Assembly: GCF_015207985.1 (NCBI RefSeq)
Contig: NZ_JADEVV010000005.1
Span: forward strand, 1 to 64,000
Direction: 5' to 3'
DNA length: 64,000 nt
Source of the DNA: Synechocystis salina LEGE 00031
GTDB lineage: Bacteria; Cyanobacteriota; Cyanobacteriia; Cyanobacteriales; Microcystaceae
Shown: piece by piece, positions 1 through 64,000 of the stretch
Layout of the letters: each line of letters begins with the position of its first letter
How positions within the stretch are numbered: position 1 is the first letter of the stretch
The notes under the pieces: model-generated
Told to the model about the DNA's origin: nothing
The model's database searches: none
Seen by the model: the letters and a program-made list of their open reading frames with translations, nothing else
Made by a program: the position numbers and the translations under genes

Positions 1-266
1 ATAATCCTCCTAATGATTCCTTTGGCGATCGCCCAGAGAGGAATGCCCCCCGCAATGCCCGCCCCTACGAAGATGAACCCCCGGCGGCCTATGTGGACTA
101 CCAACCCATTGACGAAGCCGATTTAACTCCCCGCCCCACCACTCCAGAGGACCAGGAACAGGCGGCCCGCAGTGGTAACCCCCGCAGTCAACGTCCCAGT
201 CGTCCCCCAGTCGATGCGGAAGAGCCCCCCATCGGAGCTGATGACCAAGAACGGTTTGATTATTAA
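1..266 (+). CDS. C-terminal part of a Pro/Asp/Arg-rich protein (Ycf66-like?)
   Basis: An open frame enters from the left edge and ends at a TAA at 264-266, giving about 87 residues with no start in the window. The visible part is low-complexity and rich in Pro, Arg, Asp and Glu (for example DEPPAAYVDYQPIDEAD) and ends ERFDY, which suggests a disordered tail. Cyanobacterial Ycf66 proteins have hydrophobic N-termini followed by such acidic proline-rich tails, and a ycf66 gene lies near por in Synechocystis as I recall, so Ycf66 is my best guess. The diagnostic N-terminal part is not here. A HIP1 site lies inside the coding sequence near position 25. Confidence 0.5.
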   Translation, partial: NPPNDSFGDRPERNAPRNARPYEDEPPAAYVDYQPIDEADLTPRPTTPEDQEQAARSGNPRSQRPSRPPVDAEEPPIGADDQERFDY

Positions 267-275
267 TTTTTCTCA

Positions 276-848
276 GTGAACAGGGCGAAAATTCGGAGTA
301 GTTTAGGGCAAACTCCATCGTTATGGTTGGCAATGGTACTGGTTACCCTAGTGCTTGGTGGTTGTAATAACGTTAGGCGATCGCCATTGGACCAGAGCCT
401 AAATAGCCGCTTCAATGACGAACAGCCCAGCCTGAGCGGTGATGGCCGTTGGTTAGCCCTAGTTTCTAACCGCAACGGCACCAGGGAAATTTTGGTCTAT
501 GACCTGCGCAATAACCAGTTGGTCAACCTACCGGGATTGAACCAAGCCAACACCATTGCCGAAAGCCCCAGCCTGAGTCGCACCGGACGTTACCTAGTCT
601 ATTTGTCCAGCATCCAAGGGCGGCCCGACATTGCCCTTTATGATCGCCTTACCAAAAAAACTGACCTGTTAACCCTCAACTATCGCCAATGGGTCAGAAA
701 TCCAAAGATTAGTCCTGACGGCCGCTACATCGTTTTTGAAACCGCCAAACGGGGACAATGGGACATCGAAATTCTTGACCGGGGCCCCCAAATTGAACTG
801 GACATTGCCGAGGGTACCCCCGTGGAAAATCCCCCCACTCCCCCATGA
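276..848 (+). CDS. TolB-like beta-propeller lipoprotein
   Basis: A 190-residue protein starting at a GTG nine bases after the upstream stop, so probably co-transcribed with it. The N-terminus has a basic region, a hydrophobic stretch (LWLAMVLVTLVLGG) and a lipobox-like LGGC, so it is probably a lipoprotein anchored in an envelope membrane. The mature part carries WD40/PD40-type repeats as in TolB: DEQPSLSGDGRWLALVSNRNG, ESPSLSRTGRYLVYLSS and NPKISPDGRYIVFE. TolB itself is about 430 residues, so this is a short three-blade version and cannot close a propeller alone. The exact role is unknown; binding of an envelope partner is the likely function. Confidence 0.75.
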   Translation: MNRAKIRSSLGQTPSLWLAMVLVTLVLGGCNNVRRSPLDQSLNSRFNDEQPSLSGDGRWLALVSNRNGTREILVYDLRNNQLVNLPGLNQANTIAESPSLSRTGRYLVYLSSIQGRPDIALYDRLTKKTDLLTLNYRQWVRNPKISPDGRYIVFETAKRGQWDIEILDRGPQIELDIAEGTPVENPPTPP

Positions 849-951
849 TTAACCATGGGCAAAACTGAATTTTGCTTAAAGCTCCTTCACAAAAGGGGAT
901 TCAACATTATGCGATTCTAAAGAGTGGCGAAATTTAACCACTAACAATTAA

Positions 952-1938
<987 letters not shown>

Positions 1939-1952
1939 TTCACCTGTAAATT

Positions 1953-1970
1953 CCCCCCAGCATTGGGGGG
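1953..1970. terminator. GC hairpin between por and the convergent lipase gene
   Basis: Six C residues (1953-1958), a six-base loop AGCATT and six G residues (1965-1970) form a strong hairpin 15 bases after the por stop and 24 bases before the end of the convergent lipase gene. There is no clear T-run on either side, so it could be a bidirectional attenuator or a member of the dispersed CCCCCC/GGGGGG repeats seen elsewhere in this window. Confidence 0.45.
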
Positions 1971-1993
1971 TCAGGGGGACAAGTCAAAAATGA

Positions 1994-3151
1994 TCAGACG
2001 GCGGCAATGGGATAGTCCCTGGACTGATCCGTTTCCACTTCCCTATCTACTGCTCCTTGGTAGGTGTCCACCACATGGTTGGGTAAAATGTCTTGCCCTT
2101 GGTTGAGGAAACTCCAACTCTGGCCCACATGGACATAGGTGCCTAGTCCCGTTGTGGGGGGCAGGAGAGGAATCACGTCGGCGAGGTTAACAATGCGGTA
2201 ACTGTTGGGTACTTGGCGGGAATGGAATTGGGCAAAGGTTATATCCCCAACCCTAGGGCAGGCGTAGCTATAAAGTTGGATCTGGGGCTGTAAATTAGGT
2301 AGATTAACCGCTAAATCCAGGGCTGCCAACACTGCCAGGGAAGCCCCCAAACTATGGCCAGTGATGTAACAGGGCACAGCCGGGTCTAATTTTCGGGCAA
2401 TTTCCCTCGGAATGGGACTGACGATGCGGAGATAGTTTTCGATAAAGCCTTGGTGAATTTTGCCGAAATGTTGCCCCGATTGGCGATCGGTGAAGGGAAT
2501 TTGCTGGGCCCGGAGATTGTTGACCCATTCCATGGTGGTTTGGGTACCCCGGAACACAATTAAATTGTGCTGGGGAGAACTGAGGACAAAACCGAGGTAA
2601 ACGGGGATTTGTTGGGTTACTTTCACCACTTGGCGAATGGTTTCCCCCAGGGAATCTTCCGCTTGGTCCCAGGTTTGATCCAGGGGATCGCCCGTGTTAT
2701 CTAAGGGAATTTGCACCGCAACGGATTCGGAAATCTTGGCTTCCTTACCCCGAAAAGAAGCAATTTGTTGGTATTTGTCCAGGTCAGAGCTATAGGCTGG
2801 CAATTGTCGGATATTGCCGTCGTAGCTAGGGATGGTTTTCCCCGTTAGGTATTGTTGGGTGGCGATTTTACTGCAACGGATCAGTAGTCGGGAAATTTGG
2901 CGATCGTAGGGCAGAATGGGAGGAGTGAGCCTAACACTGTTGATAATCTCCTCGCCCCGGTAAATTTTTTCCGCATCAGCTTCAAAGGCGGCACTTAACA
3001 TACTGGTGCGGTCGGTATTAGCGGCCTGGGCCCGAGCCAGTTCCTCCAACTCTTGCTGTTTTTGTCGATGGCGCTCCTCCTGGCCTATGGTGAATGCTCC
3101 CCCCAGGGCGGCTCCCCCTAGCAATAGTCTTCGGCGGTTAAAGATGCCCAT
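1994..3151 (-). CDS. Class 3 lipase (alpha/beta hydrolase) with Tat-like signal
   Basis: A 385-residue serine hydrolase of the lipase class 3 family, which cleaves acylglycerols or other esters. The nucleophile elbow GHSLGAS is near residue 265, preceded by the typical strand CYIT, and a downstream HVGQSW segment may supply the catalytic His. The family oxyanion-region motif VFRGTQTTMEW is also present. The N-terminus NRRRLLLGGAALGGAF resembles a twin-arginine signal, so export to the periplasm or thylakoid lumen is likely. It lies 52 bases downstream of the minus-strand membrane protein gene that starts at 3623 and may share its transcript. The substrate is not predictable from sequence. Confidence 0.85.
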   Translation of the reverse strand: MGIFNRRRLLLGGAALGGAFTIGQEERHRQKQQELEELARAQAANTDRTSMLSAAFEADAEKIYRGEEIINSVRLTPPILPYDRQISRLLIRCSKIATQQYLTGKTIPSYDGNIRQLPAYSSDLDKYQQIASFRGKEAKISESVAVQIPLDNTGDPLDQTWDQAEDSLGETIRQVVKVTQQIPVYLGFVLSSPQHNLIVFRGTQTTMEWVNNLRAQQIPFTDRQSGQHFGKIHQGFIENYLRIVSPIPREIARKLDPAVPCYITGHSLGASLAVLAALDLAVNLPNLQPQIQLYSYACPRVGDITFAQFHSRQVPNSYRIVNLADVIPLLPPTTGLGTYVHVGQSWSFLNQGQDILPNHVVDTYQGAVDREVETDQSRDYPIAAV

Positions 3152-3203
3152 GGTTTACGCTTCCCTGAGTCAGTCAGGCTGGATTGGTCCAAGATTTAAC
3201 AAA

Positions 3204-3623
3204 TCAGCGGGATGGGGACTTGGCCGCACCATTGGCATAATACTGGTTGGTGCTTTGCCCTAGCATCCAAGTGAGGGTAAACAGTCCAGCAAAGCCTTTA
3301 AAACTGTCGAAATAGGGCACCCAGATCCCGATCGCCAGTAGGGTGACCCAGACTACAGAGGCGGTGATCACTGCGCCCATGGCCCCAAAAATATTACCGG
3401 CGATCGCCAATAGGTCTTGCCCCCGGGGAAATTGCCAGACTTTACCAATGTCTCGGCACATCTTGGCCAGAAGAAATAACACCAGCAACAGCCGCAGGGA
3501 ATAGTAACCGGCGATCGGCAATAGGGCCACTAGACTAGTGCCCAAAGCGTAGTCGAAAACTAAATCCCTGGCCTGCCTGGCCCGGTGCAGATTTTTTTGC
3601 CAAAGTTCGACGGATGACTGCAC
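3204..3623 (-). CDS. Conserved small membrane protein
   Basis: A 139-residue protein with three or four hydrophobic segments (SLVALLPIAGYY, LLLVLFLLAKM, AMGAVITASVVWVTLLAIGI and FAGLFTLTWMLG). The first 30 residues are amphipathic and charged. I recognise it only as a cyanobacterial conserved hypothetical of this neighbourhood. It sits between dapL (stop 3693, 69 bases upstream) and the lipase gene (52 bases downstream) on the same strand, so the three could form one transcript. No known catalytic motif is visible. Confidence 0.75.
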   Translation of the reverse strand: MQSSVELWQKNLHRARQARDLVFDYALGTSLVALLPIAGYYSLRLLLVLFLLAKMCRDIGKVWQFPRGQDLLAIAGNIFGAMGAVITASVVWVTLLAIGIWVPYFDSFKGFAGLFTLTWMLGQSTNQYYANGAAKSPSR

Positions 3624-3692
3624 TGTATTCTCAGACCGGTAATGCCGACAAAGGCCCAGAGCTACCCGTTGTTGGGCAACCCCAGGGGGATT

Positions 3693-4931
3693 TTAACCCA
3701 ATTTGAGGGTAGAGGTGATGCGCTCCATGGCTTCTTCCACGTTTTCCCGACTGTTAAAAGCGGAAATACGGAAATAGCCTTCTCCTGCCGCCCCAAAGCC
3801 AGAGCCGGGGGTACCTACCACATTCACCGTATGTAATAACTTGTCGAAAAAGTCCCAACTGCTCAGGCCATCGGGGGTTTTGACCCACACATAGGGCGCA
3901 TTGACCCCACCATAGACCATTAAACCGGCGGCGGCTAACTTCTCCCGAATAATGCGGGCATTTTCCAAGTAAAAGGCAATCAGTTCCTGCACCTGGGCTT
4001 GGCCTTTCGGGGAATACACAGCTTCTGCCCCCCGTTGGATAATGTAGGAAACCCCATTAAATTTGGTAGATTGGCGGCGGTTCCAGAGTTTCCATAATTC
4101 CACGTCACTGCCATCGGCGGCTTTGGCGGTTAAAGTTTTTGGCACCACAGTGAAGGCGCAACGGGTGCCGGTGAAACCAGCATTCTTGGAAAAGGAGCGA
4201 AACTCAATGGCACAGTTCCTGGCCCCTTCAATTTCATAGATGGAATGGGGCAAGGTGGGATCGGTGATAAATGCTTCGTAGGCCGCATCAAAAAAGATGA
4301 TCGAACCATGGGCCAGGGCATAATCTACCCACTCCTTTAAATAGGCTTTAGTGGCAGTGGCTCCGGTGGGATTGTTGGGAAAACAAAGGTAAATTAAATC
4401 TACTTTTTGGCTCGGAATGGCCGCTGTGAACTCATTCTCCGCCGAAATAGGCAGATAAACCAGGCCGCCGTATTCCCCTTTCTCGTTGGCATCGCCGGTG
4501 TGCCCCGCCATCACGTTGGTGTCCACATAGACGGGATAGACAGGATCGGTGACGGCAATGGTGTTATTTTTGCCAAAAATATCGAGAATATTGCCGGTGT
4601 CGCATTTGGAACCGTCGGAGATGAAAATTTCTTCGGCACTAACCTCACAGCCCCGGGCTTGGAAATCGTGCTGGGCAATTTTTTCCCGCAACCAAGCGTA
4701 ACCCTGTTCCGGGCCATAGCCCTTAAAGGTTTGGCGATCGCCCATGTCGTCGATGGCTTTGGCCATGGCCTGGCGACAAGCAAGGGGCAGGGGTTCCGTC
4801 ACATCCCCAATACCAAGTTTGATCACCTGGGCGTTAGGATTGGCAGAGGTGAAAGCATTTACCCGCCGAGCAATTTCGGGGAACAGGTAACCGGCTTTGA
4901 GCTTGAGATAGTTGTCGTTGATACTGGCCAT
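3693..4931 (-). CDS. dapL: LL-diaminopimelate aminotransferase
   Basis: A 412-residue class I/II PLP-dependent aminotransferase converting tetrahydrodipicolinate to LL-2,6-diaminopimelate, the short lysine and peptidoglycan route used by cyanobacteria and plants. The opening [24 protein letters not shown] is characteristic of DapL. Also visible are CFPNNPTGA, the DAAYE Asp/Tyr that contact PLP, and the Schiff-base lysine in [12 protein letters not shown] (about residue 270). Length fits the family (about 410). The ATG is supported by the family-typical N-terminus. A HIP1 site lies in the upstream gap, which separates it from the divergent DedA gene by 185 bases. Confidence 0.95.
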
Positions 4932-5116
4932 GGCTTGGTGATTAAAGGGCGATCGCCATTATAAAAGGTGAGTTACCCCTCGCCGTAGGGAAGTTGACAA
5001 TGGGGTTATGCCCGCTCCAACCAACCCTACTCCCCTTGGTTCATTGACGGCGACGGCCGTAGCTACTCCAATTTCCTGCAAAATCTATCCTTACATCACA
5101 TCTCGATCAAACATTT

Positions 5117-5734
5117 ATGTCCCAGTGGATCACAGAATGGATTCCCCAGGTGATGAATCAGTTAGGCTACGGGGGGATCAGTCTTTTAATGTTTTTAGAA
5201 AACCTCTTTCCCCCCATCCCTTCCGAATTGATCATGCCCCTAGCTGGTTTTGCCGTTGCCCAGGGAAAATTGGCATTATTCCCGGCGATTGTGGCAGGCA
5301 TTGTTGGGACAATTTTGGGAGCTTATCCCTGGTACTACATTGGTAAATTGGTCAGTGAAGAACGGTTAGAACAACTTGCCGACCGTTATGGTAAGTGGAT
5401 TGGCCTAGATGCCAAGGACATTCACAAAGCTAACGTTTGGTTTGGTCGCTATGGTCATCAATCAGTGTTCTTGGGACGTTTGGTACCTGGCATCCGCACC
5501 ATGGTCTCTTTGCCTGCAGGCATCAATGCCATGGGTCTTATTTCCTTCACCCTCTATAGCTTGGGAGGCATATCCCTCTGGGTAACCTTTCTCGCCAATG
5601 CCGGCTATAAACTGGGTAATAACTATGACTTAGTGGAGCAATACTTGGGGCCGGTGTCAAAAATTGTCCTGGTTAGTGTGGCCGCCATCATAGTGTTGTC
5701 AATTGTTCGCAAACAGCTACGTCGGAGGGCTTGA
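5117..5734 (+). CDS. DedA family membrane protein (VTT domain)
   Basis: A 205-residue integral membrane protein of the DedA/SNARE-associated family. Signature motifs are ENLFPPIPSE (the acidic re-entrant loop) and GRLVPGIRTMVSLPAG (the Arg-containing second loop). About five hydrophobic segments follow the usual topology, and the C-terminus is basic (VRKQLRRRA). DedA proteins are linked to proton-motive-force-dependent lipid transport, including undecaprenyl phosphate recycling and phospholipid scrambling. Which lipid this one moves is not predictable. It is followed 127 bases later by a mechanosensitive channel gene on the same strand. Confidence 0.88.
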   Translation: MSQWITEWIPQVMNQLGYGGISLLMFLENLFPPIPSELIMPLAGFAVAQGKLALFPAIVAGIVGTILGAYPWYYIGKLVSEERLEQLADRYGKWIGLDAKDIHKANVWFGRYGHQSVFLGRLVPGIRTMVSLPAGINAMGLISFTLYSLGGISLWVTFLANAGYKLGNNYDLVEQYLGPVSKIVLVSVAAIIVLSIVRKQLRRRA

Positions 5735-5861
5735 TTTTTGGGCTCCCACTCCTGTGTAATCTCGTAAATTTCCTAGTTGATCCTATCCTTGCCCCACGGG
5801 CCACTAGGCTAAAATTAGGGCTTGGCTATATTCGATCATCCTGATCCTGGGGAAGCTTACT

Positions 5862-7370
5862 GTGATTGCACAACTTAATACACAACCACAAGGACCGGGA
5901 CCCCAGGCGATCGCCAATGTGCTTGAACAAGGGCATTTGCTAAAAAATTGGCTGCTGGAAACATTGAATGCTCCCATCTTTAAGTTGGGAACTGAGAGCA
6001 TCACTTTGTGGTGGATTGTTCAGGCTTGTTTTCTGCTTTTATTGGTGGGAGTATTTGCCAAGGCCACCAAACAATTTCTCAAAAAAATTCTGCTGCTCAG
6101 ACTCGGATTTAGTGAAGGCAACCGAGAAGTAATTGGTACATTAACAAGTTTAGGTGTGGCAGTATTAGGCTTTATTATTGTGCTGCAAGGCATGGGCTTG
6201 GAACTGGCTAGCTTTGCCGTAATTATGGGGGGACTGGGAATTGGTATTGGTTTTGGCTTGCAGGAATTAACTAGGAATTTAGTCAGTGGTTTAACAATTT
6301 TTGGCGAAAATAAACTCAAAGTTGGTGACTTAATTGAATTTAATGACCACATCGGTTACATCAAAGAAATTTCCATTCGCTCTACGATAATCCGCACCTT
6401 TAAAGGCAGTGACCTAGTGGTGCCCAACACCGATTTAACCAGCAACCTAGTAATCAACTGGAACTATGAAAATTGTAGCGGTCGCCTGGAAGTGCCAGTC
6501 AGTGTGGCCTATGGCAGTGACTTAGTTTTAGTGACGGAAGTGCTATTGGAATCTGCAGCCATGGAAAAAAATATTGTCAGTGAGCCAGCACCAAAAGCAG
6601 TTTTTCTTGGGTTTGGCGAAAATTCTCTTAATTTTGAACTCTGGGTTTGGACTGAAAGAATCGACCAAAGATTTCTGATCTTTAGCTCTCTCAATCACAT
6701 CATTCAATATAATTGTCGTCGCCGGGGAATTAATATGCCCTTCCCCCAAAGGGATCTATGGCTAAGAAATCCAGAAAGCATCTCTCTAGCAGTTAGCAAT
6801 CAAGAAAATAAGGTTCCAGCCCCTGGAGAAAAATTAGATAATTCTCCCACCCTCACCCAGCTATTGAAGAAAAACTTCTGCTTTCAAAAACTCAATGATC
6901 TTGAAATTAGAAATGTGATTGAAATGGGGAAACGATGGCATTTATCGGCGGGAGAAATTTTAGTCAAACAAAATCAGTACCACAGCTATTTTTGTGTCGT
7001 GCTCACTGGGGCAATAAATGCCATTTATGAAAATAAAAAAATCAGCAACCGTATATTTACTTTCAGACAAGGGGAATTCTTTGGTGAGTTACCTTTGATG
7101 CTGGAAGTCCCCTATCCCACCACCATGATTGCCGCTGAAGAATCCACTCTTTTTTTAATTGGTAAGGACTGTTTTCACCGACTTTTATCTAACCACCCTG
7201 AATTATCAGATCGAGTAGCAGAAGAATTAGGCAAACGCCAGGATACCCTCCAAGGGTATGAACAAAAACTGAAAGAAATGGGACTACTGGCTGAAGCAGA
7301 TTTGAGGAATCCAGTGGATTGGATTAGGCAACGAATCAACAAAATTTTTGACGTGAGTCAAAGGGTCTGA
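5862..7370 (+). CDS. MscS-type mechanosensitive channel with C-terminal cyclic-nucleotide-binding-like domain
   Basis: A 502-residue protein starting at GTG. The N-terminal half is an MscS channel: hydrophobic segments near residues 45-70 and 98-120, then the Gly/Ala-rich pore helix IMGGLGIGIGFGLQELTRNLVSG and the beta domain KVGDLIEF. Residues about 335-470 form a cNMP-binding-type beta-barrel (GEILVKQNQYHSYFCVV, FRQGEFFGELPLMLEVPYPTT). The phosphate-binding cassette normally has Pro-Arg-x-Ala/Thr; here the Arg position is Tyr (PYPTT), so classical cAMP or cGMP binding is doubtful. Such fusions in Synechocystis belong to the bacterial cyclic nucleotide-gated (bCNG) MscS group. Role inferred: osmotic or ligand-modulated ion release. 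Confidence 0.88.
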   Translation: MIAQLNTQPQGPGPQAIANVLEQGHLLKNWLLETLNAPIFKLGTESITLWWIVQACFLLLLVGVFAKATKQFLKKILLLRLGFSEGNREVIGTLTSLGVAVLGFIIVLQGMGLELASFAVIMGGLGIGIGFGLQELTRNLVSGLTIFGENKLKVGDLIEFNDHIGYIKEISIRSTIIRTFKGSDLVVPNTDLTSNLVINWNYENCSGRLEVPVSVAYGSDLVLVTEVLLESAAMEKNIVSEPAPKAVFLGFGENSLNFELWVWTERIDQRFLIFSSLNHIIQYNCRRRGINMPFPQRDLWLRNPESISLAVSNQENKVPAPGEKLDNSPTLTQLLKKNFCFQKLNDLEIRNVIEMGKRWHLSAGEILVKQNQYHSYFCVVLTGAINAIYENKKISNRIFTFRQGEFFGELPLMLEVPYPTTMIAAEESTLFLIGKDCFHRLLSNHPELSDRVAEELGKRQDTLQGYEQKLKEMGLLAEADLRNPVDWIRQRINKIFDVSQRV

Positions 7371-7685
7371 TTTCGTCAGCTAAAAGCTTATAGGCGGTAT
7401 TGCTTTTTCAAAAGTTTTAAGAAGATAAATCTATCCCCGTTGTTATGGCATGCTTTTATTTTATTAATCAATAAATCTGAAGTTTCTACCATAGGAATTA
7501 GATTAGTAGAAACGATTAGGTTTCAATTATATCGAAACTATTGAATGGTTAACCGTTTCATCATTAGGTCAGTAGAGTCCGTGCAAAACCTGCAAAGCTT
7601 AATGCATCCATTATAGGGACTGGTAACTACGGTAAGATCAGAAGTTGGAAGTACCTCACCCTAACTGATCGTCTAGAGACAAGCC
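7371..7685. other. Intergenic region upstream of putA
   Basis: No coding capacity was seen in these 315 AT-rich bases. The stretch carries an alternating set of GTTTC and GAAAC pentamers (listed separately), the palindrome GGTTAACC at 7547-7554 and a T-rich upstream part. The putA promoter is most likely here, but no clear -35/-10 pair stands out. Confidence 0.6.
7482..7559. promoter_or_regulatory. Alternating GTTTC/GAAAC half-site array upstream of putA
   Basis: Five pentamers alternate in orientation: GTTTC at 7482-7486, GAAAC at 7509-7513, GTTTC at 7520-7524, GAAAC at 7534-7538 and GTTTC at 7555-7559. The pair at 7509-7524 forms GAAAC-N6-GTTTC, and TTTCTAC (7483-7489) pairs with GTAGAAA (7506-7512). 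This looks like a multi-site operator, about 130 bases before the putA start. The binding protein is unknown. Confidence 0.4.
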
Positions 7686-10658
7686 ATGGTTGCACAAATC
7701 GAGTCACAACAACAGTATGAACAGGCCACCCAGGCGATCGCCAAGGAACTATTAGCCCAGACCCGGGAGAAAAGATCGCTATGGGACAAAATTGGCGATA
7801 ATCTGCGGCTCGATGACAAATTGCTGGATTGGACCATGGGTCATCCGGGGTTGCGGGTGCAATTGTTCAAATTCATTGACTGTCTACCAGCGTTGCAGAG
7901 TAATAGTGAGATTGCCAACCATCTCCAGCAGTATATGAGCGAAGAGGAGGTGGAGTTACCGGAGGCACTGAAAAAACTGTTAAACTTTGCTGATGCCCAT
8001 TCTACGCCAGCCCAGATTGCAGCGGGAACGGTGAGTAAGGCCACGGAACAGTTGGCATTTAAATACATTGCTGGGGAAACGATCGCCCAGGTGATCAAAA
8101 CGGTGGAACGACTCCGCAAGGAAAAAATGGGCTTTACCATTGACCTGTTGGGGGAAGCGGTGATAACGGAATCGGAGGCGGCGGAATATTGGCAAAATTA
8201 TTTAGACCTGATGGCCCAGTTATCCCAGCAGGCAAAATCTTGGTCGAAGGTGCCCCAGATTGATGAGGCGGACGGGGAAATATTGCCCCAGGTGCAGGTA
8301 TCGGTAAAGTTAACGGCCTTTTATTCCCAATTTGATCCCCTCGACCCTGAGGGCAGTAAAGCGAAAGTCTGTGAACGGATTCGGGCATTGTTGCGACGCG
8401 CCCAAGAATTAGGGGTCGCTGTCCACTTCGACATGGAGCAGTACCACTACAAAGACCTGATTTTAAATATTCTCAAGGAATTGTTGGTGGAAGAAGAGTT
8501 CCGTTCCCGCACCGATATTGGCATCACCATGCAGGCCTATCTGCGGGATTCAGCGGCGGATCTAGAAGGGTTAATTCCCTGGGCCAAACATCGGGGTTAT
8601 CCCATCACAGTGCGCCTGGTGAAAGGGGCCTATTGGGATCAGGAAACCATTAAAGCCCAACAAAACCATTGGCAAATTCCCGTTTACGTGGAAAAAGCCC
8701 AAACCGATGCCAATTATGAACGCATGACCCGGCTATTACTGGAAAACCACCAATATTTGTATGCCGCCATTGGTAGCCATAATGTCCGTTCCCAAGCCCT
8801 GGCCTGTGCGATCGCCGAAGAATTAAATATTCCCAAACGTCGTTATGAAATGCAAATCCTCTATGGCATGGGGGAACCCTTGGCCCGGGCGATCGTGAAA
8901 CGGGGTCATCGGGTGCGGGTCTATGCGCCCTACGGTAAGCTACTGCCGGGCATGGCCTATTTGATTCGACGGTTGCTGGAAAATACCGCCAATAGTTCTT
9001 TTCTACGCCAAAACCTAGAAGAACGGCCCATCGAAGAATTAATTACTCCGCCCCAGGTTAAAGGCATTAATGATTTGCCCACCAAGGGTTATCCCAACGC
9101 CCCCGACACGGATTATGCCGATGCTGATTTACGCCAAAAAGCCTTTCAAGCCCTAACCCGGGTTAAACAGCAATTGGGCCAAACCTATCTGCCCTACATT
9201 AACGGCGAGTACGTCAAAACGGAGACCTATATTGATTCCGTGAATCCCTGTCGTCCGTCCCAGGTGATTGGCAAAGTGGGGTTGATCAGCGTTGACCAGG
9301 CGGATCATGCCCTGGAGATGGCTAAGGCGGCCTTCCCTGCTTGGAAGAAAACCCCAGTACGGGAACGGTGCGGCATTCTCCGGAAAGCGGCGGACATTAT
9401 GGAAGAGCGTCGCCATGAGTTAAACGCTTGGATTTGTTTGGAAGTGGGCAAAATTATTCCCCAAGCTGATGCGGAAGTGTCCGAGGCGATCGATTTTTGT
9501 CGCTACTATGCCGATGAAATGGAACGACTGGACCAAGGCGTTAACCTCGATATTCCCGGCGAAACCAATCGTTATTTCTATCAACCTCGCGGTATTGCCC
9601 TAGTGATTTCTCCTTGGAATTTCCCCATGGCGATCGCCGTAGGCATGACCGTGGCGGCCTTGGTGACGGGCAATTGTACGTTGTTGAAACCAGCGGAAAC
9701 TTCCACGGTAATTGCGGCCAAAATTGCGGAAATTCTCATTGAAGCGGGGGTTCCCCCGGGAGTCTTCCAATATGTGCCTGGTAAGGGATCGGTGGTGGGT
9801 TCCCACATGGTCAACCATCCCGATGTGCATTTGATTGCCTTCACCGGCTCCAGGGAAGTGGGCTGTCGTATCTATGCCGATGCCGCTTTAGTACAACCGG
9901 GGCAAAAACACCTCAAACGGGTAATCGCAGAAATGGGCGGTAAGAATGCCATCATCGTCGATGAAAGTGCAGATCTCGATCAAGCAGTGGCTGGCGCGGT
10001 CTATTCAGCCTTTGGTTACACAGGGCAAAAGTGTTCTGCTTGTTCCCGGGTGGTGGTGCTTTCCCCTGTCCATGATGCCTTTGTCGAACGCTTTGTGGAA
10101 GCAACCCGTTCCCTCAATGTGGGCTCCACCGATGACCCCAGCGCCCAGGTGGGCCCAGTGATTGATGCCAAAGCCCAAGCCCGTATTCAGGAATATATTG
10201 AGCAGGGCAAAGCGGAATGCGAGTTGGCGATCGCCTGTAATGCTCCCAGTGAAGGCTATTTCGTTGGCCCCACGGTGTTTAAAAATGTCGAACGCCATGC
10301 CACCATTGCCCAGGAAGAAATTTTTGGCCCGGTGGTAGCCATTATCCGAGCGGCCAATTTTGATGAAGCGTTGGAAATTGCCAATGGCACCGACTACGCT
10401 TTAACAGGGGGTCTCTATTCCCGCACTCCTGACCACATCAATCGTGCCGCCGCTGAGTTTGAAGTAGGCAATCTTTACATCAACCGCACTATCACCGGGG
10501 CGATCGTTTCCCGCCAACCGTTTGGGGGCTTCAAAATGTCTGGGGTGGGCTCCAAAGCTGGTGGCCCGGATTATTTACTCCAGTTCTTGGAACCCCGCCA
10601 TGTCACGGAGAATATTCAACGGCAAGGTTTTGCACCCATTGAAGGAGCAGATCAGTAG
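7686..10658 (+). CDS. putA: Bifunctional proline dehydrogenase / delta-1-pyrroline-5-carboxylate dehydrogenase
   Basis: A 990-residue PutA that oxidises proline to glutamate in two steps. The N-terminal FAD-dependent proline dehydrogenase barrel (about residues 100-460) shows VSVKLTAFYSQFDPLDPEG, HFDMEQYHYKDL and RLVKGAYWDQE. The C-terminal NAD-dependent aldehyde dehydrogenase (about 500-985) shows PWNFPMAI, FTGSREVG, the general-base Glu in VIAEMGGKNA and the catalytic Cys in GQKCSACSR. The DNA-binding ribbon-helix-helix domain of enteric PutA is absent, so it should not repress its own gene. Channelling between the two sites is known for the family. The gene is monocistronic, with an operator-like array upstream and a hairpin downstream. 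HIP1 sites are frequent within it. Confidence 0.96.
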   Translation: MVAQIESQQQYEQATQAIAKELLAQTREKRSLWDKIGDNLRLDDKLLDWTMGHPGLRVQLFKFIDCLPALQSNSEIANHLQQYMSEEEVELPEALKKLLNFADAHSTPAQIAAGTVSKATEQLAFKYIAGETIAQVIKTVERLRKEKMGFTIDLLGEAVITESEAAEYWQNYLDLMAQLSQQAKSWSKVPQIDEADGEILPQVQVSVKLTAFYSQFDPLDPEGSKAKVCERIRALLRRAQELGVAVHFDMEQYHYKDLILNILKELLVEEEFRSRTDIGITMQAYLRDSAADLEGLIPWAKHRGYPITVRLVKGAYWDQETIKAQQNHWQIPVYVEKAQTDANYERMTRLLLENHQYLYAAIGSHNVRSQALACAIAEELNIPKRRYEMQILYGMGEPLARAIVKRGHRVRVYAPYGKLLPGMAYLIRRLLENTANSSFLRQNLEERPIEELITPPQVKGINDLPTKGYPNAPDTDYADADLRQKAFQALTRVKQQLGQTYLPYINGEYVKTETYIDSVNPCRPSQVIGKVGLISVDQADHALEMAKAAFPAWKKTPVRERCGILRKAADIMEERRHELNAWICLEVGKIIPQADAEVSEAIDFCRYYADEMERLDQGVNLDIPGETNRYFYQPRGIALVISPWNFPMAIAVGMTVAALVTGNCTLLKPAETSTVIAAKIAEILIEAGVPPGVFQYVPGKGSVVGSHMVNHPDVHLIAFTGSREVGCRIYADAALVQPGQKHLKRVIAEMGGKNAIIVDESADLDQAVAGAVYSAFGYTGQKCSACSRVVVLSPVHDAFVERFVEATRSLNVGSTDDPSAQVGPVIDAKAQARIQEYIEQGKAECELAIACNAPSEGYFVGPTVFKNVERHATIAQEEIFGPVVAIIRAANFDEALEIANGTDYALTGGLYSRTPDHINRAAAEFEVGNLYINRTITGAIVSRQPFGGFKMSGVGSKAGGPDYLLQFLEPRHVTENIQRQGFAPIEGADQ

Positions 10659-10672
10659 TAAATTGATAAAAC

Positions 10673-10694
10673 AGAGGAGGTGTTTGTCTCCTCT
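10673..10694 (+). terminator. Hairpin downstream of putA
   Basis: AGAGGAG (10673-10679) and CTCCTCT (10688-10694) form a perfect seven-base stem with an eight-base loop, 15 bases after the putA stop. The following sequence ATTTCATCC has only a weak T-run, so intrinsic termination is plausible but not certain. Confidence 0.6.
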
Positions 10695-10759
10695 ATTTCA
10701 TCCAGGCTTAGATTAACAACGTTTTATACGTTTATTTTTATAGAGGATGACGTTAGGAC

Positions 10760-10855
10760 AAATACCGGGAACCAAGCAACAATTGTTTCCCCCTGCAAAA
10801 AGCCCTGTAGGTGTTGGTCATGACCTAATGACCCCAAAGGCAAATCTTCTAGGGC
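10760..10855 (-). pseudogene. Decayed duplicate of the 3' end of the Nudix gene
   Basis: Read on the minus strand, this segment encodes EDLPLGSLGHDQHLQGFLQG followed by ETIVA, which matches the C-terminus of the Nudix protein at 12105-12551 (EDLPLGSLSHDHDQQLRDYLQG, ETIIA). The alignment has an in-frame two-codon deletion, and the normal stop codon is changed to TGG. Upstream homology ends, so no start or Nudix box remains. The two copies are direct repeats about 1.3 kb apart and bracket the pentapeptide-repeat gene and the 50-residue membrane protein gene. Confidence 0.75.
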
Positions 10856-10944
10856 ATAATTTTAATTCCCTTTTCAATCTATCCTCCGGGGGCAAAGGTC
10901 AAACACGACATTGATTTATAGACCTAAATTAGCGGTCTGGTTTC

Positions 10945-11097
10945 TTAGAAAATTCCTACAAACATTAACAACATAAATGCAACAAAAAATACTAGAGAAA
11001 AAGCAGCAAAACCTAGCCAAGGCTCATGATTAACCCGGTCTAGATATTTGTTGACTTTTTCGTCTTTTTCTTCTGGATGCCAAATCATTGGTTTCAT
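10945..11097 (-). CDS. Small single-pass membrane protein (50 residues)
   Basis: A minus-strand frame from an ATG at 11097 to a TAA at 10945 encodes 50 residues. The N-terminal half is charged (WHPEEKDEKVNKYLDRVNHE) and the C-terminal half is one hydrophobic helix (about residues 28-49, FAAFSLVFFVAFMLLMFVG). A good ribosome site, AGAGGA, ends nine bases before the ATG. Size and topology resemble the small membrane subunits and regulators of cyanobacterial thylakoid complexes, but it lacks the ExxNxR chlorophyll motif of Hlips and I do not recognise it. It lies 95 bases downstream of the pentapeptide-repeat gene on the same strand, so co-transcription is possible. Confidence 0.7.
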   Translation of the reverse strand: MKPMIWHPEEKDEKVNKYLDRVNHEPWLGFAAFSLVFFVAFMLLMFVGIF

Positions 11098-11191
11098 AAT
11101 TTTATCCTCTTAGACAACAAAAAAATTATCCGCTTAAGAATTAAATATTCCCAAGCTTTTTGCCCCTGGCTATCGAGACATGAGTAATTCA

Positions 11192-11671
11192 TTAGGAGAG
11201 ATTGACAACATTAACCAGTGCGTCATCACTTATGTAAGCTCCCGTTAAGTCCGCCTCGCTAAAATCCGTATCTGTTAAATTAGCTTCGATTAAGTTCACA
11301 CCACGCAAATCTGCCCCTCGAAGGCTAGCTTCAGATAAATTCGCCTTCCGTAAGTCTGCACCTCCTAGTTTCGCACCGGATAGATCTGCATTAGAAAGAT
11401 CTGCCCCCATCAAATTTGCACCACTAAGGTCTGCACCACTCAAATCGGCATAAATTAAACAAACCTCGGTCATATCAGCTAAAGCAAGATTTGCTTTTTT
11501 TAAAACTGCATTGTTAAGGTGTGCATGCTTCAAATTTGCACCACTAAGGTCTGCAAAAATTAGTTGTGTTCCCATTAAGTTTGCATTCGACAAGCAGACT
11601 TTAACCAAGTTTATATGACTAAAATCCCTCTGTCCTTCCGCGTAACACTGAAGAATTTCCTGAGCATCCAT
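11192..11671 (-). CDS. Pentapeptide repeat protein
   Basis: A 159-residue protein made almost wholly of A(D/N)LxX pentapeptides: about 20 consecutive units such as ADLSG ANLKH AHLNN AVLKK ANLAL from about residue 28 to the end. This predicts a right-handed quadrilateral beta-helix. The first 20 residues are MDAQEILQCYAEGQRDFSHI, a short cap without a signal peptide, so it is probably cytoplasmic. Such proteins are abundant in Synechocystis and mostly of unknown function; some bind DNA gyrase, but nothing specific points to that here. The coding sequence is AT-rich, lacks HIP1 sites and sits within the segment bracketed by the Nudix duplication, which hints at an inserted module. Confidence 0.88.
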   Translation of the reverse strand: MDAQEILQCYAEGQRDFSHINLVKVCLSNANLMGTQLIFADLSGANLKHAHLNNAVLKKANLALADMTEVCLIYADLSGADLSGANLMGADLSNADLSGAKLGGADLRKANLSEASLRGADLRGVNLIEANLTDTDFSEADLTGAYISDDALVNVVNLS

Positions 11672-12104
11672 AGTTTTTATCCTTTTCTACGTAACAATCT
11701 TTTTCTTTTTAACTTATACTGATTTACTTATTTAGTTTGAAGTAATTTCCTTTCTCCATTCTAGCTCAAATCTCATTTATGGCTAGATGTAACTTTACGC
11801 CAACTGCTGTTCTGACAAGTGGTGCCAAGCGACACTCAGGTTGGTCGTAACTGTTATGTAGCCCGTCTTTCTAGACACATTCCCTCGACTCCCCCAGGAT
11901 AGACAAGACAAACTAGATGGAGATCATGCTTGTAGAATTGGCATCGATATTTTTAGAATTTTAGTTAAAAGAGAGCAATATTGGTTGAAGCAGAAGTGTT
12001 GAATGAAGTCCCCGACCATTGGACATGGGGAACGTAAATTAAAGACCTCGTCGAAAACCTAGCTGATTTATACTGAATATTTAGCCCTGAAGAAATACTG
12101 GTAA
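11672..12104. other. AT-rich intergenic region with possible gene relics
   Basis: These 433 bases hold no intact gene. On the plus strand between about 11,910 and 12,075, short open stretches separated by stops read like decayed coding sequence: DHACRIGIDIFRILVKREQ, EVPDHWTWGT and IKDLVENLADLY, in one or two frames. The last looks like part of a small antitoxin-type protein, but this is a weak impression. The promoter for the pentapeptide gene is probably near 11,690-11,760, which is T-rich. Confidence 0.35.
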
Positions 12105-12551
12105 TCAAGCAATGATTGTTTCCCCCTGCAAATAATCCCGTAGCTGTTGGTCATGGTCGTGGCTTAATGACCCCAAAGGTAAATCTTCCACAGTAAAAGC
12201 CTGTACCTGGGATACCTCCTGGCGATCGCCAACGAGCAAATTACCTGCCGCTTGAACCACCAGGGAAATGGTGACCGAGTGCATGCGGGGATCTCGGTCA
12301 GGACTGGAATAAACCCCAAGCAGGCGATCAATTTTGATTAACTGTAAACCAGTTTCTTCCCGTAACTCCCGCGCTGCCGTTATTGTCACCGTTTCTCCCC
12401 AGTCGATCAGCCCCCCCGGCAAACTCCATTGCCCCGTATCCCGCCGTTTAACTAAGACAATAGAACCACTAGGCAAAACGGGAATTAATGTCACCGCTGA
12501 CAGGGGACGACGGAGCAGTAATTTGATGAAAACCTGGGCATATCTCCACAC
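12105..12551 (-). CDS. Nudix hydrolase (MutT-like)
   Basis: A 148-residue Nudix phosphohydrolase. The Nudix box occupies residues 47-69 in the form GLIDWGETVTITAARELREE followed by TGL, with all metal-binding Glu residues present. The preceding QWSLPGG strand is typical. Substrate (dNTP, nucleotide sugar, NADH or other) is not predictable. The start is a GTG only four bases after the argH stop, so it is expected to be translated from the argH transcript; a MutT-like gene beside argH is, as I recall, also found in PCC 6803. The extreme 3' end is duplicated as a relic at 10760-10855. Confidence 0.88.
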   Translation of the reverse strand: MWRYAQVFIKLLLRRPLSAVTLIPVLPSGSIVLVKRRDTGQWSLPGGLIDWGETVTITAARELREETGLQLIKIDRLLGVYSSPDRDPRMHSVTISLVVQAAGNLLVGDRQEVSQVQAFTVEDLPLGSLSHDHDQQLRDYLQGETIIA

Positions 12552-12555
12552 CGGT

Positions 12556-13941
<1,386 letters not shown>

Positions 13942-14013
13942 TGGGATGGGGGAATTTCGTGGTGATAATTAGCAGATGGTGGCCCAGCAGTTAGTTGTAG
14001 CCGGAGAAAAATA

Positions 14014-14298
14014 TTAACCGCCAGTGAAACTCCGGAAGCCCCAACCAAGCACAAAACCAATAATCAAAGCCCAAATTTGCCCAGACTGGACAAAATTGCT
14101 CCAGGCATCCTGAAAATCCCCCAGAATGTCAACATCCCTAACATTTTGAGCAAAAAACAAACCGTGGTCCAGCCAGGAAGAGAAAACGGCGGGGGCAGTG
14201 GGGGAAAAATGCTCTATTCCTCCATGGAGAGGGAAAATATTCAAGGCTAAATCTAGGCACTGCCACATAAACGCTGACTCCCAAACAGTAAGACTCAC
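14014..14298 (-). CDS. Small hypothetical protein coupled to the PP2C phosphatase
   Basis: A 94-residue frame starting at a GTG that overlaps the stop codon of the upstream phosphatase gene (GTGA arrangement), a strong sign of translational coupling. The product has hydrophobic stretches near the N-terminus (VWESAFMWQCLDLALNIF) and at the C-terminus (IWALIIGFVLGWGFRS), ending SFTGG. I do not recognise a family. Its position suggests a membrane-associated accessory of the phosphatase, but this is inference. It could also be spurious; the coupling and the clean downstream stop favour a real gene. Confidence 0.55.
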   Translation of the reverse strand: MSLTVWESAFMWQCLDLALNIFPLHGGIEHFSPTAPAVFSSWLDHGLFFAQNVRDVDILGDFQDAWSNFVQSGQIWALIIGFVLGWGFRSFTGG

Positions 14299-15740
14299 TC
14301 CGTCGATTTTACCCGCAGAACGACCAATGTCATATCGTCCCGAGCCGGGATTTTATCGGTTTGATGACTATTGTCTGAGCCCACAAATGCTTCCACCGCA
14401 GTGAAAATTTCCGTCAAGATACCCTGGGCCGTTTGGGCGCTTTCACAGGCCCGTTGGAAAGCAATGCGGAGATTTTTGTCGTCGAACCGATCGCCTTTGG
14501 CGTTACCGGCATCGGTCAGACCATCGGTGTAGTACAGCACCACGTCCCCGGGAATGAGTTGAATTTGGGCATCCCGGTAATCGGAATCTGACTCCAAACC
14601 GATTAAAGCCCCCTCCGTATCCAGGGGAATTAAACATTGGGGAGTGTCACTGCTGGCCCGCCACAACAGGGGGGGGTTATGGGCGGCGTTGCTGTAGGAA
14701 AGCACACTCGTTTCCGGGTCGTACTCAGAATAAAACAGGGTGACAAAGCGATGGGAATTTTCCAGGTCGGCATACATGACCCGGTTGAGATGGTTGAGAA
14801 TCTGGGCCGGACTATGGCGATTTAACACTTCCGCCCGGAGCATGCCCCTGGTCATGGTCATAATTAGTCCCGCTGGCACCCCCTTACCCATGACATCGCC
14901 GATGACAATACTCCAAGGCACCCCCAAATGGCTGGTGTTGCGACATAACCAATCCCCCTGGCGCAGTTGGTCATAGTTGGCAGGAATAAAATCGTAGTAG
15001 TCTCCCCCCACCCGACTGGCGGTTTTACACTGGGCGGCAATGTCCAAACCATTAATTTGGGGGCAACAACGGGGTAACAATTGATTTTGAATTTCCGAGG
15101 CGATTTCCAATTCCCGGTCCTGACTTTCCCTGGACCTGAGTTTTTGGTTCAAGTCACTGTTGGCGATCGCCACAGCGGTTTGGTCAGAAATTAGTTGTAG
15201 TAGTTTGCGACGGGTGGGAGTCCAGCTATAGTTACGGTCCTGGCTGAAAATGTACAGACGCCCCACTTCCTCTTGGTGGCTCAAAATGGGGGTGTTATAA
15301 CAGGCGATCGCCGGTAATTCCTGGCGCAATTTACGGTCAAAATAACTCAGAATAGTGGAGGAATCCGGTGCCGGAGTAATCTGGCGAGCCTTCTGTAAAG
15401 CACCTTTAATGGTGCCCTTGAGACCATTTTTGTGGCCATGGATTTGTTCAAAAATCGATATTTCCCCCTCCCGCATCAGCACTAAAACACTGCCATCAGC
15501 ATCGGTCACCCTGGTGGCCATCAGGGGGGTCAATTCCAGAAATTGATTGAGATTATGTAAACTCCGCAGGGCATAACCCATGGCCCCCAACAAATCCTGC
15601 ACCTTGTTTTGTTCCCGGTACAACTTAGCCACCAACTCCTTGAGAATAACCACCGGAGAGGTGGGAGGTTCAACAAAGTTACCGGGGGGAATAACGGTAT
15701 CAGTGGACGGTAAGCTAGGCACGGAGGGCATGGAGGACAT
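14295..15740 (-). CDS. GAF-domain PP2C (SpoIIE/RsbU-type) serine phosphatase
   Basis: A 481-residue protein. After a Pro/Ser-rich N-terminus (about 1-30), residues about 40-205 form a GAF sensor domain (LMREGEISIFEQIHGH, YFDRKLRQELPAIACYNTPIL, LISDQTAVAIAN). A short helix (LRSRESQDRELEIASEIQNQLLP) leads to a PP2C-type SpoIIE domain (about 240-478), with metal-binding Asp in RVGGDYYDF, GDVMGKGVPAGLIM, YTDGLTDAGN and RDDMTLVVLR. Such proteins dephosphorylate anti-sigma-antagonist proteins in partner-switching pathways. No partner kinase or STAS protein gene is nearby, so the target is unknown. A second ATG three codons in is an alternative start. Confidence 0.9.
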   Translation of the reverse strand: MSSMPSVPSLPSTDTVIPPGNFVEPPTSPVVILKELVAKLYREQNKVQDLLGAMGYALRSLHNLNQFLELTPLMATRVTDADGSVLVLMREGEISIFEQIHGHKNGLKGTIKGALQKARQITPAPDSSTILSYFDRKLRQELPAIACYNTPILSHQEEVGRLYIFSQDRNYSWTPTRRKLLQLISDQTAVAIANSDLNQKLRSRESQDRELEIASEIQNQLLPRCCPQINGLDIAAQCKTASRVGGDYYDFIPANYDQLRQGDWLCRNTSHLGVPWSIVIGDVMGKGVPAGLIMTMTRGMLRAEVLNRHSPAQILNHLNRVMYADLENSHRFVTLFYSEYDPETSVLSYSNAAHNPPLLWRASSDTPQCLIPLDTEGALIGLESDSDYRDAQIQLIPGDVVLYYTDGLTDAGNAKGDRFDDKNLRIAFQRACESAQTAQGILTEIFTAVEAFVGSDNSHQTDKIPARDDMTLVVLRVKSTE

Positions 15741-16008
15741 CCCAGAAAGGTTAGTTGGAGCGATGCAGGAAAAAGTTTACAGAATCCATAGATGGACAAA
15801 CCAGTAAATCAGAGATTGGTGCAGAAAGTGCAAAGCCGGGGTCAAAATCGGCTAACTCATCAAGCAGTTTTACCAGTGGTTTGATCAAAGTTATTGTTAG
15901 CCCATTATCTAATGGAAAAACTATTGTTCTTAACGAAGGCAAACGACAACAATCTGGCCCATTGAACTGCTCAATTTTCCCCTGGGGAAGAAAAATTAGC
16001 GGGGCTTT

Positions 16009-17364
16009 TTAGCAATGGTGGGGGACAGCCATGGGCTGAACACAATGTTCCAGCAAACCAGCCACATCGGCCACAGGATAGATGGTTGTGGCCAATTTCT
16101 GGGCCACGTCGGCCACCCGGAGGTCATCCAAAAAGCAAGTATCATCGTGTTTCAACATCAGAGCAGGCAATAGGATACCATCCCCTAAATCTCTGCCTGT
16201 CAATTTAGCGATTAAATCCTGTCCCGTCAATAGTCCCGTTACCGTAATTTCCTGGCCCCAATAATCACTGTTCAAGGGGGCTAAATTAACCGTTAAACCC
16301 TCCACCTGATTTAATTGTTCCACCAGGGGCTCAAACGCCTGTTCCACAGCATTGCCCACCACCCAGGTCAACGTCTTGGCTGCGGCGATCGCCGGGGGGA
16401 GAAAGTCCTGGGCCTGTTGTTGAAATTCCCTAATAAACTGACGGATCGAACCGACCCCATTGCCAATTTGGGGATAGTCTTCGTAATGGCTTTCCGGCGG
16501 CAAAGGTTGACGGGCAATGAGAAACCACTCATCGGCCAACCAAGCAAAGTTACTACCTAGTTGTTGGGCAAATTCCTTTTGTAAAGCTTGCACCTGGGCA
16601 ATTACCTCCCTGGCTTGAGCTTGACTGACAGGGCTTAACTCATCTTCCTGGGGACGGAAACGGGTCAGGCCCACCGGCACCACGGCCACGGAAATGACCG
16701 CTGGGGTTTCCCCCTGGTGAAACTGGGCCAAATCCCTCAAAGTTCGTTCTAAATGGGCCCCATCATTAATACCGGGACACACCACCACCTGGGCGTGGAT
16801 CTGTAACCTCCTCGCCTGGAACCAAGCTAACTGGTCGAGAATTTGCCCCGCTCGCTGATTTTTTAACAATCTTTCCCGCACCGATGCTTCCGTGGCGTGG
16901 ATAGAAACGTAGAGGGGAGAAAGCCTTAACTGCTCTATGCGTTGCCATTCCTTAGCACTCAAATTGGTCAGGGTGAGATAACTGCCGTAGAGAAAACTGA
17001 GACGATAGTCGTCATCTTTGTAATACAAACTCTCCCGTTTCCCCGGCGGTTGTTGGTCAATAAAGCAAAAGGGGCAACGGTTATTGCACTGGATCAACCC
17101 GTCAAATAGGGCCGTTTCAAATCCCAGTCCTAAATCCTGATCAAATTCCTTTTCCACCGCCAGTTCGTGCAGTTCCCCTCGACGATCCAATACGTCCAAT
17201 TCCAAATAATCGTCGGCGCACAGAAATTGGTAATCAATCAAATCCCTCGGTGCCTGACCGTTAATGCGGACAATGGCATCCCCAGGCTCAAAGCCCATTT
17301 CTTCCCCCAGGGATCCCGATAACACGGTACTAATTTTGGCGGGACGTAGGGAAGCTTCACTCAT
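16009..17364 (-). CDS. PDZ/radical SAM DUF512 family protein
   Basis: A 451-residue member of a family recognised as cyanobacterial FeS oxidoreductases. Residues about 8-70 resemble a PDZ domain (LSGSLGEEMGFEPGDAIVRING). A cysteine cluster CNNRCPFC, with CX3CX2C spacing like a radical-SAM 4Fe-4S site, lies at about residues 92-99, followed by FIDQQPPGKRESLYYKDDDY. The C-terminal half is the DUF512 region. The reaction is unknown. It is conserved across cyanobacteria and is divergently placed 231 bases from the sucrose synthase gene. The ATG at 17364 is supported by the family start SEASLRPAKI. Confidence 0.88.
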   Translation of the reverse strand: MSEASLRPAKISTVLSGSLGEEMGFEPGDAIVRINGQAPRDLIDYQFLCADDYLELDVLDRRGELHELAVEKEFDQDLGLGFETALFDGLIQCNNRCPFCFIDQQPPGKRESLYYKDDDYRLSFLYGSYLTLTNLSAKEWQRIEQLRLSPLYVSIHATEASVRERLLKNQRAGQILDQLAWFQARRLQIHAQVVVCPGINDGAHLERTLRDLAQFHQGETPAVISVAVVPVGLTRFRPQEDELSPVSQAQAREVIAQVQALQKEFAQQLGSNFAWLADEWFLIARQPLPPESHYEDYPQIGNGVGSIRQFIREFQQQAQDFLPPAIAAAKTLTWVVGNAVEQAFEPLVEQLNQVEGLTVNLAPLNSDYWGQEITVTGLLTGQDLIAKLTGRDLGDGILLPALMLKHDDTCFLDDLRVADVAQKLATTIYPVADVAGLLEHCVQPMAVPHHC

Positions 17365-17549
17365 GGCTTGGGGGACAAAGCAGTGGTTTGACTGACAGAA
17401 TAGTTATTGAAAATTAGCGAAGACCGCATTAATTCAGTGGATGATTTATCCTGACCCATTCTACCTTGGCCCATGGAGCCCATGGTTTTAGCCCCTGTCC
17501 GGTTGGGGAAAAGGCGATCGCCAAAGGAGAGCAAATCGGGGGAAGATTG

Positions 17550-17567
17550 TTGATAGTGTATTATCAA
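17550..17567. promoter_or_regulatory. Inverted repeat upstream of sucrose synthase gene
   Basis: TTGATA (17550-17555) and TATCAA (17562-17567) form an inverted repeat with a six-base spacer, 28 bases before the sucrose synthase ATG. Its position suits an operator overlapping the promoter or leader. The regulator is unknown. Confidence 0.35.
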
Positions 17568-17595
17568 TAATGAATACTTCTCACATTAATATTTT

Positions 17596-20025
17596 ATGCA
17601 CAATCTGATTAAAGCAGTGGTGAATAGCAACGAAAATACCCTGCTGAGGGAATTTCTCCACCAACTGCGGCAACAGAAGCGTACCTATTGGTTAAGAAAC
17701 GACATCATCGTCTTTTTTGAACAATTTTGTCAGGAACAAAAGCAAGAAGGAAAATTATCCCCGACGGGTCAAAGCACCGTCCAGATTGAAAAAATTCTGC
17801 AAGTTATCCAAGAAATTATCCTCGAATCCGAAAGTTATTGCATTGTTATTCGCCCCAAAATTGCCCAGGAAGAATTCTATCGTCTCACTAATGCCCTGGA
17901 AGTAGAAGCTATTTCTGTCCAAGAAATTCTCGCTATCCGTGACCGCTATGTCAACCGTCATCATCCAGCGGATGGAAAAATTTTTGAAATTGATTTTCGT
18001 CCTTTTTATGACTATTCTCCTCTGATTAGAGACAGTAAAAATATTGGCAACGGAGTACAATATTTAAACCGCTTTTTATCCAGTAAATTATTCCAAGATC
18101 CCCAGCAGTGGTTATCGGAGTTGTACAAATTCCTGAGCCTGCATAACTACAATGGCACCCAGTTGCTAATTAATGAAAGAATCCAAAACCAGGCCCAATT
18201 ATCGAATCAAATTAAAGAGGCGATCGCCTTTGTGGAAAGTAGGCCCGGAACGGAACCCTATCCTGAATTTCGCTTTCCCCTCCAATCCCTTGGTTTTGAG
18301 CCTGGTTGGGGCAACACCGCCGCTAGGGTCCAGGAAAGCCTAGAGTTGCTCGATGCCCTGCTGGATTCACCGGATCACCAAATCCTAGAAGCCCTACTGT
18401 CCCGCATTCCGATGATTTTTCGTCTAGTGCTGGTGTCCTGCCATGGTTGGTTTGGCCAGGAAGGAGTGTTGGGGCGGCCAGATACCGGCGGCCAAGTGGT
18501 TTATGTGCTGGACCAAGCTAAAAGCTTAGAGCAACAATTGCTGGAAGATATCACCTTAGCGGGGCTCGATGTGCTAAAAATTGCCCCCCAAGTAATTATC
18601 CTCAGCCGCTTAATTCCCCAGAGTGACGGTACCCGCTGTGACGAACGTTTAGAAAAAGTTTATGGCACAGAAAATGTCTTTATTCTCCGGGTTCCCTTCC
18701 GTAGTAATGGCCATTCCACTGATTACTGGATTTCCCGCTTTGAAATTTGGCCCTACCTGGAAACCTTTGCCATTGATGCAGAAAAAGAATTGTGGTCGGT
18801 TTTAAACGGTCGTCCTGATTTAATTGTTGGTAATTATACCGACGGTAATTTAATTGCTTTTCTCCTGGCCCGTAAACTGAAGGTAACCCAATGTAATGTG
18901 GCCCACGCCCTGGAAAAGTCGAAATATTTATTTAGTAATCTCTATTGGCAAGATTTGGAGAGTCAATATCATTTTTCTCTGCAATTTACTGCCGATTTAA
19001 TTGCCATGAATGCGGCTAATTTCATTGTCAGTAGCACTTACCAAGAAATCACCGGCATGCCCGATAGTGTGGGGCAGTATGAGTCCTATAAGCATTTTAC
19101 CATGCCAGATTTGTACCATGTGGTGGATGGCATTGAGCTATTTAGCCCCAAATTTAATGTGGTCCCCCCTGGCGTAAATGAGTCCTATTTTTTCCCCTAC
19201 AGTAATTACCAAGACCGCACCATGGGCGATCGCCAACGGTTGGAGGAATTGTTGTTTACCCTTGATGATCCGAGTCAGGTCTATGGCAGGTTAGACAATC
19301 CAGAAAAACGCCCCCTCTTTTCCATGGCTCGGTTAGACCGAATTAAAAACCTGACCGGATTGGTGGAAATTTTTGCCCAGAGCGATTCATTACAAGCACA
19401 ATGCAACCTAATTTTAGTGGCGGGGAAATTACGCCTGGAGGAATCGGAAGACCCCGAGGAACGCAGTGAAATTGAAAAAATGTATGCACTAATTGACCAG
19501 TATCAACTCCAGGGCAAAATTCGTTGGTTGGGGGTGCGGCTCTCCAAAGGGGATACGGGGGAAGTGTATCGGGTCATTGGCGATCGCCGGGGCATTTTTG
19601 TCCAGCCAGCTTTATTTGAAGCCTTTGGTTTGACCATCCTGGAAGCGATGATTTCTGGCCTGCCCACCTTTGCCACCCGCTTTGGCGGCCCCCTGGAAAT
19701 TATCCAAGACGGAGAAAATGGTTTTCTGATTAACCCCACCCAAACTAAGGAAACGGGCGATCGCCTGGCAAAATTTGTCCAGCAATGTGACCAAGACCCC
19801 GATCTTTGGTCGAAGCTTTCCCAGGCGGCCATGGCCAGGGTTTACAGTACCTACACCTGGAAAATTCACACCACTAAACTCCTTTCCCTTTCCCGGATTT
19901 ATGGCTTTTGGAATTTTGTCTCCCAGGAAGAGCGGGAAGATATGCTCCGTTACATTGAGGCCTTGTTCTATTTGCTCTACAAACCCAGGGCTAATCAACT
20001 TCTAGCGGCCCAGCACAGCCTTTAA
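17596..20025 (+). CDS. susA: Sucrose synthase
   Basis: An 809-residue GT4-type GT-B glycosyltransferase that reversibly makes sucrose from NDP-glucose and fructose, usually running towards sucrose cleavage. The N-terminal sucrose synthase domain (about residues 1-270) is full length. The catalytic part begins at SCHGWFGQEGVLGRPDTGGQ and ends with the EX7E motif EAFGLTILEAMISG and RFGGPLEIIQDGENGFLINP. Length fits the family (about 806). There are no sucrose-phosphate synthase, phosphatase or invertase genes beside it. I do not recall a sucrose synthase in PCC 6803, so this may be strain-specific. HIP1 sites inside it show that it is not a very recent foreign arrival. Confidence 0.93.
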   Translation: MHNLIKAVVNSNENTLLREFLHQLRQQKRTYWLRNDIIVFFEQFCQEQKQEGKLSPTGQSTVQIEKILQVIQEIILESESYCIVIRPKIAQEEFYRLTNALEVEAISVQEILAIRDRYVNRHHPADGKIFEIDFRPFYDYSPLIRDSKNIGNGVQYLNRFLSSKLFQDPQQWLSELYKFLSLHNYNGTQLLINERIQNQAQLSNQIKEAIAFVESRPGTEPYPEFRFPLQSLGFEPGWGNTAARVQESLELLDALLDSPDHQILEALLSRIPMIFRLVLVSCHGWFGQEGVLGRPDTGGQVVYVLDQAKSLEQQLLEDITLAGLDVLKIAPQVIILSRLIPQSDGTRCDERLEKVYGTENVFILRVPFRSNGHSTDYWISRFEIWPYLETFAIDAEKELWSVLNGRPDLIVGNYTDGNLIAFLLARKLKVTQCNVAHALEKSKYLFSNLYWQDLESQYHFSLQFTADLIAMNAANFIVSSTYQEITGMPDSVGQYESYKHFTMPDLYHVVDGIELFSPKFNVVPPGVNESYFFPYSNYQDRTMGDRQRLEELLFTLDDPSQVYGRLDNPEKRPLFSMARLDRIKNLTGLVEIFAQSDSLQAQCNLILVAGKLRLEESEDPEERSEIEKMYALIDQYQLQGKIRWLGVRLSKGDTGEVYRVIGDRRGIFVQPALFEAFGLTILEAMISGLPTFATRFGGPLEIIQDGENGFLINPTQTKETGDRLAKFVQQCDQDPDLWSKLSQAAMARVYSTYTWKIHTTKLLSLSRIYGFWNFVSQEEREDMLRYIEALFYLLYKPRANQLLAAQHSL

Positions 20026-20441
20026 CCATCCCGTACTAAGAGGAGATTTTAAACTTTTCCCTGCCCTCTTCAACCTCAGAGGGAAAGGGGATCAAAACCC
20101 CCATTTAGGGCGTCAACCTAAACTTTACCAACAGGCCCCATCCACAAAGTTGACGTCCTCTTTGATACAATTGAGGGTTGTTATGGATTGTCATCGTCGG
20201 ATTTGCTTCCATCGGTGCATTGCCCTTAATACTGGTTTACTTGCCCTCCGCCATGGCTCACCCACCTTCCAGGGATTGGGGGAGGGGGAAACACCGTTCC
20301 AAACATCTGTACATCTGCAGTTGACATAGTTCAGTAATTTACTGAGGACGGCTTTCCAATACAAACTTTATGGGCAATGGCAAACCGCGGCAATCCTAAC
20401 GCTTCCCTTCACCCCGTAAGCCCACCTCAGGATTCAGTTTC
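20026..20441. other. Intergenic region between sucrose synthase and zam
   Basis: Contains a possible terminator for sucrose synthase (CCCTCT at 20064-20069, AGAGGG at 20078-20083, eight-base loop, no T-run) and then the zam leader. A 48-codon frame at 20178-20324, with a TTG start, would encode a hydrophobic N-terminus (WIVIVGFASIGALPLILVY) like a signal or membrane anchor, but there is no well-spaced ribosome site. No other feature was recognised. Confidence 0.4.
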
Positions 20442-22787
20442 ATGGATTATTCGATCGCCACACTTTTGTCCTATTTTGTTGATGACAAATTAGTAGCGGG
20501 TAAATTTCTCGAAAAAAAATTAGGTTGTGAAAGTCCTGAGGCCATAGAAGCCCTGCAGATTGTCCTCGATGCCCTGGAAAAAATGGGCGTACTAGTGAAG
20601 GAACGGGGCAAATACAAACGGGTATCCCGGGAAGATGTGGTGGAGGCACGGCTACGTTGCTCCAGTAAGGGTTTTTGTTTTGCCATCCAGGACGATGAAG
20701 ATGCCACCGATATTTACGTCCGGGAAGGCAATCTCAGCAATGCTTGGAACGGCGATCGGGTTTTGGTCAAAGTGATTAAAGACGGTACCCGCCGCAAATC
20801 CCCCGAAGGGGCCGTCCATCTCATTCTTGATCGGGCCAATCCCTCTCTGTTAGCCCAGGTGAAAAAAAGCGAAGATAATTACCGCGCAGTGCCCCTGGAT
20901 GACCGCTTGCTATTTGAGCTAGAACTCAAAGACGAAGAGCAAAACCTCGCAGAGGCAGTGGACCACCTCGTCCATGTTTCCGTTCTCCGTTATCCCATTG
21001 CCCAGCACCCGCCCCTAGGGGAAGTTACCAAAGTGTTGGGTAGTGACGCTGAGGCCGCCGCCGATACCGATATCGTCTCCTGTAAGCATGATTTGCCCCT
21101 AGGCTGGACTCCCGAAGCCATCGAAGCTCTGCAAAATTTGCCCAAGGTAATTGAACCCGGAGAACTGAAGAAAAGACAGGATTACCGCAAACTCCAGTTA
21201 GTTACCTTTGGCGCTCGCCTCCGGGGAGAAACCTTACCCTGGCAAGAAGTGGCCCTGAGTCTAGAAAGCCAGCCAAACCAATGGCAAGTGGGCATTCACA
21301 TCACCGACATTGCCCACTACATCGCCGAAGATAGTCTGTTGGACCAGTTAGCTCGTAAACGGGGCACCACCGTATACCTAGAAGAACAGGTTTGCCCCCT
21401 TTTCCCCGAAGGGTTGACCGGACGCTGTTCCCTCATCCCTGATGAAGATCGTTTGGCCCTATCCTTCTTTCTCACCGTGGATGACCGGGGGGAAGTAACA
21501 GGTTTTGAATACCACAGCAGTGTGGTCAAAATTGATCGCCAACTGGACTTCAGCGAAGTGCAGACGGCCCTGGCGGATATTGAATCCGTTAATGACGATT
21601 TGAAACCCTACAGCGGTCTGCTCCAGGAACTATTCTTCCAAATTTGCCCCCTGATTAAATCCCAACGCCTGCAACGGGGCAGTTTCAACCTCCAAACAGA
21701 AACGGCTTCCCCCCGCCTGGATGAGGGCCGTTTAGGGGTGATCATGACCCAAGAAACCCTGCCCATCCGTAGCTTGTTAGCAGAACTGATGGTAGTGTTG
21801 CAACGGGAAGTGGCTCTCCAACTCCAAGCCCTGGGGATACCGGGTCTCTACTGTGGGCAAGTAGCGCCGGAGGCAGAAGATCTGACGGACATTGTTAAAT
21901 TAGCGGAAAACCTTGATTTAGGCGTAAAAATCGACCTAGAAGGGGACATTATTCCCCAGCATTACCACCACCTCAGCCAAGCATTTGAATCCCTGCCAGC
22001 TAAAGCGGTGTTGAACCATTTGCTGGCCAATACCCTCAAACTCGAAAAGTACTTTAGCCACCCCGCTCCCCACTTTGCCCTCGCCTACGACTCCGGTTAT
22101 ACCCACTGTGTTTCTCCGGCCCAACGGTATGGGGACTTGGTGGTGCAACGGTTGCTGAAACTCGTATTGGCGGAGGGGCGCGATCGCCGCACCAAACAAA
22201 TGAAAACCGGAGTAGATCTCAATGCCCACACCTGCCGCAACCAAATTAGCTGGAATGTGTTGCCGCCCAACCTCCAAGAAACCATTGAAGGGGATTTGCA
22301 CCAGTTGGTCTTGGGACTCAACGACCGGGAGCAAACCGCCGAAGATGCGGAAAAAGATCTGTTGGGGCTGAAAAAAGCCGAAAAAATGAAAGCTCGCACC
22401 GGGGAAATTTTCCGGGGGTTAATCACTGGCGTCCAATCCTACGGCTTCTTTGTGCAAATTTTCGATCTACTAGCTGAAGGCCTCGTCCATGTTAGTTCCC
22501 TCAAAGATGATTGGTATGAGTTCCGCAGTCGTCAATGTGCCCTAGTGGGACGCAAAAGTCGTACTTCCTACCGCTTAGGCAACGAGGTGGACGTGCAGGT
22601 GCGCAGTGTGGACTATTACCGTCAACAAATTGACCTCGGAGCAGTTAACAATGCCCCCAAAGGTTCTGCCAACATTGATTTGGATGATGATGACGAAGAG
22701 GGAGATGACCAAGACCAGGATGAGACCATGGATTGGGATGCCATGGACGATGGCGATGATGACGAAGGGGGGGCGGTAATTTTCTAG
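20442..22787 (+). CDS. zam: RNase II/R-like protein Zam (probably catalytically altered)
   Basis: A 781-residue RNB-family protein matching in length the Synechocystis Zam protein, known for acetazolamide resistance. The N-terminus has cold-shock-like OB folds (GFCFAIQDDEDATDIYV), the RNB core spans about residues 245-590 (HITDIAHYIAEDSLLDQLA, RKRGTTVYLEEQV), and an S1 domain follows (about 655-725). The tail is very acidic. In active RNase II the segment after QDYRKL carries four catalytic Asp; here it reads LVTFGARLRGETLPWQEVAL (residues 253-272) with none of them, and the catalytic Arg of SPIRKYGD is Gln (SPAQRYGD, 558-565). It may therefore bind RNA without degrading it. Shorter RNase II proteins exist separately in Synechocystis. 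Confidence 0.85.
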   Translation: MDYSIATLLSYFVDDKLVAGKFLEKKLGCESPEAIEALQIVLDALEKMGVLVKERGKYKRVSREDVVEARLRCSSKGFCFAIQDDEDATDIYVREGNLSNAWNGDRVLVKVIKDGTRRKSPEGAVHLILDRANPSLLAQVKKSEDNYRAVPLDDRLLFELELKDEEQNLAEAVDHLVHVSVLRYPIAQHPPLGEVTKVLGSDAEAAADTDIVSCKHDLPLGWTPEAIEALQNLPKVIEPGELKKRQDYRKLQLVTFGARLRGETLPWQEVALSLESQPNQWQVGIHITDIAHYIAEDSLLDQLARKRGTTVYLEEQVCPLFPEGLTGRCSLIPDEDRLALSFFLTVDDRGEVTGFEYHSSVVKIDRQLDFSEVQTALADIESVNDDLKPYSGLLQELFFQICPLIKSQRLQRGSFNLQTETASPRLDEGRLGVIMTQETLPIRSLLAELMVVLQREVALQLQALGIPGLYCGQVAPEAEDLTDIVKLAENLDLGVKIDLEGDIIPQHYHHLSQAFESLPAKAVLNHLLANTLKLEKYFSHPAPHFALAYDSGYTHCVSPAQRYGDLVVQRLLKLVLAEGRDRRTKQMKTGVDLNAHTCRNQISWNVLPPNLQETIEGDLHQLVLGLNDREQTAEDAEKDLLGLKKAEKMKARTGEIFRGLITGVQSYGFFVQIFDLLAEGLVHVSSLKDDWYEFRSRQCALVGRKSRTSYRLGNEVDVQVRSVDYYRQQIDLGAVNNAPKGSANIDLDDDDEEGDDQDQDETMDWDAMDDGDDDEGGAVIF

Positions 22788-22915
22788 CTGTTGTCCAGGG
22801 ACAAATCCTGCAAACCAAAGCAGACTAGGGCAAAGGCCATTGTCGCCTGGGCAAAAGTTGCTAAAATTTAACAATTCGCAATAAATTTTAACAATTATCC
22901 CAGGAGCAACGATCA

Positions 22916-23302
22916 ATGGCCGGATTATTTGGCTTATTTGGTAAAAAAGCACGGTACGTCGAAGATATTGAAGCCAACCCCGGCGCTCAACCAGAAAAAA
23001 AAGAGGCATTTTTCCTCGAAACCGACGATGCCAAGAGCTTAGGCAATGCTGAATATATGCGGACTCCAATCAAAATTAAACGGAGTTTTCCTAAAACCCT
23101 TAATTCCCAAGGGGGGGAAGTGGTGAAGGAAGTTTCTGCCATGGAAGTGAAAAAAATCCAGGCCAATGGCCAGCCGGCCCCCAGTGCCCAAACAGACTCC
23201 GCCCCATCTCCGGCCAACACCACTCCCGCAAACGACGATCGCCGTTCCAGCGACAACAGTTTGGATATGTTCCGCCAGATGGCTAAGGATTTGAAAAAAT
23301 AA
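22916..23302 (+). CDS. Conserved small basic/acidic protein
   Basis: A 128-residue protein with a good ribosome site (AGGAG ten bases before the ATG). It starts MAGLFGLFGKKARYVEDIE and has a central TPIKIKRSFPKT stretch. A low-complexity Ala/Pro/Ser/Asn linker (about residues 85-112) leads to a short helix DMFRQMAKDLKK at the end. No signal peptide or membrane segment is present. I recognise only a cyanobacterial hypothetical; the short N-terminal and C-terminal helices joined by a linker suggest an adaptor. It follows zam by 128 bases in the same direction. Confidence 0.75.
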   Translation: MAGLFGLFGKKARYVEDIEANPGAQPEKKEAFFLETDDAKSLGNAEYMRTPIKIKRSFPKTLNSQGGEVVKEVSAMEVKKIQANGQPAPSAQTDSAPSPANTTPANDDRRSSDNSLDMFRQMAKDLKK

Positions 23303-23506
23303 AATGGCAAGGGGCAGCGAAAATTTCTGAGCTTGCACACAGACGATGGTGAGGTGTCTTGACCATTCTCTGATGGCAGAGGAGTTAGGGCACTCGGCCA
23401 ACACTAATTAAAGAGCACTGTAGTTCCGGCAGGGCAAGCATTAAATTCTTGCCTGGGCTGGGTAACCTATGATGGTAGTGGTAATCTTTGCTTTTCTTTC
23501 CAGACC

Positions 23507-23791
23507 ATGAGCATCATCGAGCAAGTTCTCACCGCCACCGTCACAGTAGAACAAACTTTAGAGCTTCCCCCGGAAATTAGATCCAAACTTGTTCCCGGTG
23601 AAACCTATAGAATTACGGTTCAAGAAGATACCATCGAACTAACAAAAATCCCTAAATTTGATTGGGAACAGTGGCGACAAAATTTAAGTAGGGATGGTGA
23701 GGAACTTACCGATGAAATTATGGAAGAAATTTGCGAACTTGTCCGAGAAGTACGTCATGAAAATCGTCTTGAGAGAGAATCGGCATCATGA
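23507..23791 (+). CDS. Antitoxin-like protein of a PIN toxin pair
   Basis: A 94-residue acidic protein whose stop overlaps the start of the PIN-domain gene by four bases (ATGA), the usual toxin-antitoxin arrangement with the antitoxin first. The N-terminal part (about 1-50: TVEQTLELPPEIRSKLVPGE, YRITVQEDTIELTKI) looks like a small AbrB/SpoVT-type beta domain. The C-terminal part (about 55-94) is a Glu-rich helix (EIMEEICELVREVRHE) of the type that wraps a PIN toxin. Autoregulation of the pair would be expected from the family but no operator was identified. Confidence 0.75.
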   Translation: MSIIEQVLTATVTVEQTLELPPEIRSKLVPGETYRITVQEDTIELTKIPKFDWEQWRQNLSRDGEELTDEIMEEICELVREVRHENRLERESAS

Positions 23792-24198
23792 AGGTTGTCT
23801 TGGACACAAACCTTTGGCTATCGGCGTGGTTATGGCAAGGTTTACCCAAAGAGTTAATAGAGTTGGCTAAGAAAGGAGAAGTCTGCAGTTGTACGTCCTT
23901 AGAAATTTTGCAGGAGTTAAAAAAAGTTTTAAGTTATCGTAAACTGCAAAAGAGGCTCGCAATACTTTCTTTAACATCGGAAGATATTCTGATCGGAATG
24001 CAGGAAATTTTCGTTATTTTCCCTATCCAGCCCCTGGAAGTTCCCGAACTGCGGGATCCTAAAGATGCCATGGTTTTGGCAACGGCGATCGCCTCCCAGG
24101 CCGATGCCATTATCAGTGGCGACAGCGATTTGTTCATTCTCGAAACGTATCAAAATATTCCCATTTTGACCGCAAAACAATTTTTAGATAGTTTGTGA
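23788..24198 (+). CDS. PIN-domain ribonuclease toxin (COG1569 type)
   Basis: A 136-residue PIN protein. The acidic catalytic set is present: Asp6 in VVLDTNLWLSA, Glu39 or Glu43 in SLEILQEL, Asp93 in DPKDAMVL and Asp112/Asp114 in ISGDSDLF. Proteins of this group are Mg-dependent endoribonucleases held inactive by the partner antitoxin. It is translationally coupled to the upstream antitoxin gene and ends 15 bases before the FAD oxidoreductase gene. The pair looks intact. The RNA target is unknown. Confidence 0.82.
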   Translation: MKVVLDTNLWLSAWLWQGLPKELIELAKKGEVCSCTSLEILQELKKVLSYRKLQKRLAILSLTSEDILIGMQEIFVIFPIQPLEVPELRDPKDAMVLATAIASQADAIISGDSDLFILETYQNIPILTAKQFLDSL

Positions 24199-24213
24199 TT
24201 CTCCAGAAAAATT

Positions 24214-26013
24214 ATGGCCATGGCAACAAAATCCATTCCCCAATTGACCACAGATATTTTGGTAGTGGGGGGGGGCACTGGGGGCACAGCCGCGGCGATC
24301 CAGGCGGCCCGGCGGGGAGTCAAAACTATCCTGGTAAGTGAGGGGCCCTGGTTGGGGGGCATGTTAACTTCCGCTGGGGTAGCGGCCCCCGATGGTAATG
24401 AATTGGCTGCTTGGCAAACAGGTTTATGGGGACAATTCTTACGGACTTTGCAAACCCAACAACCTGGGGGTTTAGATCATGGCTGGGTTAGCTTATTTAC
24501 CTTTGATCCTCGCTTAGGGGCCAAGGTACTGGCTGACTGGGTGGCTGATTTACCTACCTTGACTTGGATTAATCATCAGTTTCCGGTAGAGGTCTTAAAA
24601 AATGGCGATCGCCTGGTGGGGGTGAGATTTCCAGACTATGAAATCCGGACCAAGGTAATTCTCGATGGCACAGAGTTGGGGGATTTACTGGCTCTGGGAG
24701 ACATTGACCACCGCTGGGGTTGGGATTGGCAGGATAAATTTGATGAACCTAGTTGTCCCGTTGCGCCTAATGGCATGACAAAAGAGTATCCAATACAGTC
24801 TCCCACTTGGGTATTTTTGCTACGAAAAACAACAAATAGTCAGACAAATATCATTGCTGAACCTACCATTGATGTGGCTCAAGATTTCAGCAATACTTGG
24901 CAGAACCACGGGGAAAAAGATTTCTTAACCTATGGTCAATTGCCTGGTGAGCATTACATGATTAATTGGCCGATCGCCGGCAATGATTATGGCCGGGATT
25001 TAGACCGTTTACTGGGTAGTGAAAAGGAAAGGCAAGCCTATTTACGGGAAGCTTACCAATATAGCTATGCCTACGCCCATTATTTACAGCAACATCATTC
25101 CGAAAAATTGGAATTAGCCACAGGAATTTTTCCACAGGTGGGAGATCTTTCCACTGCCTTTGCCCTCCATCCCTACTACCGAGAAAGTAGGCGTTTGAAA
25201 GGTCAACAAGTGATTACGGAAAGGGATATTTTACCCCAGGGCGAGGTGGCTTCCCTGCCAATTCATAATCAAAAAGTTACTAGCATTGCGGTGGGAAACT
25301 ATGCCAACGATCACCACTATCCTGGTTACGAGTTTCCCCTCGCTCCTAAATCCTTAATTTGGGGCGGACGGTGGACAGGAACTCCCTTTACCATTCCCTT
25401 TGAAGCCCTTTTATCCCCAACAGTGCGGGGCTATTTACCCTGTGAAAAGAACATTTCCGTTAGTCACATGGCCAATGGCAGTACCCGTTTGCAACCCCTC
25501 GTGATGAATACAGGGCAGGCGGTGGGTATGATAGCGGCCTTAAGTATTGAAAAAAATTGCGACCCCCAGGATTTGGACGTGCGGGATGTGCAGGAAGCTC
25601 TCATTGGCGATCGCCAAGCTCCAGCGGCGGTAATTCCCCTCTTTAATTTGGCCCCCGACCATCCTGAATGGCGGCAATGGCAACGATATTATCTAGACAA
25701 TCCTGAGCAATATCCCCCATCAGGTCATTGTCCAGTAGATGTTAATTTGGCTCGATTACCATTTTCTAAAAGTCAATACGTTTACAGTGGTGAATTGCAA
25801 AAAAGCGAAAACCAAACCTATCAGTTAACCTGTCAACAATCAGGTAAAGTTCTCAAAGTAATTACGGAACGACCGGAAGTGGCAGAGCAATTAATTGACT
25901 GTGCCCATGGACAAAAAATTACCCTGGGGGGTCGCTACAATCCGGCCGGTAATTGGTTAGTGGTGGAAACAGTGGAAACTATCACATCAGGTAAGGACCT
26001 TGGGGGCAGATAG
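24214..26013 (+). CDS. FAD-dependent oxidoreductase (FAD_oxidored family)
   Basis: A 599-residue flavoprotein. The N-terminal dinucleotide-binding motif is VVGGGTGGTAAAIQAARRG (about residues 17-35), followed by the family motif LVSEGPWLGGMLTSAGVAAP. The C-terminal RVSHMANGSTRLQP-like stretch (SVSHMANGSTRLQPLVMNTG, then QAVG) matches the end of this FAD fold. The substrate is unknown; relatives are often called xanthan lyase-like or hypothetical. No signal peptide is visible. A second ATG two codons in is an alternative start. Its 3' end overlaps the convergent membrane glycosyltransferase gene by 79 bases. Confidence 0.82.
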   Translation: MAMATKSIPQLTTDILVVGGGTGGTAAAIQAARRGVKTILVSEGPWLGGMLTSAGVAAPDGNELAAWQTGLWGQFLRTLQTQQPGGLDHGWVSLFTFDPRLGAKVLADWVADLPTLTWINHQFPVEVLKNGDRLVGVRFPDYEIRTKVILDGTELGDLLALGDIDHRWGWDWQDKFDEPSCPVAPNGMTKEYPIQSPTWVFLLRKTTNSQTNIIAEPTIDVAQDFSNTWQNHGEKDFLTYGQLPGEHYMINWPIAGNDYGRDLDRLLGSEKERQAYLREAYQYSYAYAHYLQQHHSEKLELATGIFPQVGDLSTAFALHPYYRESRRLKGQQVITERDILPQGEVASLPIHNQKVTSIAVGNYANDHHYPGYEFPLAPKSLIWGGRWTGTPFTIPFEALLSPTVRGYLPCEKNISVSHMANGSTRLQPLVMNTGQAVGMIAALSIEKNCDPQDLDVRDVQEALIGDRQAPAAVIPLFNLAPDHPEWRQWQRYYLDNPEQYPPSGHCPVDVNLARLPFSKSQYVYSGELQKSENQTYQLTCQQSGKVLKVITERPEVAEQLIDCAHGQKITLGGRYNPAGNWLVVETVETITSGKDLGGR

Positions 26014-27332
26014 CTCAGGGGCGTATAAATAATCAAAAATAGGCAGACGAATAATCCCCAAAAAAGCACATTGATAAACTCCGGGCGCTGACGGTCTAGC
26101 AATAGGGAAGTCATCGCCAAAGTTAAAGCCAACAAAACTAGCACTAATATGGTGAGCACTCCGTCCTGGGCAGTCCAAGTGGTTAAATTGCCTCGGCCAT
26201 AGGCGTTATAAACTGCCATGGCCCCTAGGCCCGCACAACCCCCCAGAATTAAGAAAAATCTCCGCCACCAGGGAGGATAAACCAAGGTAATACTTTCCTG
26301 CCTCACTTCCGCTAAAGTTAACCCTGCCGCCACTGCCAGAACTACCAACAGGGGCATCACCAAGGATGGGCTAGACCAAGGGGAAATAATCACTAACATG
26401 CTGTACGCTCCTGCTTGGCAAACAAGAAAACGGGCCCAACTCCAATGCAAAGCCTGTTGAGCTTGGGGAAAGGCATGCAGAGCGAAGATTAAACCAGGGG
26501 CACTGGCCAATAACCAAAACCAACCCCGCAGTTTAGTTGGCCAGGGGGAACCACTAATGAAGTCAAGACTGGTCAACAGGTCGGCACTGGAGGGTAATGA
26601 GCTATGACCTAGCCACCAGGCGATCGCCGGCATCAAACCTAAAATGAAACCGGTCCAAAAGAGGACTGAGGATTTTAAACGGGGTGTATCCCAATAAAGA
26701 AAAAGTAGGCTAGTAGCCAATAGAACAATGGCTGTGGGCAAATTCGTTAAGGCCAGGGCACTAAGGATTAGACCCAAAGGTAGGGCTCCCCGCAAATCCC
26801 GACGGCAAAACAAGGCGCTAGCTAGGCAGGCAATGGTTAAGGGCAAAATAAAACTGTTAATGCTGGCTACCCTGGCCCAATAAACCACTGTGGGGGCCGT
26901 GCCATAGACCACCACCGTTAGCAAAGCTGGCCAACGGCGGCCGTACAGTTCCTTCCCCAGCCAATATAACAACGGCAAACTTGCCCCATTGAGCAAGGCT
27001 CCCAGTAAACGATCGCCCCATAATCCCTGGCCAAAGATTATTTGACTAAGACTAATCAACCAAATGGGCAATGGCGATCGCCCTAGGTTATCGAACAAGC
27101 TAGTGGGGGTGAATCCATAATTTTGTAGTGTCGTCCACCAATAGTGGGCTGATTCCACTAAATTTGTTTCTTCTCCCCGCCGTAGGCTATGGAAATCCAA
27201 CCCCCAACTGAACAACAAAGCTATGGGGATCATCACCAGCACTACACTGGACCATGCCTCCAGGGGCCAACGCTGGAGTTTTTGCCCCAGATTTGCCATT
27301 AATTTCCTTAAGTTGGGCCTACTCATCGCCAC
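25935..27332 (-). CDS. GT39-like membrane glycosyltransferase (PMT_2/ArnT type)
   Basis: A 465-residue polytopic protein with about ten hydrophobic segments. After the first helix comes a loop with RRGEETNLVESAHYWW, which resembles the acidic catalytic loop of the dolichyl-phosphate-mannose/ArnT glycosyltransferases. The stretch GRSPLPIWLISLSQIIFGQG fits the next conserved element. It probably transfers a sugar from a polyprenyl phosphate to an envelope acceptor; donor and acceptor are unknown. The first ATG lies inside the end of folP (10-base overlap), but MANLGQ, twelve codons in, is an equally good start just outside it. Its 3' end overlaps the FAD oxidoreductase gene tail to tail. Confidence 0.75.
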   Translation of the reverse strand: MAMSRPNLRKLMANLGQKLQRWPLEAWSSVVLVMIPIALLFSWGLDFHSLRRGEETNLVESAHYWWTTLQNYGFTPTSLFDNLGRSPLPIWLISLSQIIFGQGLWGDRLLGALLNGASLPLLYWLGKELYGRRWPALLTVVVYGTAPTVVYWARVASINSFILPLTIACLASALFCRRDLRGALPLGLILSALALTNLPTAIVLLATSLLFLYWDTPRLKSSVLFWTGFILGLMPAIAWWLGHSSLPSSADLLTSLDFISGSPWPTKLRGWFWLLASAPGLIFALHAFPQAQQALHWSWARFLVCQAGAYSMLVIISPWSSPSLVMPLLVVLAVAAGLTLAEVRQESITLVYPPWWRRFFLILGGCAGLGAMAVYNAYGRGNLTTWTAQDGVLTILVLVLLALTLAMTSLLLDRQRPEFINVLFWGLFVCLFLIIYTPLSYLPPRSLPDVIVSTVSTTNQLPAGL

Positions 27333-28192
27333 AGGGCATCCGCCACCCGACAGACCTGGGCCATGGCTTCTACGTCATGCACTCTGATGATATCTGCTCC
27401 CCCGGCGATCGCCCGACAGCAGGCCGCCCCGGTACCCCAAACCCGTTGCTTGGGATCCGGCTGGTCTAAAATTTTGCCAATGAAGCTTTTGCGGGACGGC
27501 CCCACCAACAGGGGAAAACCAAGCTTTTTTAGCTCCGGCAACTGACGCAGCAGGGTGATATTTTGCTCAGCGGTTTTAGCAAAGCCAATGCCAGGATCGA
27601 GGATGATTTGTTGGGGTAATACGCCGTAATGGCGGGCTAGGTCAATTTGTGTGGCGAAAAACTGCTTCATTTCCCCGATTAAATCCCCATAATCCGTCAA
27701 ATTCTGCATGGTTTGGGGAGTACCCCGTATATGCATCAGAATAATCGGGGCCCTGTGCTGGGCGGCGATCGCCAAAATTTCTGGTTCAAAGGTAGCCCCG
27801 GAAATATCGTTGATCAGATCTGCTCCAGCCTGGAGGGCTTGCCGTGCCACCTCTACCCTGGTGGTATCGATGGAAATGGGGATGTCCAATTCCTGTCGGA
27901 GAGTCTGGATAACGGGAATGGTGCGTTCCAATTCTTCCGTGAGGCTAACGGTTTCTGCTCCCGGTCGGGTGGACTGGCCGCCAATGTCGATGATATCGGC
28001 CCCCGCTTCTACCATGGCCTTGGCCCGGTGGATGGCCGTTGGCAGGGCATTAAACTCGCCTCCATCGCTAAAACTGTCTGGGGTGGTGTTCAAAATCCCC
28101 ATCACATAGGTGCGTTTACCCCAATCGAAGCGGCTCTGCCCCACCTGGAGGGGAGGGGGAAAATAATCACTCAATTGATCCAACTGATCCAT
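27323..28192 (-). CDS. folP: Dihydropteroate synthase
   Basis: A 289-residue TIM-barrel enzyme joining 6-hydroxymethyl-7,8-dihydropterin diphosphate to p-aminobenzoate in folate synthesis. Signatures are VMGILNTTPDSFSDGG (loop 1), ADIIDIGGQSTRPGA (loop 2), INDISGA, LMHIRGTPQTMQ, LDPGIGFAKT, GPSRKSF and IRVHDV. All substrate-binding residues seem present, including the Ser/Arg pair of the pABA site. Length is typical. It is probably co-transcribed with the downstream membrane glycosyltransferase gene, which overlaps it by 10 bases. Confidence 0.95.
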   Translation of the reverse strand: MDQLDQLSDYFPPPLQVGQSRFDWGKRTYVMGILNTTPDSFSDGGEFNALPTAIHRAKAMVEAGADIIDIGGQSTRPGAETVSLTEELERTIPVIQTLRQELDIPISIDTTRVEVARQALQAGADLINDISGATFEPEILAIAAQHRAPIILMHIRGTPQTMQNLTDYGDLIGEMKQFFATQIDLARHYGVLPQQIILDPGIGFAKTAEQNITLLRQLPELKKLGFPLLVGPSRKSFIGKILDQPDPKQRVWGTGAACCRAIAGGADIIRVHDVEAMAQVCRVADALWR

Positions 28193-28362
28193 GGGCTATT
28201 GGGACGTAAGGTTGGAGCACCGGGAGCGCTCTTGGTAGAATGTACCCCAAGGGCAATGCTAGTTGGCCAGTGTTTGCTGGCTCCGGTCATAGCAAAGCTC
28301 CATGATCCTAACCATACAATTTTCGCTGATTTTTCGGGTTTTATTCCCCCAGTTGCCTAACC

Positions 28363-28914
28363 ATGCCCCTGCATTTCGCCTCTTTGATTCCCATTGACAG
28401 CTTGTTTTCCACCCAAGGCATTATGGTGATGCTGTTGGGAGCCTATGCTTTGGCCATGTGGTTATTTCTCACCAGTGCCCCCAAGGTTTACACCGTGATG
28501 GTGTCTGACCTGGCGATCGCCAAAGCTTTTTATGAAGGGATGCTGGACTTAAATGGGGCTGACGTGCCTCTGCATTACTACTACAACTATGAACAAACCC
28601 TAGGCACCGCTGGTTGGGATTCCTTTGCCATGGCCGCTAACCCCCAAATCCCCCCCGAAAATCGCTACAGTGCCCAGGACGGCCTGTGGTATCAGTTGAA
28701 AAAGAATACCCAACTGCACATCATTGGCGGAGCTAGCTTTGGCAGTAAAAATCGCCAACGCCACGTTTGCTTTGACCACGATTGCCTAGAGCAAATTTTT
28801 CTGCGGGTGCAGTCCCGTCGTCTCCGCTATAAGTTACGCAGTCGTAAACCGTTAAATTTTTTGGTCAAGGATTACGATGAACGGGTGATTGAACTAACGG
28901 AAGCCCAGAATTAG
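28363..28914 (+). CDS. Glyoxalase-like cyanobacterial protein
   Basis: A 183-residue protein. A hydrophobic N-terminal stretch (GIMVMLLGAYALAMWLFLTS) is followed by a glyoxalase/VOC-like core: VYTVMVSDLAIAKAFYEGML, NRQRHVCFDHDCLEQIFLRV and the end NFLVKDYDERVIELTE. VOC metal enzymes use His and Glu pairs; here His (RHVCF) and Glu (VIELTE) are in the right places, so metal binding is possible. The reaction is unknown. It stands just upstream of nadD (11 bases), so the two probably form an operon. Confidence 0.72.
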   Translation: MPLHFASLIPIDSLFSTQGIMVMLLGAYALAMWLFLTSAPKVYTVMVSDLAIAKAFYEGMLDLNGADVPLHYYYNYEQTLGTAGWDSFAMAANPQIPPENRYSAQDGLWYQLKKNTQLHIIGGASFGSKNRQRHVCFDHDCLEQIFLRVQSRRLRYKLRSRKPLNFLVKDYDERVIELTEAQN

Positions 28915-28925
28915 AAAGCTCCACC

Positions 28926-29528
28926 GTGAAAATAGCCCTTTTTGGCACCAGCGCCGATCCTCCGACCCTAGCCCACCAAGCCATTCTCATTTGGTTAGCT
29001 CAACATTTTGACCGAGTAGCAGTGTGGGCCGCCGATAACCCTTTTAAACAAGGCCCCAATCCCAACACAGGCCATTGGGCCAGCCTCGGCGATCGCCAAA
29101 CAATGTTGAAATTGCTAGTGGAAGACGTACAGAGTCATTACGGCACGGTACAAATTTGGGAAGATTTGAGCGATCGCCGTAGTTTAATTAGCCTGCAACG
29201 GGCCCGACAACGGTGGGGTCTGGAACCTAATTATGCTCTGGTGGTGGGGGCTGATTTGATTACCCAAATTCCCCAATGGTACGCAGTGGAAAAATTGTTG
29301 CCCGCTGTCCAATTGCTGATTTTTCCCCGACCAGGTTACAGCATTGATCAAGCTGATTTGGCTAGGTTGGAGCAGTTGGGAGGGCAATATCAAATAGTCG
29401 ATCAGGTTGGCGATCGAGACATTACTCCGGCCATTTCCTCCAGCATTTATCGCCAAACGAAGGAGGAGGAGCTAATTCCCCCTGCAGTGCAAAGTTACAT
29501 TGAACAAAAACAACTGTATGAACCCTAA
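28926..29528 (+). CDS. nadD: Nicotinate-nucleotide adenylyltransferase
   Basis: A 200-residue nucleotidyltransferase that makes nicotinic acid adenine dinucleotide. The N-terminal nucleotide-binding motif is IALFGTSADPPTLAHQAI, a diverged form of the usual GGTFDPxHxGH, with His16 retained. The C-terminal phosphate-binding motif is SSSIYRQ (usual ISSTxIR), and WAADNPFKQGPN gives the substrate loop. Length is normal. The start is a GTG with an upstream AGAAAGCTCCACC leader. It is 11 bases downstream of the glyoxalase-like gene and 47 bases upstream of hemW. Confidence 0.88.
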   Translation: MKIALFGTSADPPTLAHQAILIWLAQHFDRVAVWAADNPFKQGPNPNTGHWASLGDRQTMLKLLVEDVQSHYGTVQIWEDLSDRRSLISLQRARQRWGLEPNYALVVGADLITQIPQWYAVEKLLPAVQLLIFPRPGYSIDQADLARLEQLGGQYQIVDQVGDRDITPAISSSIYRQTKEEELIPPAVQSYIEQKQLYEP

Positions 29529-29575
29529 CCATGGTCAGCTAGGGTCAGTACCATCGAGCATTCCCCATTAATTCC

Positions 29576-30835
29576 ATGGCAACATCGTCAGACCGTGGCT
29601 TAGGTTCTGCCCCTCCACCGCCGCCCACCGCCGCGTACATTCACATTCCCTTTTGTCGGCAACGTTGTTTTTACTGTGATTTTCCCATTGCCGTGACGGG
29701 TTTTCAGTCTTTGACTCTGGACGGTTGGGTGGGGGAATATGTGGAGGCAGTATGTCAAGAAATTGCTGGACAACAATATTTAGGCTTGCCCCTGAGCACG
29801 GTTTTCTTCGGTGGGGGTACCCCTTCTTTATTACCGATCGCCGGTTTGGAAAAGATTTTAGCTGCGGTGGATAAATCCCTAGGCATTGCCCCAGCCGCTG
29901 AAATTAGCATGGAAATTGACCCAGGCACCTTTGACCAAGCCCAACTGCACAGTTATAAAAATTTGGGTATTAACCGCTTTAGCTTGGGGGTACAGGCTTT
30001 TCAGGACAACTTACTAACCCTCTGTGGCCGCCATCACCGTCGTCGGGATATTGACCAAGCGATAATGGCGATCGCCAAGGAGAATATTACAAATTGGAGT
30101 TTAGATTTAATTGCGGGGCTACCGGAGCAAACAACGGCCGATTGGCACAGTTCCCTCTCCCTGGCTCTAGAAGCTGGCCCTAATCACATTTCTTGCTATG
30201 ACCTAGTATTGGAACCCCAAACCGTTTTCGATAAGTGGGAACAGCGGGGAAAATTAGCCTTACCTCCTTCTGAACGTAGTGCCAACTTTTACCGCCATGC
30301 CCAACAAGCATTAACCCAAGCCAGTTTCCACCATTACGAAATTTCCAACTATGGCCGCCCCGGTTACGAATGTCGCCATAACCAAATTTATTGGCGTAAT
30401 TTGTCCTACTACGGTTTTGGCATGGGGGCCACCAGTTATATTGACGGCAAACGTTTTGGTCGTCCCCGCACCAGAAATGACTATTATCAATGGCTAGAAT
30501 TTTGGTTAAACCAAGGGGGGATCATTCCAGGGGAAAGGGTTGCTCCGTTGGAAAATCTGTTGGAGAGCTTGATGTTGGGACTACGGCTCACCGCTGGAGT
30601 GACCTGGGAGCAACTGCCTGCGACTAGTGCAGGGGCCAAGCAGACCATCCTGGCTACCCTCACTTCCTTTGGCGATCGCCCTTGGCTAGAATTTTACGAA
30701 CGGAACAACGAATTACTTTCCCCAGAAAAAATCACCACGGCAGCGGTGCAAAGATTCTGCCTCACAGACCCGGAGGGAATGTTATATTCCAACCAAATCT
30801 TGAGTGCCCTCTTCGCGGCCCTGGAGGAAGATTAA
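29576..30835 (+). CDS. hemW: Radical SAM heme chaperone HemW
   Basis: A 419-residue radical SAM protein. The 4Fe-4S site is the CX3CX2C in FCRQRCFYCDF, preceded by AAYIHIP. Further family motifs are VFFGGGTPSLL, MEIDPGTF, RFSLGVQAFQD, DLIAGLPEQT and YEISNYGRPG. The spacing and the extra Cys after the third Cys of oxygen-independent coproporphyrinogen oxidase (HemN) are absent, so HemW, a heme-trafficking protein, is the better call than HemN. The start chosen is the ATG at 29576, preceded by a Pro-rich N-terminal extension. It could be older-annotated as hemN. Confidence 0.9.
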   Translation: MATSSDRGLGSAPPPPPTAAYIHIPFCRQRCFYCDFPIAVTGFQSLTLDGWVGEYVEAVCQEIAGQQYLGLPLSTVFFGGGTPSLLPIAGLEKILAAVDKSLGIAPAAEISMEIDPGTFDQAQLHSYKNLGINRFSLGVQAFQDNLLTLCGRHHRRRDIDQAIMAIAKENITNWSLDLIAGLPEQTTADWHSSLSLALEAGPNHISCYDLVLEPQTVFDKWEQRGKLALPPSERSANFYRHAQQALTQASFHHYEISNYGRPGYECRHNQIYWRNLSYYGFGMGATSYIDGKRFGRPRTRNDYYQWLEFWLNQGGIIPGERVAPLENLLESLMLGLRLTAGVTWEQLPATSAGAKQTILATLTSFGDRPWLEFYERNNELLSPEKITTAAVQRFCLTDPEGMLYSNQILSALFAALEED

Positions 30836-30879
30836 TGGACTCACTGGAAGGTTACCTTTGGTGATCAACAAAATTTTGA

Positions 30880-31395
30880 TCAAACGCCGTATTTTTCCTT
30901 TAGGCGATCGTCGTGGTCATCGGCCAACGTTGCCACCAAGGTAATGGCCCGGGAAATTTCACCGGGGGAAAGCTCTGCCACTGTGCGCTGATGGAGGGCA
31001 ACTAAATGATTTTCCCGCACAGCAAAACAGGCCTCAAAGGTATCCGACCAGTTTAATTGCATCACTTCCGCCAATAATTGGCCCGGATCTGTTGGTAAGG
31101 GCATCACCTCGGCCCAGACCCGAAACAGATCATTTTCCCCTTCTCCAGTGAGCTGTACTAGCACTTCCACACTGCCATAGGCAAATTTCCAGATGCTGCC
31201 CTGGTCGTTATCTTGCACAAAGGCGCTATTTTCCTGGGCCATACCGGAAATAACCGTTTCTATGACGTCGTGGTGACTAACGGGGGCCATTTCATCCATG
31301 GTCGGGGGGGCTAACTCTGGTGCAGGGGATGCCATAGTCATATTTTCAACGCGAAAGTTCCAACCCAAGTCTAACGGTGAACCGGCCCCAGGCAT
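30880..31395 (-). CDS. YbjN domain protein, partner of the response regulator
   Basis: A 171-residue acidic protein. After a Pro/Ala-rich N-terminus (about 1-38), a YbjN-type sensory/chaperone-like domain covers about residues 40-150 (DVIETVISGMAQENSAFVQD, FRVWAEVMPLP, WSDTFEACFAVRENHLVALH, LSPGEISRAITLVATLADDH). YbjN proteins resemble type III secretion chaperones and are thought to bind other proteins. The gene starts three bases after the stop of the response regulator, so it shares its transcript and may act on the same pathway. Confidence 0.82.
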   Translation of the reverse strand: MPGAGSPLDLGWNFRVENMTMASPAPELAPPTMDEMAPVSHHDVIETVISGMAQENSAFVQDNDQGSIWKFAYGSVEVLVQLTGEGENDLFRVWAEVMPLPTDPGQLLAEVMQLNWSDTFEACFAVRENHLVALHQRTVAELSPGEISRAITLVATLADDHDDRLKEKYGV

Positions 31396-31398
31396 AGC

Positions 31399-31938
31399 CT
31401 AGGACAGTCGTTGCTTGATGAAATTTACCAATTGCCCCAACTGTTTTTTCAATTGGTCGATTTCTCCGTGCATTTGGGCCACCTGTTGCTTGAGTAGCTG
31501 AACTTCGGCGGCCAAATCTCCGGCCGGGACGGCACTGCCCACACTGGCCACAGGGGCGTGTTTTTTCGCTTTGACCATGGCCTCCTTAATGGCGGCCACC
31601 AATTCCCTCTGTTCAAAGGGTTTTTCCACAAAGGCAAAATACTCGAAGGGTTCGGGAATTTTTTCGAGTACCTCTTCCTTCCGGCCGGACATCAGCACCA
31701 GGGGAATGGCCCTGAGTTCTGGTCTTTCCTGCACCGATTGGAACACTTCCCAACCACTCATTTTAGGCAGAAGAAAATCCAACATGATCAAGTTAGGCCG
31801 TTCACTCTGGATCAGGTTAAAACCTTCGAGACCGTCCTTGGCTTCAATCACCTCAAAATTTCCCTGGGGCAACATATCCCTAACTCGCATACGGATAACT
31901 TTGCTGTCATCGATGACTAGAATCTTGTGGGCAGACAC
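31399..31938 (-). CDS. Response regulator (receiver domain plus coiled coil)
   Basis: A 179-residue protein. The receiver domain (residues 1-125) has the acidic pair Asp10/Asp11, phosphoacceptor Asp54 in MLDFLLP, Ser84 in LMSGRKEEV and Lys106 in EKPFEQ. There is no DNA-binding output domain; instead residues about 140-178 form a coiled coil (AEVQLLKQQVAQMHGEIDQL, KKQLGQLVNF). This predicts an output by protein-protein contact, like the CheY/PatA-type regulators of cyanobacterial motility. No kinase gene is adjacent. The YbjN gene downstream is its probable partner. Confidence 0.9.
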   Translation of the reverse strand: MSAHKILVIDDSKVIRMRVRDMLPQGNFEVIEAKDGLEGFNLIQSERPNLIMLDFLLPKMSGWEVFQSVQERPELRAIPLVLMSGRKEEVLEKIPEPFEYFAFVEKPFEQRELVAAIKEAMVKAKKHAPVASVGSAVPAGDLAAEVQLLKQQVAQMHGEIDQLKKQLGQLVNFIKQRLS

Positions 31939-32240
31939 GGTAGACTCTCCTTCGAGAAAATTGGGTGAAACACAGCTATGGCAGACTTGTTGGATGCTGC
32001 CAACCCGTCAAAATTCTTACTTGCTCTGTACATATTAGAGGAATTTGGGGTGGGAACAAACTTCCAAAAGCTCAATGTTAGCAAGCTCAGATGGGAGAAT
32101 GGGAACCCTAGGAAGATGTTGGATGAAGTTTCAATGTGCCCCCAAATCGATCCCCTAAAGATCCGGCCATGGTGGGAGTAGGGAATTTTAACTTGGATTT
32201 TCACCAAACTTGGCAGAACCAGGGACTTTAAAAAGGCCTC
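31939..32240. other. Intergenic region between the response regulator gene and fabD
   Basis: 302 bases with no supported gene. It should contain the response regulator promoter and leader. CTTTA (32226-32230) and TAAAG (32242-32246) bracket AGGCCT near the fabD end and could be a weak terminator. A 67-codon plus-strand frame at 31978-32181 has no ribosome site. Confidence 0.4.
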
Positions 32241-33122
32241 CTAAAGGGAATTCAGATCCTCCAACTGCCCAATGTTTTTTAGGTTTAGATCGGGACAGGT
32301 GCGTTTGCACAGGCCAGTCAGCACTTTGCCGGGGCCCACTTCCCAATAATCCGTTGCGCCAATTTCCCCTAAATTAACCATGGTTTCCCGCCAGCGCACG
32401 GAGCCGGTCATTTGTTGCATCAGTTTTTCCTTCAGGCGATCGCCGTTTTGGGTAGGGCTGGGGTCCACATTGGAGAGGACGGGCAAAGTGGCATCCTGGA
32501 ACTGACAAGCGGCCAGGGTTTGGGCAAAGGCTTGGGCCGGTTCGTTCATAAAACTGGAATGGAAAGCCCCGGAGACTTTCAAGGGCACAGCTCGACGAGC
32601 TTTGACGCTGGCTAAAATGCGTTCCACTCCGGCCACCGTACCGGAAATAACCACCTGCTCTGGGCTGTTATCGTTGGCTAGCACCACTTCTGCATTATCC
32701 GCCAGGGCTGTTTGTAAGTGATTTGGATCAAATTTCATTAGGGCGGCCATCATGCCCCCCGAAGCTCCGGCCATCACCTGCGAGCGTTCCTTAACCAGTT
32801 GTAAACCCGTGGCAAAGTCGAATACTCCGGCGGCGTAGAGGGCGGAATATTCCCCCAGGCTATGGCCCGCCACATAATCAGGCTCAAAACCCTGATCTTT
32901 GAGCAAATCAATCAAAATCGCTTCGATAACGTACAGACAGGGCTGGGTATTTTGGGTAAGGGCCAAACTGGCTTCATCCCCTTGGCATTTTTCCACCACT
33001 GACCAGCCCAGAATTTCCTCCGCTTGCTGATATTTTTCCTTGGCGATCGCCGTTGGGAGCAGATCCACTCCCATACCCACAGCTTGGGAACCTTGGCCGG
33101 GAAACACCCATGCGGTTTTCAT
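32241..33122 (-). CDS. fabD: Malonyl-CoA:ACP transacylase
   Basis: A 293-residue acyltransferase that loads malonyl units onto acyl carrier protein for fatty acid synthesis. FPGQGSQAVGMG is at the N-terminus; the catalytic Ser88 is in GHSLGEY, the CoA-binding Arg in KERSQVM and the catalytic His in GAFHSSFM. Length is normal. It starts at an ATG at 33122 and diverges from pacS, with 180 bases between them. In PCC 6803 fabD is, as I recall, also near the response regulator gene found next to it here. Confidence 0.96.
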   Translation of the reverse strand: MKTAWVFPGQGSQAVGMGVDLLPTAIAKEKYQQAEEILGWSVVEKCQGDEASLALTQNTQPCLYVIEAILIDLLKDQGFEPDYVAGHSLGEYSALYAAGVFDFATGLQLVKERSQVMAGASGGMMAALMKFDPNHLQTALADNAEVVLANDNSPEQVVISGTVAGVERILASVKARRAVPLKVSGAFHSSFMNEPAQAFAQTLAACQFQDATLPVLSNVDPSPTQNGDRLKEKLMQQMTGSVRWRETMVNLGEIGATDYWEVGPGKVLTGLCKRTCPDLNLKNIGQLEDLNSL

Positions 33123-33302
33123 GTACTTATCTCAATAAACTAAAAGTTTGGTCATTGCCAACGACTTTGCCCGCTGATACCGTCCGCCCTTGGCTAGGCA
33201 ATTATACCAAGGCAAGGCCCAGGACTATTCGCCGGCTTAGCCATGTACGGTGGCTAGAATTGAAGATAAGCTTTTCTGTGTACTGAGTATTACCTATTAA
33301 CC

Positions 33303-35540
33303 ATGGCCCAAACCATCAACTTGCAACTGGAGGGAATGCGTTGTGCGGCCTGTGCTTCCAGCATTGAACGGGCGATCGCCAAAGTGTCGGGGGTGGAGTC
33401 TTGCCAGGTGAATTTTGCTTTGGAACGGGCAGTGGTTAGTTACCAAGGGGAGATCAACCCAGAAAGCCTGACGGCGGCGGTGGCCAGGGCCGGCTACCAC
33501 GCCCAACTGATCGAACCCGAGATGGTGTCTTCGGAGCAGAACAAGGACGACAAGCCCCTATTTTCCGCCAAACTAGTGACGGGCTTAGGGATCAGTGCAG
33601 TGCTGTTTTTCGGTTCGCTGCCGATGATGCTGGGGGTGGATATTCCCCATTTTCCCCATATTTTCCATAATGCTTGGTTGCAATGGCTCCTGGCCACCCC
33701 AGTGCAGTTTTGGTGCGGGGCGGAATTTTACCGGGGAGCGTGGAAATCTGTGAGAACCCGCAGTGCCACCATGGACACCCTGGTGGCCTTGGGTACCAGT
33801 GCGGCCTACTTTTATTCCGTGGCCATTACCCTTTTTCCCCAATGGTTGACCAACCAAGGACTAGCGGCCCATGTTTATTTTGAAGCGGCGGCGGTGGTAA
33901 TCACCCTGATTTTATTGGGAAGGTCCTTGGAACAGCGGGCCCGGCGGGAAACTTCAGCGGCTATCCGTAAATTAATGGGACTACAACCCCAAACTGCTTT
34001 GGCCAAACGGGGAGAAACCTGGCAAACAGTGGCGATCGCCGATCTAACTATTGATGATGTGGTACGGGTAAGGCCGGGGGAAAAAATTCCGGTGGACGGT
34101 GTGGTGAAGGCTGGTAACTCCACAGTGGACGAATCCTTGGTGACAGGGGAAAGTTTTCCAGTCGCGAAAACCGTGGGGGAAGAAGTAATTGGGGCCACGT
34201 TGAACAAAAGCGGCAGTTTGGATGTCCGAGTTACTAAGTTGGGACAGGATTCTGTGCTCGCCCAAATTATCCAATTGGTACAGCAAGCCCAGGCTTCCAA
34301 AGCTCCCATTCAACACTTCGTTGACCGCATTACCCACTGGTTTGTCCCCACCGTGATCCTGGTGGCGATCGCCGCTTTTTGTACCTGGTGGATCACAACG
34401 GGAAATATTACTTTGGCGGTTTTAACCCTGGTGGAAGTCCTGATTATTGCCTGTCCCTGTGCATTGGGTTTGGCCACTCCCACCTCCGTGATGGTGGGTA
34501 CGGGCAAGGGGGCGGAATACGGCGTGTTGATCAAAGAAGCCCGCAGTTTGGAAATGGCGGAAAAGTTAACAGCCATTGTGCTGGACAAAACCGGCACGTT
34601 AACGGAGGGGAAACCCAGTGTGACTAACTTTTTTACCCTGCCTCCCACCTCCACCGAGGAAAGCTTGCAGTTAGTCCAGTTAGCGGCCAGTTTGGAACAA
34701 TATTCTGAACATCCCCTGGCCGAAGCGGTGGTCAATTACGGTCAATCCCAGCAGGTGAGTCTACTAGAAGTAGAAAACTTCCAGGCGATCGCCGGTTGTG
34801 GCGTGGCAGGACAATGGCAGGGCCAATGGCTAAGATTGGGGACGCTCAATTGGTTAGCAGACCTGGGAGTGAATGACACGGATCATCAACCATGGCAAAG
34901 CCAGGCCCAGCAATGGGAAGGGGAGCAAAAAACCGTCATTTGGCTTGCAGTGGGCACGGAAATTAAAGCCCTCTTGGCGATCGCCGATGCCCTCAAACCG
35001 TCTTCTCCCCAAGTGGTACAAGCCCTGAAAAAACTAGGTTTATCCGTTTATATGCTCACCGGCGACAACCAGGCCACGGCCCAGGCCATTGCCGACAAAG
35101 TGGGTATTCGCCATGTCTTGGCCCAGGTACGTCCAGGGGATAAGGCACAGCAAGTGGAACAACTGCAACAACGGGGTAACATCGTGGCCATGGTGGGGGA
35201 TGGCATTAACGATGCTCCGGCCCTAGCCCAGGCCGATGTGGGTATAGCTATAGGGACCGGCACCGACGTGGCGATCGCCGCCAGTGACATCACCCTGATT
35301 ACTGGAGATCTACAGGGAATTTTGACTGCCATCAAACTGAGCCGGGCCACCATGGGCAACATTAGGCAAAATCTCTTTTTTGCTTTCATCTACAACGTGG
35401 TGGGTATTCCTGTGGCTGCTGGGGTGTTCTATCCCCTTTTTGGCCTACTGCTCAATCCCATCCTGGCTGGAGCCGCCATGGCCTTTAGCTCCGTTTCCGT
35501 GGTGACTAACGCCCTACGTCTGAAACAATTCCGTCCTTAG
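33303..35540 (+). CDS. pacS: Copper-transporting P1B-type ATPase PacS
   Basis: A 745-residue P-type ATPase. The N-terminal heavy-metal domain has MRCAACAS (Cys14, Cys17). The membrane CPC motif is Cys384-Pro385-Cys386 in IIACPCALG, the phosphorylated Asp428 is in VLDKTGTL, and SEHPLAEA and [20 protein letters not shown] are intact. Eight hydrophobic segments fit the P1B topology. The sequence and length match the Synechocystis thylakoid PacS as I remember it, rather than CtaA: the start [20 protein letters not shown] is identical. PacS moves Cu(I) into the thylakoid lumen for plastocyanin and cytochrome oxidase, receiving copper from Atx1, whose gene is at 62729-62923. Several HIP1 sites are present. 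Confidence 0.92.
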
Positions 35541-35569
35541 AGTATGGAAAAACGCTAATTTTTTTGGTA

Positions 35570-35599
35570 CTGACAATTGGTAAAAGGATCGATTATGAT
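35570..35599 (+). promoter_or_regulatory. Candidate sigma-70-type promoter
   Basis: CTGACA (35570-35575) and TATGAT (35594-35599) each match the consensus at five of six positions, with an 18-base spacer. Transcription would start near 35,606 and leave a leader of about 160 bases before the gene at 35764. The position just after pacS suits an independent promoter for that gene. Confidence 0.4.
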
Positions 35600-35763
35600 G
35601 GCCGTGTTGACCATAGGCGTCAAATCTAACTGTTAAACGTCATCAGCAATGGTTTTCCTGGATTTTCGGGTATGGAGGTCTGGCCTGAACCTATTTTTCC
35701 CTTTATTCGCCCGTCATTTGCCAGTAACGCTCTGTTGCCCCCCCTTTTTGTGAATCCAATGCC

Positions 35764-36513
35764 ATGGCTAAATCCCCCTGTTCTCAGTTACTAGGCGAAA
35801 TTTTAAGGGATGCTGACCTCATCACCGAGGCTCAGATACAGGTTGCCCTTCAGGATCAACAGTATTCTCCTTTGCCCATTGGCGAGATTTTGGTAGTGCG
35901 GGGCTGGCTACACCAGGAAACCGTCGACTTTTTTGCTGAGTCCTGGCCCCGGATGGTTAAAACCCGCGATCGCCGTCCCCTGGGTTACTACCTACAGCAA
36001 GCTCATTTACTCCAGGAAGAACAGGTTGATTTAATCCTCGAAGAACAACGTAAGTTGGGAATCAGATTTGGTTCGGTGGCAGTGCTCAAAGGTTGGATGA
36101 AGCAAAAGACCCTTGACTATTTCCTCGAATATTTGGCACCGGAAGCTAGAACTACTTCCGCTTTCCAGGGTCGCAATACCGAGGCCAACATAGCTTTTAG
36201 CCGGGATACCCGTCTGCAAACGGAAACGCCCCGCGAAACTGGCGATCGCCACGGCCAGACTAAAACCCCCCATCGGGATAGGGTCACTGGCTCTTCCCGC
36301 ACAGCCAATAATAATGGTCGTATTGCCCTCAATCCCTTTGCTAGTAGTTCTGGTAACGGTAAAGCCCGCACCAGTAAAACTAAGCAAACCCATAGCAATG
36401 ATAGCCACACTACCAATTCCAACCGGGAGGATTTCGACTTAGCCTCGGTTTTGGGGGAAAGTGCCAAGTCCACTGCTGAGAAGGATTGGGAAAACCCCAT
36501 CTGGGTTGATTAG
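35764..36513 (+). CDS. MshEN-like repeat protein with disordered tail
   Basis: A 249-residue protein. Residues about 8-55 and 70-125 are two repeats of the GspE/PilB N-terminal (MshEN-like) type: LLGEILRDADLITEAQIQVA with PLPIGEILVVRGWL, then PLGYYLQQAHLLQEEQVDLI with FGSVAVLKGWMKQKT. MshEN domains can bind cyclic di-GMP, but the RLGxxLxxxG consensus is only partly kept, so binding is uncertain. The rest is Ser/Thr/Asn-rich and basic, then an acidic end (DWENPIWVD). There is no ATPase domain. It lies between pacS and the ABC exporter and has its own candidate promoter. The function is unknown. Confidence 0.75.
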   Translation: MAKSPCSQLLGEILRDADLITEAQIQVALQDQQYSPLPIGEILVVRGWLHQETVDFFAESWPRMVKTRDRRPLGYYLQQAHLLQEEQVDLILEEQRKLGIRFGSVAVLKGWMKQKTLDYFLEYLAPEARTTSAFQGRNTEANIAFSRDTRLQTETPRETGDRHGQTKTPHRDRVTGSSRTANNNGRIALNPFASSSGNGKARTSKTKQTHSNDSHTTNSNREDFDLASVLGESAKSTAEKDWENPIWVD

Positions 36514-36580
36514 TCCTTCTCGCTTTCCAAATGGGGTGATTTGGAAAAGCACCTAAAAGCCCATCTTCCCTGGACTAGAA

Positions 36581-38362
36581 TCAACTGACCCCGCTCCTCA
36601 GACCCGTTTGTACCCGCCAGAGTTTGGCGTACACCCCTTGTTGTGCCAGCAGGCTTTCATGGTCGCCCATTTCCTCGACCAGTCCGTTTTCCAGTACATA
36701 AATTTGGTCAGCATAGCGCACAGTGGAAAGACGATGGGCAATGGTGATGGTGGTGCGGTTTCTGGTGATTTTTTCGAGGGAACGGACAATGGCCGCCTCC
36801 GTTTCATTGTCCACTGCTGACGTGGCTTCATCCAAAATGAGAATGGGGGGATTCTTCAAAATTGCCCTGGCGATCGCCAGCCGTTGCCGTTGACCACCGG
36901 AAAGTTTTTGTCCCCGTTCGCCGATGATGGTGTCGTAACCCTGGGGCAATTGCTCGATGAATTCTTCCGCCTCTGCTAAATTGGCCGCCCGTTGAATTTG
37001 GGTCAAAGTGGCATCTGCGCTGCCGTAGGCAATATTCTCCCGCACTGTGCCATGGAATAAAAACACATCCTGGCTCACCAAACCAATACTGCGCCGTAAA
37101 TCCCCCAGGAAATATTTCTTTAGATCTACGCCATCGAGCAAAATATCTCCGCTGTCCCACTCGTATAACCGCAGTAATAATTTGACCAGGGTGCTTTTCC
37201 CTGACCCCGTTGCCCCCACAATGCCAATAGTTTGCCCGGCCGGTACCCGTAGGGAAATGTTTTTTAACACTGGTGAACGCTGGGGGTAGGCAAAGCTAAT
37301 ATTTTGGAAAATTACTTCTCCTTGTACTCGGCTAGGATGGAGACTCAATTCCCCTGGATGGGCTTGAATGGGGGTTGCTAAAAGTTGCATCACCCGCTGG
37401 GTGGAGGCCATGGCCCGTTGATATAGGTCCAGAGTTTTACCCAAACCGGTCAACGGCCAGAGCAGTCGTTGGGTTAAAAAGACCAACATGCTGTAACTGC
37501 CCACAGCCAAATTGCCCCGCACCGCATCTAAACCACCGAAGTAAAGAATGGTGGAAAAACCTACAAAAATAATCACCCGAATTAGGGGCACAAAGGCCGC
37601 ACTCAAGGCGATCGCCTGTTGATTACTGTCTCGGTAGGCATCACTATCTTGCCGGAGCCGTTCCACCTCTTCCGCTTCGGTGGCGAAACTTTTAATGGTC
37701 ATAATGCCACTGAGGTTATTCGAGAGGCGGCTGTTCAAATTACTGACCTTTTCCCGCACCAGGGCATAGCGGGAGGTGAGCAAAGACTGAAAGTAGATCG
37801 ACCCCAACAGCACAAAGGGCATGGGCACCACTGCCATCCAGGCAATGTCCGGGGTAATAACAAAAAATGCACCGCCAATCACCACCACTGTGGTCAGCAC
37901 CTGCAAAATTTCGTTGGCCCCCACGTCCAAAAACCGCTCCAACTGGTTGATGTCATCATTGAGAATGGCCATCAGCCGCCCGGTACTTCTTTCCTCGAAA
38001 TAGGCCAGGTCTAGCTGTTGCAAATGGGCATAGGCATCCAAGCGCAGATCATGTTGGATATCCTGGGCGAGGTTACGCCAAAGCCGCTCGTAGGCATACT
38101 CAAAAATTGATTCCAGGGCCCAAATAACCGCCGAAACCACCGTCAGCACTAGGAGTTGGCTTTCCACTGCCACAATGCCCCAGCGGGCCAGGAAAGAATC
38201 CTGCTGTTTGATCACCACATCCACCGCTAAACCAATTAGGGCCGGCGGGGCCAGGTCAAAAATCTTATTCAGCAGGGAGCAGGCGATCGCCCAGTAAATT
38301 TTGGTACGGTGGACCCGACTGTAATTTAAAAGGCTGAGGAGAGGAGCAATGGGTTTGGTCAC
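36581..38362 (-). CDS. ABC exporter (transmembrane plus ATPase, MsbA-like)
   Basis: A 593-residue half-transporter. Six membrane segments occupy about residues 20-310, the ATPase about 345-585. Walker A is GATGSGKST, the signature is LSGGQRQRLA, Walker B is ILILDEATSAVD and the H-loop is TIAHRLSTV. The DPPA-like turn at the N-terminus and the EERSTGRLMA intracellular loop are typical of lipid or drug exporters. The substrate is unknown. It lies 375 bases downstream of the HpsA-like gene on the same strand. As I recall, the PCC 6803 pilA9 operon is also followed by an ABC transporter gene, so the linkage may be functional. Confidence 0.92.
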   Translation of the reverse strand: MTKPIAPLLSLLNYSRVHRTKIYWAIACSLLNKIFDLAPPALIGLAVDVVIKQQDSFLARWGIVAVESQLLVLTVVSAVIWALESIFEYAYERLWRNLAQDIQHDLRLDAYAHLQQLDLAYFEERSTGRLMAILNDDINQLERFLDVGANEILQVLTTVVVIGGAFFVITPDIAWMAVVPMPFVLLGSIYFQSLLTSRYALVREKVSNLNSRLSNNLSGIMTIKSFATEAEEVERLRQDSDAYRDSNQQAIALSAAFVPLIRVIIFVGFSTILYFGGLDAVRGNLAVGSYSMLVFLTQRLLWPLTGLGKTLDLYQRAMASTQRVMQLLATPIQAHPGELSLHPSRVQGEVIFQNISFAYPQRSPVLKNISLRVPAGQTIGIVGATGSGKSTLVKLLLRLYEWDSGDILLDGVDLKKYFLGDLRRSIGLVSQDVFLFHGTVRENIAYGSADATLTQIQRAANLAEAEEFIEQLPQGYDTIIGERGQKLSGGQRQRLAIARAILKNPPILILDEATSAVDNETEAAIVRSLEKITRNRTTITIAHRLSTVRYADQIYVLENGLVEEMGDHESLLAQQGVYAKLWRVQTGLRSGVS

Positions 38363-38737
38363 AGGGCAGGCAAAGACAAAAAAACGGCGATTTTAGGCTG
38401 GGGCACCATCTAATACAGTACAGTGGAAGTCCTTTTTCTGCCCAAGGCTATGCTTAAAGATCTCAGGGCAATAAATTGACACCACTGAATTGCAATTTTC
38501 CTGAAAAGAGAATACCCACCAAGAATTTCCCTCCGTAATAAGGGGGGCCAGGGGGGATTAATCGCCCTTATCAAGGAAAGCTAGGGGGGATTAATCACTC
38601 CTATCAAGGAAGGCTAGGCAGAATTAATCACCAGAAGCCAGAGGATTGTAACTCCAACCACCCAAGCCAGTTCTAAACAAATTTAGTAACTGAAATAATG
38701 AATCCCCAGGCAATGATGGAAGAGTAACATGCAAATT
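38363..38737. other. Intergenic region downstream of the pilin operon
   Basis: 375 bases without a gene, lying between the HpsA-like gene and the ABC exporter gene. It carries a G-rich palindromic stretch near 38,530-38,556 and a short tandem repeat of 33-base period (listed separately). It probably includes the exporter promoter. Nothing else was recognised. Confidence 0.55.
38551..38630. repeat. 33-base tandem repeat, about 2.5 copies
   Basis: Copies begin at 38551, 38584 and 38617, each starting with a G-rich run followed by ATTAATC and then CTTATCAAGGAA or a close variant; the third is truncated and diverged (GGCAGAATTAATCACC). The G-rich head resembles the dispersed CCCCCC/GGGGGG element at 44801-44831. 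Confidence 0.75.
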
Positions 38738-41095
38738 TTACTGATCAAATTTACGAGAGAAGCCCTCTTGTTTCAGGAACACAAACCGGGGAGACAGAGG
38801 GGGGAGATTCTTGGCATTATTGAAGCGGGTCTCGTAGCTCCAATTCCGAGTCGGTGCACCGTATAGCTGATTGCTCCACCGCCCTGTAACTTTCTCCGGC
38901 GTCCCTGTACTAACGAAAGACCCCGTGTAGTTTAAAGTACCCCAATTTTCATGGAAACGGGGATAGTTCTCCAAACCACCATTATATCCGGGGGTCTCAG
39001 TTGAGTTGGTGATGTCCGTACCCGAGAGAAAAGCAGAGTTAATGGTTGTGTCAAAGGCATTGCCTCCGCATCCTGTACCACTGGCTTTGGCAATTTGGCC
39101 ATTATTGTTGATGCATCGAGACGAAAGAACATTTAATGAATCAGCCAAAACACTGGCTGGTTGCCAATTGGTGATGTTATAGTCCCCCACCATATAAACC
39201 GCCTGGTCACTAACAAAAGTTAGACCGGTAGGGTCAAAGTTATTGGTAGTTTCTGCCAATCCAGGCAATTGTTGACCTCCCACCAAAGCAAATCCGTAGG
39301 GGCTAGCATTGGTGTTAGGGTTTGGGGTAGCGCCAGCACTAACAGTGGCATGGAAAACCAGACCATTACTACTAGTGTCAGAACCGGCTAAACCTAATCT
39401 TTGGAAGGAATTTGCTGGAGCAGCTGCGTCCGCTGTTGCCGTGGCAAATAACAGTTGATTGGCGGAAACTAAGCCCGTGCCAGTGTCGTTAAGGTAACGC
39501 CCCTGGAAATTCCAAACAGTAAGGCTTTCGATGTTGATCTGCATCAGGCTCATGGCCCTGAAATTGTTGCCAGGACTGCGTTCACGGTTATTGATAAAAC
39601 TTACCCCATTGGTGTAGATGGTGGGGATGTTGGGATGCTGGATTGGGGCACTGATAAAACAACCACCAGCCAGGGCGGCAATTTGATTAGGACTTGAAGC
39701 CAATATCAGAGTTTGTTGAGCGGCAGGAATCGAAGAGAGGAGAGGCTGCATTGAATTCCTTAAGGGGGTGCTCAACGCTGAGCCCATGGCAGAAAAAGGA
39801 ACCGGAGTGGTTTGGGAGAGAATTGCTCTGCGAAGTGCATCTAGTACATCACCAGTTTGCGTTAGGGTCAAAATCGGTGTCAGTATCGGTGGAGTAGCTG
39901 GAGTACAAACTCCCGCTGTTACCGCGGCTCCTGTCGCCAAAACGGGCTGACGTAAACTGGCCAATTGGGCGTTGGTCAGCGGTGTGGCAGTCCCAACCCC
40001 CAGCGCATCACGTTTGGTGGCTGTGACATTAAATGGAATGACAGTCGTGCCGATACCAGGGACATTAACACCAGTTTTCTCTGGAGCATAGACAAAGTTG
40101 ATATCGGCTTGTTGAGCATAGTTACCCCCTGCCCCCAGGGAGCTGATGGTGGGAATGGACAATGCCTCAACGGCCAGTTGTACCTGACTTCCCCATGTGG
40201 CATTGACATTGGCGGGTGTCATGGCCGCTGTTGTTTGGGTAGTGCTACCAGTTCCCCCCTGTAGGAGATTACGCAAAGTTCCGGCACTATTAGCTATCCT
40301 TACTCGGCCATCGGGATAGGTACTGTTATCATTTTTACGGCGATTGAACAAATCTCGGCCCACCGTCACTTGCCCTGTAATAGCCAGTACGTTATTTGCC
40401 CCCAAAAACAGACTGCCGTTGGTGTGCACTGGACCGTTCAGGGTCATATTCGGCCCAGGCAGAATTTCCAAGTCGTTGAGATAAAAAGCCGCAAACTGGA
40501 ACATGGGAATTTGCCGACTTTTCACCGTCATTTCAGTCATGGCGATTACTTCCTCAGGGTTGGCATTTTGTTTGGCAGTAACGGAACTGATGTCATAACG
40601 AGTTTCCAGCATATTCAAGCCCTGAAAAGTCTCGCCAGGGGGTACCGTGCCCTGGATGGCCACACCACCGTTCTTGGGCACCACATAGCTGTAGGCCATA
40701 ATGTTGGCCGTATTTTTATCGGGGGAAGCGAAGCTTGCCACCTTACAACGGAAATCCCCAGTGCCCATACTGGTCTGTTGTAGACATTGATTTAAAGAGC
40801 TTGGACTGGTGCCACTAGGGTTTCTATCACTGAGAAAAACATCCCGCAATTCCTCCACCCGCATATTGAGGGCGCCTTCTGCACCGTAAAAACCGCTATT
40901 TCCCGTGGCTGTCCCCTTGGCAGATATGTTATTAACCTTAGCCAAAATTGCATAGGCCACCAATAAACCGGATAGGGTAATTAGTAGGGACACCACCAGA
41001 AAGAGCATATAGCCCCTAGGGTTACCCTTGGGATTTCTAGAAAATAAAAATAGGGTGAGGCGAATATTGCTAACAGCGTTAAATTTAGGTTTCAT
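38738..41095 (-). CDS. HpsA-like exported protein of the pilin operon (slr2018-type)
   Basis: A 785-residue protein. A single hydrophobic segment at about residues 30-52 (GYMLFLVVSLLITLSGLLVA) follows a short basic, Arg/Asn-rich start, resembling PilX-type minor pilin N-termini; the rest is Asn/Thr/Ser-rich and extracytoplasmic, with stretches such as PNMTLNGPVHTNGSLFLGA. This matches the hormogonium-polysaccharide protein HpsA family and the slr2018 protein, which is needed for cAMP-dependent motility in Synechocystis as I recall. It is the last gene of the operon, 79 bases after pilA11. There is no HIP1 site in it. Confidence 0.8.
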   Translation of the reverse strand: MKPKFNAVSNIRLTLFLFSRNPKGNPRGYMLFLVVSLLITLSGLLVAYAILAKVNNISAKGTATGNSGFYGAEGALNMRVEELRDVFLSDRNPSGTSPSSLNQCLQQTSMGTGDFRCKVASFASPDKNTANIMAYSYVVPKNGGVAIQGTVPPGETFQGLNMLETRYDISSVTAKQNANPEEVIAMTEMTVKSRQIPMFQFAAFYLNDLEILPGPNMTLNGPVHTNGSLFLGANNVLAITGQVTVGRDLFNRRKNDNSTYPDGRVRIANSAGTLRNLLQGGTGSTTQTTAAMTPANVNATWGSQVQLAVEALSIPTISSLGAGGNYAQQADINFVYAPEKTGVNVPGIGTTVIPFNVTATKRDALGVGTATPLTNAQLASLRQPVLATGAAVTAGVCTPATPPILTPILTLTQTGDVLDALRRAILSQTTPVPFSAMGSALSTPLRNSMQPLLSSIPAAQQTLILASSPNQIAALAGGCFISAPIQHPNIPTIYTNGVSFINNRERSPGNNFRAMSLMQINIESLTVWNFQGRYLNDTGTGLVSANQLLFATATADAAAPANSFQRLGLAGSDTSSNGLVFHATVSAGATPNPNTNASPYGFALVGGQQLPGLAETTNNFDPTGLTFVSDQAVYMVGDYNITNWQPASVLADSLNVLSSRCINNNGQIAKASGTGCGGNAFDTTINSAFLSGTDITNSTETPGYNGGLENYPRFHENWGTLNYTGSFVSTGTPEKVTGRWSNQLYGAPTRNWSYETRFNNAKNLPPLSPRFVFLKQEGFSRKFDQ

Positions 41096-41174
41096 GGCTT
41101 TGACGAATAGGAAGAAAGATAAGATAAGTTAGAGCAGGCTATAAAACAATAGAAAATAATTAAACTTTCTCCAC

Positions 41175-42290
41175 TTAAAAATTAATTAAGTTACGGGGAT
41201 AAAAAGTTTGGGTTTGGATTCGGCTATTAATGTTATCAATGTTGGTAGTAGACAGCCCAGGAGTATTGCTAGCAAGATTGGGTTTACTGGTAACTTCAAT
41301 GCCATCAATTTGGGACCAGTTGTAGGTATCAGCCAAAGTAGGACTGCAGGTAAAGCTGTTAGTTTGGGGAAGAAGTGTTGTACATTGGGAGACGGTGTTA
41401 CCTTGTCTAACTGCGGCTCTAACGGTGAACTGACCAACATTATTGATGAGATTAACCGGAGAGCCACCGTCAATACTTGTCTGGAGAGTATTCCCATTGA
41501 GTTGATAAGTACGTTCTTCTACAATTATTAACCTGGTTGCTCCCCCGGCAGTGTAGGTATTAGCAAGAGTACCCGTAACATCAATGGAAGCCGAAGCAAC
41601 TTGGTTTGCGCTAGGGGTACCTGATATGGCGCCCCCACCCGCATCATAGATTTTTTCTCCGGTGTAATTAAGACGTTCAAGCCGGCCACTGCCGTCGTAA
41701 ATATAAATTCCCAGAGTGCCACCATTACTTTGTCGATAGCTTCTCCACTCGAGCCAATCGTCGGGGTAATTATCCCCATTACCATCCACCGGAACACAAC
41801 CAGCCGGCGCTGCAAGATCGGAGGTCAACACTGTGATTGATGTCTGCGCCCCAGCCGTTAGGCCCTGACAAATTCTTAGCTTAGTTGATACTTTCAGTTG
41901 ACGAACAGTCAGTTTTGAATTATCCGAACCGCTGGGAAAAGGTTCAATGGAAATAACCGGAAAACTAGAATCCACGCCAACGCCTTCCCCCGCTTGGGTA
42001 ATGGCCGGTCCCACTATATCAAACACGGTTCTCAAATTCTGGTTGGTGTCATTTTTTGCTGCATCTTTCAAATACATTTCCCTGTTAACAAAAAAAGCAA
42101 AAGAGGCTAGCTGAAGCAAAATGCCAGCAATGACTACTGACACAATTAGTTCAATTACGGTCACCCCCCGGTTATTTTTACGGGCAACATTAGGAGCGGA
42201 TGCGGAGGCGAGCAAAAACAGTTTGTACACGGTAGATAGTTTCATTGGGATTATTGGAGGCTTTAACTTCAAGTAAGATTTGGCGGGCAA
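41175..42290 (-). CDS. pilA11: Type IV pilin-like protein PilA11
   Basis: A 371-residue prepilin. The type III signal is NRGVTVIELIVSVVIAGILL: Gly before the cleavage point, Val instead of Phe at +1 and Glu at +5, then a hydrophobic helix. It belongs to the larger GspJ/PilW class of minor pilins. The leader is long; an internal ATG at 42245 (MKLSTVYKLF) is a better start than 42290 because it reduces the overlap with pilA10, which ends at 42190. The C-terminal region is Thr/Asn-rich. It is the third gene of the operon. Confidence 0.82.
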   Translation of the reverse strand: MPAKSYLKLKPPIIPMKLSTVYKLFLLASASAPNVARKNNRGVTVIELIVSVVIAGILLQLASFAFFVNREMYLKDAAKNDTNQNLRTVFDIVGPAITQAGEGVGVDSSFPVISIEPFPSGSDNSKLTVRQLKVSTKLRICQGLTAGAQTSITVLTSDLAAPAGCVPVDGNGDNYPDDWLEWRSYRQSNGGTLGIYIYDGSGRLERLNYTGEKIYDAGGGAISGTPSANQVASASIDVTGTLANTYTAGGATRLIIVEERTYQLNGNTLQTSIDGGSPVNLINNVGQFTVRAAVRQGNTVSQCTTLLPQTNSFTCSPTLADTYNWSQIDGIEVTSKPNLASNTPGLSTTNIDNINSRIQTQTFYPRNLINF

Positions 42291-42672
42291 AATCGTTTTC
42301 CCCCACTGTTGTGGAACAGGTGCCGGCAGGATTGGCCGGATTTAAAGTGGTGCCCTTCGTGCAAATATACTGATCAACCTGATATTTATCGCCATTTTGC
42401 CCAGGGACGTTGGTCAAGACTGTTTTGCCCAACTTGCTGTTCAGATCAGTCATGGGTTGGCGGCGGAGATCACTCATCAAGTTATTGGCCACCGCAGTAG
42501 CTCCACTGATCTGGCGGTTCTTGGCATTCTGCATACCAAAGTTCATAAAGGCAGGCAACATCACCGCTATGGTAATGCTGAGGATTATGAGGGCAACGAG
42601 GTTTTCTGTCATGGTGAAGCCCTCGTCCACCGGTCTGAGTTTGAAAAGTTTAAGTTGTTGTTTTGTCTGCAT
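42190..42672 (-). CDS. pilA10: Type IV pilin-like protein PilA10
   Basis: A 160-residue prepilin-like protein. The signal is DEGFTMTENLVALIILSITI: Gly-Phe at the cleavage site and Glu at +5. It resembles the GspI/PilV class of minor pseudopilins. The mature part has a SDLRRQPM helix and a Cys pair (YICTKG, GTCSTT). It lies 57 bases after pilA9, and its 3' end overlaps the pilA11 frame, so translation is probably coupled. Confidence 0.85.
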   Translation of the reverse strand: MQTKQQLKLFKLRPVDEGFTMTENLVALIILSITIAVMLPAFMNFGMQNAKNRQISGATAVANNLMSDLRRQPMTDLNSKLGKTVLTNVPGQNGDKYQVDQYICTKGTTLNPANPAGTCSTTVGENDFARQILLEVKASNNPNETIYRVQTVFARLRIRS

Positions 42673-42729
42673 TGCCCATAGTCCTTTGACTAAAAATTTC
42701 CCAAAATTTGCTTTAGCAACTATTAGTTT

Positions 42730-43551
42730 TTAATTTCCCATGGCTCCACCAGGGGCAACGGTAACCTTCGCTTCCTGATTGGTACGGGTATTGGTTAGAA
42801 CTAATTCAAGATTGCTATTGACTACGCCATCGGCGTTAAATAGGGTCACTAAACCCCGGCTGTTAATGCAGATAGACCACCCAGTCACTGCCGTACCGCC
42901 AAATCTTCCCGTCAGGCGGACATCAGGATCAGTTTTGGCGCTCTTCTTGTTGATGTTAAGGTCTTCTGCCAAGAACACCCCATCGTTCCTCCAGTTTTTC
43001 ACAGTTTCCACCTTTGTTCCTGTTGCTTTTGCCCCCACTGCCCCCCCTAGGGTTAGGGTGTTATCGCCGAAGTTAACCGACAGCACATCTGCCTGGGTTC
43101 CCCCCACACTCACACGATCACCAATGGCAAATCCATTCACGCTATTCAGGGCAATGGTGGTATCCGTAGCTAAGGACGGTTGGCGGAGGGTGGCATTGGC
43201 TTGACAGCTACCGCTCCTGATTTTTTGTACCTGGATTGCCTCGTTGGGATTATTCGGATCGGCGTTGATGCGATAGGTGGAAGTGGTCGTTATTGCCCTG
43301 GTTCTGGCAGTCTTGACTGCGTTCTGTAGGCGGTCCTGGCTGTATTTAAGGGAGTTTTCGTTCCACTGCCCAGAGTTTATTGCCAAACCTGACAGGATGC
43401 CAATCATCACCATTACCACCACCAACTCCATGAGGGTGTATCCGGAAGCCGGAGAAGCCCTTTGGGAATTCCTGGCCAAAAGTAGAAGTGAGTGGAATTT
43501 GGAAAATGGGGTTTTGTACATAGTCAGTGGGGATTTTGGCGATCGGTGCAA
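42730..43551 (-). CDS. pilA9: Type IV pilin-like protein PilA9 (GspH class)
   Basis: A 273-residue prepilin, first gene of the operon. The type III signal is ASGYTLMELVVVMVMIGILS: Gly-Tyr at the processing site and Glu at +5, processed by PilD. The body suggests a GspH/FimT-type minor pilin. It includes a repeated LNSVNGFAIGDRVSVGG-type stretch and ends NQEAKVTVAPGGAMGN. In PCC 6803 the pilA9-slr2018 operon is under SYCRP1 and Sycrp2 control and is required for motility. Here the divergent regulator gene and a CRP-like site lie upstream. Confidence 0.85.
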   Translation of the reverse strand: MHRSPKSPLTMYKTPFSKFHSLLLLARNSQRASPASGYTLMELVVVMVMIGILSGLAINSGQWNENSLKYSQDRLQNAVKTARTRAITTTSTYRINADPNNPNEAIQVQKIRSGSCQANATLRQPSLATDTTIALNSVNGFAIGDRVSVGGTQADVLSVNFGDNTLTLGGAVGAKATGTKVETVKNWRNDGVFLAEDLNINKKSAKTDPDVRLTGRFGGTAVTGWSICINSRGLVTLFNADGVVNSNLELVLTNTRTNQEAKVTVAPGGAMGN

Positions 43552-43982
43552 GGCCGTTGGGGGATCTTTTCTTACTTATTTCGGGGTTGATTTTTAGGGT
43601 TAAACTTTGGTTTAGTAATGGAATTTTAAGCTTAGGTGAAGGACTTTTAAGTTGCTCCTAAAGACAACCAATGTTATTCAGGTAATGGAGAATAAATGGG
43701 GGTAGGGGGGATATTTTCTACAAAGTCAAGGTTCGGCAATGGAGTTTTTAAACAAAATCTCTGGGCTGTTGCTAGTCAAATCCAACACGTATTGGCATAG
43801 GATGGGTGACAACTAACATCACTTACAATATTAATTTAATTTACGGCATGTGATTGTTAACTAACGCACCAAAAGCTGTGACGCTGAGCACCAAAATAGT
43901 CTATCTGTTTGCGATTCCTCCTTGTAATTGGTGGGATGACGGTGACTAGAGAGGGATTTAGTTATTATTCGGATACATTTTA
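43552..43982. other. Divergent regulatory region between pilA9 and sycrp2
   Basis: 431 bases without a gene between divergent promoters. It contains a CRP-like palindrome (listed separately), a second lone TGTGA at 43849-43853 and AT-rich stretches near 43,820-43,845 suitable for -10 elements. The pilA9 leader is probably long. Confidence 0.6.
43877..43892. promoter_or_regulatory. Candidate CRP-family binding site
   Basis: TGTGACGCTGAGCACC: a perfect TGTGA left half, a six-base spacer and a GCACC right half matching TCACA at three of five positions. It is 91 bases before sycrp2 and 326 bases before pilA9, consistent with control of either gene by the SYCRP1/Sycrp2 pair. The site was found by eye. 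Confidence 0.45.
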
Positions 43983-44708
43983 ATGGCACCGCAAAAGCCT
44001 GCAGCAAAACAAATTAAACAATTGGCCAACGAAATTTCTTTTTTCCGGGCCTTATCAAAAGATTTGTTGATGCAAACTATTACTTACCTAAGCTTTCGTA
44101 ATTATCCCTGTAGTCAGTCAATGTTATTTGAAAACTACTACGGGGGGTCAATTTATTTTATTGCTGAAGGTTGGATTAAAGTGTGTGCCATTGATGAATC
44201 TTCAAAAAATAATATCTATACTCTTTACGGCCCAGACGAGATGGTGGGGGCGATCGCCGCGGTGGAAGAAGACTGGAATCCCAAGGAGGCGGTCACTCTG
44301 TCCCCTGCCAAGATCTGGAGTATTCCTACCCAAGATTTTCTAAATTTGCTCCAGGAAGATCCCCAAGCTGGTATTCAGGTGGCAATTTTTGCGTCCAAGC
44401 GTCTTAGAAAATTGAACCAATATTTTCGCCTAAGGGAAGCAGATAGTGTGACCAAAGTGGCCCATATTTTGCTGGAGTTGATGGAACAGAAGGAAAATAA
44501 AATAAATACCAAAAAACATAGGGTATTAATACCGAATTTGCCCCATCGAGAAACCGCTATTCTCAGTGGAGTTACTAGGGAAACTGTCACCCGCACATTG
44601 AGTAAATTGGAAAAAAAGGGCCTCATTTTACGCCAAGGGGCCACGATTGAAATTCTCAACTTGGATTTCCTCCAGCAACTGGTTAATGGCAATCCCACTT
44701 CGGTCTGA
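43983..44708 (+). CDS. sycrp2: CRP/FNR family transcription regulator Sycrp2
   Basis: A 241-residue CRP-type regulator. The effector domain occupies about residues 15-140 and the winged helix-turn-helix about 165-235 (HRETAILSGVTRETVTRTLS). The phosphate-binding cassette reads MVGAIAAVEEDWNPKEAV: the Glu and Arg-Ser that bind cAMP in E. coli CRP are Ala and Lys-Glu here, so cAMP binding is unlikely. This agrees with the Synechocystis Sycrp2, thought to act with the cAMP-binding SYCRP1 on the pilA9 operon, divergently located 431 bases away. Confidence 0.88.
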   Translation: MAPQKPAAKQIKQLANEISFFRALSKDLLMQTITYLSFRNYPCSQSMLFENYYGGSIYFIAEGWIKVCAIDESSKNNIYTLYGPDEMVGAIAAVEEDWNPKEAVTLSPAKIWSIPTQDFLNLLQEDPQAGIQVAIFASKRLRKLNQYFRLREADSVTKVAHILLELMEQKENKINTKKHRVLIPNLPHRETAILSGVTRETVTRTLSKLEKKGLILRQGATIEILNLDFLQQLVNGNPTSV

Positions 44709-44800
44709 TTTCGGCCAATCCGCCCATGGACCTAAGAATCGGTTTGAGAGGTTGATTTACTGCATTCCAATCCCCCCAGCTCCTGTTAATGGGAGTATCT

Positions 44801-44831
44801 AATCCCCCCTAGCCCCCCTTGATAAGGGGGG
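44801..44831. repeat. Dispersed G/C-run palindromic element
   Basis: AATCCCCCCTAG is followed by CCCCCCTT (44813-44820), a GAT loop and AAGGGGGG (44824-44831), an eight-base perfect hairpin. Related sequences occur at 38,530-38,560, 55,433-55,460 and 1,951-1,978. It lies after sycrp2 and could act as its terminator. Confidence 0.65.
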
Positions 44832-44896
44832 AATTTGATGGTAATTTGGGAGGTATAGAGCTATTGCCCGGAATCTTTCAAGCACACACTAAAGGA

Positions 44897-46285
44897 CTAA
44901 AGCAGGGTGCGGGCTTTGAGTTGTAGGTAGCGATCTACCAACTGTTCACTGACTTTGTCCGCCGGAGCATCCAAGACTAAAACCCCTTTTTGTTTCAGCT
45001 TCGCCAGGGCTAATTGCCGCTGTTGCAACAGGTTAATAGCCACAGCCTGTTGGTAAGCACCACTAACTGTAGTGGCCGGGGAATGGGCTAATTGGTCCAC
45101 CTGGGGGTCCCGCAGAGTGACACAAAAGGGTAGATAACGGGGAGCTAGCTGGGTGAGGGCAGTGAGCAATTCCCTCGAAGCAGTGGGATCAATTAAATCG
45201 GTGATACACACCACTAGGGCCCGCCTGGTTTGTTGTTGCACCAGTTGACCGATCGCCGCGCCGTAATCCGGTTCTTGCAGCACGGGTTGGAGGGGAGTCA
45301 AGGTTTTCAATAATTTGGGTAAATAATGCAAACCCCGCTCCGGGGGCAACCAACTCACCACTGTCCGGTCAAATACCCCGATGCCCAGGCGATCGCCTCG
45401 ATGTAAAGCAGTCACTGCTAGGGCCAAACTGGTGTTCAGTGCCCAATCAAAACGCTGTAGTCCCTGCACCCAAGCGGTCATTAACCGGCCCCGGTCAAGC
45501 AAAATAATCACTGTCTGTTCCCGTTCTGGCTCCAACACCCGCATGAGGGGAATGCCCCGCCGAGCACTAGCTTTCCAGTCCAAATACCGCAGATCATCCC
45601 CCGCTTGGTAGTCCCGTAGTTCCCGAAATTCTGTGCCCAAACCCAGCTTCCTCATTTGTCTGAGGTTGCCCGTAGTGGCCTGGGCCAGGCGAATAGTCAA
45701 GGATTTGAGCCCCATTAAATCGGGGTGGACAGTCACCGTTTCCCCCTCGCCCACTGTCCATTGGTGCCAAGTCAGTTGCCAGGGACATAGTTGTCGCACA
45801 TTCACCTTGCCCCAACGGTATTCCCCCCGCTGACGGGGTTGCACGTGATAGCTTAACTGGGTGCTGCCCTGGGGCAAAACCTGAGCTGTCTTGATCTCAT
45901 CCGTAACCAAAAATGCGGCGGGATAATCATCTTTAATTTTGGCGATCGCCGACGGACCAGAATTTGCCACCGTAATGGTAACGGGATTTTCTCGACCAAT
46001 GGAAAGGGGGCCCAGGGGTTGCCGTTGCACAGTTATTTTTCGCTTCCTGCCCCGGCCATAGTCAATTACCGTCAGCAACAAGAGTAAGCCATCTGCTATG
46101 ACCAAAGTCCCCACTGCGTTAGGAATAGTGCTCATCTGGGCCATCACCATGGCCCCTCCGCCAATCATCAGCAGACAGACATAAAAGCGGAGAGTGGGAA
46201 CCATAGCCTTGGGAGAAAGGGAGGAAAGAATTAGGTTGCCATGCCATGGGGCTGGGGAAGTATCTTTGTCACCACCACCATGCAA
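44897..46285 (-). CDS. DUF58 membrane protein
   Basis: A 462-residue protein with two or three N-terminal membrane segments (LRFYVCLLMIGGGAMVMAQM, GTLVIADGLLLLLTVIDY) and a DUF58 domain (about residues 215-340: GTEFRELRDYQAGDDLRYLD, WKASARRGIPLMRV). The rest resembles a von Willebrand-A-like fold (VIILLDRGRLM). DUF58 proteins usually sit beside MoxR AAA ATPases; none is adjacent here. It follows the last Mrp gene by 33 bases and may be read from that operon. The N-terminal 27 residues look extra; MVPTLRF at 46204 is a likely alternative start. Confidence 0.82.
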   Translation of the reverse strand: MHGGGDKDTSPAPWHGNLILSSLSPKAMVPTLRFYVCLLMIGGGAMVMAQMSTIPNAVGTLVIADGLLLLLTVIDYGRGRKRKITVQRQPLGPLSIGRENPVTITVANSGPSAIAKIKDDYPAAFLVTDEIKTAQVLPQGSTQLSYHVQPRQRGEYRWGKVNVRQLCPWQLTWHQWTVGEGETVTVHPDLMGLKSLTIRLAQATTGNLRQMRKLGLGTEFRELRDYQAGDDLRYLDWKASARRGIPLMRVLEPEREQTVIILLDRGRLMTAWVQGLQRFDWALNTSLALAVTALHRGDRLGIGVFDRTVVSWLPPERGLHYLPKLLKTLTPLQPVLQEPDYGAAIGQLVQQQTRRALVVCITDLIDPTASRELLTALTQLAPRYLPFCVTLRDPQVDQLAHSPATTVSGAYQQAVAINLLQQRQLALAKLKQKGVLVLDAPADKVSEQLVDRYLQLKARTLL

Positions 46286-46318
46286 CTGGGAAATTTCCCA
46301 GGGGGATGAACCATCAAC

Positions 46319-46990
46319 TCACAATAACCCCCGATAACGAATAAAGACCAAAATTGCCCCCCAGGAACCGATCGCCACTTTGAGGGCCACCAGAATATTA
46401 AGCCAAGGAATCCAACCGCCACTGAGTTGGGCTCCCATTTCCCCCATGGGCAGGGCCAGTCCCAACAAACTACAGGCTGCGAGGGCAATGAACAGGAGCA
46501 CGGAAATTTTTTCTAGGGTGGCGGCTCGCCAACGTTGGTAAAGCTGATGGAGCCATTCCGGTGGGGCTGTGATGGCCACCAGGCCAATGGCCGTGCCCCC
46601 AGCTACCCCGGCGGCAAATCCTCCCCCTGGACTGAGGTGACCCCGCAGGGCCAGTTCCACACTGATCAAAGCAGCAATGGTGGCCCCCAATCTGGCCAAA
46701 ACAATGGAAGGATGGTCGGTAAATTGATGTACCACTGCGGCCGGTTGCTCGTCGGCCAACAAAAACCTCACCCCCATAATGGCAATGGTAAATACCACCA
46801 CCTCAAACAGGGTGTCGTAGAGACGGTTGCGGAAAATAATGCCTGATACAACGTTGGGCACGCCACTTTCCTGGGCAATGGTTTCCACAATGGACAGTTC
46901 GGACAACTCCTCCAGCGGCACCACTAGGTTGGGGAGCAGAATCATTTTCAGGTAAAAGCCGATCGCCGCTAGCACATAAATCCATTTCAT
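46319..46990 (-). CDS. mrpB: Mrp cation/proton antiporter subunit B (MnhB-like)
   Basis: A 223-residue membrane protein with a MnhB domain at its C-terminal half: LRGHLSPGGGFAAGVAGGTA is diagnostic. The N-terminal half is similar to the MnhB-associated region found in split cyanobacterial or archaeal systems. About six hydrophobic segments. The start overlaps the stop of the DUF4040 gene by four bases (ATGA). It is the last subunit gene of the operon. Confidence 0.85.
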   Translation of the reverse strand: MKWIYVLAAIGFYLKMILLPNLVVPLEELSELSIVETIAQESGVPNVVSGIIFRNRLYDTLFEVVVFTIAIMGVRFLLADEQPAAVVHQFTDHPSIVLARLGATIAALISVELALRGHLSPGGGFAAGVAGGTAIGLVAITAPPEWLHQLYQRWRAATLEKISVLLFIALAACSLLGLALPMGEMGAQLSGGWIPWLNILVALKVAIGSWGAILVFIRYRGLL

Positions 46991-47553
46991 CGGCTTACCT
47001 CCTGGGGAGAAGGGATGGGGTTAATGGGGGTCAACACCACTTTTAGTTGACTGGAAGGAATGGTGGCGGAAAAAATTTCTGCCAAACGCTCAATGGGGGT
47101 CAACAGGGCCGGGGCGGCCGGATCAAAAATAACCTGGGGAGATTGTTGGGGAGACACAGCTTCACTATCTAGGGGACAGGGCACAATTTGTAGGCGGAGA
47201 TGGTAGGGGGCGATCGCCGCTGAAATTGCTTGGTGCACATCAGGGGGTAGGGATTGGGACGCTTGGTCCAGGGGGGGCAAAATTCCCACCCGCAAAGTGA
47301 GGGAAGACCGCACCGCCACCGCATAGAGGGTAATGGACAACATGGTGCCCACCAACGCCTCTGTCAATGCCACATCCGCCGCCCCCAGCAGGGCATAGAC
47401 CAACGCTGCCACCGCCCCTAAAATCCCCCGCATCACCAGGGCCTGATAGGGATTGCGTTGCACCACCACCAGACTGGCACTTACCGGCAATAAAACGGCG
47501 ATCGCCAGGACAATGCCATCGGTATTTTGTAACCAGGCTCCAAAATCAAGCAT
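46987..47553 (-). CDS. MrpA-tail-like membrane subunit (DUF4040)
   Basis: A 188-residue protein from an ATG at 47553, chosen because GGAGGAGAG lies nine bases upstream; a longer frame would begin at 47583 inside mrpG. The N-terminal half has three hydrophobic segments and ALLGAADVALTEALVGTMLS, characteristic of the DUF4040/MbhD region that is fused in MrpA of other bacteria. The C-terminal half is soluble and Pro/Gln-rich (PSPQEVSR at the end). It supplies a membrane part of the antiporter. Confidence 0.8.
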   Translation of the reverse strand: MLDFGAWLQNTDGIVLAIAVLLPVSASLVVVQRNPYQALVMRGILGAVAALVYALLGAADVALTEALVGTMLSITLYAVAVRSSLTLRVGILPPLDQASQSLPPDVHQAISAAIAPYHLRLQIVPCPLDSEAVSPQQSPQVIFDPAAPALLTPIERLAEIFSATIPSSQLKVVLTPINPIPSPQEVSR

Positions 47554-47833
47554 CACTAATTCTCTCCTCCTCGCCGGTGGCACAATAGGCCAACACGTAG
47601 CCCAATACCGTATTCCACAGCGCCAGGGAAATGAGTGCCAGCAAAAGCAATGGCCATTCCCGCGACAGTTTCAACAACAAGCCCACCACGATCGCCATTG
47701 ATCCCAACGTATCGGCAACGGAAAGGCTATGGAGCTTGAACACAGAGGAACGTTTTCCCAGTAAAGGGGCCGTGCCCCAAAGCCAGAAAAAAGTTCCCAT
47801 GGCAATCAAAATATTGGCAATCCCATTAATCAT
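47546..47833 (-). CDS. mrpG: Mrp antiporter subunit G (MnhG/PhaG-like)
   Basis: A 95-residue protein with three hydrophobic helices: IANILIAMGTFFWLWGT, DTLGSMAIVVGLLLKL and LALISLALWNTVLGYVLAY. The motif LHSLSVADTLGS is typical of MnhG. It overlaps the subunit F stop by four bases. Length is normal for the family. Confidence 0.85.
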   Translation of the reverse strand: MINGIANILIAMGTFFWLWGTAPLLGKRSSVFKLHSLSVADTLGSMAIVVGLLLKLSREWPLLLLALISLALWNTVLGYVLAYCATGEEERISDA

Positions 47834-48081
47834 GTCTGTTCCAACCGTTTTAAAACCTGGGCTAATAACATCAAAGCGGCATTACCGACGCTGAGAATCA
47901 AAACCCCCACCACACCAATCATCCAGTCGTCCCGCATGACGGAAACAATCAAAATCAAGACGGAAGTTTTGGTGCTCACACTGGCAAAGGCCAGCATCTT
48001 TGACCAAACATCCTCCTGCTGCACCGCCGCCACCAGGGGAATGACCAGGGCTAACACCATCAACCACACCAAGAAATTCAT
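47830..48081 (-). CDS. mrpF: Mrp antiporter subunit F (MnhF-like)
   Basis: An 83-residue three-helix membrane protein (FLVWLMVLALVIPLVAAV, FASVSTKTSVLILIV, DDWMIGVVGVLILSVGNAA). The order and topology match MnhF, which carries part of the cation/proton pathway. It overlaps the subunit E gene by four bases and subunit G by four bases. Confidence 0.82.
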   Translation of the reverse strand: MNFLVWLMVLALVIPLVAAVQQEDVWSKMLAFASVSTKTSVLILIVSVMRDDWMIGVVGVLILSVGNAALMLLAQVLKRLEQT

Positions 48082-48479
48082 GGCCGCCTCCGTCTTGTTA
48101 CGTTGTGGACCTCATACCACCCTGCTTCGTGGTACTTAAGCACCAGGGCTTTGGGGGTAAAGGTAATGAGGAAAATATCAAGAAAAATGAGTCCTGGGGT
48201 GCGTTGGGGTTTGACCCGTTCCATTTCCACCACTTCCTCGGTGTGGGGTCGGAGAATCATTTGCCATGCTTCCCAATAGGCCTGGGGAATGGCAATGAGA
48301 ATTTCCCGTCCAATGCGTAACCCGTCACGCCACACCGACGAGGCCACATAACGACGGGGGATTAGCAACGCCACAGTGATGCCAATCAAAATATTCACCA
48401 GACTCAAGTCCGATGTGAGCAAAAACCAAATAGTGAGCCGTAGCCCTAAATCTAAGACACCAATCATGTCAAAATCCAA
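48078..48479 (-). CDS. mrpE: Mrp antiporter subunit E (MnhE-like)
   Basis: A 133-residue protein. The N-terminal half is hydrophobic (LGLRLTIWFLLTSDLSLVNI, LIGITVALLIPRR), and the C-terminal half is a soluble domain ending EVHNVTRRRRP. Features such as ETxxPQAYWEAWQMILRP are typical of MnhE. It overlaps the end of mrpD by 16 bases. Confidence 0.82.
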   Translation of the reverse strand: MDFDMIGVLDLGLRLTIWFLLTSDLSLVNILIGITVALLIPRRYVASSVWRDGLRIGREILIAIPQAYWEAWQMILRPHTEEVVEMERVKPQRTPGLIFLDIFLITFTPKALVLKYHEAGWYEVHNVTRRRRP

Positions 48480-49927
48480 GCGAATAATAGGGTCAAGCTA
48501 ACGCTCATCATGCCGATCAAGTGATCGATTTTTTCGCCACCGTCCGGTAGTTTAATGGTGAGTTTTTTTACCACGCCCCAGTACAATGCCGCCCCCACAA
48601 CACAAGTTAGGGTTGCTTTGAGTAAATTCATGGGGGTAAAGGCCTGCCAATAGACCACATTGCCCACAGCCAATCCCCCCAATAACACCACCAAGGCTAG
48701 TCCCAGGCCCTTTGGGTAGGGTTGCCCCACAAAGTTTGGCTTGAGAAAGACAAATTTGGAAAAGGAAATGGCTGTGCCGACGGCAGCAATGTTAAGGGCG
48801 ATCGCCAACCAGGGGGGGAGTCCTTTTAGGGTAAGGGTTTTAGCCTCAAAGCCGGCCAGGAGGGGAAAACCAGCAATGGAAGAACTGGCTAACACCAGGG
48901 GAATCCAAAAACCAGCGGCGATCGGTGTTTTTTTCAGAATTTTGAAGTCCCGACTGGGTAAATTGCCGGCCAAGAGGAAGAGACTAGACTTAACTAAGCC
49001 ATGGGTGAGGGCATAAAATCCTCCGGCCACCGGTGCGGCCAAGACAAAACCCATTTGGGAAACGGTGTGAAAAGCCAACATGCGTTTGCTGTCCTTGGCC
49101 AGCATGGCGTAGGCTACCCCAAAAACAGCAGTGGCCACCCCTAAAATTTCCACCAGTAAGAGCAATTGATCGGACAACATACTACAGCGCAACAGGGGCA
49201 AAATGCCGGCTTTGACCACTACCCCGGACAGCACAGCGGAAACTGGCGTGGCCGCTTCTCCGTGGGTTTGGGGCAACCATAGTCCCGCTAGAAAAATGCC
49301 CCCTTTGGTCAATAAGCCGAGGAAAATCAAGGCGATCGCCTCGGGGGGAGCCTCCGTCAAACCGCTGAAGGCAAAGGAGCCACTGCTGGTGTACACCAAC
49401 GCCACACCGATCAGATAAAACAACATGGCCGTGTTGCTGAGCAAGAGATAGCGCAGTCCCAACCAAATAATCCGGGGCTCCCGGGGATAGGTCATCAGGC
49501 AAAAAGCGGCGATCGCCACCACTTCCAGAGCCACATAAAGACTCATAAAATCCGCACAGAGAAAAGCGGAGTTGAGACTAGTGTGCAGAATAATTAACTG
49601 GGCATAGAAAAAGGCTGAACGGCCGGTGTTCCAGCAATAAACCAACACTGCCAAAGTAACCAGGGCGTTGGTGAGCAGGAAATAGCCCGCCAGGGCATCT
49701 AGCTGTAGGGTGACGCCAAAACTGTCTAGCAATACCCAGGACTGGACATCGGGCACCGTAAATCCCAGATAGGCCAAACCGAGGGTCAGCAAACAAACGG
49801 CCAGGGTTAAAAATCGGACGGTGGCCGGCAATAGGTAACCACTAAACCCCGCCATCAAAGACAGGCAGATAATCCCGGTTAACCAGGGCAAAGCATTAAA
49901 TTCCGCTGGAACTGCAAATAAGGTCAT
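48464..49927 (-). CDS. mrpD: Mrp antiporter subunit D (NdhD-like)
   Basis: A 487-residue proton-pumping subunit of the NuoM/NdhD family with 14 or so helices. Conserved charged positions are visible, including the Glu in SLYVALEVVAIAAF and the Lys of LLTKGGIFLAGLWLPQTHGE. It makes the main ion channel of the Mrp complex. The adjacent subunit genes on both sides mark it as MrpD rather than a photosynthetic NDH-1 subunit. In PCC 6803 two NdhD-like genes, named ndhD5 and ndhD6, are, as I recall, in this cluster; only one is here. Confidence 0.88.
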   Translation of the reverse strand: MTLFAVPAEFNALPWLTGIICLSLMAGFSGYLLPATVRFLTLAVCLLTLGLAYLGFTVPDVQSWVLLDSFGVTLQLDALAGYFLLTNALVTLAVLVYCWNTGRSAFFYAQLIILHTSLNSAFLCADFMSLYVALEVVAIAAFCLMTYPREPRIIWLGLRYLLLSNTAMLFYLIGVALVYTSSGSFAFSGLTEAPPEAIALIFLGLLTKGGIFLAGLWLPQTHGEAATPVSAVLSGVVVKAGILPLLRCSMLSDQLLLLVEILGVATAVFGVAYAMLAKDSKRMLAFHTVSQMGFVLAAPVAGGFYALTHGLVKSSLFLLAGNLPSRDFKILKKTPIAAGFWIPLVLASSSIAGFPLLAGFEAKTLTLKGLPPWLAIALNIAAVGTAISFSKFVFLKPNFVGQPYPKGLGLALVVLLGGLAVGNVVYWQAFTPMNLLKATLTCVVGAALYWGVVKKLTIKLPDGGEKIDHLIGMMSVSLTLLFAWILT

Positions 49928-50268
49928 GGCCAGTACTGTTTCTCAATCGCCTTTACTTCTAGGGTGGGATTCTCTTGGGCCAGCTTCATGGTGGCTACCA
50001 ACATCAATGCCTGAATCGAAAGACCAATGACAATGGCCGTTAAAATCACCGCCTGGGGCACAGGATCGGCATAGGTCAAAGTCGATTTTTCCCCGGTGAC
50101 AATGGGGGTGAGGAAGCCGGTGCGGGAGGCAGTCAGGCAGTAATAGGCAATCACTCCAGTACTCATCACATCCATGGCAATGATTTTCATAAACAGGTTG
50201 GGTTTATAAATCAGAGCCAAAAAGCCGATGATCACCGTCACGAAAATACAAGCTTCCAAACCGACCAT
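49924..50268 (-). CDS. mrpC: Mrp antiporter subunit C (NdhE/NuoK-like)
   Basis: A 114-residue three-helix protein of the NuoK/MnhC family. The second helix has the Tyr/Lys region ALIYKPNLFMKIIAMDVMST, and the third is PVPQAVILTAIVIGLSIQAL, a near-diagnostic signature (DPLPQALVLTAIVIG in relatives). It is the first recognised gene of the operon and overlaps mrpD by four bases. No MrpA gene is upstream. Confidence 0.85.
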   Translation of the reverse strand: MVGLEACIFVTVIIGFLALIYKPNLFMKIIAMDVMSTGVIAYYCLTASRTGFLTPIVTGEKSTLTYADPVPQAVILTAIVIGLSIQALMLVATMKLAQENPTLEVKAIEKQYWP

Positions 50269-50637
50269 AGCCAGTTCCTCCTTTTTGCACTAGGTTAAAA
50301 TCACAAAAAACCAAGAATATGTTCAAAAATTTCCCTGGGCGCCAAATTGCCACGGGGAAATTCTGTCCCATGCCTCCAGCGATGTCCCTGGGGCTTCACA
50401 GGGCAGTTGCCGGTGGATCTGTAGACCAACAGGCCGTTGAACATTTTCAGGTGGCATTCACCTTTGGTTATGTAATTTATGTTTTAGATTGCTTAGATTC
50501 TATCCTTGTCCGGGTAACAATAGCAATGGCGATCGCCATAAAATCCCCTGATGGAGGGGTCGGCCTGGGATAATTAGGATTAATGGTTATCCATGGCTGA
50601 AAATGGCCCTAACTGTGCTGATTTGGGAGCAACGATT
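50269..50637. other. Intergenic region between mrpC and the DUF2301 gene
   Basis: About 370 bases between divergent genes; it must hold both promoters. A HIP1 site is at about 50527. An 84-codon frame (50319-50573) was judged spurious because no ribosome site precedes it and it has no domain-like composition. Nothing else was recognised. Confidence 0.5.
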
Positions 50638-51309
50638 ATGCTGGAAAGTACCACTGTCAACCCCACCTACCAAGGGCAATTTGGCCCCTTCACCGTCAAC
50701 GACCACGATCGCCGGGAGGTCATGCTCTACCGCACGGGCTTAGCCTTGGCCGCCGGAGGATTTAGCCTGGGAGTAGCTCTGGCTTTGGCCCAACCATTGC
50801 AGCCCTTAGCAGTTAATTTCCACCTGGCCACAGGTTGCTTTTGGCTGATGACAGCGGGTTTGGGGCTGAGCCTCTGGACAATTCACATTTACCTCGCCGT
50901 ACTGCACCGCACTTTGCAAATTTTCTGGGCGATCGGCACCCTCGCGGCCCTTTACTTCAGTTTTGCTTACCCAGAGGTTCTAGTGACTACAGTCTATGAT
51001 CGACCCTGGACTATCCTTGGTATTGGCTTTACCTTTGCCGCCCTGACGGGAATCTTCTTTAAGGAAGCCTTTTGTTTCAATCGCCTGGAAACTAAATTTT
51101 TAACCGCCCTTATTCCCCTCTTGCTGTTGGGTCATTTAGCTGGGATATTGCCGTTAACTGTGGCCAAGGATGGGCTAGTCCTGGCCAGTATTTTATTCCT
51201 GATTTTTGTGGCCAGGAAGGCTATGCAACCCCTTGACCCAGACATTGGGGATAAATCCGTATTTATTTACCTGGCGGAACAACGCAAAGCAGGGCAAAGT
51301 TCCCTTTAG
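50638..51309 (+). CDS. DUF2301 integral membrane protein
   Basis: A 223-residue protein with about six hydrophobic segments, starting YQGQFGPFTVNDHDRREVML in the way typical of cyanobacterial DUF2301 (COG5413) proteins. The ATG at 50638 (MLESTTV) is chosen because GGGAG lies 13 bases upstream; an in-frame ATG at 50593 would add 15 residues. The C-terminus is soluble and acidic (DPDIGDKSVFIYLAEQRKA). The function is unknown. It stands alone. Confidence 0.8.
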   Translation: MLESTTVNPTYQGQFGPFTVNDHDRREVMLYRTGLALAAGGFSLGVALALAQPLQPLAVNFHLATGCFWLMTAGLGLSLWTIHIYLAVLHRTLQIFWAIGTLAALYFSFAYPEVLVTTVYDRPWTILGIGFTFAALTGIFFKEAFCFNRLETKFLTALIPLLLLGHLAGILPLTVAKDGLVLASILFLIFVARKAMQPLDPDIGDKSVFIYLAEQRKAGQSSL

Positions 51310-51361
51310 GAAATCTGCCAAAAATCTGATTTCGTTCTCCGTATAGGTTTACCGGTATCTC

Positions 51362-52147
51362 CTAGGCCAACAATCCCTGTTCACTGAAGATGCGGATCAG
51401 GGTGCCTTCCGCCGGCAGATTATTGGCCCGCAGGGAGAGGCGGTTACTATTAATCCGTTGAATATTCATGCCTTCCACCAAATCCAAAAAGGGTTGGAGG
51501 GTTTGGAGATCACAGTTGGCCCGGTCAGCGGCAGGAGTAGCGTACTGTGTCGGTACTACCATGCGGGGATTGAGCACTTCCATGGCGGCCTTGGCTTCGG
51601 CGGCGTCGTAGTTTTTTGGCCCACCTCCCACAGGAATTAGGGCCAGGTCAGGACTGCCCAAAAGAATTTTCTGTTCTTCGGTAATGGGAGAAGCTGCTCC
51701 CCCCATGTGTACCACCCGAATGCCTCCCTGACTCCAACGCCAGACTACGTTTTGACCAAATCTTCTTCCCCCCAGGCGATCGTGGGGCGCACTGATACCC
51801 TGAAATTGGATGCCGCCGATGTCGTAACTGCCCGGTTCAAATAAAATTCTTGGGTTGCCTGGTAAGTTCTCCGCTGCCCCTTCGTCCCACAGCTGGGAGC
51901 TAATGAGTACTAAATCCGCTTGCACCCTAGGCAAACGAAATCCCTTGGTGCAACCAATGGCCCGGAAGGGATTGGCCAAGATGCGGAAACCGTTGGCGGA
52001 AAACAAAAAAGCGCTATGGCCCAACCATTCCACCTGTAAACCAGAGTTAGCTTGGGCTGTGGCTGGTCTGAGTCGATCGCCAATTTGAACCCCAGCAACG
52101 GCCAGCAACCCGGCTCCAGCAGTACGAATAAGTTTTCGTCGTTTCAT
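51362..52147 (-). CDS. Metallo-beta-lactamase-fold protein with missing metal ligands
   Basis: A 261-residue protein of the UlaG/YtkL-like group. The N-terminus KRRKLIRTAGAGLLAVAGV resembles a twin-arginine signal. The first strand WLGHSAFLF and PHDRLGGRR (His122, Asp123) match the fold, but the usual THxHxDH metal motif reads LISSQLWDEG (81-90) and the later HxGD reads HMGGAAS, so most metal ligands are absent. It is therefore probably not a normal metallohydrolase. Role unknown; it may be an exported binding protein. Confidence 0.75.
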   Translation of the reverse strand: MKRRKLIRTAGAGLLAVAGVQIGDRLRPATAQANSGLQVEWLGHSAFLFSANGFRILANPFRAIGCTKGFRLPRVQADLVLISSQLWDEGAAENLPGNPRILFEPGSYDIGGIQFQGISAPHDRLGGRRFGQNVVWRWSQGGIRVVHMGGAASPITEEQKILLGSPDLALIPVGGGPKNYDAAEAKAAMEVLNPRMVVPTQYATPAADRANCDLQTLQPFLDLVEGMNIQRINSNRLSLRANNLPAEGTLIRIFSEQGLLA

Positions 52148-52419
52148 GGAAATGGAGAATGGAAAAATTTTTAAGATTCAAGGACTCTAGGGACAAACCT
52201 TTGGCGATCGCCGAATGCACTCCCAGCATAATACCAGCAATGGTTTTGGGCTTTGGCGCAGGAACAAAATTTAAGCCCCCATTAACCCTGTCTCAAAACT
52301 TAACATCATTAACGGAAATATCCTTTAGAATTTTGGCCAATTGCCGCTTTGACCATTGGTCAATGTTGTTAGCCCTGGCAGGGGTTAACGTTTCCCCGTC
52401 AACAACATAGGATTTTTTA

Positions 52420-52677
52420 ATGATGGAACAAGACTTACCTAAATATCGCATGGTCTGTACCCTATCCTTTGGGGATATTTACGGCCAAATTATTGTCTGG
52501 TTGATTGTAATTTTTCTTTCCCTGGCATCGGCCCTAGCGTTGGCCAGCAGTACCAGGCCGGTCTATGCCCTGGCCACAGTGGGTTTGGTGTTGGTGCTTT
52601 CGCTGCCGTTTTTACTGTTCAGCTTTGTCACCACCCTATTTAACCATTTGGATTTTGTCCCAGTGGAATCGGATTAA
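52420..52677 (+). CDS. Small two-helix membrane protein
   Basis: An 85-residue protein with two hydrophobic segments: IIVWLIVIFLSLASALALAS and VYALATVGLVLVLSLPFLLF. The N-terminus MMEQDLPKYRMVCTLS and the C-terminus HLDFVPVESD are soluble. I recognise it only as a cyanobacterial conserved hypothetical. It follows a 270-base gap from the divergent metallo-beta-lactamase-fold gene and precedes the ABC ATPase gene by 198 bases. A second ATG immediately follows the first. Confidence 0.7.
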   Translation: MMEQDLPKYRMVCTLSFGDIYGQIIVWLIVIFLSLASALALASSTRPVYALATVGLVLVLSLPFLLFSFVTTLFNHLDFVPVESD

Positions 52678-52875
52678 AGGTCAAAGGCTACCCATGGGGA
52701 TAAGGGGGAAATTAGGAGCTACCGTGGCTTTTGCGGCTCTGTTTGCTAGAGTTTGAGTGGCAAATTCTTGGGATGCATTTTACTGGCTTGATTTGCTCTG
52801 CCGATGCTCCCTCGGGATTTATAAAAAAACTGTCACCGTCTTCTATTAGCAACTTTTCCCTTCCCCAGAGACTCT

Positions 52876-54729
52876 ATGAACGACCCGATTTTGGCTGTGC
52901 GTCAACTGGAAATTGCTTTTCCCGATGCTGATACCAGGGAAAAATTGTTGGCAGTCAAGGGCATTGATTTTGGGTTAGAACGGGGGGAAATCCTCGGCAT
53001 TGTGGGGGAATCGGGCTCCGGTAAATCCGTTACTTCCCTGGGCATTATGGGCTTGGTGCCGAAACCCGGTTGGGTGGAGCCCAGCAGTGAGATTAGTTTT
53101 TATCCCCAAGGGGATGGACCGGCCGTGGATTTGATGACCTTGTCGGAAGGGGAAAGGCGACGGTACCGGGGCGGCAAAATTGCCATGATTTTCCAGGAAC
53201 CAATGAGTTCCCTCAATCCGGTCTATACCATCGGTTTTCAGATTGTCGAAGCCATTCGCTTACACCAAAATGTCAGCCAAACCCAGGCCCAACAACAGGC
53301 GATCGCCCTTTTGCAGGAAGTGAGGGTTTTGCCCAGGGATGAGGTGCTAGAGGCAGAATTTTTAGCCCAGGGTCAGCCCCAAACCAGGGGCCAAGTGAGC
53401 CAAAACCTGGCCAGTTATATCCAACAGCGCAAGCAAAGTTTTCTCAAACGTTATCCCCACGAATTGTCCGGCGGTCAATTGCAACGGGTAATGATTGCCA
53501 TGGCCATTTCCGCCAATCCCCGTTTGTTAATTGCCGATGAACCCACCACCGCTTTGGATGTGACGGTGCAGGCAGAAATTTTGCGGCTCCTGCGGGATTT
53601 GTGCAAACAACACCAGGAGATGTCGTTAATTTTCATTTCCCATGATCTGGGGGTAATTAACGAAATTGCTGATCGGGTGGCAGTGATGTACCGGGGAGAA
53701 ATTGTCGAACAGGGGGAGAAGGAACAAATTTTACACAGTCCCCGCCATCCCTACACCAAAGGTTTATTGGCCTGTCGTCCCCGCCTGGAAATACAACTAG
53801 ACCATTTACCCACGGTGGGGGATTTTCTCGATGCCGACGGCCCGGCCCCCAGTTACCAAGTGATTACTACCGCCCAGGAAGGCGATCGCCTGGCTCGGTT
53901 GAAGGAAAAACCAGCTTTGTTGGAAGTGCAAAATTTGACTGTGAGCTATGGCCAGGGGGGATTTTGGGGTAAAAAATCTACGTTCACAGCGGTTAACGAT
54001 GTCTCCTTTACCGTTTATCCGGGGGAAACCCTGGGGCTAGTGGGGGAATCTGGCTGTGGCAAATCAACCTTGGCCAGGGCTTTATTACGCTTGACTCCCA
54101 TTCAAACTGGAAAAGTTATTTTTGATGGCCGCAACATTATCACTTTGCCGGAAAAATCCCAGCAATGGCGGAGGTTACGGCGGGAAATGCAAATTATTTT
54201 TCAAAATCCCTACAATTCCCTCAATCCCCGCATGACCATCGGCCGGGCCATCCAGGAACCACTGATTATTCATCAGCCCCAACAATCCACCAAGCAACAA
54301 CGGCAACGGGTGGCGGAATTACTGGAAAGGGTAGGTATTAGCCCCCAATGGTTTAACCGTTATCCCCATGAATTGTCTGGGGGCCAACGGCAACGGATTT
54401 GCATTGCTCGGGCTTTGGCGCTCAATCCCCGCTTTATTATTTGTGACGAGTCCGTTTCGGCGCTGGATGTGTCGGTGCAAGCCCAGGTTTTGAATCTGCT
54501 CAAGGAATTGCAACGGGATTTACAGTTGACCTACATTTTCATTTCCCACGATCTGAGTGTGGTTCGTTTCATGGGCGATCGCATTATGGTGATGAACCGG
54601 GGAGAATTGGCGGAACCCATCAACACGGCCCAGGAAATTATTGAAAATCCCCAGAGTGCCTACACTCAAAAGTTAATTCAATCCATTCCCCGCTTTCCTG
54701 AAACCCTCAATTGGTTGCAATCTGCTTAG
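52876..54729 (+). CDS. Fused two-ATPase peptide/nickel ABC transporter protein
   Basis: A 617-residue protein with two complete ABC ATPase domains, DppD-like (about residues 5-290) and DppF-like (about 340-600). Each has Walker A (GESGSGKSV, GESGCGKST), signature (LSGGQLQRV, LSGGQRQRI) and Walker B (LLIADEPT, FIICDESVSA) elements. The insert between the first Walker A and signature is longer than usual. Such fusions (GsiA/YejF type) power dipeptide, oligopeptide or nickel import. No permease or binding-protein gene is adjacent, so the partners are elsewhere. Confidence 0.93.
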   Translation: MNDPILAVRQLEIAFPDADTREKLLAVKGIDFGLERGEILGIVGESGSGKSVTSLGIMGLVPKPGWVEPSSEISFYPQGDGPAVDLMTLSEGERRRYRGGKIAMIFQEPMSSLNPVYTIGFQIVEAIRLHQNVSQTQAQQQAIALLQEVRVLPRDEVLEAEFLAQGQPQTRGQVSQNLASYIQQRKQSFLKRYPHELSGGQLQRVMIAMAISANPRLLIADEPTTALDVTVQAEILRLLRDLCKQHQEMSLIFISHDLGVINEIADRVAVMYRGEIVEQGEKEQILHSPRHPYTKGLLACRPRLEIQLDHLPTVGDFLDADGPAPSYQVITTAQEGDRLARLKEKPALLEVQNLTVSYGQGGFWGKKSTFTAVNDVSFTVYPGETLGLVGESGCGKSTLARALLRLTPIQTGKVIFDGRNIITLPEKSQQWRRLRREMQIIFQNPYNSLNPRMTIGRAIQEPLIIHQPQQSTKQQRQRVAELLERVGISPQWFNRYPHELSGGQRQRICIARALALNPRFIICDESVSALDVSVQAQVLNLLKELQRDLQLTYIFISHDLSVVRFMGDRIMVMNRGELAEPINTAQEIIENPQSAYTQKLIQSIPRFPETLNWLQSA

Positions 54730-54786
54730 GTTATCCCCCCGATCGCCAATTCCGGCCAACGTGGGATAATTTACCTAGAATACCCA

Positions 54787-55419
54787 ATGGAATTTTCGAC
54801 GAAGTTAGCCGTGGCCAATAGTATGGATGCCAGTATGGATTTTAAAACCAACCTCCTAGAGGCGATCGCCGGCAAGAATCGGGGACTATTAGCATCGGAT
54901 CGAGACCGGGTAACAATTCTCTCCGCTGTGGAAAAACTGGAGGACTATAATCCCCACCCCAAGCCACTCCGGGAGAAAAATTTGCTAGATGGTAACTGGC
55001 GGCTCCTCTACACCAGCAGCCAAAGCATTTTGGGGTTGAACCGTCTTCCCCTTTTGCAACTGGGGCAAATTTATCAGTACATAGATGTAGCGGAGTCACG
55101 GGTGGTAAATTTAGCGGAAATTGAGGGCATTCCCTTTTTTGAAAGTTTAGTGTCCGTAGTGGCATCCTTTCTGCCCGTTTCTGATAAGCGTATTGAGGTG
55201 AAATTCGAGCGTTCCATTCTCGGTCTGCAAAAGCTCCTTAACTATCAGTCTCCCCTGAAATTCATCCAACAAATTTCCACAGGCAAACGCTTTTTACCGG
55301 CGGATTTTAATTTGCCCAGTCGAGAAAGCGCCGCTTGGCTAGAAATTACCTATTTAGATGAAGATTTGCGCATCAGTCGGGGTAATGAAGGCAATGTTTT
55401 CATCCTGGCCAAGGTTTAG
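54787..55419 (+). CDS. PAP/fibrillin (plastoglobulin) family protein
   Basis: A 210-residue protein of the PAP/fibrillin family, lipocalin-like proteins associated with thylakoid membranes and plastoglobules, linked to photoprotection. Characteristic stretches are LDGNWRLLYTSSQSIL and GLNRLPLLQLGQIYQYIDV near the start and ARLEITYLDEDLRISRG-type sequence near the end (AAWLEITYLDEDLRISRGNE). It lies 57 bases after the ABC ATPase gene and may share its transcript, though that is not clear. An internal ATG at residue 12 or 16 is an alternative start. Confidence 0.86.
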   Translation: MEFSTKLAVANSMDASMDFKTNLLEAIAGKNRGLLASDRDRVTILSAVEKLEDYNPHPKPLREKNLLDGNWRLLYTSSQSILGLNRLPLLQLGQIYQYIDVAESRVVNLAEIEGIPFFESLVSVVASFLPVSDKRIEVKFERSILGLQKLLNYQSPLKFIQQISTGKRFLPADFNLPSRESAAWLEITYLDEDLRISRGNEGNVFILAKV

Positions 55420-55432
55420 AAAGTGTTTTAAA

Positions 55433-55460
55433 AGCCCCCCTAGCCCCCAACTCTGGGGGG
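55433..55460. repeat. G/C-run palindromic element
   Basis: AGCCCCCCTAGCCCCC followed by AACTCT and GGGGGG, a hairpin of the same class as that at 44801-44831, just after the fibrillin gene. It could terminate its transcript. Confidence 0.55.
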
Positions 55461-55566
55461 AACAGTGTTCAAATTCCCCCAAACTTGACGGAGCCGGAGC
55501 CTTAGTGAGGAGATTTAGGGGGCGGATCATGACTTTTTAAACAAGCTTTTTGATCAACCCAGCTAA

Positions 55567-57816
55567 CTATAACGAGGCGATCTGGCGCATATATTGACCC
55601 CAAAGACTGGCGGCCAAACCGCTACTACCCTGGGTGGGACTACTGTCGTCATTACCCAACCAAATGCCGGTGACTAGATGTTTTTGCGGTAAGAAGCCGA
55701 TAAACCACAAATCCACTGCCTTGTCGGTGGTGCCGGTTTTACCTGCGGCTCCATAGCCAATTTGGGCAGCTTGCCCTGTGCCATTGTTAACGGCGGCCTG
55801 TAACATTTGGGTCATGGTGGCGGCGATCGCCGGGGAAACCACTTGTTTTTGCCTCCGGCCGTCCTGGCTGGCCTGATAAATTTCCCGACAGCTTTTCAGT
55901 TGCTCCGGATCAGGACAATCCCCCCCATCGCGGATATTGACAATGCCATGGGGCCGATTCCACATGCCCCCATTGGCGATCGCCCCGTAGGCTCCAGTCA
56001 TTTCCAACACCCTAGCTTCACTTTGTCCCAACACTAAACCCGGTTCTTTAGCGAGGGGAGAGTTAACGCCAAAATCCTTAGCTAAGGCAATAATTTCGTC
56101 CAGCCCCACCGCTTGGGCCACCCGTAGGGCCACCACATTTTCCGACTGGGTAAAACCTTCCGTGAAGGTAATGGCCGGAGCCGCTCCGCTCCGTTCACAG
56201 GGCTTATAGGCCTGCCCCTGCCAGGTGAAAGAGCTACATTCAAAAGCTTGGTTAGTTCTCACTCCCTTGGCGATCGCGGCTGTGTAGGCAAAAAGCTTAA
56301 AAGTAGATCCAGGTTGCCGGTGGGCTTGACTGGCGCGGTTAAACTGACTTTCCCGGTAACTTTTGCCCCCCACCATGGCCAAAACGGCCCCCGTGCGACT
56401 GTCGAGGGTGACCACCGCCCCTTGGGAAACGGCATACTTTTTTCCCTCCGTGGTGAGAAAATTCTGCAAATTTTTTTCCGCCAGGGCCTGCATTTTCAAA
56501 TTCAAGCTAGTTTCCACAACAAAATTGCCTTCATCGGCCACGTCTTCCCCTAGCAACTGGTTCAACTCACCGAAAATATAGCCATAGAAATAGGGAGCTT
56601 GCCGTTGGGATAGGGTTTGGGTGGCCTTGGGACTAACCTGAATGCGCGATCGCCGGGCCCGGTTCGCTTCCTGTTCGTCGATCATGCCCAGCATCGCCAT
56701 ACGTTCAATCACCCGATTCCGCAACTGCACTGAGGTTTGGTAATCCTGCACGGGGTTATACAGGTTAGGGGCTGGGAGCATGGCCACCAGGGTAGCCGCT
56801 TCCCCCACATCCAAATCCTGGGCAGATTTATCGAAATAAAATTGGGCCGCATCCTCAAAGCCGTAATTGCCCGCCCCCAAGTAAACCCGATTTAAGTAGG
56901 CCTTTAAAATATCGTCTTTGCTATATACTGCCTCCAACTTGAGGGCCACAAACATTTCCCGAATTTTGCGCCCCGCGGTGTTTTCCCGTCCCACTTCGCT
57001 GAATAAGCTGCGGGCTAACTGTTGGGTGAGGGTGCTGGCCCCCTGTTTCACGTCTTGATCCTGGAGGTTAATATAAATAGCCCGGCCCAAACCGTAGGGG
57101 TCAACGCCAAAATGCCAGTAAAAGCGAGTATCTTCCGACGCAATCACTGCCTGGGGTAAATAGGGCGAAAAATCACTTAAATTGTCAAATTCCCGGTGAA
57201 TTTCCTGCTTAATGGGGTTGATTTCCGTGACTCCATCCCCCGCATAGACCTTGACTGGCCCGGTGACGCCGCTGGGCATCGGTTTGACGGGAATTTTGCT
57301 CCATTGCCAGGCGATCGCCCCGGTGATGATCAGAAAAAACAGAATCCCAGTGGAAAAAAAAGTGCGCATTCCCTTGAGCCACAGTGGCGGCGGGTTGAAA
57401 TAAACTAATTTGGGCACATCTACCAATTCCGGCGGCCCCAGGGTAATTTCATCGCCATGGTGGAGACGATAGCTTTTCAGGCGACGACGTTGCAGATAAA
57501 TACCGTTGCTAGAGCCTTCATCCCGAATAAAAAACTGGTTAGGATGGTCAGGGTCCCGCCGCAGGGAACAATGGGTTTGGCTCACGAGGGGATTTTGCAG
57601 TTGAATATCGCAACTGGAACTGCGACCAAGGAAATATCGATCGCCAAGGAGGGGAAACACACGCCGGGATTGGGAATCTTTGCCCGATTCCTGCAGACGA
57701 ATTTTGGCCACCCTCGATCCTTTTTTGAGGGCCACCTTTTGGCTATTGCCGCCCTGGGAAAGGTTAGTTTGACTTTTTTTAGGGACAGAAGGGGCTTTGC
57801 GGGAACGGGTAGCCAT
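55567..57816 (-). CDS. Class A penicillin-binding protein with N-terminal FHA domain
   Basis: A 749-residue peptidoglycan synthase. A basic N-terminus (about 1-45) is followed by an FHA domain (about 50-135: FLGRSSSCDIQLQNPLVSQT, DEGSSNGIYLQRRR, HHGDEITLG), one membrane helix (about 155-175), a glycosyltransferase domain (EDTRFYWHFGVDPYGLGRA, GASTLTQQLARS) and a transpeptidase (SxxK in PGSTFKLF, SEN in QSENVVAL, KTGT in GKTGTTDKAVD). The FHA domain should bind a phosphothreonine protein. As I recall one Synechocystis PBP has this architecture. A Ser/Thr kinase gene is not nearby. Confidence 0.93.
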   Translation of the reverse strand: MATRSRKAPSVPKKSQTNLSQGGNSQKVALKKGSRVAKIRLQESGKDSQSRRVFPLLGDRYFLGRSSSCDIQLQNPLVSQTHCSLRRDPDHPNQFFIRDEGSSNGIYLQRRRLKSYRLHHGDEITLGPPELVDVPKLVYFNPPPLWLKGMRTFFSTGILFFLIITGAIAWQWSKIPVKPMPSGVTGPVKVYAGDGVTEINPIKQEIHREFDNLSDFSPYLPQAVIASEDTRFYWHFGVDPYGLGRAIYINLQDQDVKQGASTLTQQLARSLFSEVGRENTAGRKIREMFVALKLEAVYSKDDILKAYLNRVYLGAGNYGFEDAAQFYFDKSAQDLDVGEAATLVAMLPAPNLYNPVQDYQTSVQLRNRVIERMAMLGMIDEQEANRARRSRIQVSPKATQTLSQRQAPYFYGYIFGELNQLLGEDVADEGNFVVETSLNLKMQALAEKNLQNFLTTEGKKYAVSQGAVVTLDSRTGAVLAMVGGKSYRESQFNRASQAHRQPGSTFKLFAYTAAIAKGVRTNQAFECSSFTWQGQAYKPCERSGAAPAITFTEGFTQSENVVALRVAQAVGLDEIIALAKDFGVNSPLAKEPGLVLGQSEARVLEMTGAYGAIANGGMWNRPHGIVNIRDGGDCPDPEQLKSCREIYQASQDGRRQKQVVSPAIAATMTQMLQAAVNNGTGQAAQIGYGAAGKTGTTDKAVDLWFIGFLPQKHLVTGIWLGNDDSSPTQGSSGLAASLWGQYMRQIASL

Positions 57817-57885
57817 GGCAAATTAGGGCAAAAGCAGTCCAATTTTAGACCGAATACAGTGGTGAAATCAGAATCAACTATTTCT

Positions 57886-58590
57886 ATGCAGACGCATTTA
57901 TTGCCAAAAAAGGTTGCCTCCTGGATTGCAAGCTTCAGTCTGGCGGGGCTCTCCATTCTAGCCTTAGACCCTATGGCCAGCCGGGCCGATAGTCCCCTGA
58001 CTTCCACGGATCTAGCCGGGGCCTACTCCGATATTGCCGCGGTGGCATGGGCCCAGCAGTATCGCATCATGTCCCCCCTCATTGTAGATTTTCTCCTTGG
58101 CGATCGCCCTTTGGGGGAAAAGGCCGCAGTGATCAACGCCATCGGATGGAATATTGACGGCACTAATAACGCCGAACAATTTTTAGTGGCCCTGGCCAGA
58201 AAAAAGGGAAAACCCCCCACCCACCTTGATTTAGGAGATTTAACCCCGGAGGAGTTATTCCTGGTCGGTTATCTGCTGGCTTTGGACGATTATCTAAATC
58301 TCGGCCCCCTCAGTGCCCAGGGCGGCAATGACCTCTGGCGATCCACCCCAGTGCAATTGCTTTCTAAGGCGGCCTATGCCCTGCCGGAGAATTTCACGGT
58401 GCAATTTGTCCGCTCCTTGGTGACGGGGCAGGCCTGGTTTGGTTCTTCCTGGTGCGCCCTGTATCTAGAGCCGGCCAATGTGTTGGCGAATTTTTCCCCG
58501 GAAAAGCGTAATTTACGTCCCCAAGCGGTGCAAAATGCCATGGAATACCTGAATTTATACGAATCCTATTGTTTACAGGGAGATATTTAG
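57886..58590 (+). CDS. Exported conserved hypothetical protein
   Basis: A 234-residue protein from an ATG at 57886, chosen because it is followed directly by a signal peptide: basic KK, then VASWIASFSLAGLSILALD and a likely cleavage after ASRADS. A longer frame back to 57457 is antisense to the PBP gene and is not coding. The mature region has repeated helical features (EEKAAVINAIGWNID, LSKAAYALPENFTVQF) and two Cys that could form a disulfide. I do not recognise its family. It is divergent from the PBP gene with 69 bases between. Confidence 0.7.
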   Translation: MQTHLLPKKVASWIASFSLAGLSILALDPMASRADSPLTSTDLAGAYSDIAAVAWAQQYRIMSPLIVDFLLGDRPLGEKAAVINAIGWNIDGTNNAEQFLVALARKKGKPPTHLDLGDLTPEELFLVGYLLALDDYLNLGPLSAQGGNDLWRSTPVQLLSKAAYALPENFTVQFVRSLVTGQAWFGSSWCALYLEPANVLANFSPEKRNLRPQAVQNAMEYLNLYESYCLQGDI

Positions 58591-58752
58591 TTATTTGCCC
58601 ACTGCCCACCATCGGGAAAACGGTTTGTAAAGTTTTGAGAAAATTTTAACGACGTTGGCGGATTATCGCAGTACCTCACCGGGGAATTTTGCCGATATTC
58701 CAGGTGATCGGGGTAGAATCCAAGCAATAGTTCCTGTATTTTGCTCGCCGTT

Positions 58753-59694
58753 ATGTCTAAGCAACCTTCCCCCGGTGGCCTAACTAGCCTCAGCGTTGGT
58801 GATGTGGTTTCCGGTGGCCTAAGGGTTTATCGAGACCATTTCAAATCCTATCTCTGGCTGGCTGGTCAAGCTTACCTTTGGTTGTTGGCACCATTTTTGA
58901 TCACAGTTTTAGGAGTGACAATTCTGGCCGGACTGGCGGCGATAATGGAACCGATCGCCTTAGCAGGGCTGATCATTTTGGCGATCGCCATTTTGTTGGT
59001 GCCCTGGGGTTATTGCCTGGGCAAATTCTTCGCCGTCCAGGGGGTATTAGCTAGGCTAGTTTTCTTTGAAGTAGGGGAACAACCGGAAACGGTGGCGGCG
59101 GCCAAAATTCAGTTGATGCCAAGATTTTGGCGATTTCTCTGGGTTAGTCTGCTCACGTCCCTAGTGTTTTTTCTGTTCCTCATTCCGATTATGTTGGGCT
59201 ATGGCGTTGTCTTTGCCGTGTTTGCCTTTCTCTTCACCGCTAATGACCCTGGTGTGGTTTCTATTCTGTTGGCGGCATTATTAACAATTGTTTGGAGCCT
59301 AATCTCCCTTTACATTTACATTTGGGCCTTTGCCCGCTTAGCTTTGGTGGACGTTTGTTTGGCGTTGGAGCCTACCCTTAGTCCCCTCAATGCCGTAGGC
59401 CGCAGTTGGGCTTTAACTAAGGGTTATGTTTTGAGCTTACAGCTAATTTTCTTCCTCGCTTTTTTGATTACTCTGCCCCTTTCCATGGTGACCAATCTTG
59501 GTTCCATTACCACCCTCATTCTCGATATTGACCCGGTTTGGGGATCGGTAATTGATGTTCCTTTGAGTTTAATTATCAGTGTTTTAATTGTACCTTTCTG
59601 GCAAGCAATTAAAGCCTTGGTTTATTATGATCTCCGTACCCGAAAAGAAGGGTTAAATTTATCATTAGATTTGCCGACGATGGATAGTTTTTAA
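58753..59694 (+). CDS. Conserved polytopic membrane protein
   Basis: A 313-residue protein with about six hydrophobic segments. The opening SLSVGDVVSGGLRVYRDHFK and the WALTKGYVLSLQLIFFLAFL region near the C-terminus recall the glycerophosphodiesterase membrane-domain/DUF975-type family. The start at ATG 58753 (MSKQPSP) is preferred to a TTG at 58741. It lies 71 bases before dnaE-C. The function is unknown; a membrane-organising role is only a guess. Confidence 0.75.
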   Translation: MSKQPSPGGLTSLSVGDVVSGGLRVYRDHFKSYLWLAGQAYLWLLAPFLITVLGVTILAGLAAIMEPIALAGLIILAIAILLVPWGYCLGKFFAVQGVLARLVFFEVGEQPETVAAAKIQLMPRFWRFLWVSLLTSLVFFLFLIPIMLGYGVVFAVFAFLFTANDPGVVSILLAALLTIVWSLISLYIYIWAFARLALVDVCLALEPTLSPLNAVGRSWALTKGYVLSLQLIFFLAFLITLPLSMVTNLGSITTLILDIDPVWGSVIDVPLSLIISVLIVPFWQAIKALVYYDLRTRKEGLNLSLDLPTMDSF

Positions 59695-59764
59695 TCATAT
59701 TGCTCAGAATTGAAAAAAGTTTCCTTAAATTTTAAACACAAGATTTGACATAATTGCTGTCCCC

Positions 59765-59872
59765 ATGGTTAAAGTTATCGGCCGTCGCTCCCTCGGAGTG
59801 CAAAAAGTATTTGATATTGGTCTCCCCCAAGACCACAATTTTCTCCTAGCCCATGGGGCGATCGCCGCCAAT
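59765..59872 (+). other. Split intein C-terminal fragment (IntC, 36 residues)
   Basis: The first 36 codons of dnaE-C encode IntC. Its last residue, Asn36, cyclises during splicing, and Cys37 is the nucleophile. As in the known Synechocystis DnaE intein the penultimate residue is Ala, not His. A HIP1 site at about 59858-59865 encodes the residues just before the splice junction. Confidence 0.95.
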
Positions 59873-61141
59873 TGTTTTAACAAATCCCATTCCACCGCCT
59901 ACGCCTACGTCACCTACCAAACGGCTTACTTAAAAGCTAATTATCCGGTGGAGTACATGGCCGCCCTACTCACCGCCAGTAGTGATAGCCAGGACAAGGT
60001 GGAAAAGTATCGGGAAAACTGCCAGAAATTAGGCATCACTGTCGAACCACCGGATATCAATCGTTCCCAGCGCCATTTCACCCCCCTAGGAGAATCTATT
60101 TTATTTGGACTTTCCGCTGTGAGAAATTTGGGGGAAGGGGCGATCGAGCAAATTATTACCGCCCGGGATAATTCCGAACAAAAACGCTTTAAATCCCTAG
60201 CGGATTTCTGCACTCAAGTGGATTTACGGGTCGTTAACCGTCGGGCGATCGAAACATTAATCATGGCCGGGGCATTCGATGGCGTGCAAACCAATCGCAA
60301 CCAACTTCTCCATGATTTAGAATTGGTCATTGCCTGGGCCCAAAAGCGGGCTAAGGAAAAAGAAACAGGACAATTAAATATCTTTGACAGTCTAACCGCA
60401 GGGGAATCGATCAAAGCTCAAGAAGCCGCCAATAATGGTTTTGAACAGGAACCTTCTGCTCCCCCAGTGGCGGAATTTTCTCTACAAGAAAAGCTGCAAC
60501 TAGAAAAAGAACATTTGGGCTTTTACGTATCGGAACATCCCCTCAAATCGGTACAACGTTCTGCCCGATTACTATCTCCAATTAATTTAATTGATTTAGA
60601 TCAATATAAAGTCCGTCAGAAAGTTAGTGCAGTGGCAATTTTGGTGGCAGTGAAAAAGATTATTACCAAAAAAACTGGTCAACCCATGGCATTTTTGACA
60701 TTGGAAGATATGTCGGGACAATCGGAGGCGGTGGTGTTTCCGTCCAACTATGAACGTTTACAGGATGTATTAATAGAAGGCAGCCAACAAATGATTTGGG
60801 GCAAAGTTGACCGTCGGGATGATCAATACCAGTTAATTGTGGAAGATTTGGAACCAGTGGAAGAGGTAAAAATGGTCATGCTCGATCTCACTCCCCAGGA
60901 GATTACCAACACCAGTACCCAAGCCCAACTGAAGCAAATTTTGCAAAGCCATTCCCCCCAAAGGGAACAGATGAGAATACCAGTGGTGGCCTGCATCAAT
61001 GAAGGGCCAACTAAACATTTCATTCGTTTTGGGGAAAACTACTGGGTGAATGACTACGGTGCTGCGGTGGCATCCCTCCAGGAATTGGGTTTTCGAGCCC
61101 GGTTGGAGCCATTGTTACCCCAAAGCCAGAGTGTTGGTTAG
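59765..61141 (+). CDS. dnaE: DNA polymerase III alpha subunit, C-terminal half with split-intein C part
   Basis: A 458-residue protein. Residues 1-36 are the C-terminal half of the DnaE split intein ([20 protein letters not shown] then [16 protein letters not shown]), and residue 37 is the splice-junction Cys of [20 protein letters not shown]. The rest is the C-extein with fingers/helix-hairpin-helix parts and an OB domain ([18 protein letters not shown]). Splicing with the separately encoded DnaE-N part rebuilds the replicative polymerase. The dnaE-N gene is not in the window. Compared with the PCC 6803 intein as I remember it, RIF is KVF and LLANG is LLAHG. Confidence 0.96.
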
Positions 61142-61339
61142 CAGTAATTTTGTGGCTGATTTAATTGAAAATAAGACGAAACTGCTGGCTAAATTTTCTG
61201 TCGACTTAAACAAATTACGGCAAATTTTGAATCAATCATGGTCAAACAAAAAATCCCCGAGTTGGATGCACTCAGGGAATTGAAGCTGAAACAATGGGAA
61301 ATAAAATAAATCAGCAGTTTTACTATGGTTGTTCGTTGT

Positions 61340-62605
61340 CTAACTTTGGGGATGTGAATCAGTTTGGGATTGGGCGTATTTTTGGGCCGCCATCAAATTA
61401 GCTAAAGCGGCTTCCAAATGGGGCCCTGCATCAACTGCCACCCAACCATCGTTAGTCAGGTGTCGCCATTCAAAGTGTAAATGGGGCCCAGTGGAGAACC
61501 CCGTGCTACCAATCCGGCCGATCACTTCGCCCCGAGCCACCTGCTGTCCAGTTTGTACAAAGGCTTCCGATAGGTGGGCATAACGGGATTCCTGGGTTCC
61601 ATCTAAGTGGCGCAGGGTAACCATCAAACCATAGCCGCCGGACCATTGGGACGCTTCCACTATGCCGTCATAGGCCGCCAGCACCGGAGTGCCCATGGGA
61701 GCGCCGATGTCAGTGCCATTGTGCATACGCCCTTGACCACTGATGGGATGAATGCGCCAACCAAAGGCGGAGGTAATGGGATTAACACCAGCAACGGGGA
61801 ACATGAGGTCAGTACCTTGACCCGGCTCACCTTGGGGAGAGTACAATCCCGTGGCCCTACTGTATTCCGGTAGCGGAGCTAGGGCGATTTGAATGCCCCG
61901 ATTAGCCATGGGATCAAGGCTGAAAACTTGATTGGCCCCCACGGGCTGCCCGATCGCCAGGGAACTGATTTTGGGTTGAATATTGAGGGGATTGAGGGGA
62001 GCAACGGAGCTATTAGTGGGAGCCGTATTGCGGGCATTGATCCTCTGGCGACGGGAAGTTAGCGTCGTGGGGGGATTAACCGGACTCGATTGCTGACGGG
62101 CCACGGGGACACGGTTGCCTGTATTGCGATTGGCAGCGGGATAACGGGTGTTGAGGGGGGCCTGTTGCCCAGAGCGGGGAATGAATTCCACCTCCGTCCG
62201 AGTGGGCAAGTTGGGGGCCGCCGCAGTGCCTTGGGGAGCAGCATCAATATAACTATTCTTTTGCAAACCTTGACGTATTTGGGCCGGTTGGCTGGATACG
62301 GGAGCTGGGGGCAAAATGGTCGGTGCAGCCAGTTTGGGAGCTGCCGGTTTTGTGGCCGCCGGAGCGGGGGCCGGAGTAGATTTACTTTGCACCGGAGTGG
62401 GCGCCTTTACCGGGGCTGGGGGAGCGGCGGAAGTTGCAATGGGGGCTGAGCCTGAACCCTCCACTTCCAAATTTCCCGTAGTGCTACCGGGTAAAGACCA
62501 GATCAAACTACCAAGGACGATCAGCCCGCCTAGGGACAGATTGTAGAGGCTGTAATCTCGGCAGGGCTTACTTTTTAGGTCTTTCACCTTCCATTGGGAC
62601 TGCAT
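61340..62605 (-). CDS. M23 family peptidase (LytM/NlpD-like)
   Basis: A 421-residue protein. A basic start and a membrane anchor (YNLSLGGLIVLGSLIWSL, about residues 22-40) are followed by a long Pro/Ala/Thr-rich periplasmic linker (about 45-230) and an M23 peptidase domain (about 275-400). The metal ligands are His and Asp in MHNGTDIGAP and His in GPHLHFEWR, with a further His in RYAHLSE, so the enzyme looks active against peptidoglycan cross-bridges. It could be an endopeptidase or, as for some NlpD proteins, an amidase activator; intact ligands favour the former. Confidence 0.9.
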   Translation of the reverse strand: MQSQWKVKDLKSKPCRDYSLYNLSLGGLIVLGSLIWSLPGSTTGNLEVEGSGSAPIATSAAPPAPVKAPTPVQSKSTPAPAPAATKPAAPKLAAPTILPPAPVSSQPAQIRQGLQKNSYIDAAPQGTAAAPNLPTRTEVEFIPRSGQQAPLNTRYPAANRNTGNRVPVARQQSSPVNPPTTLTSRRQRINARNTAPTNSSVAPLNPLNIQPKISSLAIGQPVGANQVFSLDPMANRGIQIALAPLPEYSRATGLYSPQGEPGQGTDLMFPVAGVNPITSAFGWRIHPISGQGRMHNGTDIGAPMGTPVLAAYDGIVEASQWSGGYGLMVTLRHLDGTQESRYAHLSEAFVQTGQQVARGEVIGRIGSTGFSTGPHLHFEWRHLTNDGWVAVDAGPHLEAALANLMAAQKYAQSQTDSHPQS

Positions 62606-62728
62606 TGTTCAGATCCTCACACACATACGGGTTGCAAAATACTCCCTCGATTGTAGAGGGTTGGGTTATAAATGCAAACCAGAACAGCCAGAACGAAAAA
62701 TTGTCACTGTCTGGATCGCCACCAAATT

Positions 62729-62923
62729 TCATTCAACTTCGTGCCCCGCCGAGGCGATCGCCGCCCGCAGTAATTCCTCTGTCACCGCACTGGTGATGGT
62801 AACTTGCTTGCTGGCCACATCCACTTGCACCGTTGCTTGGGCATCTTCATTTTGCACAGCTTTAGTGACGGCTGCGGCACAGGCTTCACAAACTATGGTG
62901 GGTACAGTTAGTTGAATGGTCAT
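62729..62923 (-). CDS. atx1: Copper chaperone Atx1
   Basis: A 64-residue soluble heavy-metal-associated domain, the Synechocystis copper chaperone. The metal site is Cys12-x-x-Cys15 in VCEACAAAV, and the characteristic His61 in SAGHEVE replaces the Lys or Tyr seen in other Atx1 proteins. It takes Cu(I) from CtaA or cytosol to the N-terminal domain of PacS at the thylakoid. pacS is in this window at 33303-35540. A HIP1 site lies at the 3' end. The start and length match the known protein. It is monocistronic, with 53 bases to the HpnA-like gene. Confidence 0.95.
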   Translation of the reverse strand: MTIQLTVPTIVCEACAAAVTKAVQNEDAQATVQVDVASKQVTITSAVTEELLRAAIASAGHEVE

Positions 62924-62976
62924 GGAAAGTTATGAAAAAGTTATGAAAATTTAAATCGATTATGGGGGGGAGGATG

Positions 62977-63984
62977 TCAATGCGGCTCAACATAGCCCTG
63001 GTCTTGGAACCAATGCACCGCATCTGCCAAGGCCTGGTTGATGGGGGACTGGGGTAGACCCAATTCCCGCACCGCTTTACCAGCATCGTAATACATCTCT
63101 TGGGCAGACATTTTAACCCCGTCCATGGGCACCGACGGCGATCGCCCCAGGGGAGCAAGAACTTTTTCTTCCACCCAGGCCACCGCCAGGGGTAACCAAA
63201 GGGGCACTGTATTTTTGGGAGCTGACAACCCCGTAATGGTGGCTAGGTGGGCCAAAATGCCCTGGAGACTGATATTTTCGTGCCCGAGAATATAGCGATC
63301 GCCCCTGGTCAGAGCAGTTTTTCCCTTTTGCCAAGCTAGGAGATGCCCCGCCGCCACGTCCCGCACGTCAATTAAATTTAAACCAGTGTTAACGTAGGCT
63401 GGCATTTGTCGCCGCAGAAACCGCAAAATTATTTCCCCCGTGGGGGTGGGCTTAACGTCCCAGGGGCCAATGGGGGTGCTGGGGTTAACAATGACAATAT
63501 CCTGTCCCTGCTGGGCCGCCGCCAACGCCTCCTGTTCCGCCCAATATTTCGACTGTTTGTAAGCCCCGATTAATTTTTCCACCGGACTTTGATAGGTTTC
63601 GTCGGCGCTTTGCCCTGCCCCTTTCACACCGATCGCCGCGACGGAACTGGTGTAGACGGTGCGCTCAATGCCCGCCTTTTGGGCACAGGCCAGGATATTT
63701 CTGGTGCCTAACACATTGCTGTGATAAAGAGTCTCCCGGTCTTTTTGCCAAAGGGAATAGTGGGCTGCCACATGGAATAGACCCCGACAGCCCTGCATTT
63801 GCCGATGGAGATCAGCATCATTCAAATCCCCCACCACCCAATCGATGGGTAAATTTTGTAAATTATCGGGACGACTGGAAGCCCGCACCAAAGCCCTTAC
63901 TTGATAACCCTGGGCCAACAGATGCCGGACTAAATTGGCCCCGACAAAGCCAGTGCCCCCAGTGACAAAAAAACAATCCACCAT
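62977..63984 (-). CDS. hpnA: HpnA-like NAD-dependent epimerase/dehydratase
   Basis: A 335-residue extended short-chain dehydrogenase. The NAD(P) motif is FVTGGTGFVGANL, and the catalytic Tyr-x-x-x-Lys is in YKQSKYWAE. The segment NPSTPIGPWDVKPTPTGEII is characteristic of HpnA, the hopanoid-associated sugar epimerase, rather than of plant dihydroflavonol reductase, to which older annotations assign it. No hopanoid genes are adjacent. It could also be a terpenoid or sugar reductase. The ATG at 63984 is 16 bases from the window edge, so the upstream context is not visible. Confidence 0.85.
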   Translation of the reverse strand: MVDCFFVTGGTGFVGANLVRHLLAQGYQVRALVRASSRPDNLQNLPIDWVVGDLNDADLHRQMQGCRGLFHVAAHYSLWQKDRETLYHSNVLGTRNILACAQKAGIERTVYTSSVAAIGVKGAGQSADETYQSPVEKLIGAYKQSKYWAEQEALAAAQQGQDIVIVNPSTPIGPWDVKPTPTGEIILRFLRRQMPAYVNTGLNLIDVRDVAAGHLLAWQKGKTALTRGDRYILGHENISLQGILAHLATITGLSAPKNTVPLWLPLAVAWVEEKVLAPLGRSPSVPMDGVKMSAQEMYYDAGKAVRELGLPQSPINQALADAVHWFQDQGYVEPH

Positions 63985-64000
63985 GGCTATCCAGTGATTA

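Follow-up and report, generated by a model that had tools for sequence, protein, structure and literature searches.

Whether a protein with the full domain set of an exoribonuclease is still an enzyme, and what it might do if it is not, is the question raised by the zam gene of Synechocystis salina LEGE 00031. The gene lies in the window analysed here, the whole stretch of 64,000 nucleotides at positions 1 to 64,000 of contig NZ_JADEVV010000005.1. A preliminary description had suggested that Zam lost its catalytic residues while keeping its fold, and had read it as an RNA-binding pseudo-exonuclease. That the catalytic site of Zam is lost and its domains retained is already published: Thomas et al. 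(PMC9145284) describe Zam as a clade of the RNB family with a degenerate site and two redox-active cysteines in the first cold-shock domain, CSD1. According to the same paper, Zam is still labelled ribonuclease R in many genomes. The additions made here are modest, as follows: the graded decay of the site, including families that keep three of the aspartates; an acidic C-terminal tail; exceptions in two groups of genomes, f23 and f58; and a conflict with published work on the Anabaena protein Alr1240.

Domains and active site of the window protein

The zam coding sequence (20442..22787, + strand) is an open reading frame that begins with ATG and encodes 781 residues. It matches the RNB profile PF00773 at 257.8 bits and the RNase_R equivalog TIGR02063 at 413.5 bits, below the latter's cut-off of 597.85. 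Four domains, all on the + strand, exceed the Pfam cut-offs: CSD1, or OB_RNB (residues 70–127, 20649..20822; PF08206, 67.9 bits), CSD2 (residues 151–222, 20892..21107; PF17876, 52.4 bits), RNB (residues 245–577, 21174..22172) and S1 (residues 651–732, 22392..22637; PF00575, 45.5 bits). The CSD1-CSD2-RNB-S1 order and the RNB fold place the protein in the RNB superfamily, of which the source genome carries one other gene, L001, of the RNase II type.

The AlphaFold2 model, for which the input was the window protein and 60 relatives, has a mean pLDDT of 85.9 and a pTM of 0.81. The pLDDT falls below 50 over three or more residues only at residues 260–263, in the old active-site loop, and at residues 742–781, the C-terminal tail. 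RNase R structures came out on top when the model was compared with known structures by Foldseek and VIA-align (8cdu, E 4.7e-54); the RNB part of 8cdv matches with Z 42.4 and 2.2 Å over 373 residues in VIA-align, and yeast Ssd1 (7am1) is also among the structural matches (E 1.4e-34, Z 34.3). The phmmer scores give the same ranking, with 231.6 bits between E. coli RNase R and window Zam and less than 94 bits for all 38 RNase II-type rows. Zam sequences score at least 229 bits, a separation that sets Zam in the RNase R clade. Judged by sequence and predicted fold, RNase R is the nearest relative of Zam. The domain matches and the model bear out the claim that the fold and the S1 domain are intact.

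To assign the active-site residues, 102 Zam proteins were aligned by MAFFT to 38 RNase II-type sequences and to the RNase R and RNase II of E. coli. Opposite D272, D278, D280 and D281 of E. coli RNase R stand G257, W267, E269 and V270 of window Zam, in a degenerate loop of residues 253–272 (21198..21257, +) that reads LVTFGARLRGETLPWQEVAL. In the phmmer alignment to the RNase R of 8cdu, E269 falls under D281, not D280; by either alignment, one of the four metal-site positions is acidic, a single Glu being left, an assignment that comes from sequence alignments and not from residue-level superposition on a crystal structure. The Arg571 column holds Gln561, within the motif SPAQRYGD (residues 558–565; 22113..22136, +), in which Tyr563 and Asp565 are retained. 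The window protein has neither the four acidic residues of an active RNase R nor the catalytic Arg of the SPxRRYxD motif. The RNase II-type controls, which include L001 of the source genome, have Asp272 and Asp280 in 38/38, Asp or Glu at 278 in 38/38 and Asp281 in 37/38; Arg571 is present in 37 of the 38, with one gap. Both the loss of the catalytic aspartates from the RNB core and the Gln in place of Arg, as first noticed in the sequence, are upheld by this comparison.

Decay of the site across cyanobacteria

The first set of 102 Zam proteins covers the class and precedes any enrichment; another 148, enriched for the clade that keeps the aspartates, bring the number to 250. In the first set, the count of acidic residues at the four positions is 0 in 27, 1 in 27, 2 in 39, 3 in 9 and 4 in none. 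None of the 250 has all four, and Arg571 is present in 146. The conservation analysis that had been proposed as a check thus agrees with the loss of the site.

The decay, as read from the alignment, is graded and uneven. D272, D280, D281 and Arg571 are all retained in 54/250, with D278 alone missing; its replacement is Ala in 31, Val in 21 and otherwise Ser or Thr. These three-Asp proteins come from families f18 (29/29), f26 (22/29) and f19 (1/1), from a Leptolyngbya (L259) and from an unclassified filamentous strain (L241). Another 47 of the 250 keep D280 and D281, 45 of them with Arg571; one member of this class, L062, has an extra Asp at D278 and is without D272. Glu occupies position 280 in 105, including the window protein and those of Nostocaceae and Chroococcales-type genomes, Asp280 stands alone in 9, and neither Asp nor Glu is found at 280 in 35, among them all of f25 (16/16) and f50 (5/5). 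Families f18, f26 and f22 together have the D280-D281 pair in 86/86 proteins, a strictness that suggests constraint. However, the Nostocaceae family f5 is equally strict in having Glu280-Asn281 (17/17), with D272 and D278 both missing, so that strictness here does not have to reflect binding of metal.

The 102 proteins were placed on a tree after removal of the trait columns, E. coli RNase R being the sole outgroup. The D280-D281 pair is limited to one clade, where it occurs in 30 of the 34 rows, and its distribution takes seven changes if only losses are allowed and three by unrestricted parsimony; with so long an outgroup branch, and with 31 of the 100 inner branches open, the number of losses is uncertain. 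Asp is found at D278 in just 2/250, so that repeated loss and a single early loss of this residue with drift thereafter account for the pattern equally well. Arg571 accompanies the D280-D281 pair in 99 of 101 proteins and is present in 47 of the 149 without the pair. A link between Asp and Arg retention beyond common descent was considered and set aside, as the tree offers only two independent pairs, inseparable from ancestry.

The three-Asp proteins bear on the proposal that Zam is still an exonuclease, working in at least some lineages with a metal site that is incomplete or departs from the usual one. In fungi, the first, third and fourth Asp are metal-coordinating and serve as an active-site signature (PMC8097288). 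Applying that signature, the 54 proteins with D272, D280, D281 and Arg571 may be active. Against this stands the same paper's report that mutation of Asp at these sites abolished activity in several subfamilies, together with the window protein itself, in which a single ligand position is acidic and the catalytic Arg is missing. In PCC 7002, moreover, Rnb is essential and is not replaceable by Zam (PMC9145284). When a three-Asp Oculatella protein (L235) was modelled in search of an ordered active-site loop, residues 260–263 again had pLDDT below 50; the loops of L235 and window Zam being alike in this respect, the models do not discriminate between the site types.

The domains outside the RNB core are better kept. 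Mean column conservation in the 102 proteins is highest in CSD1, at 0.827, followed by S1 (0.811), CSD2 (0.648) and RNB (0.525). CSD1 and S1 stand well ahead of the rest, and this makes RNA binding plausible. Relative to two congeners, 97% and 93% identical, dN/dS is 0.033 and 0.037 for residues 1–741, 0.058 and 0.041 for RNB, 0 and 0.040 for CSD1, and 0 and 0.006 for S1; there are zero amino-acid changes in CSD1 and S1 between window Zam and that of G076. Congeners at 59% and 63% identity (the Zam of congener G014 is 63% identical to the window protein) are too distant for synonymous rates in most domains. The active-site loop is the least constrained part of RNB, with dN/dS of 0.315 and 0.144 for residues 249–275.

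It could be argued from this fast-evolving loop, and from the zam of G239 (f23), which runs over two frames and contains a stop, that the degenerate site reflects drift in a decaying gene. A dN/dS of about 0.035 over residues 1–741 indicates a gene that works, and CSD1 and S1 are unchanged in the comparison with G076. There is a Zam-level match in 189 of the 194 class genomes as well. We therefore give decay of the gene hardly any credence. An intact predicted fold under purifying selection makes a working pseudo-exonuclease the most likely identity of window Zam. This reading, put forward in the preliminary description, is supported by the window sequence, by the absence of a four-acid site in all 250 proteins and by the account of Thomas et al. 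(PMC9145284).

A further suggestion, that lost catalysis explains the acetazolamide phenotype, is not supported; nothing speaks for it apart from the name of the gene. Resistance is reported to follow from deletion of zam or insertion into it (PMC9145284), and the natural degenerate protein is that of the sensitive wild type. It follows that the degenerate site of an intact Zam does not itself explain the phenotype, and we regard that explanation as very improbable.

Gene order and the identity of Alr1240

Upstream of the window zam lies a sucrose synthase gene (17596-20025, +; TIGR02470, 1204.5 bits), and about 130 bp past zam there is a 128-residue open reading frame (22916-23302, +) that matches neither Pfam nor NCBIfam at E 0.01 and does not recur next to zam in as many as three of the other loci. 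Among the reading frames of at least 70 residues at 12001–31000, only zam and two frames overlapping it recur in at least three other loci. In 134 wide loci, which are not independent of one another, zam is followed by a ubiX-like gene in 62 (median gap 20 bp) and by a DUF3153 gene in 32, and is preceded by an unannotated divergent reading frame in 65 and by clpP in 36; none of these four arrangements is kept at the window zam. Two other features of the neighbourhood may be mentioned. At 23507-24198 (+), the stop of a 94-residue reading frame overlaps the start of a PIN-domain gene (TIGR00305, PF13470), which looks like a toxin-antitoxin pair, and at 16009-17364 (-) there is a gene for a TIGR03279 family radical SAM protein (803.6 bits), of unknown role.

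Gene order matters for the reading of Alr1240. A review (PMC10989914) states that this Anabaena protein degrades unstructured RNA in the manner of RNase II, and that it also binds RNase E, whose cleavage it enhances. Thomas et al. (PMC9145284) identified Alr1240 as Zam, and alr1240-alr1241-alr1242 are reported to form one transcription unit (PMC10287535). In the Nostocaceae genome G042 (L165, 4967-8757), zam is followed directly by a ubiX-like flavoprotein gene (PF02441) and then by a third gene, all on one strand, an arrangement that matches this unit; the RNase II gene of this genome is on the opposite strand, with no co-oriented gene at its end. We take alr1238 to be a clpP gene, in which case the clpP upstream of zam in G042 would have its counterpart in Anabaena. 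Gene order indicates that Alr1240 belongs to Zam and that its site is degenerate.

If Alr1240 is Zam, the published activity data are in conflict. The result on Alr1240 supports the view that Zam is still an exonuclease, and it counts against the reading in which catalysis has gone. However, the Zam proteins of f5 have E280 and N281 and are without D272 and D278 in 17/17, so that activity in Alr1240 would be surprising and would call for either a contaminant or a non-standard site; contamination by a host RNase must be excluded. All in all, we consider an enzyme with an altered site improbable. The protein is still termed an exoribonuclease in a later paper (PMC10783494), and the cyanobacterial degradosome literature treats it as an active RNase II. 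Should Alr1240 be Zam, either the activity comes from elsewhere or a nuclease works without the usual site, and both outcomes matter.

A separate observation concerns regulation. In Nostoc PCC 7120, an antisense transcript to alr1240-alr1241-alr1242 is reported to rise under nitrogen starvation, by log2 3.56 and 2.96 (PMC10287535); zam mutants are slow to resynthesise phycocyanin in this same condition.

A possible role for Zam and its likeness to other RNB proteins

The window protein has the two cysteines that mark Zam in CSD1, Cys73 (codon 20658..20660, +) and Cys79 (20676..20678, +), which correspond to the redox-active pair of Thomas et al. 2022 (PMC9145284). The redox response and the need for the cysteines were established by those authors in PCC 7002, where single Cys mutants resemble the deletion and where zam has phycocyanin and photosystem phenotypes; they proposed that Zam binds RNase E in a redox-dependent manner (PMC9145284). 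In a CRISPRi screen, repression of zam harmed growth in lactate (PMC7125299).

Both cysteines are present in 246/250 Zam proteins. Both are missing, with aromatic residues in the loop instead, from the Zam of all eight f23 genomes read (G085, G239, G410, G419, G427, G436, G444 and G452), and the Zam of G284 (L164) lacks Cys79. Since f23 does without the pair, a redox switch is not needed everywhere. In one f23 genome, the single-contig G239 mentioned above, the split zam (L359, L362) may represent either decay or a sequencing error. Both f58 genomes, of which one is a single contig with a completeness of 99%, lack Zam, as does the f57 genome; in G432, which is 79% complete, and in G387, the RNase II-type gene is the only one to be seen. 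G434 has an extra RNB gene (L083) besides its Zam and RNase II types, with a frame of 635 residues and a score of 174.7 bits. A scan of viral contigs with window Zam gave 13 pattern-matching stretches, none of which encodes a relative.

The C-terminal tail, residues 742–781 (22665..22784, +), is acidic in composition and, from its pLDDT below 50, probably disordered. Its acidity is pronounced: the last 34 residues of window Zam include 19 Asp or Glu and no Lys or Arg. The last 30 residues are net negative in 246/250 Zam proteins, with a median of -10, compared with 20/37 and a median of -1 for the RNase II type. A charge of -8 or lower is found in 159/250 tails and in 1/250 random internal stretches, and if the tail is taken to begin where S1 ends, negative charge is found in 245 of 248 and positive charge in one. 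By contrast, the E. coli RNase R tail, within the locus fetched, has 21 Lys/Arg and 6 Asp/Glu. A text search of PMC9145284 found no mention of an acidic tail in that paper.

We think it rather probable that Zam derives from RNase R, has lost RNase R catalysis and is now a redox-responsive protein that binds RNA or partners the degradosome. Most likely, it would adjust RNA turnover that depends on RNase E. The RNB barrel, with its metal site and catalytic Arg gone, would serve as a scaffold, and the conserved cold-shock and S1 domains would do the job, with Cys73 and Cys79, in the RNA-contacting loop of CSD1, as the switch. The acidic tail, in place of the basic tail of RNase R, may bend back onto the face that binds RNA, or it may serve to hold some basic partner. 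In favour of this explanation are also the reported effect of Alr1240 on RNase E (PMC10989914) and the precedent of Ssd1, a non-enzymatic relative that binds RNA (PMC8934651). For S. salina, we infer RNA binding, the RNase E link and the role of the tail. Several facts sit uneasily with this explanation. Window Zam keeps 22 of 34 RNase II-family signature positions in RNB, including the equivalents of Tyr573 and Asp575, which is more than a pure scaffold might need; f23 lacks both cysteines; and purified PCC 7002 Zam, an aggregation-prone protein, is reported, as data not shown, to have neither nuclease activity nor RNA binding (PMC9145284).

The failure to bind RNA would be expected if Zam were a partner of proteins only, its OB folds binding RNase E or another protein and altering that protein's activity, and a conserved acidic tail would suit a basic protein partner. 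CSD1, however, retains the RNA-contacting Lys/Arg and Phe of RNase II, as Thomas et al. point out, and the RNA-binding test used the aggregating protein (PMC9145284). We consider a purely protein-binding role unlikely, though it deserves more weight than an enzyme with an altered site. Returning to the redox-responsive RNA-binding or degradosome partner, a tail that mimics RNA and lies on the cold-shock and S1 face would be in keeping with the report that Zam bound no RNA.

It is tempting to propose, as a tentative extension, an order of events. A non-catalytic role, gated by redox and controlled by the tail, would have arisen first in an RNase R, and the site would then have decayed repeatedly and to unequal depth. 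Two families would still hold the three-Asp site with its Arg, for use as a clamp on 3' ends or for slow nuclease action, and others would have erased it. The tail would cover the RNA-binding face until something displaces it, and would so account for the negative binding result in vitro. Zam would then be a bacterial counterpart of fungal Ssd1, seen at several stages. Such a history is possible, although we would not call it likely. The natural series, with three Asp, two Asp, Glu-Asn or none, with or without the Cys pair, and with Zam absent altogether, offers material for asking which part of the protein works and whether the redox switch is needed.

Among known systems, Zam of Synechocystis PCC 6803 (sll1910) and of Synechococcus PCC 7002 (A1543) is the same gene, with the RNase R-like domain order, the degenerate RNB domain and Cys73/Cys79, and differs in no essential respect. 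Thomas et al. (PMC9145284) describe the cysteines as invariant and Zam as present in every genome searched, whereas here f23 lacks the cysteines and f58 lacks Zam. With bacterial RNase R (E. coli, 5xgu; B. subtilis, 8cdu) Zam has the whole fold in common; unlike RNase R, it is without the four-Asp site, Arg571 is replaced in the window protein, and the tail is acidic, not basic. Rnb, of the sll1290 type, belongs to the same superfamily but keeps the full site, and Sll1290 is described as an active RNase II (PMC10989914). A parallel in kind is found in yeast Ssd1 and other pseudonucleases derived from fungal Dis3L2, which, like Zam, combine an inactive RNB barrel with conserved cold-shock domains. 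Ssd1, a non-enzymatic relative of RNase II, binds RNA through its cold-shock domains (PMC8934651); it has blocking insertions and a mapped RNA site on those domains, whereas none is mapped for Zam. In the fungal Dis3L2/Ssd1 family, activity was lost at least four times, with the cold-shock domains conserved (PMC8097288). Zam is of independent origin, its nearest relatives by sequence and fold being bacterial RNase R, and it descends from RNase R, not from Dis3L2.
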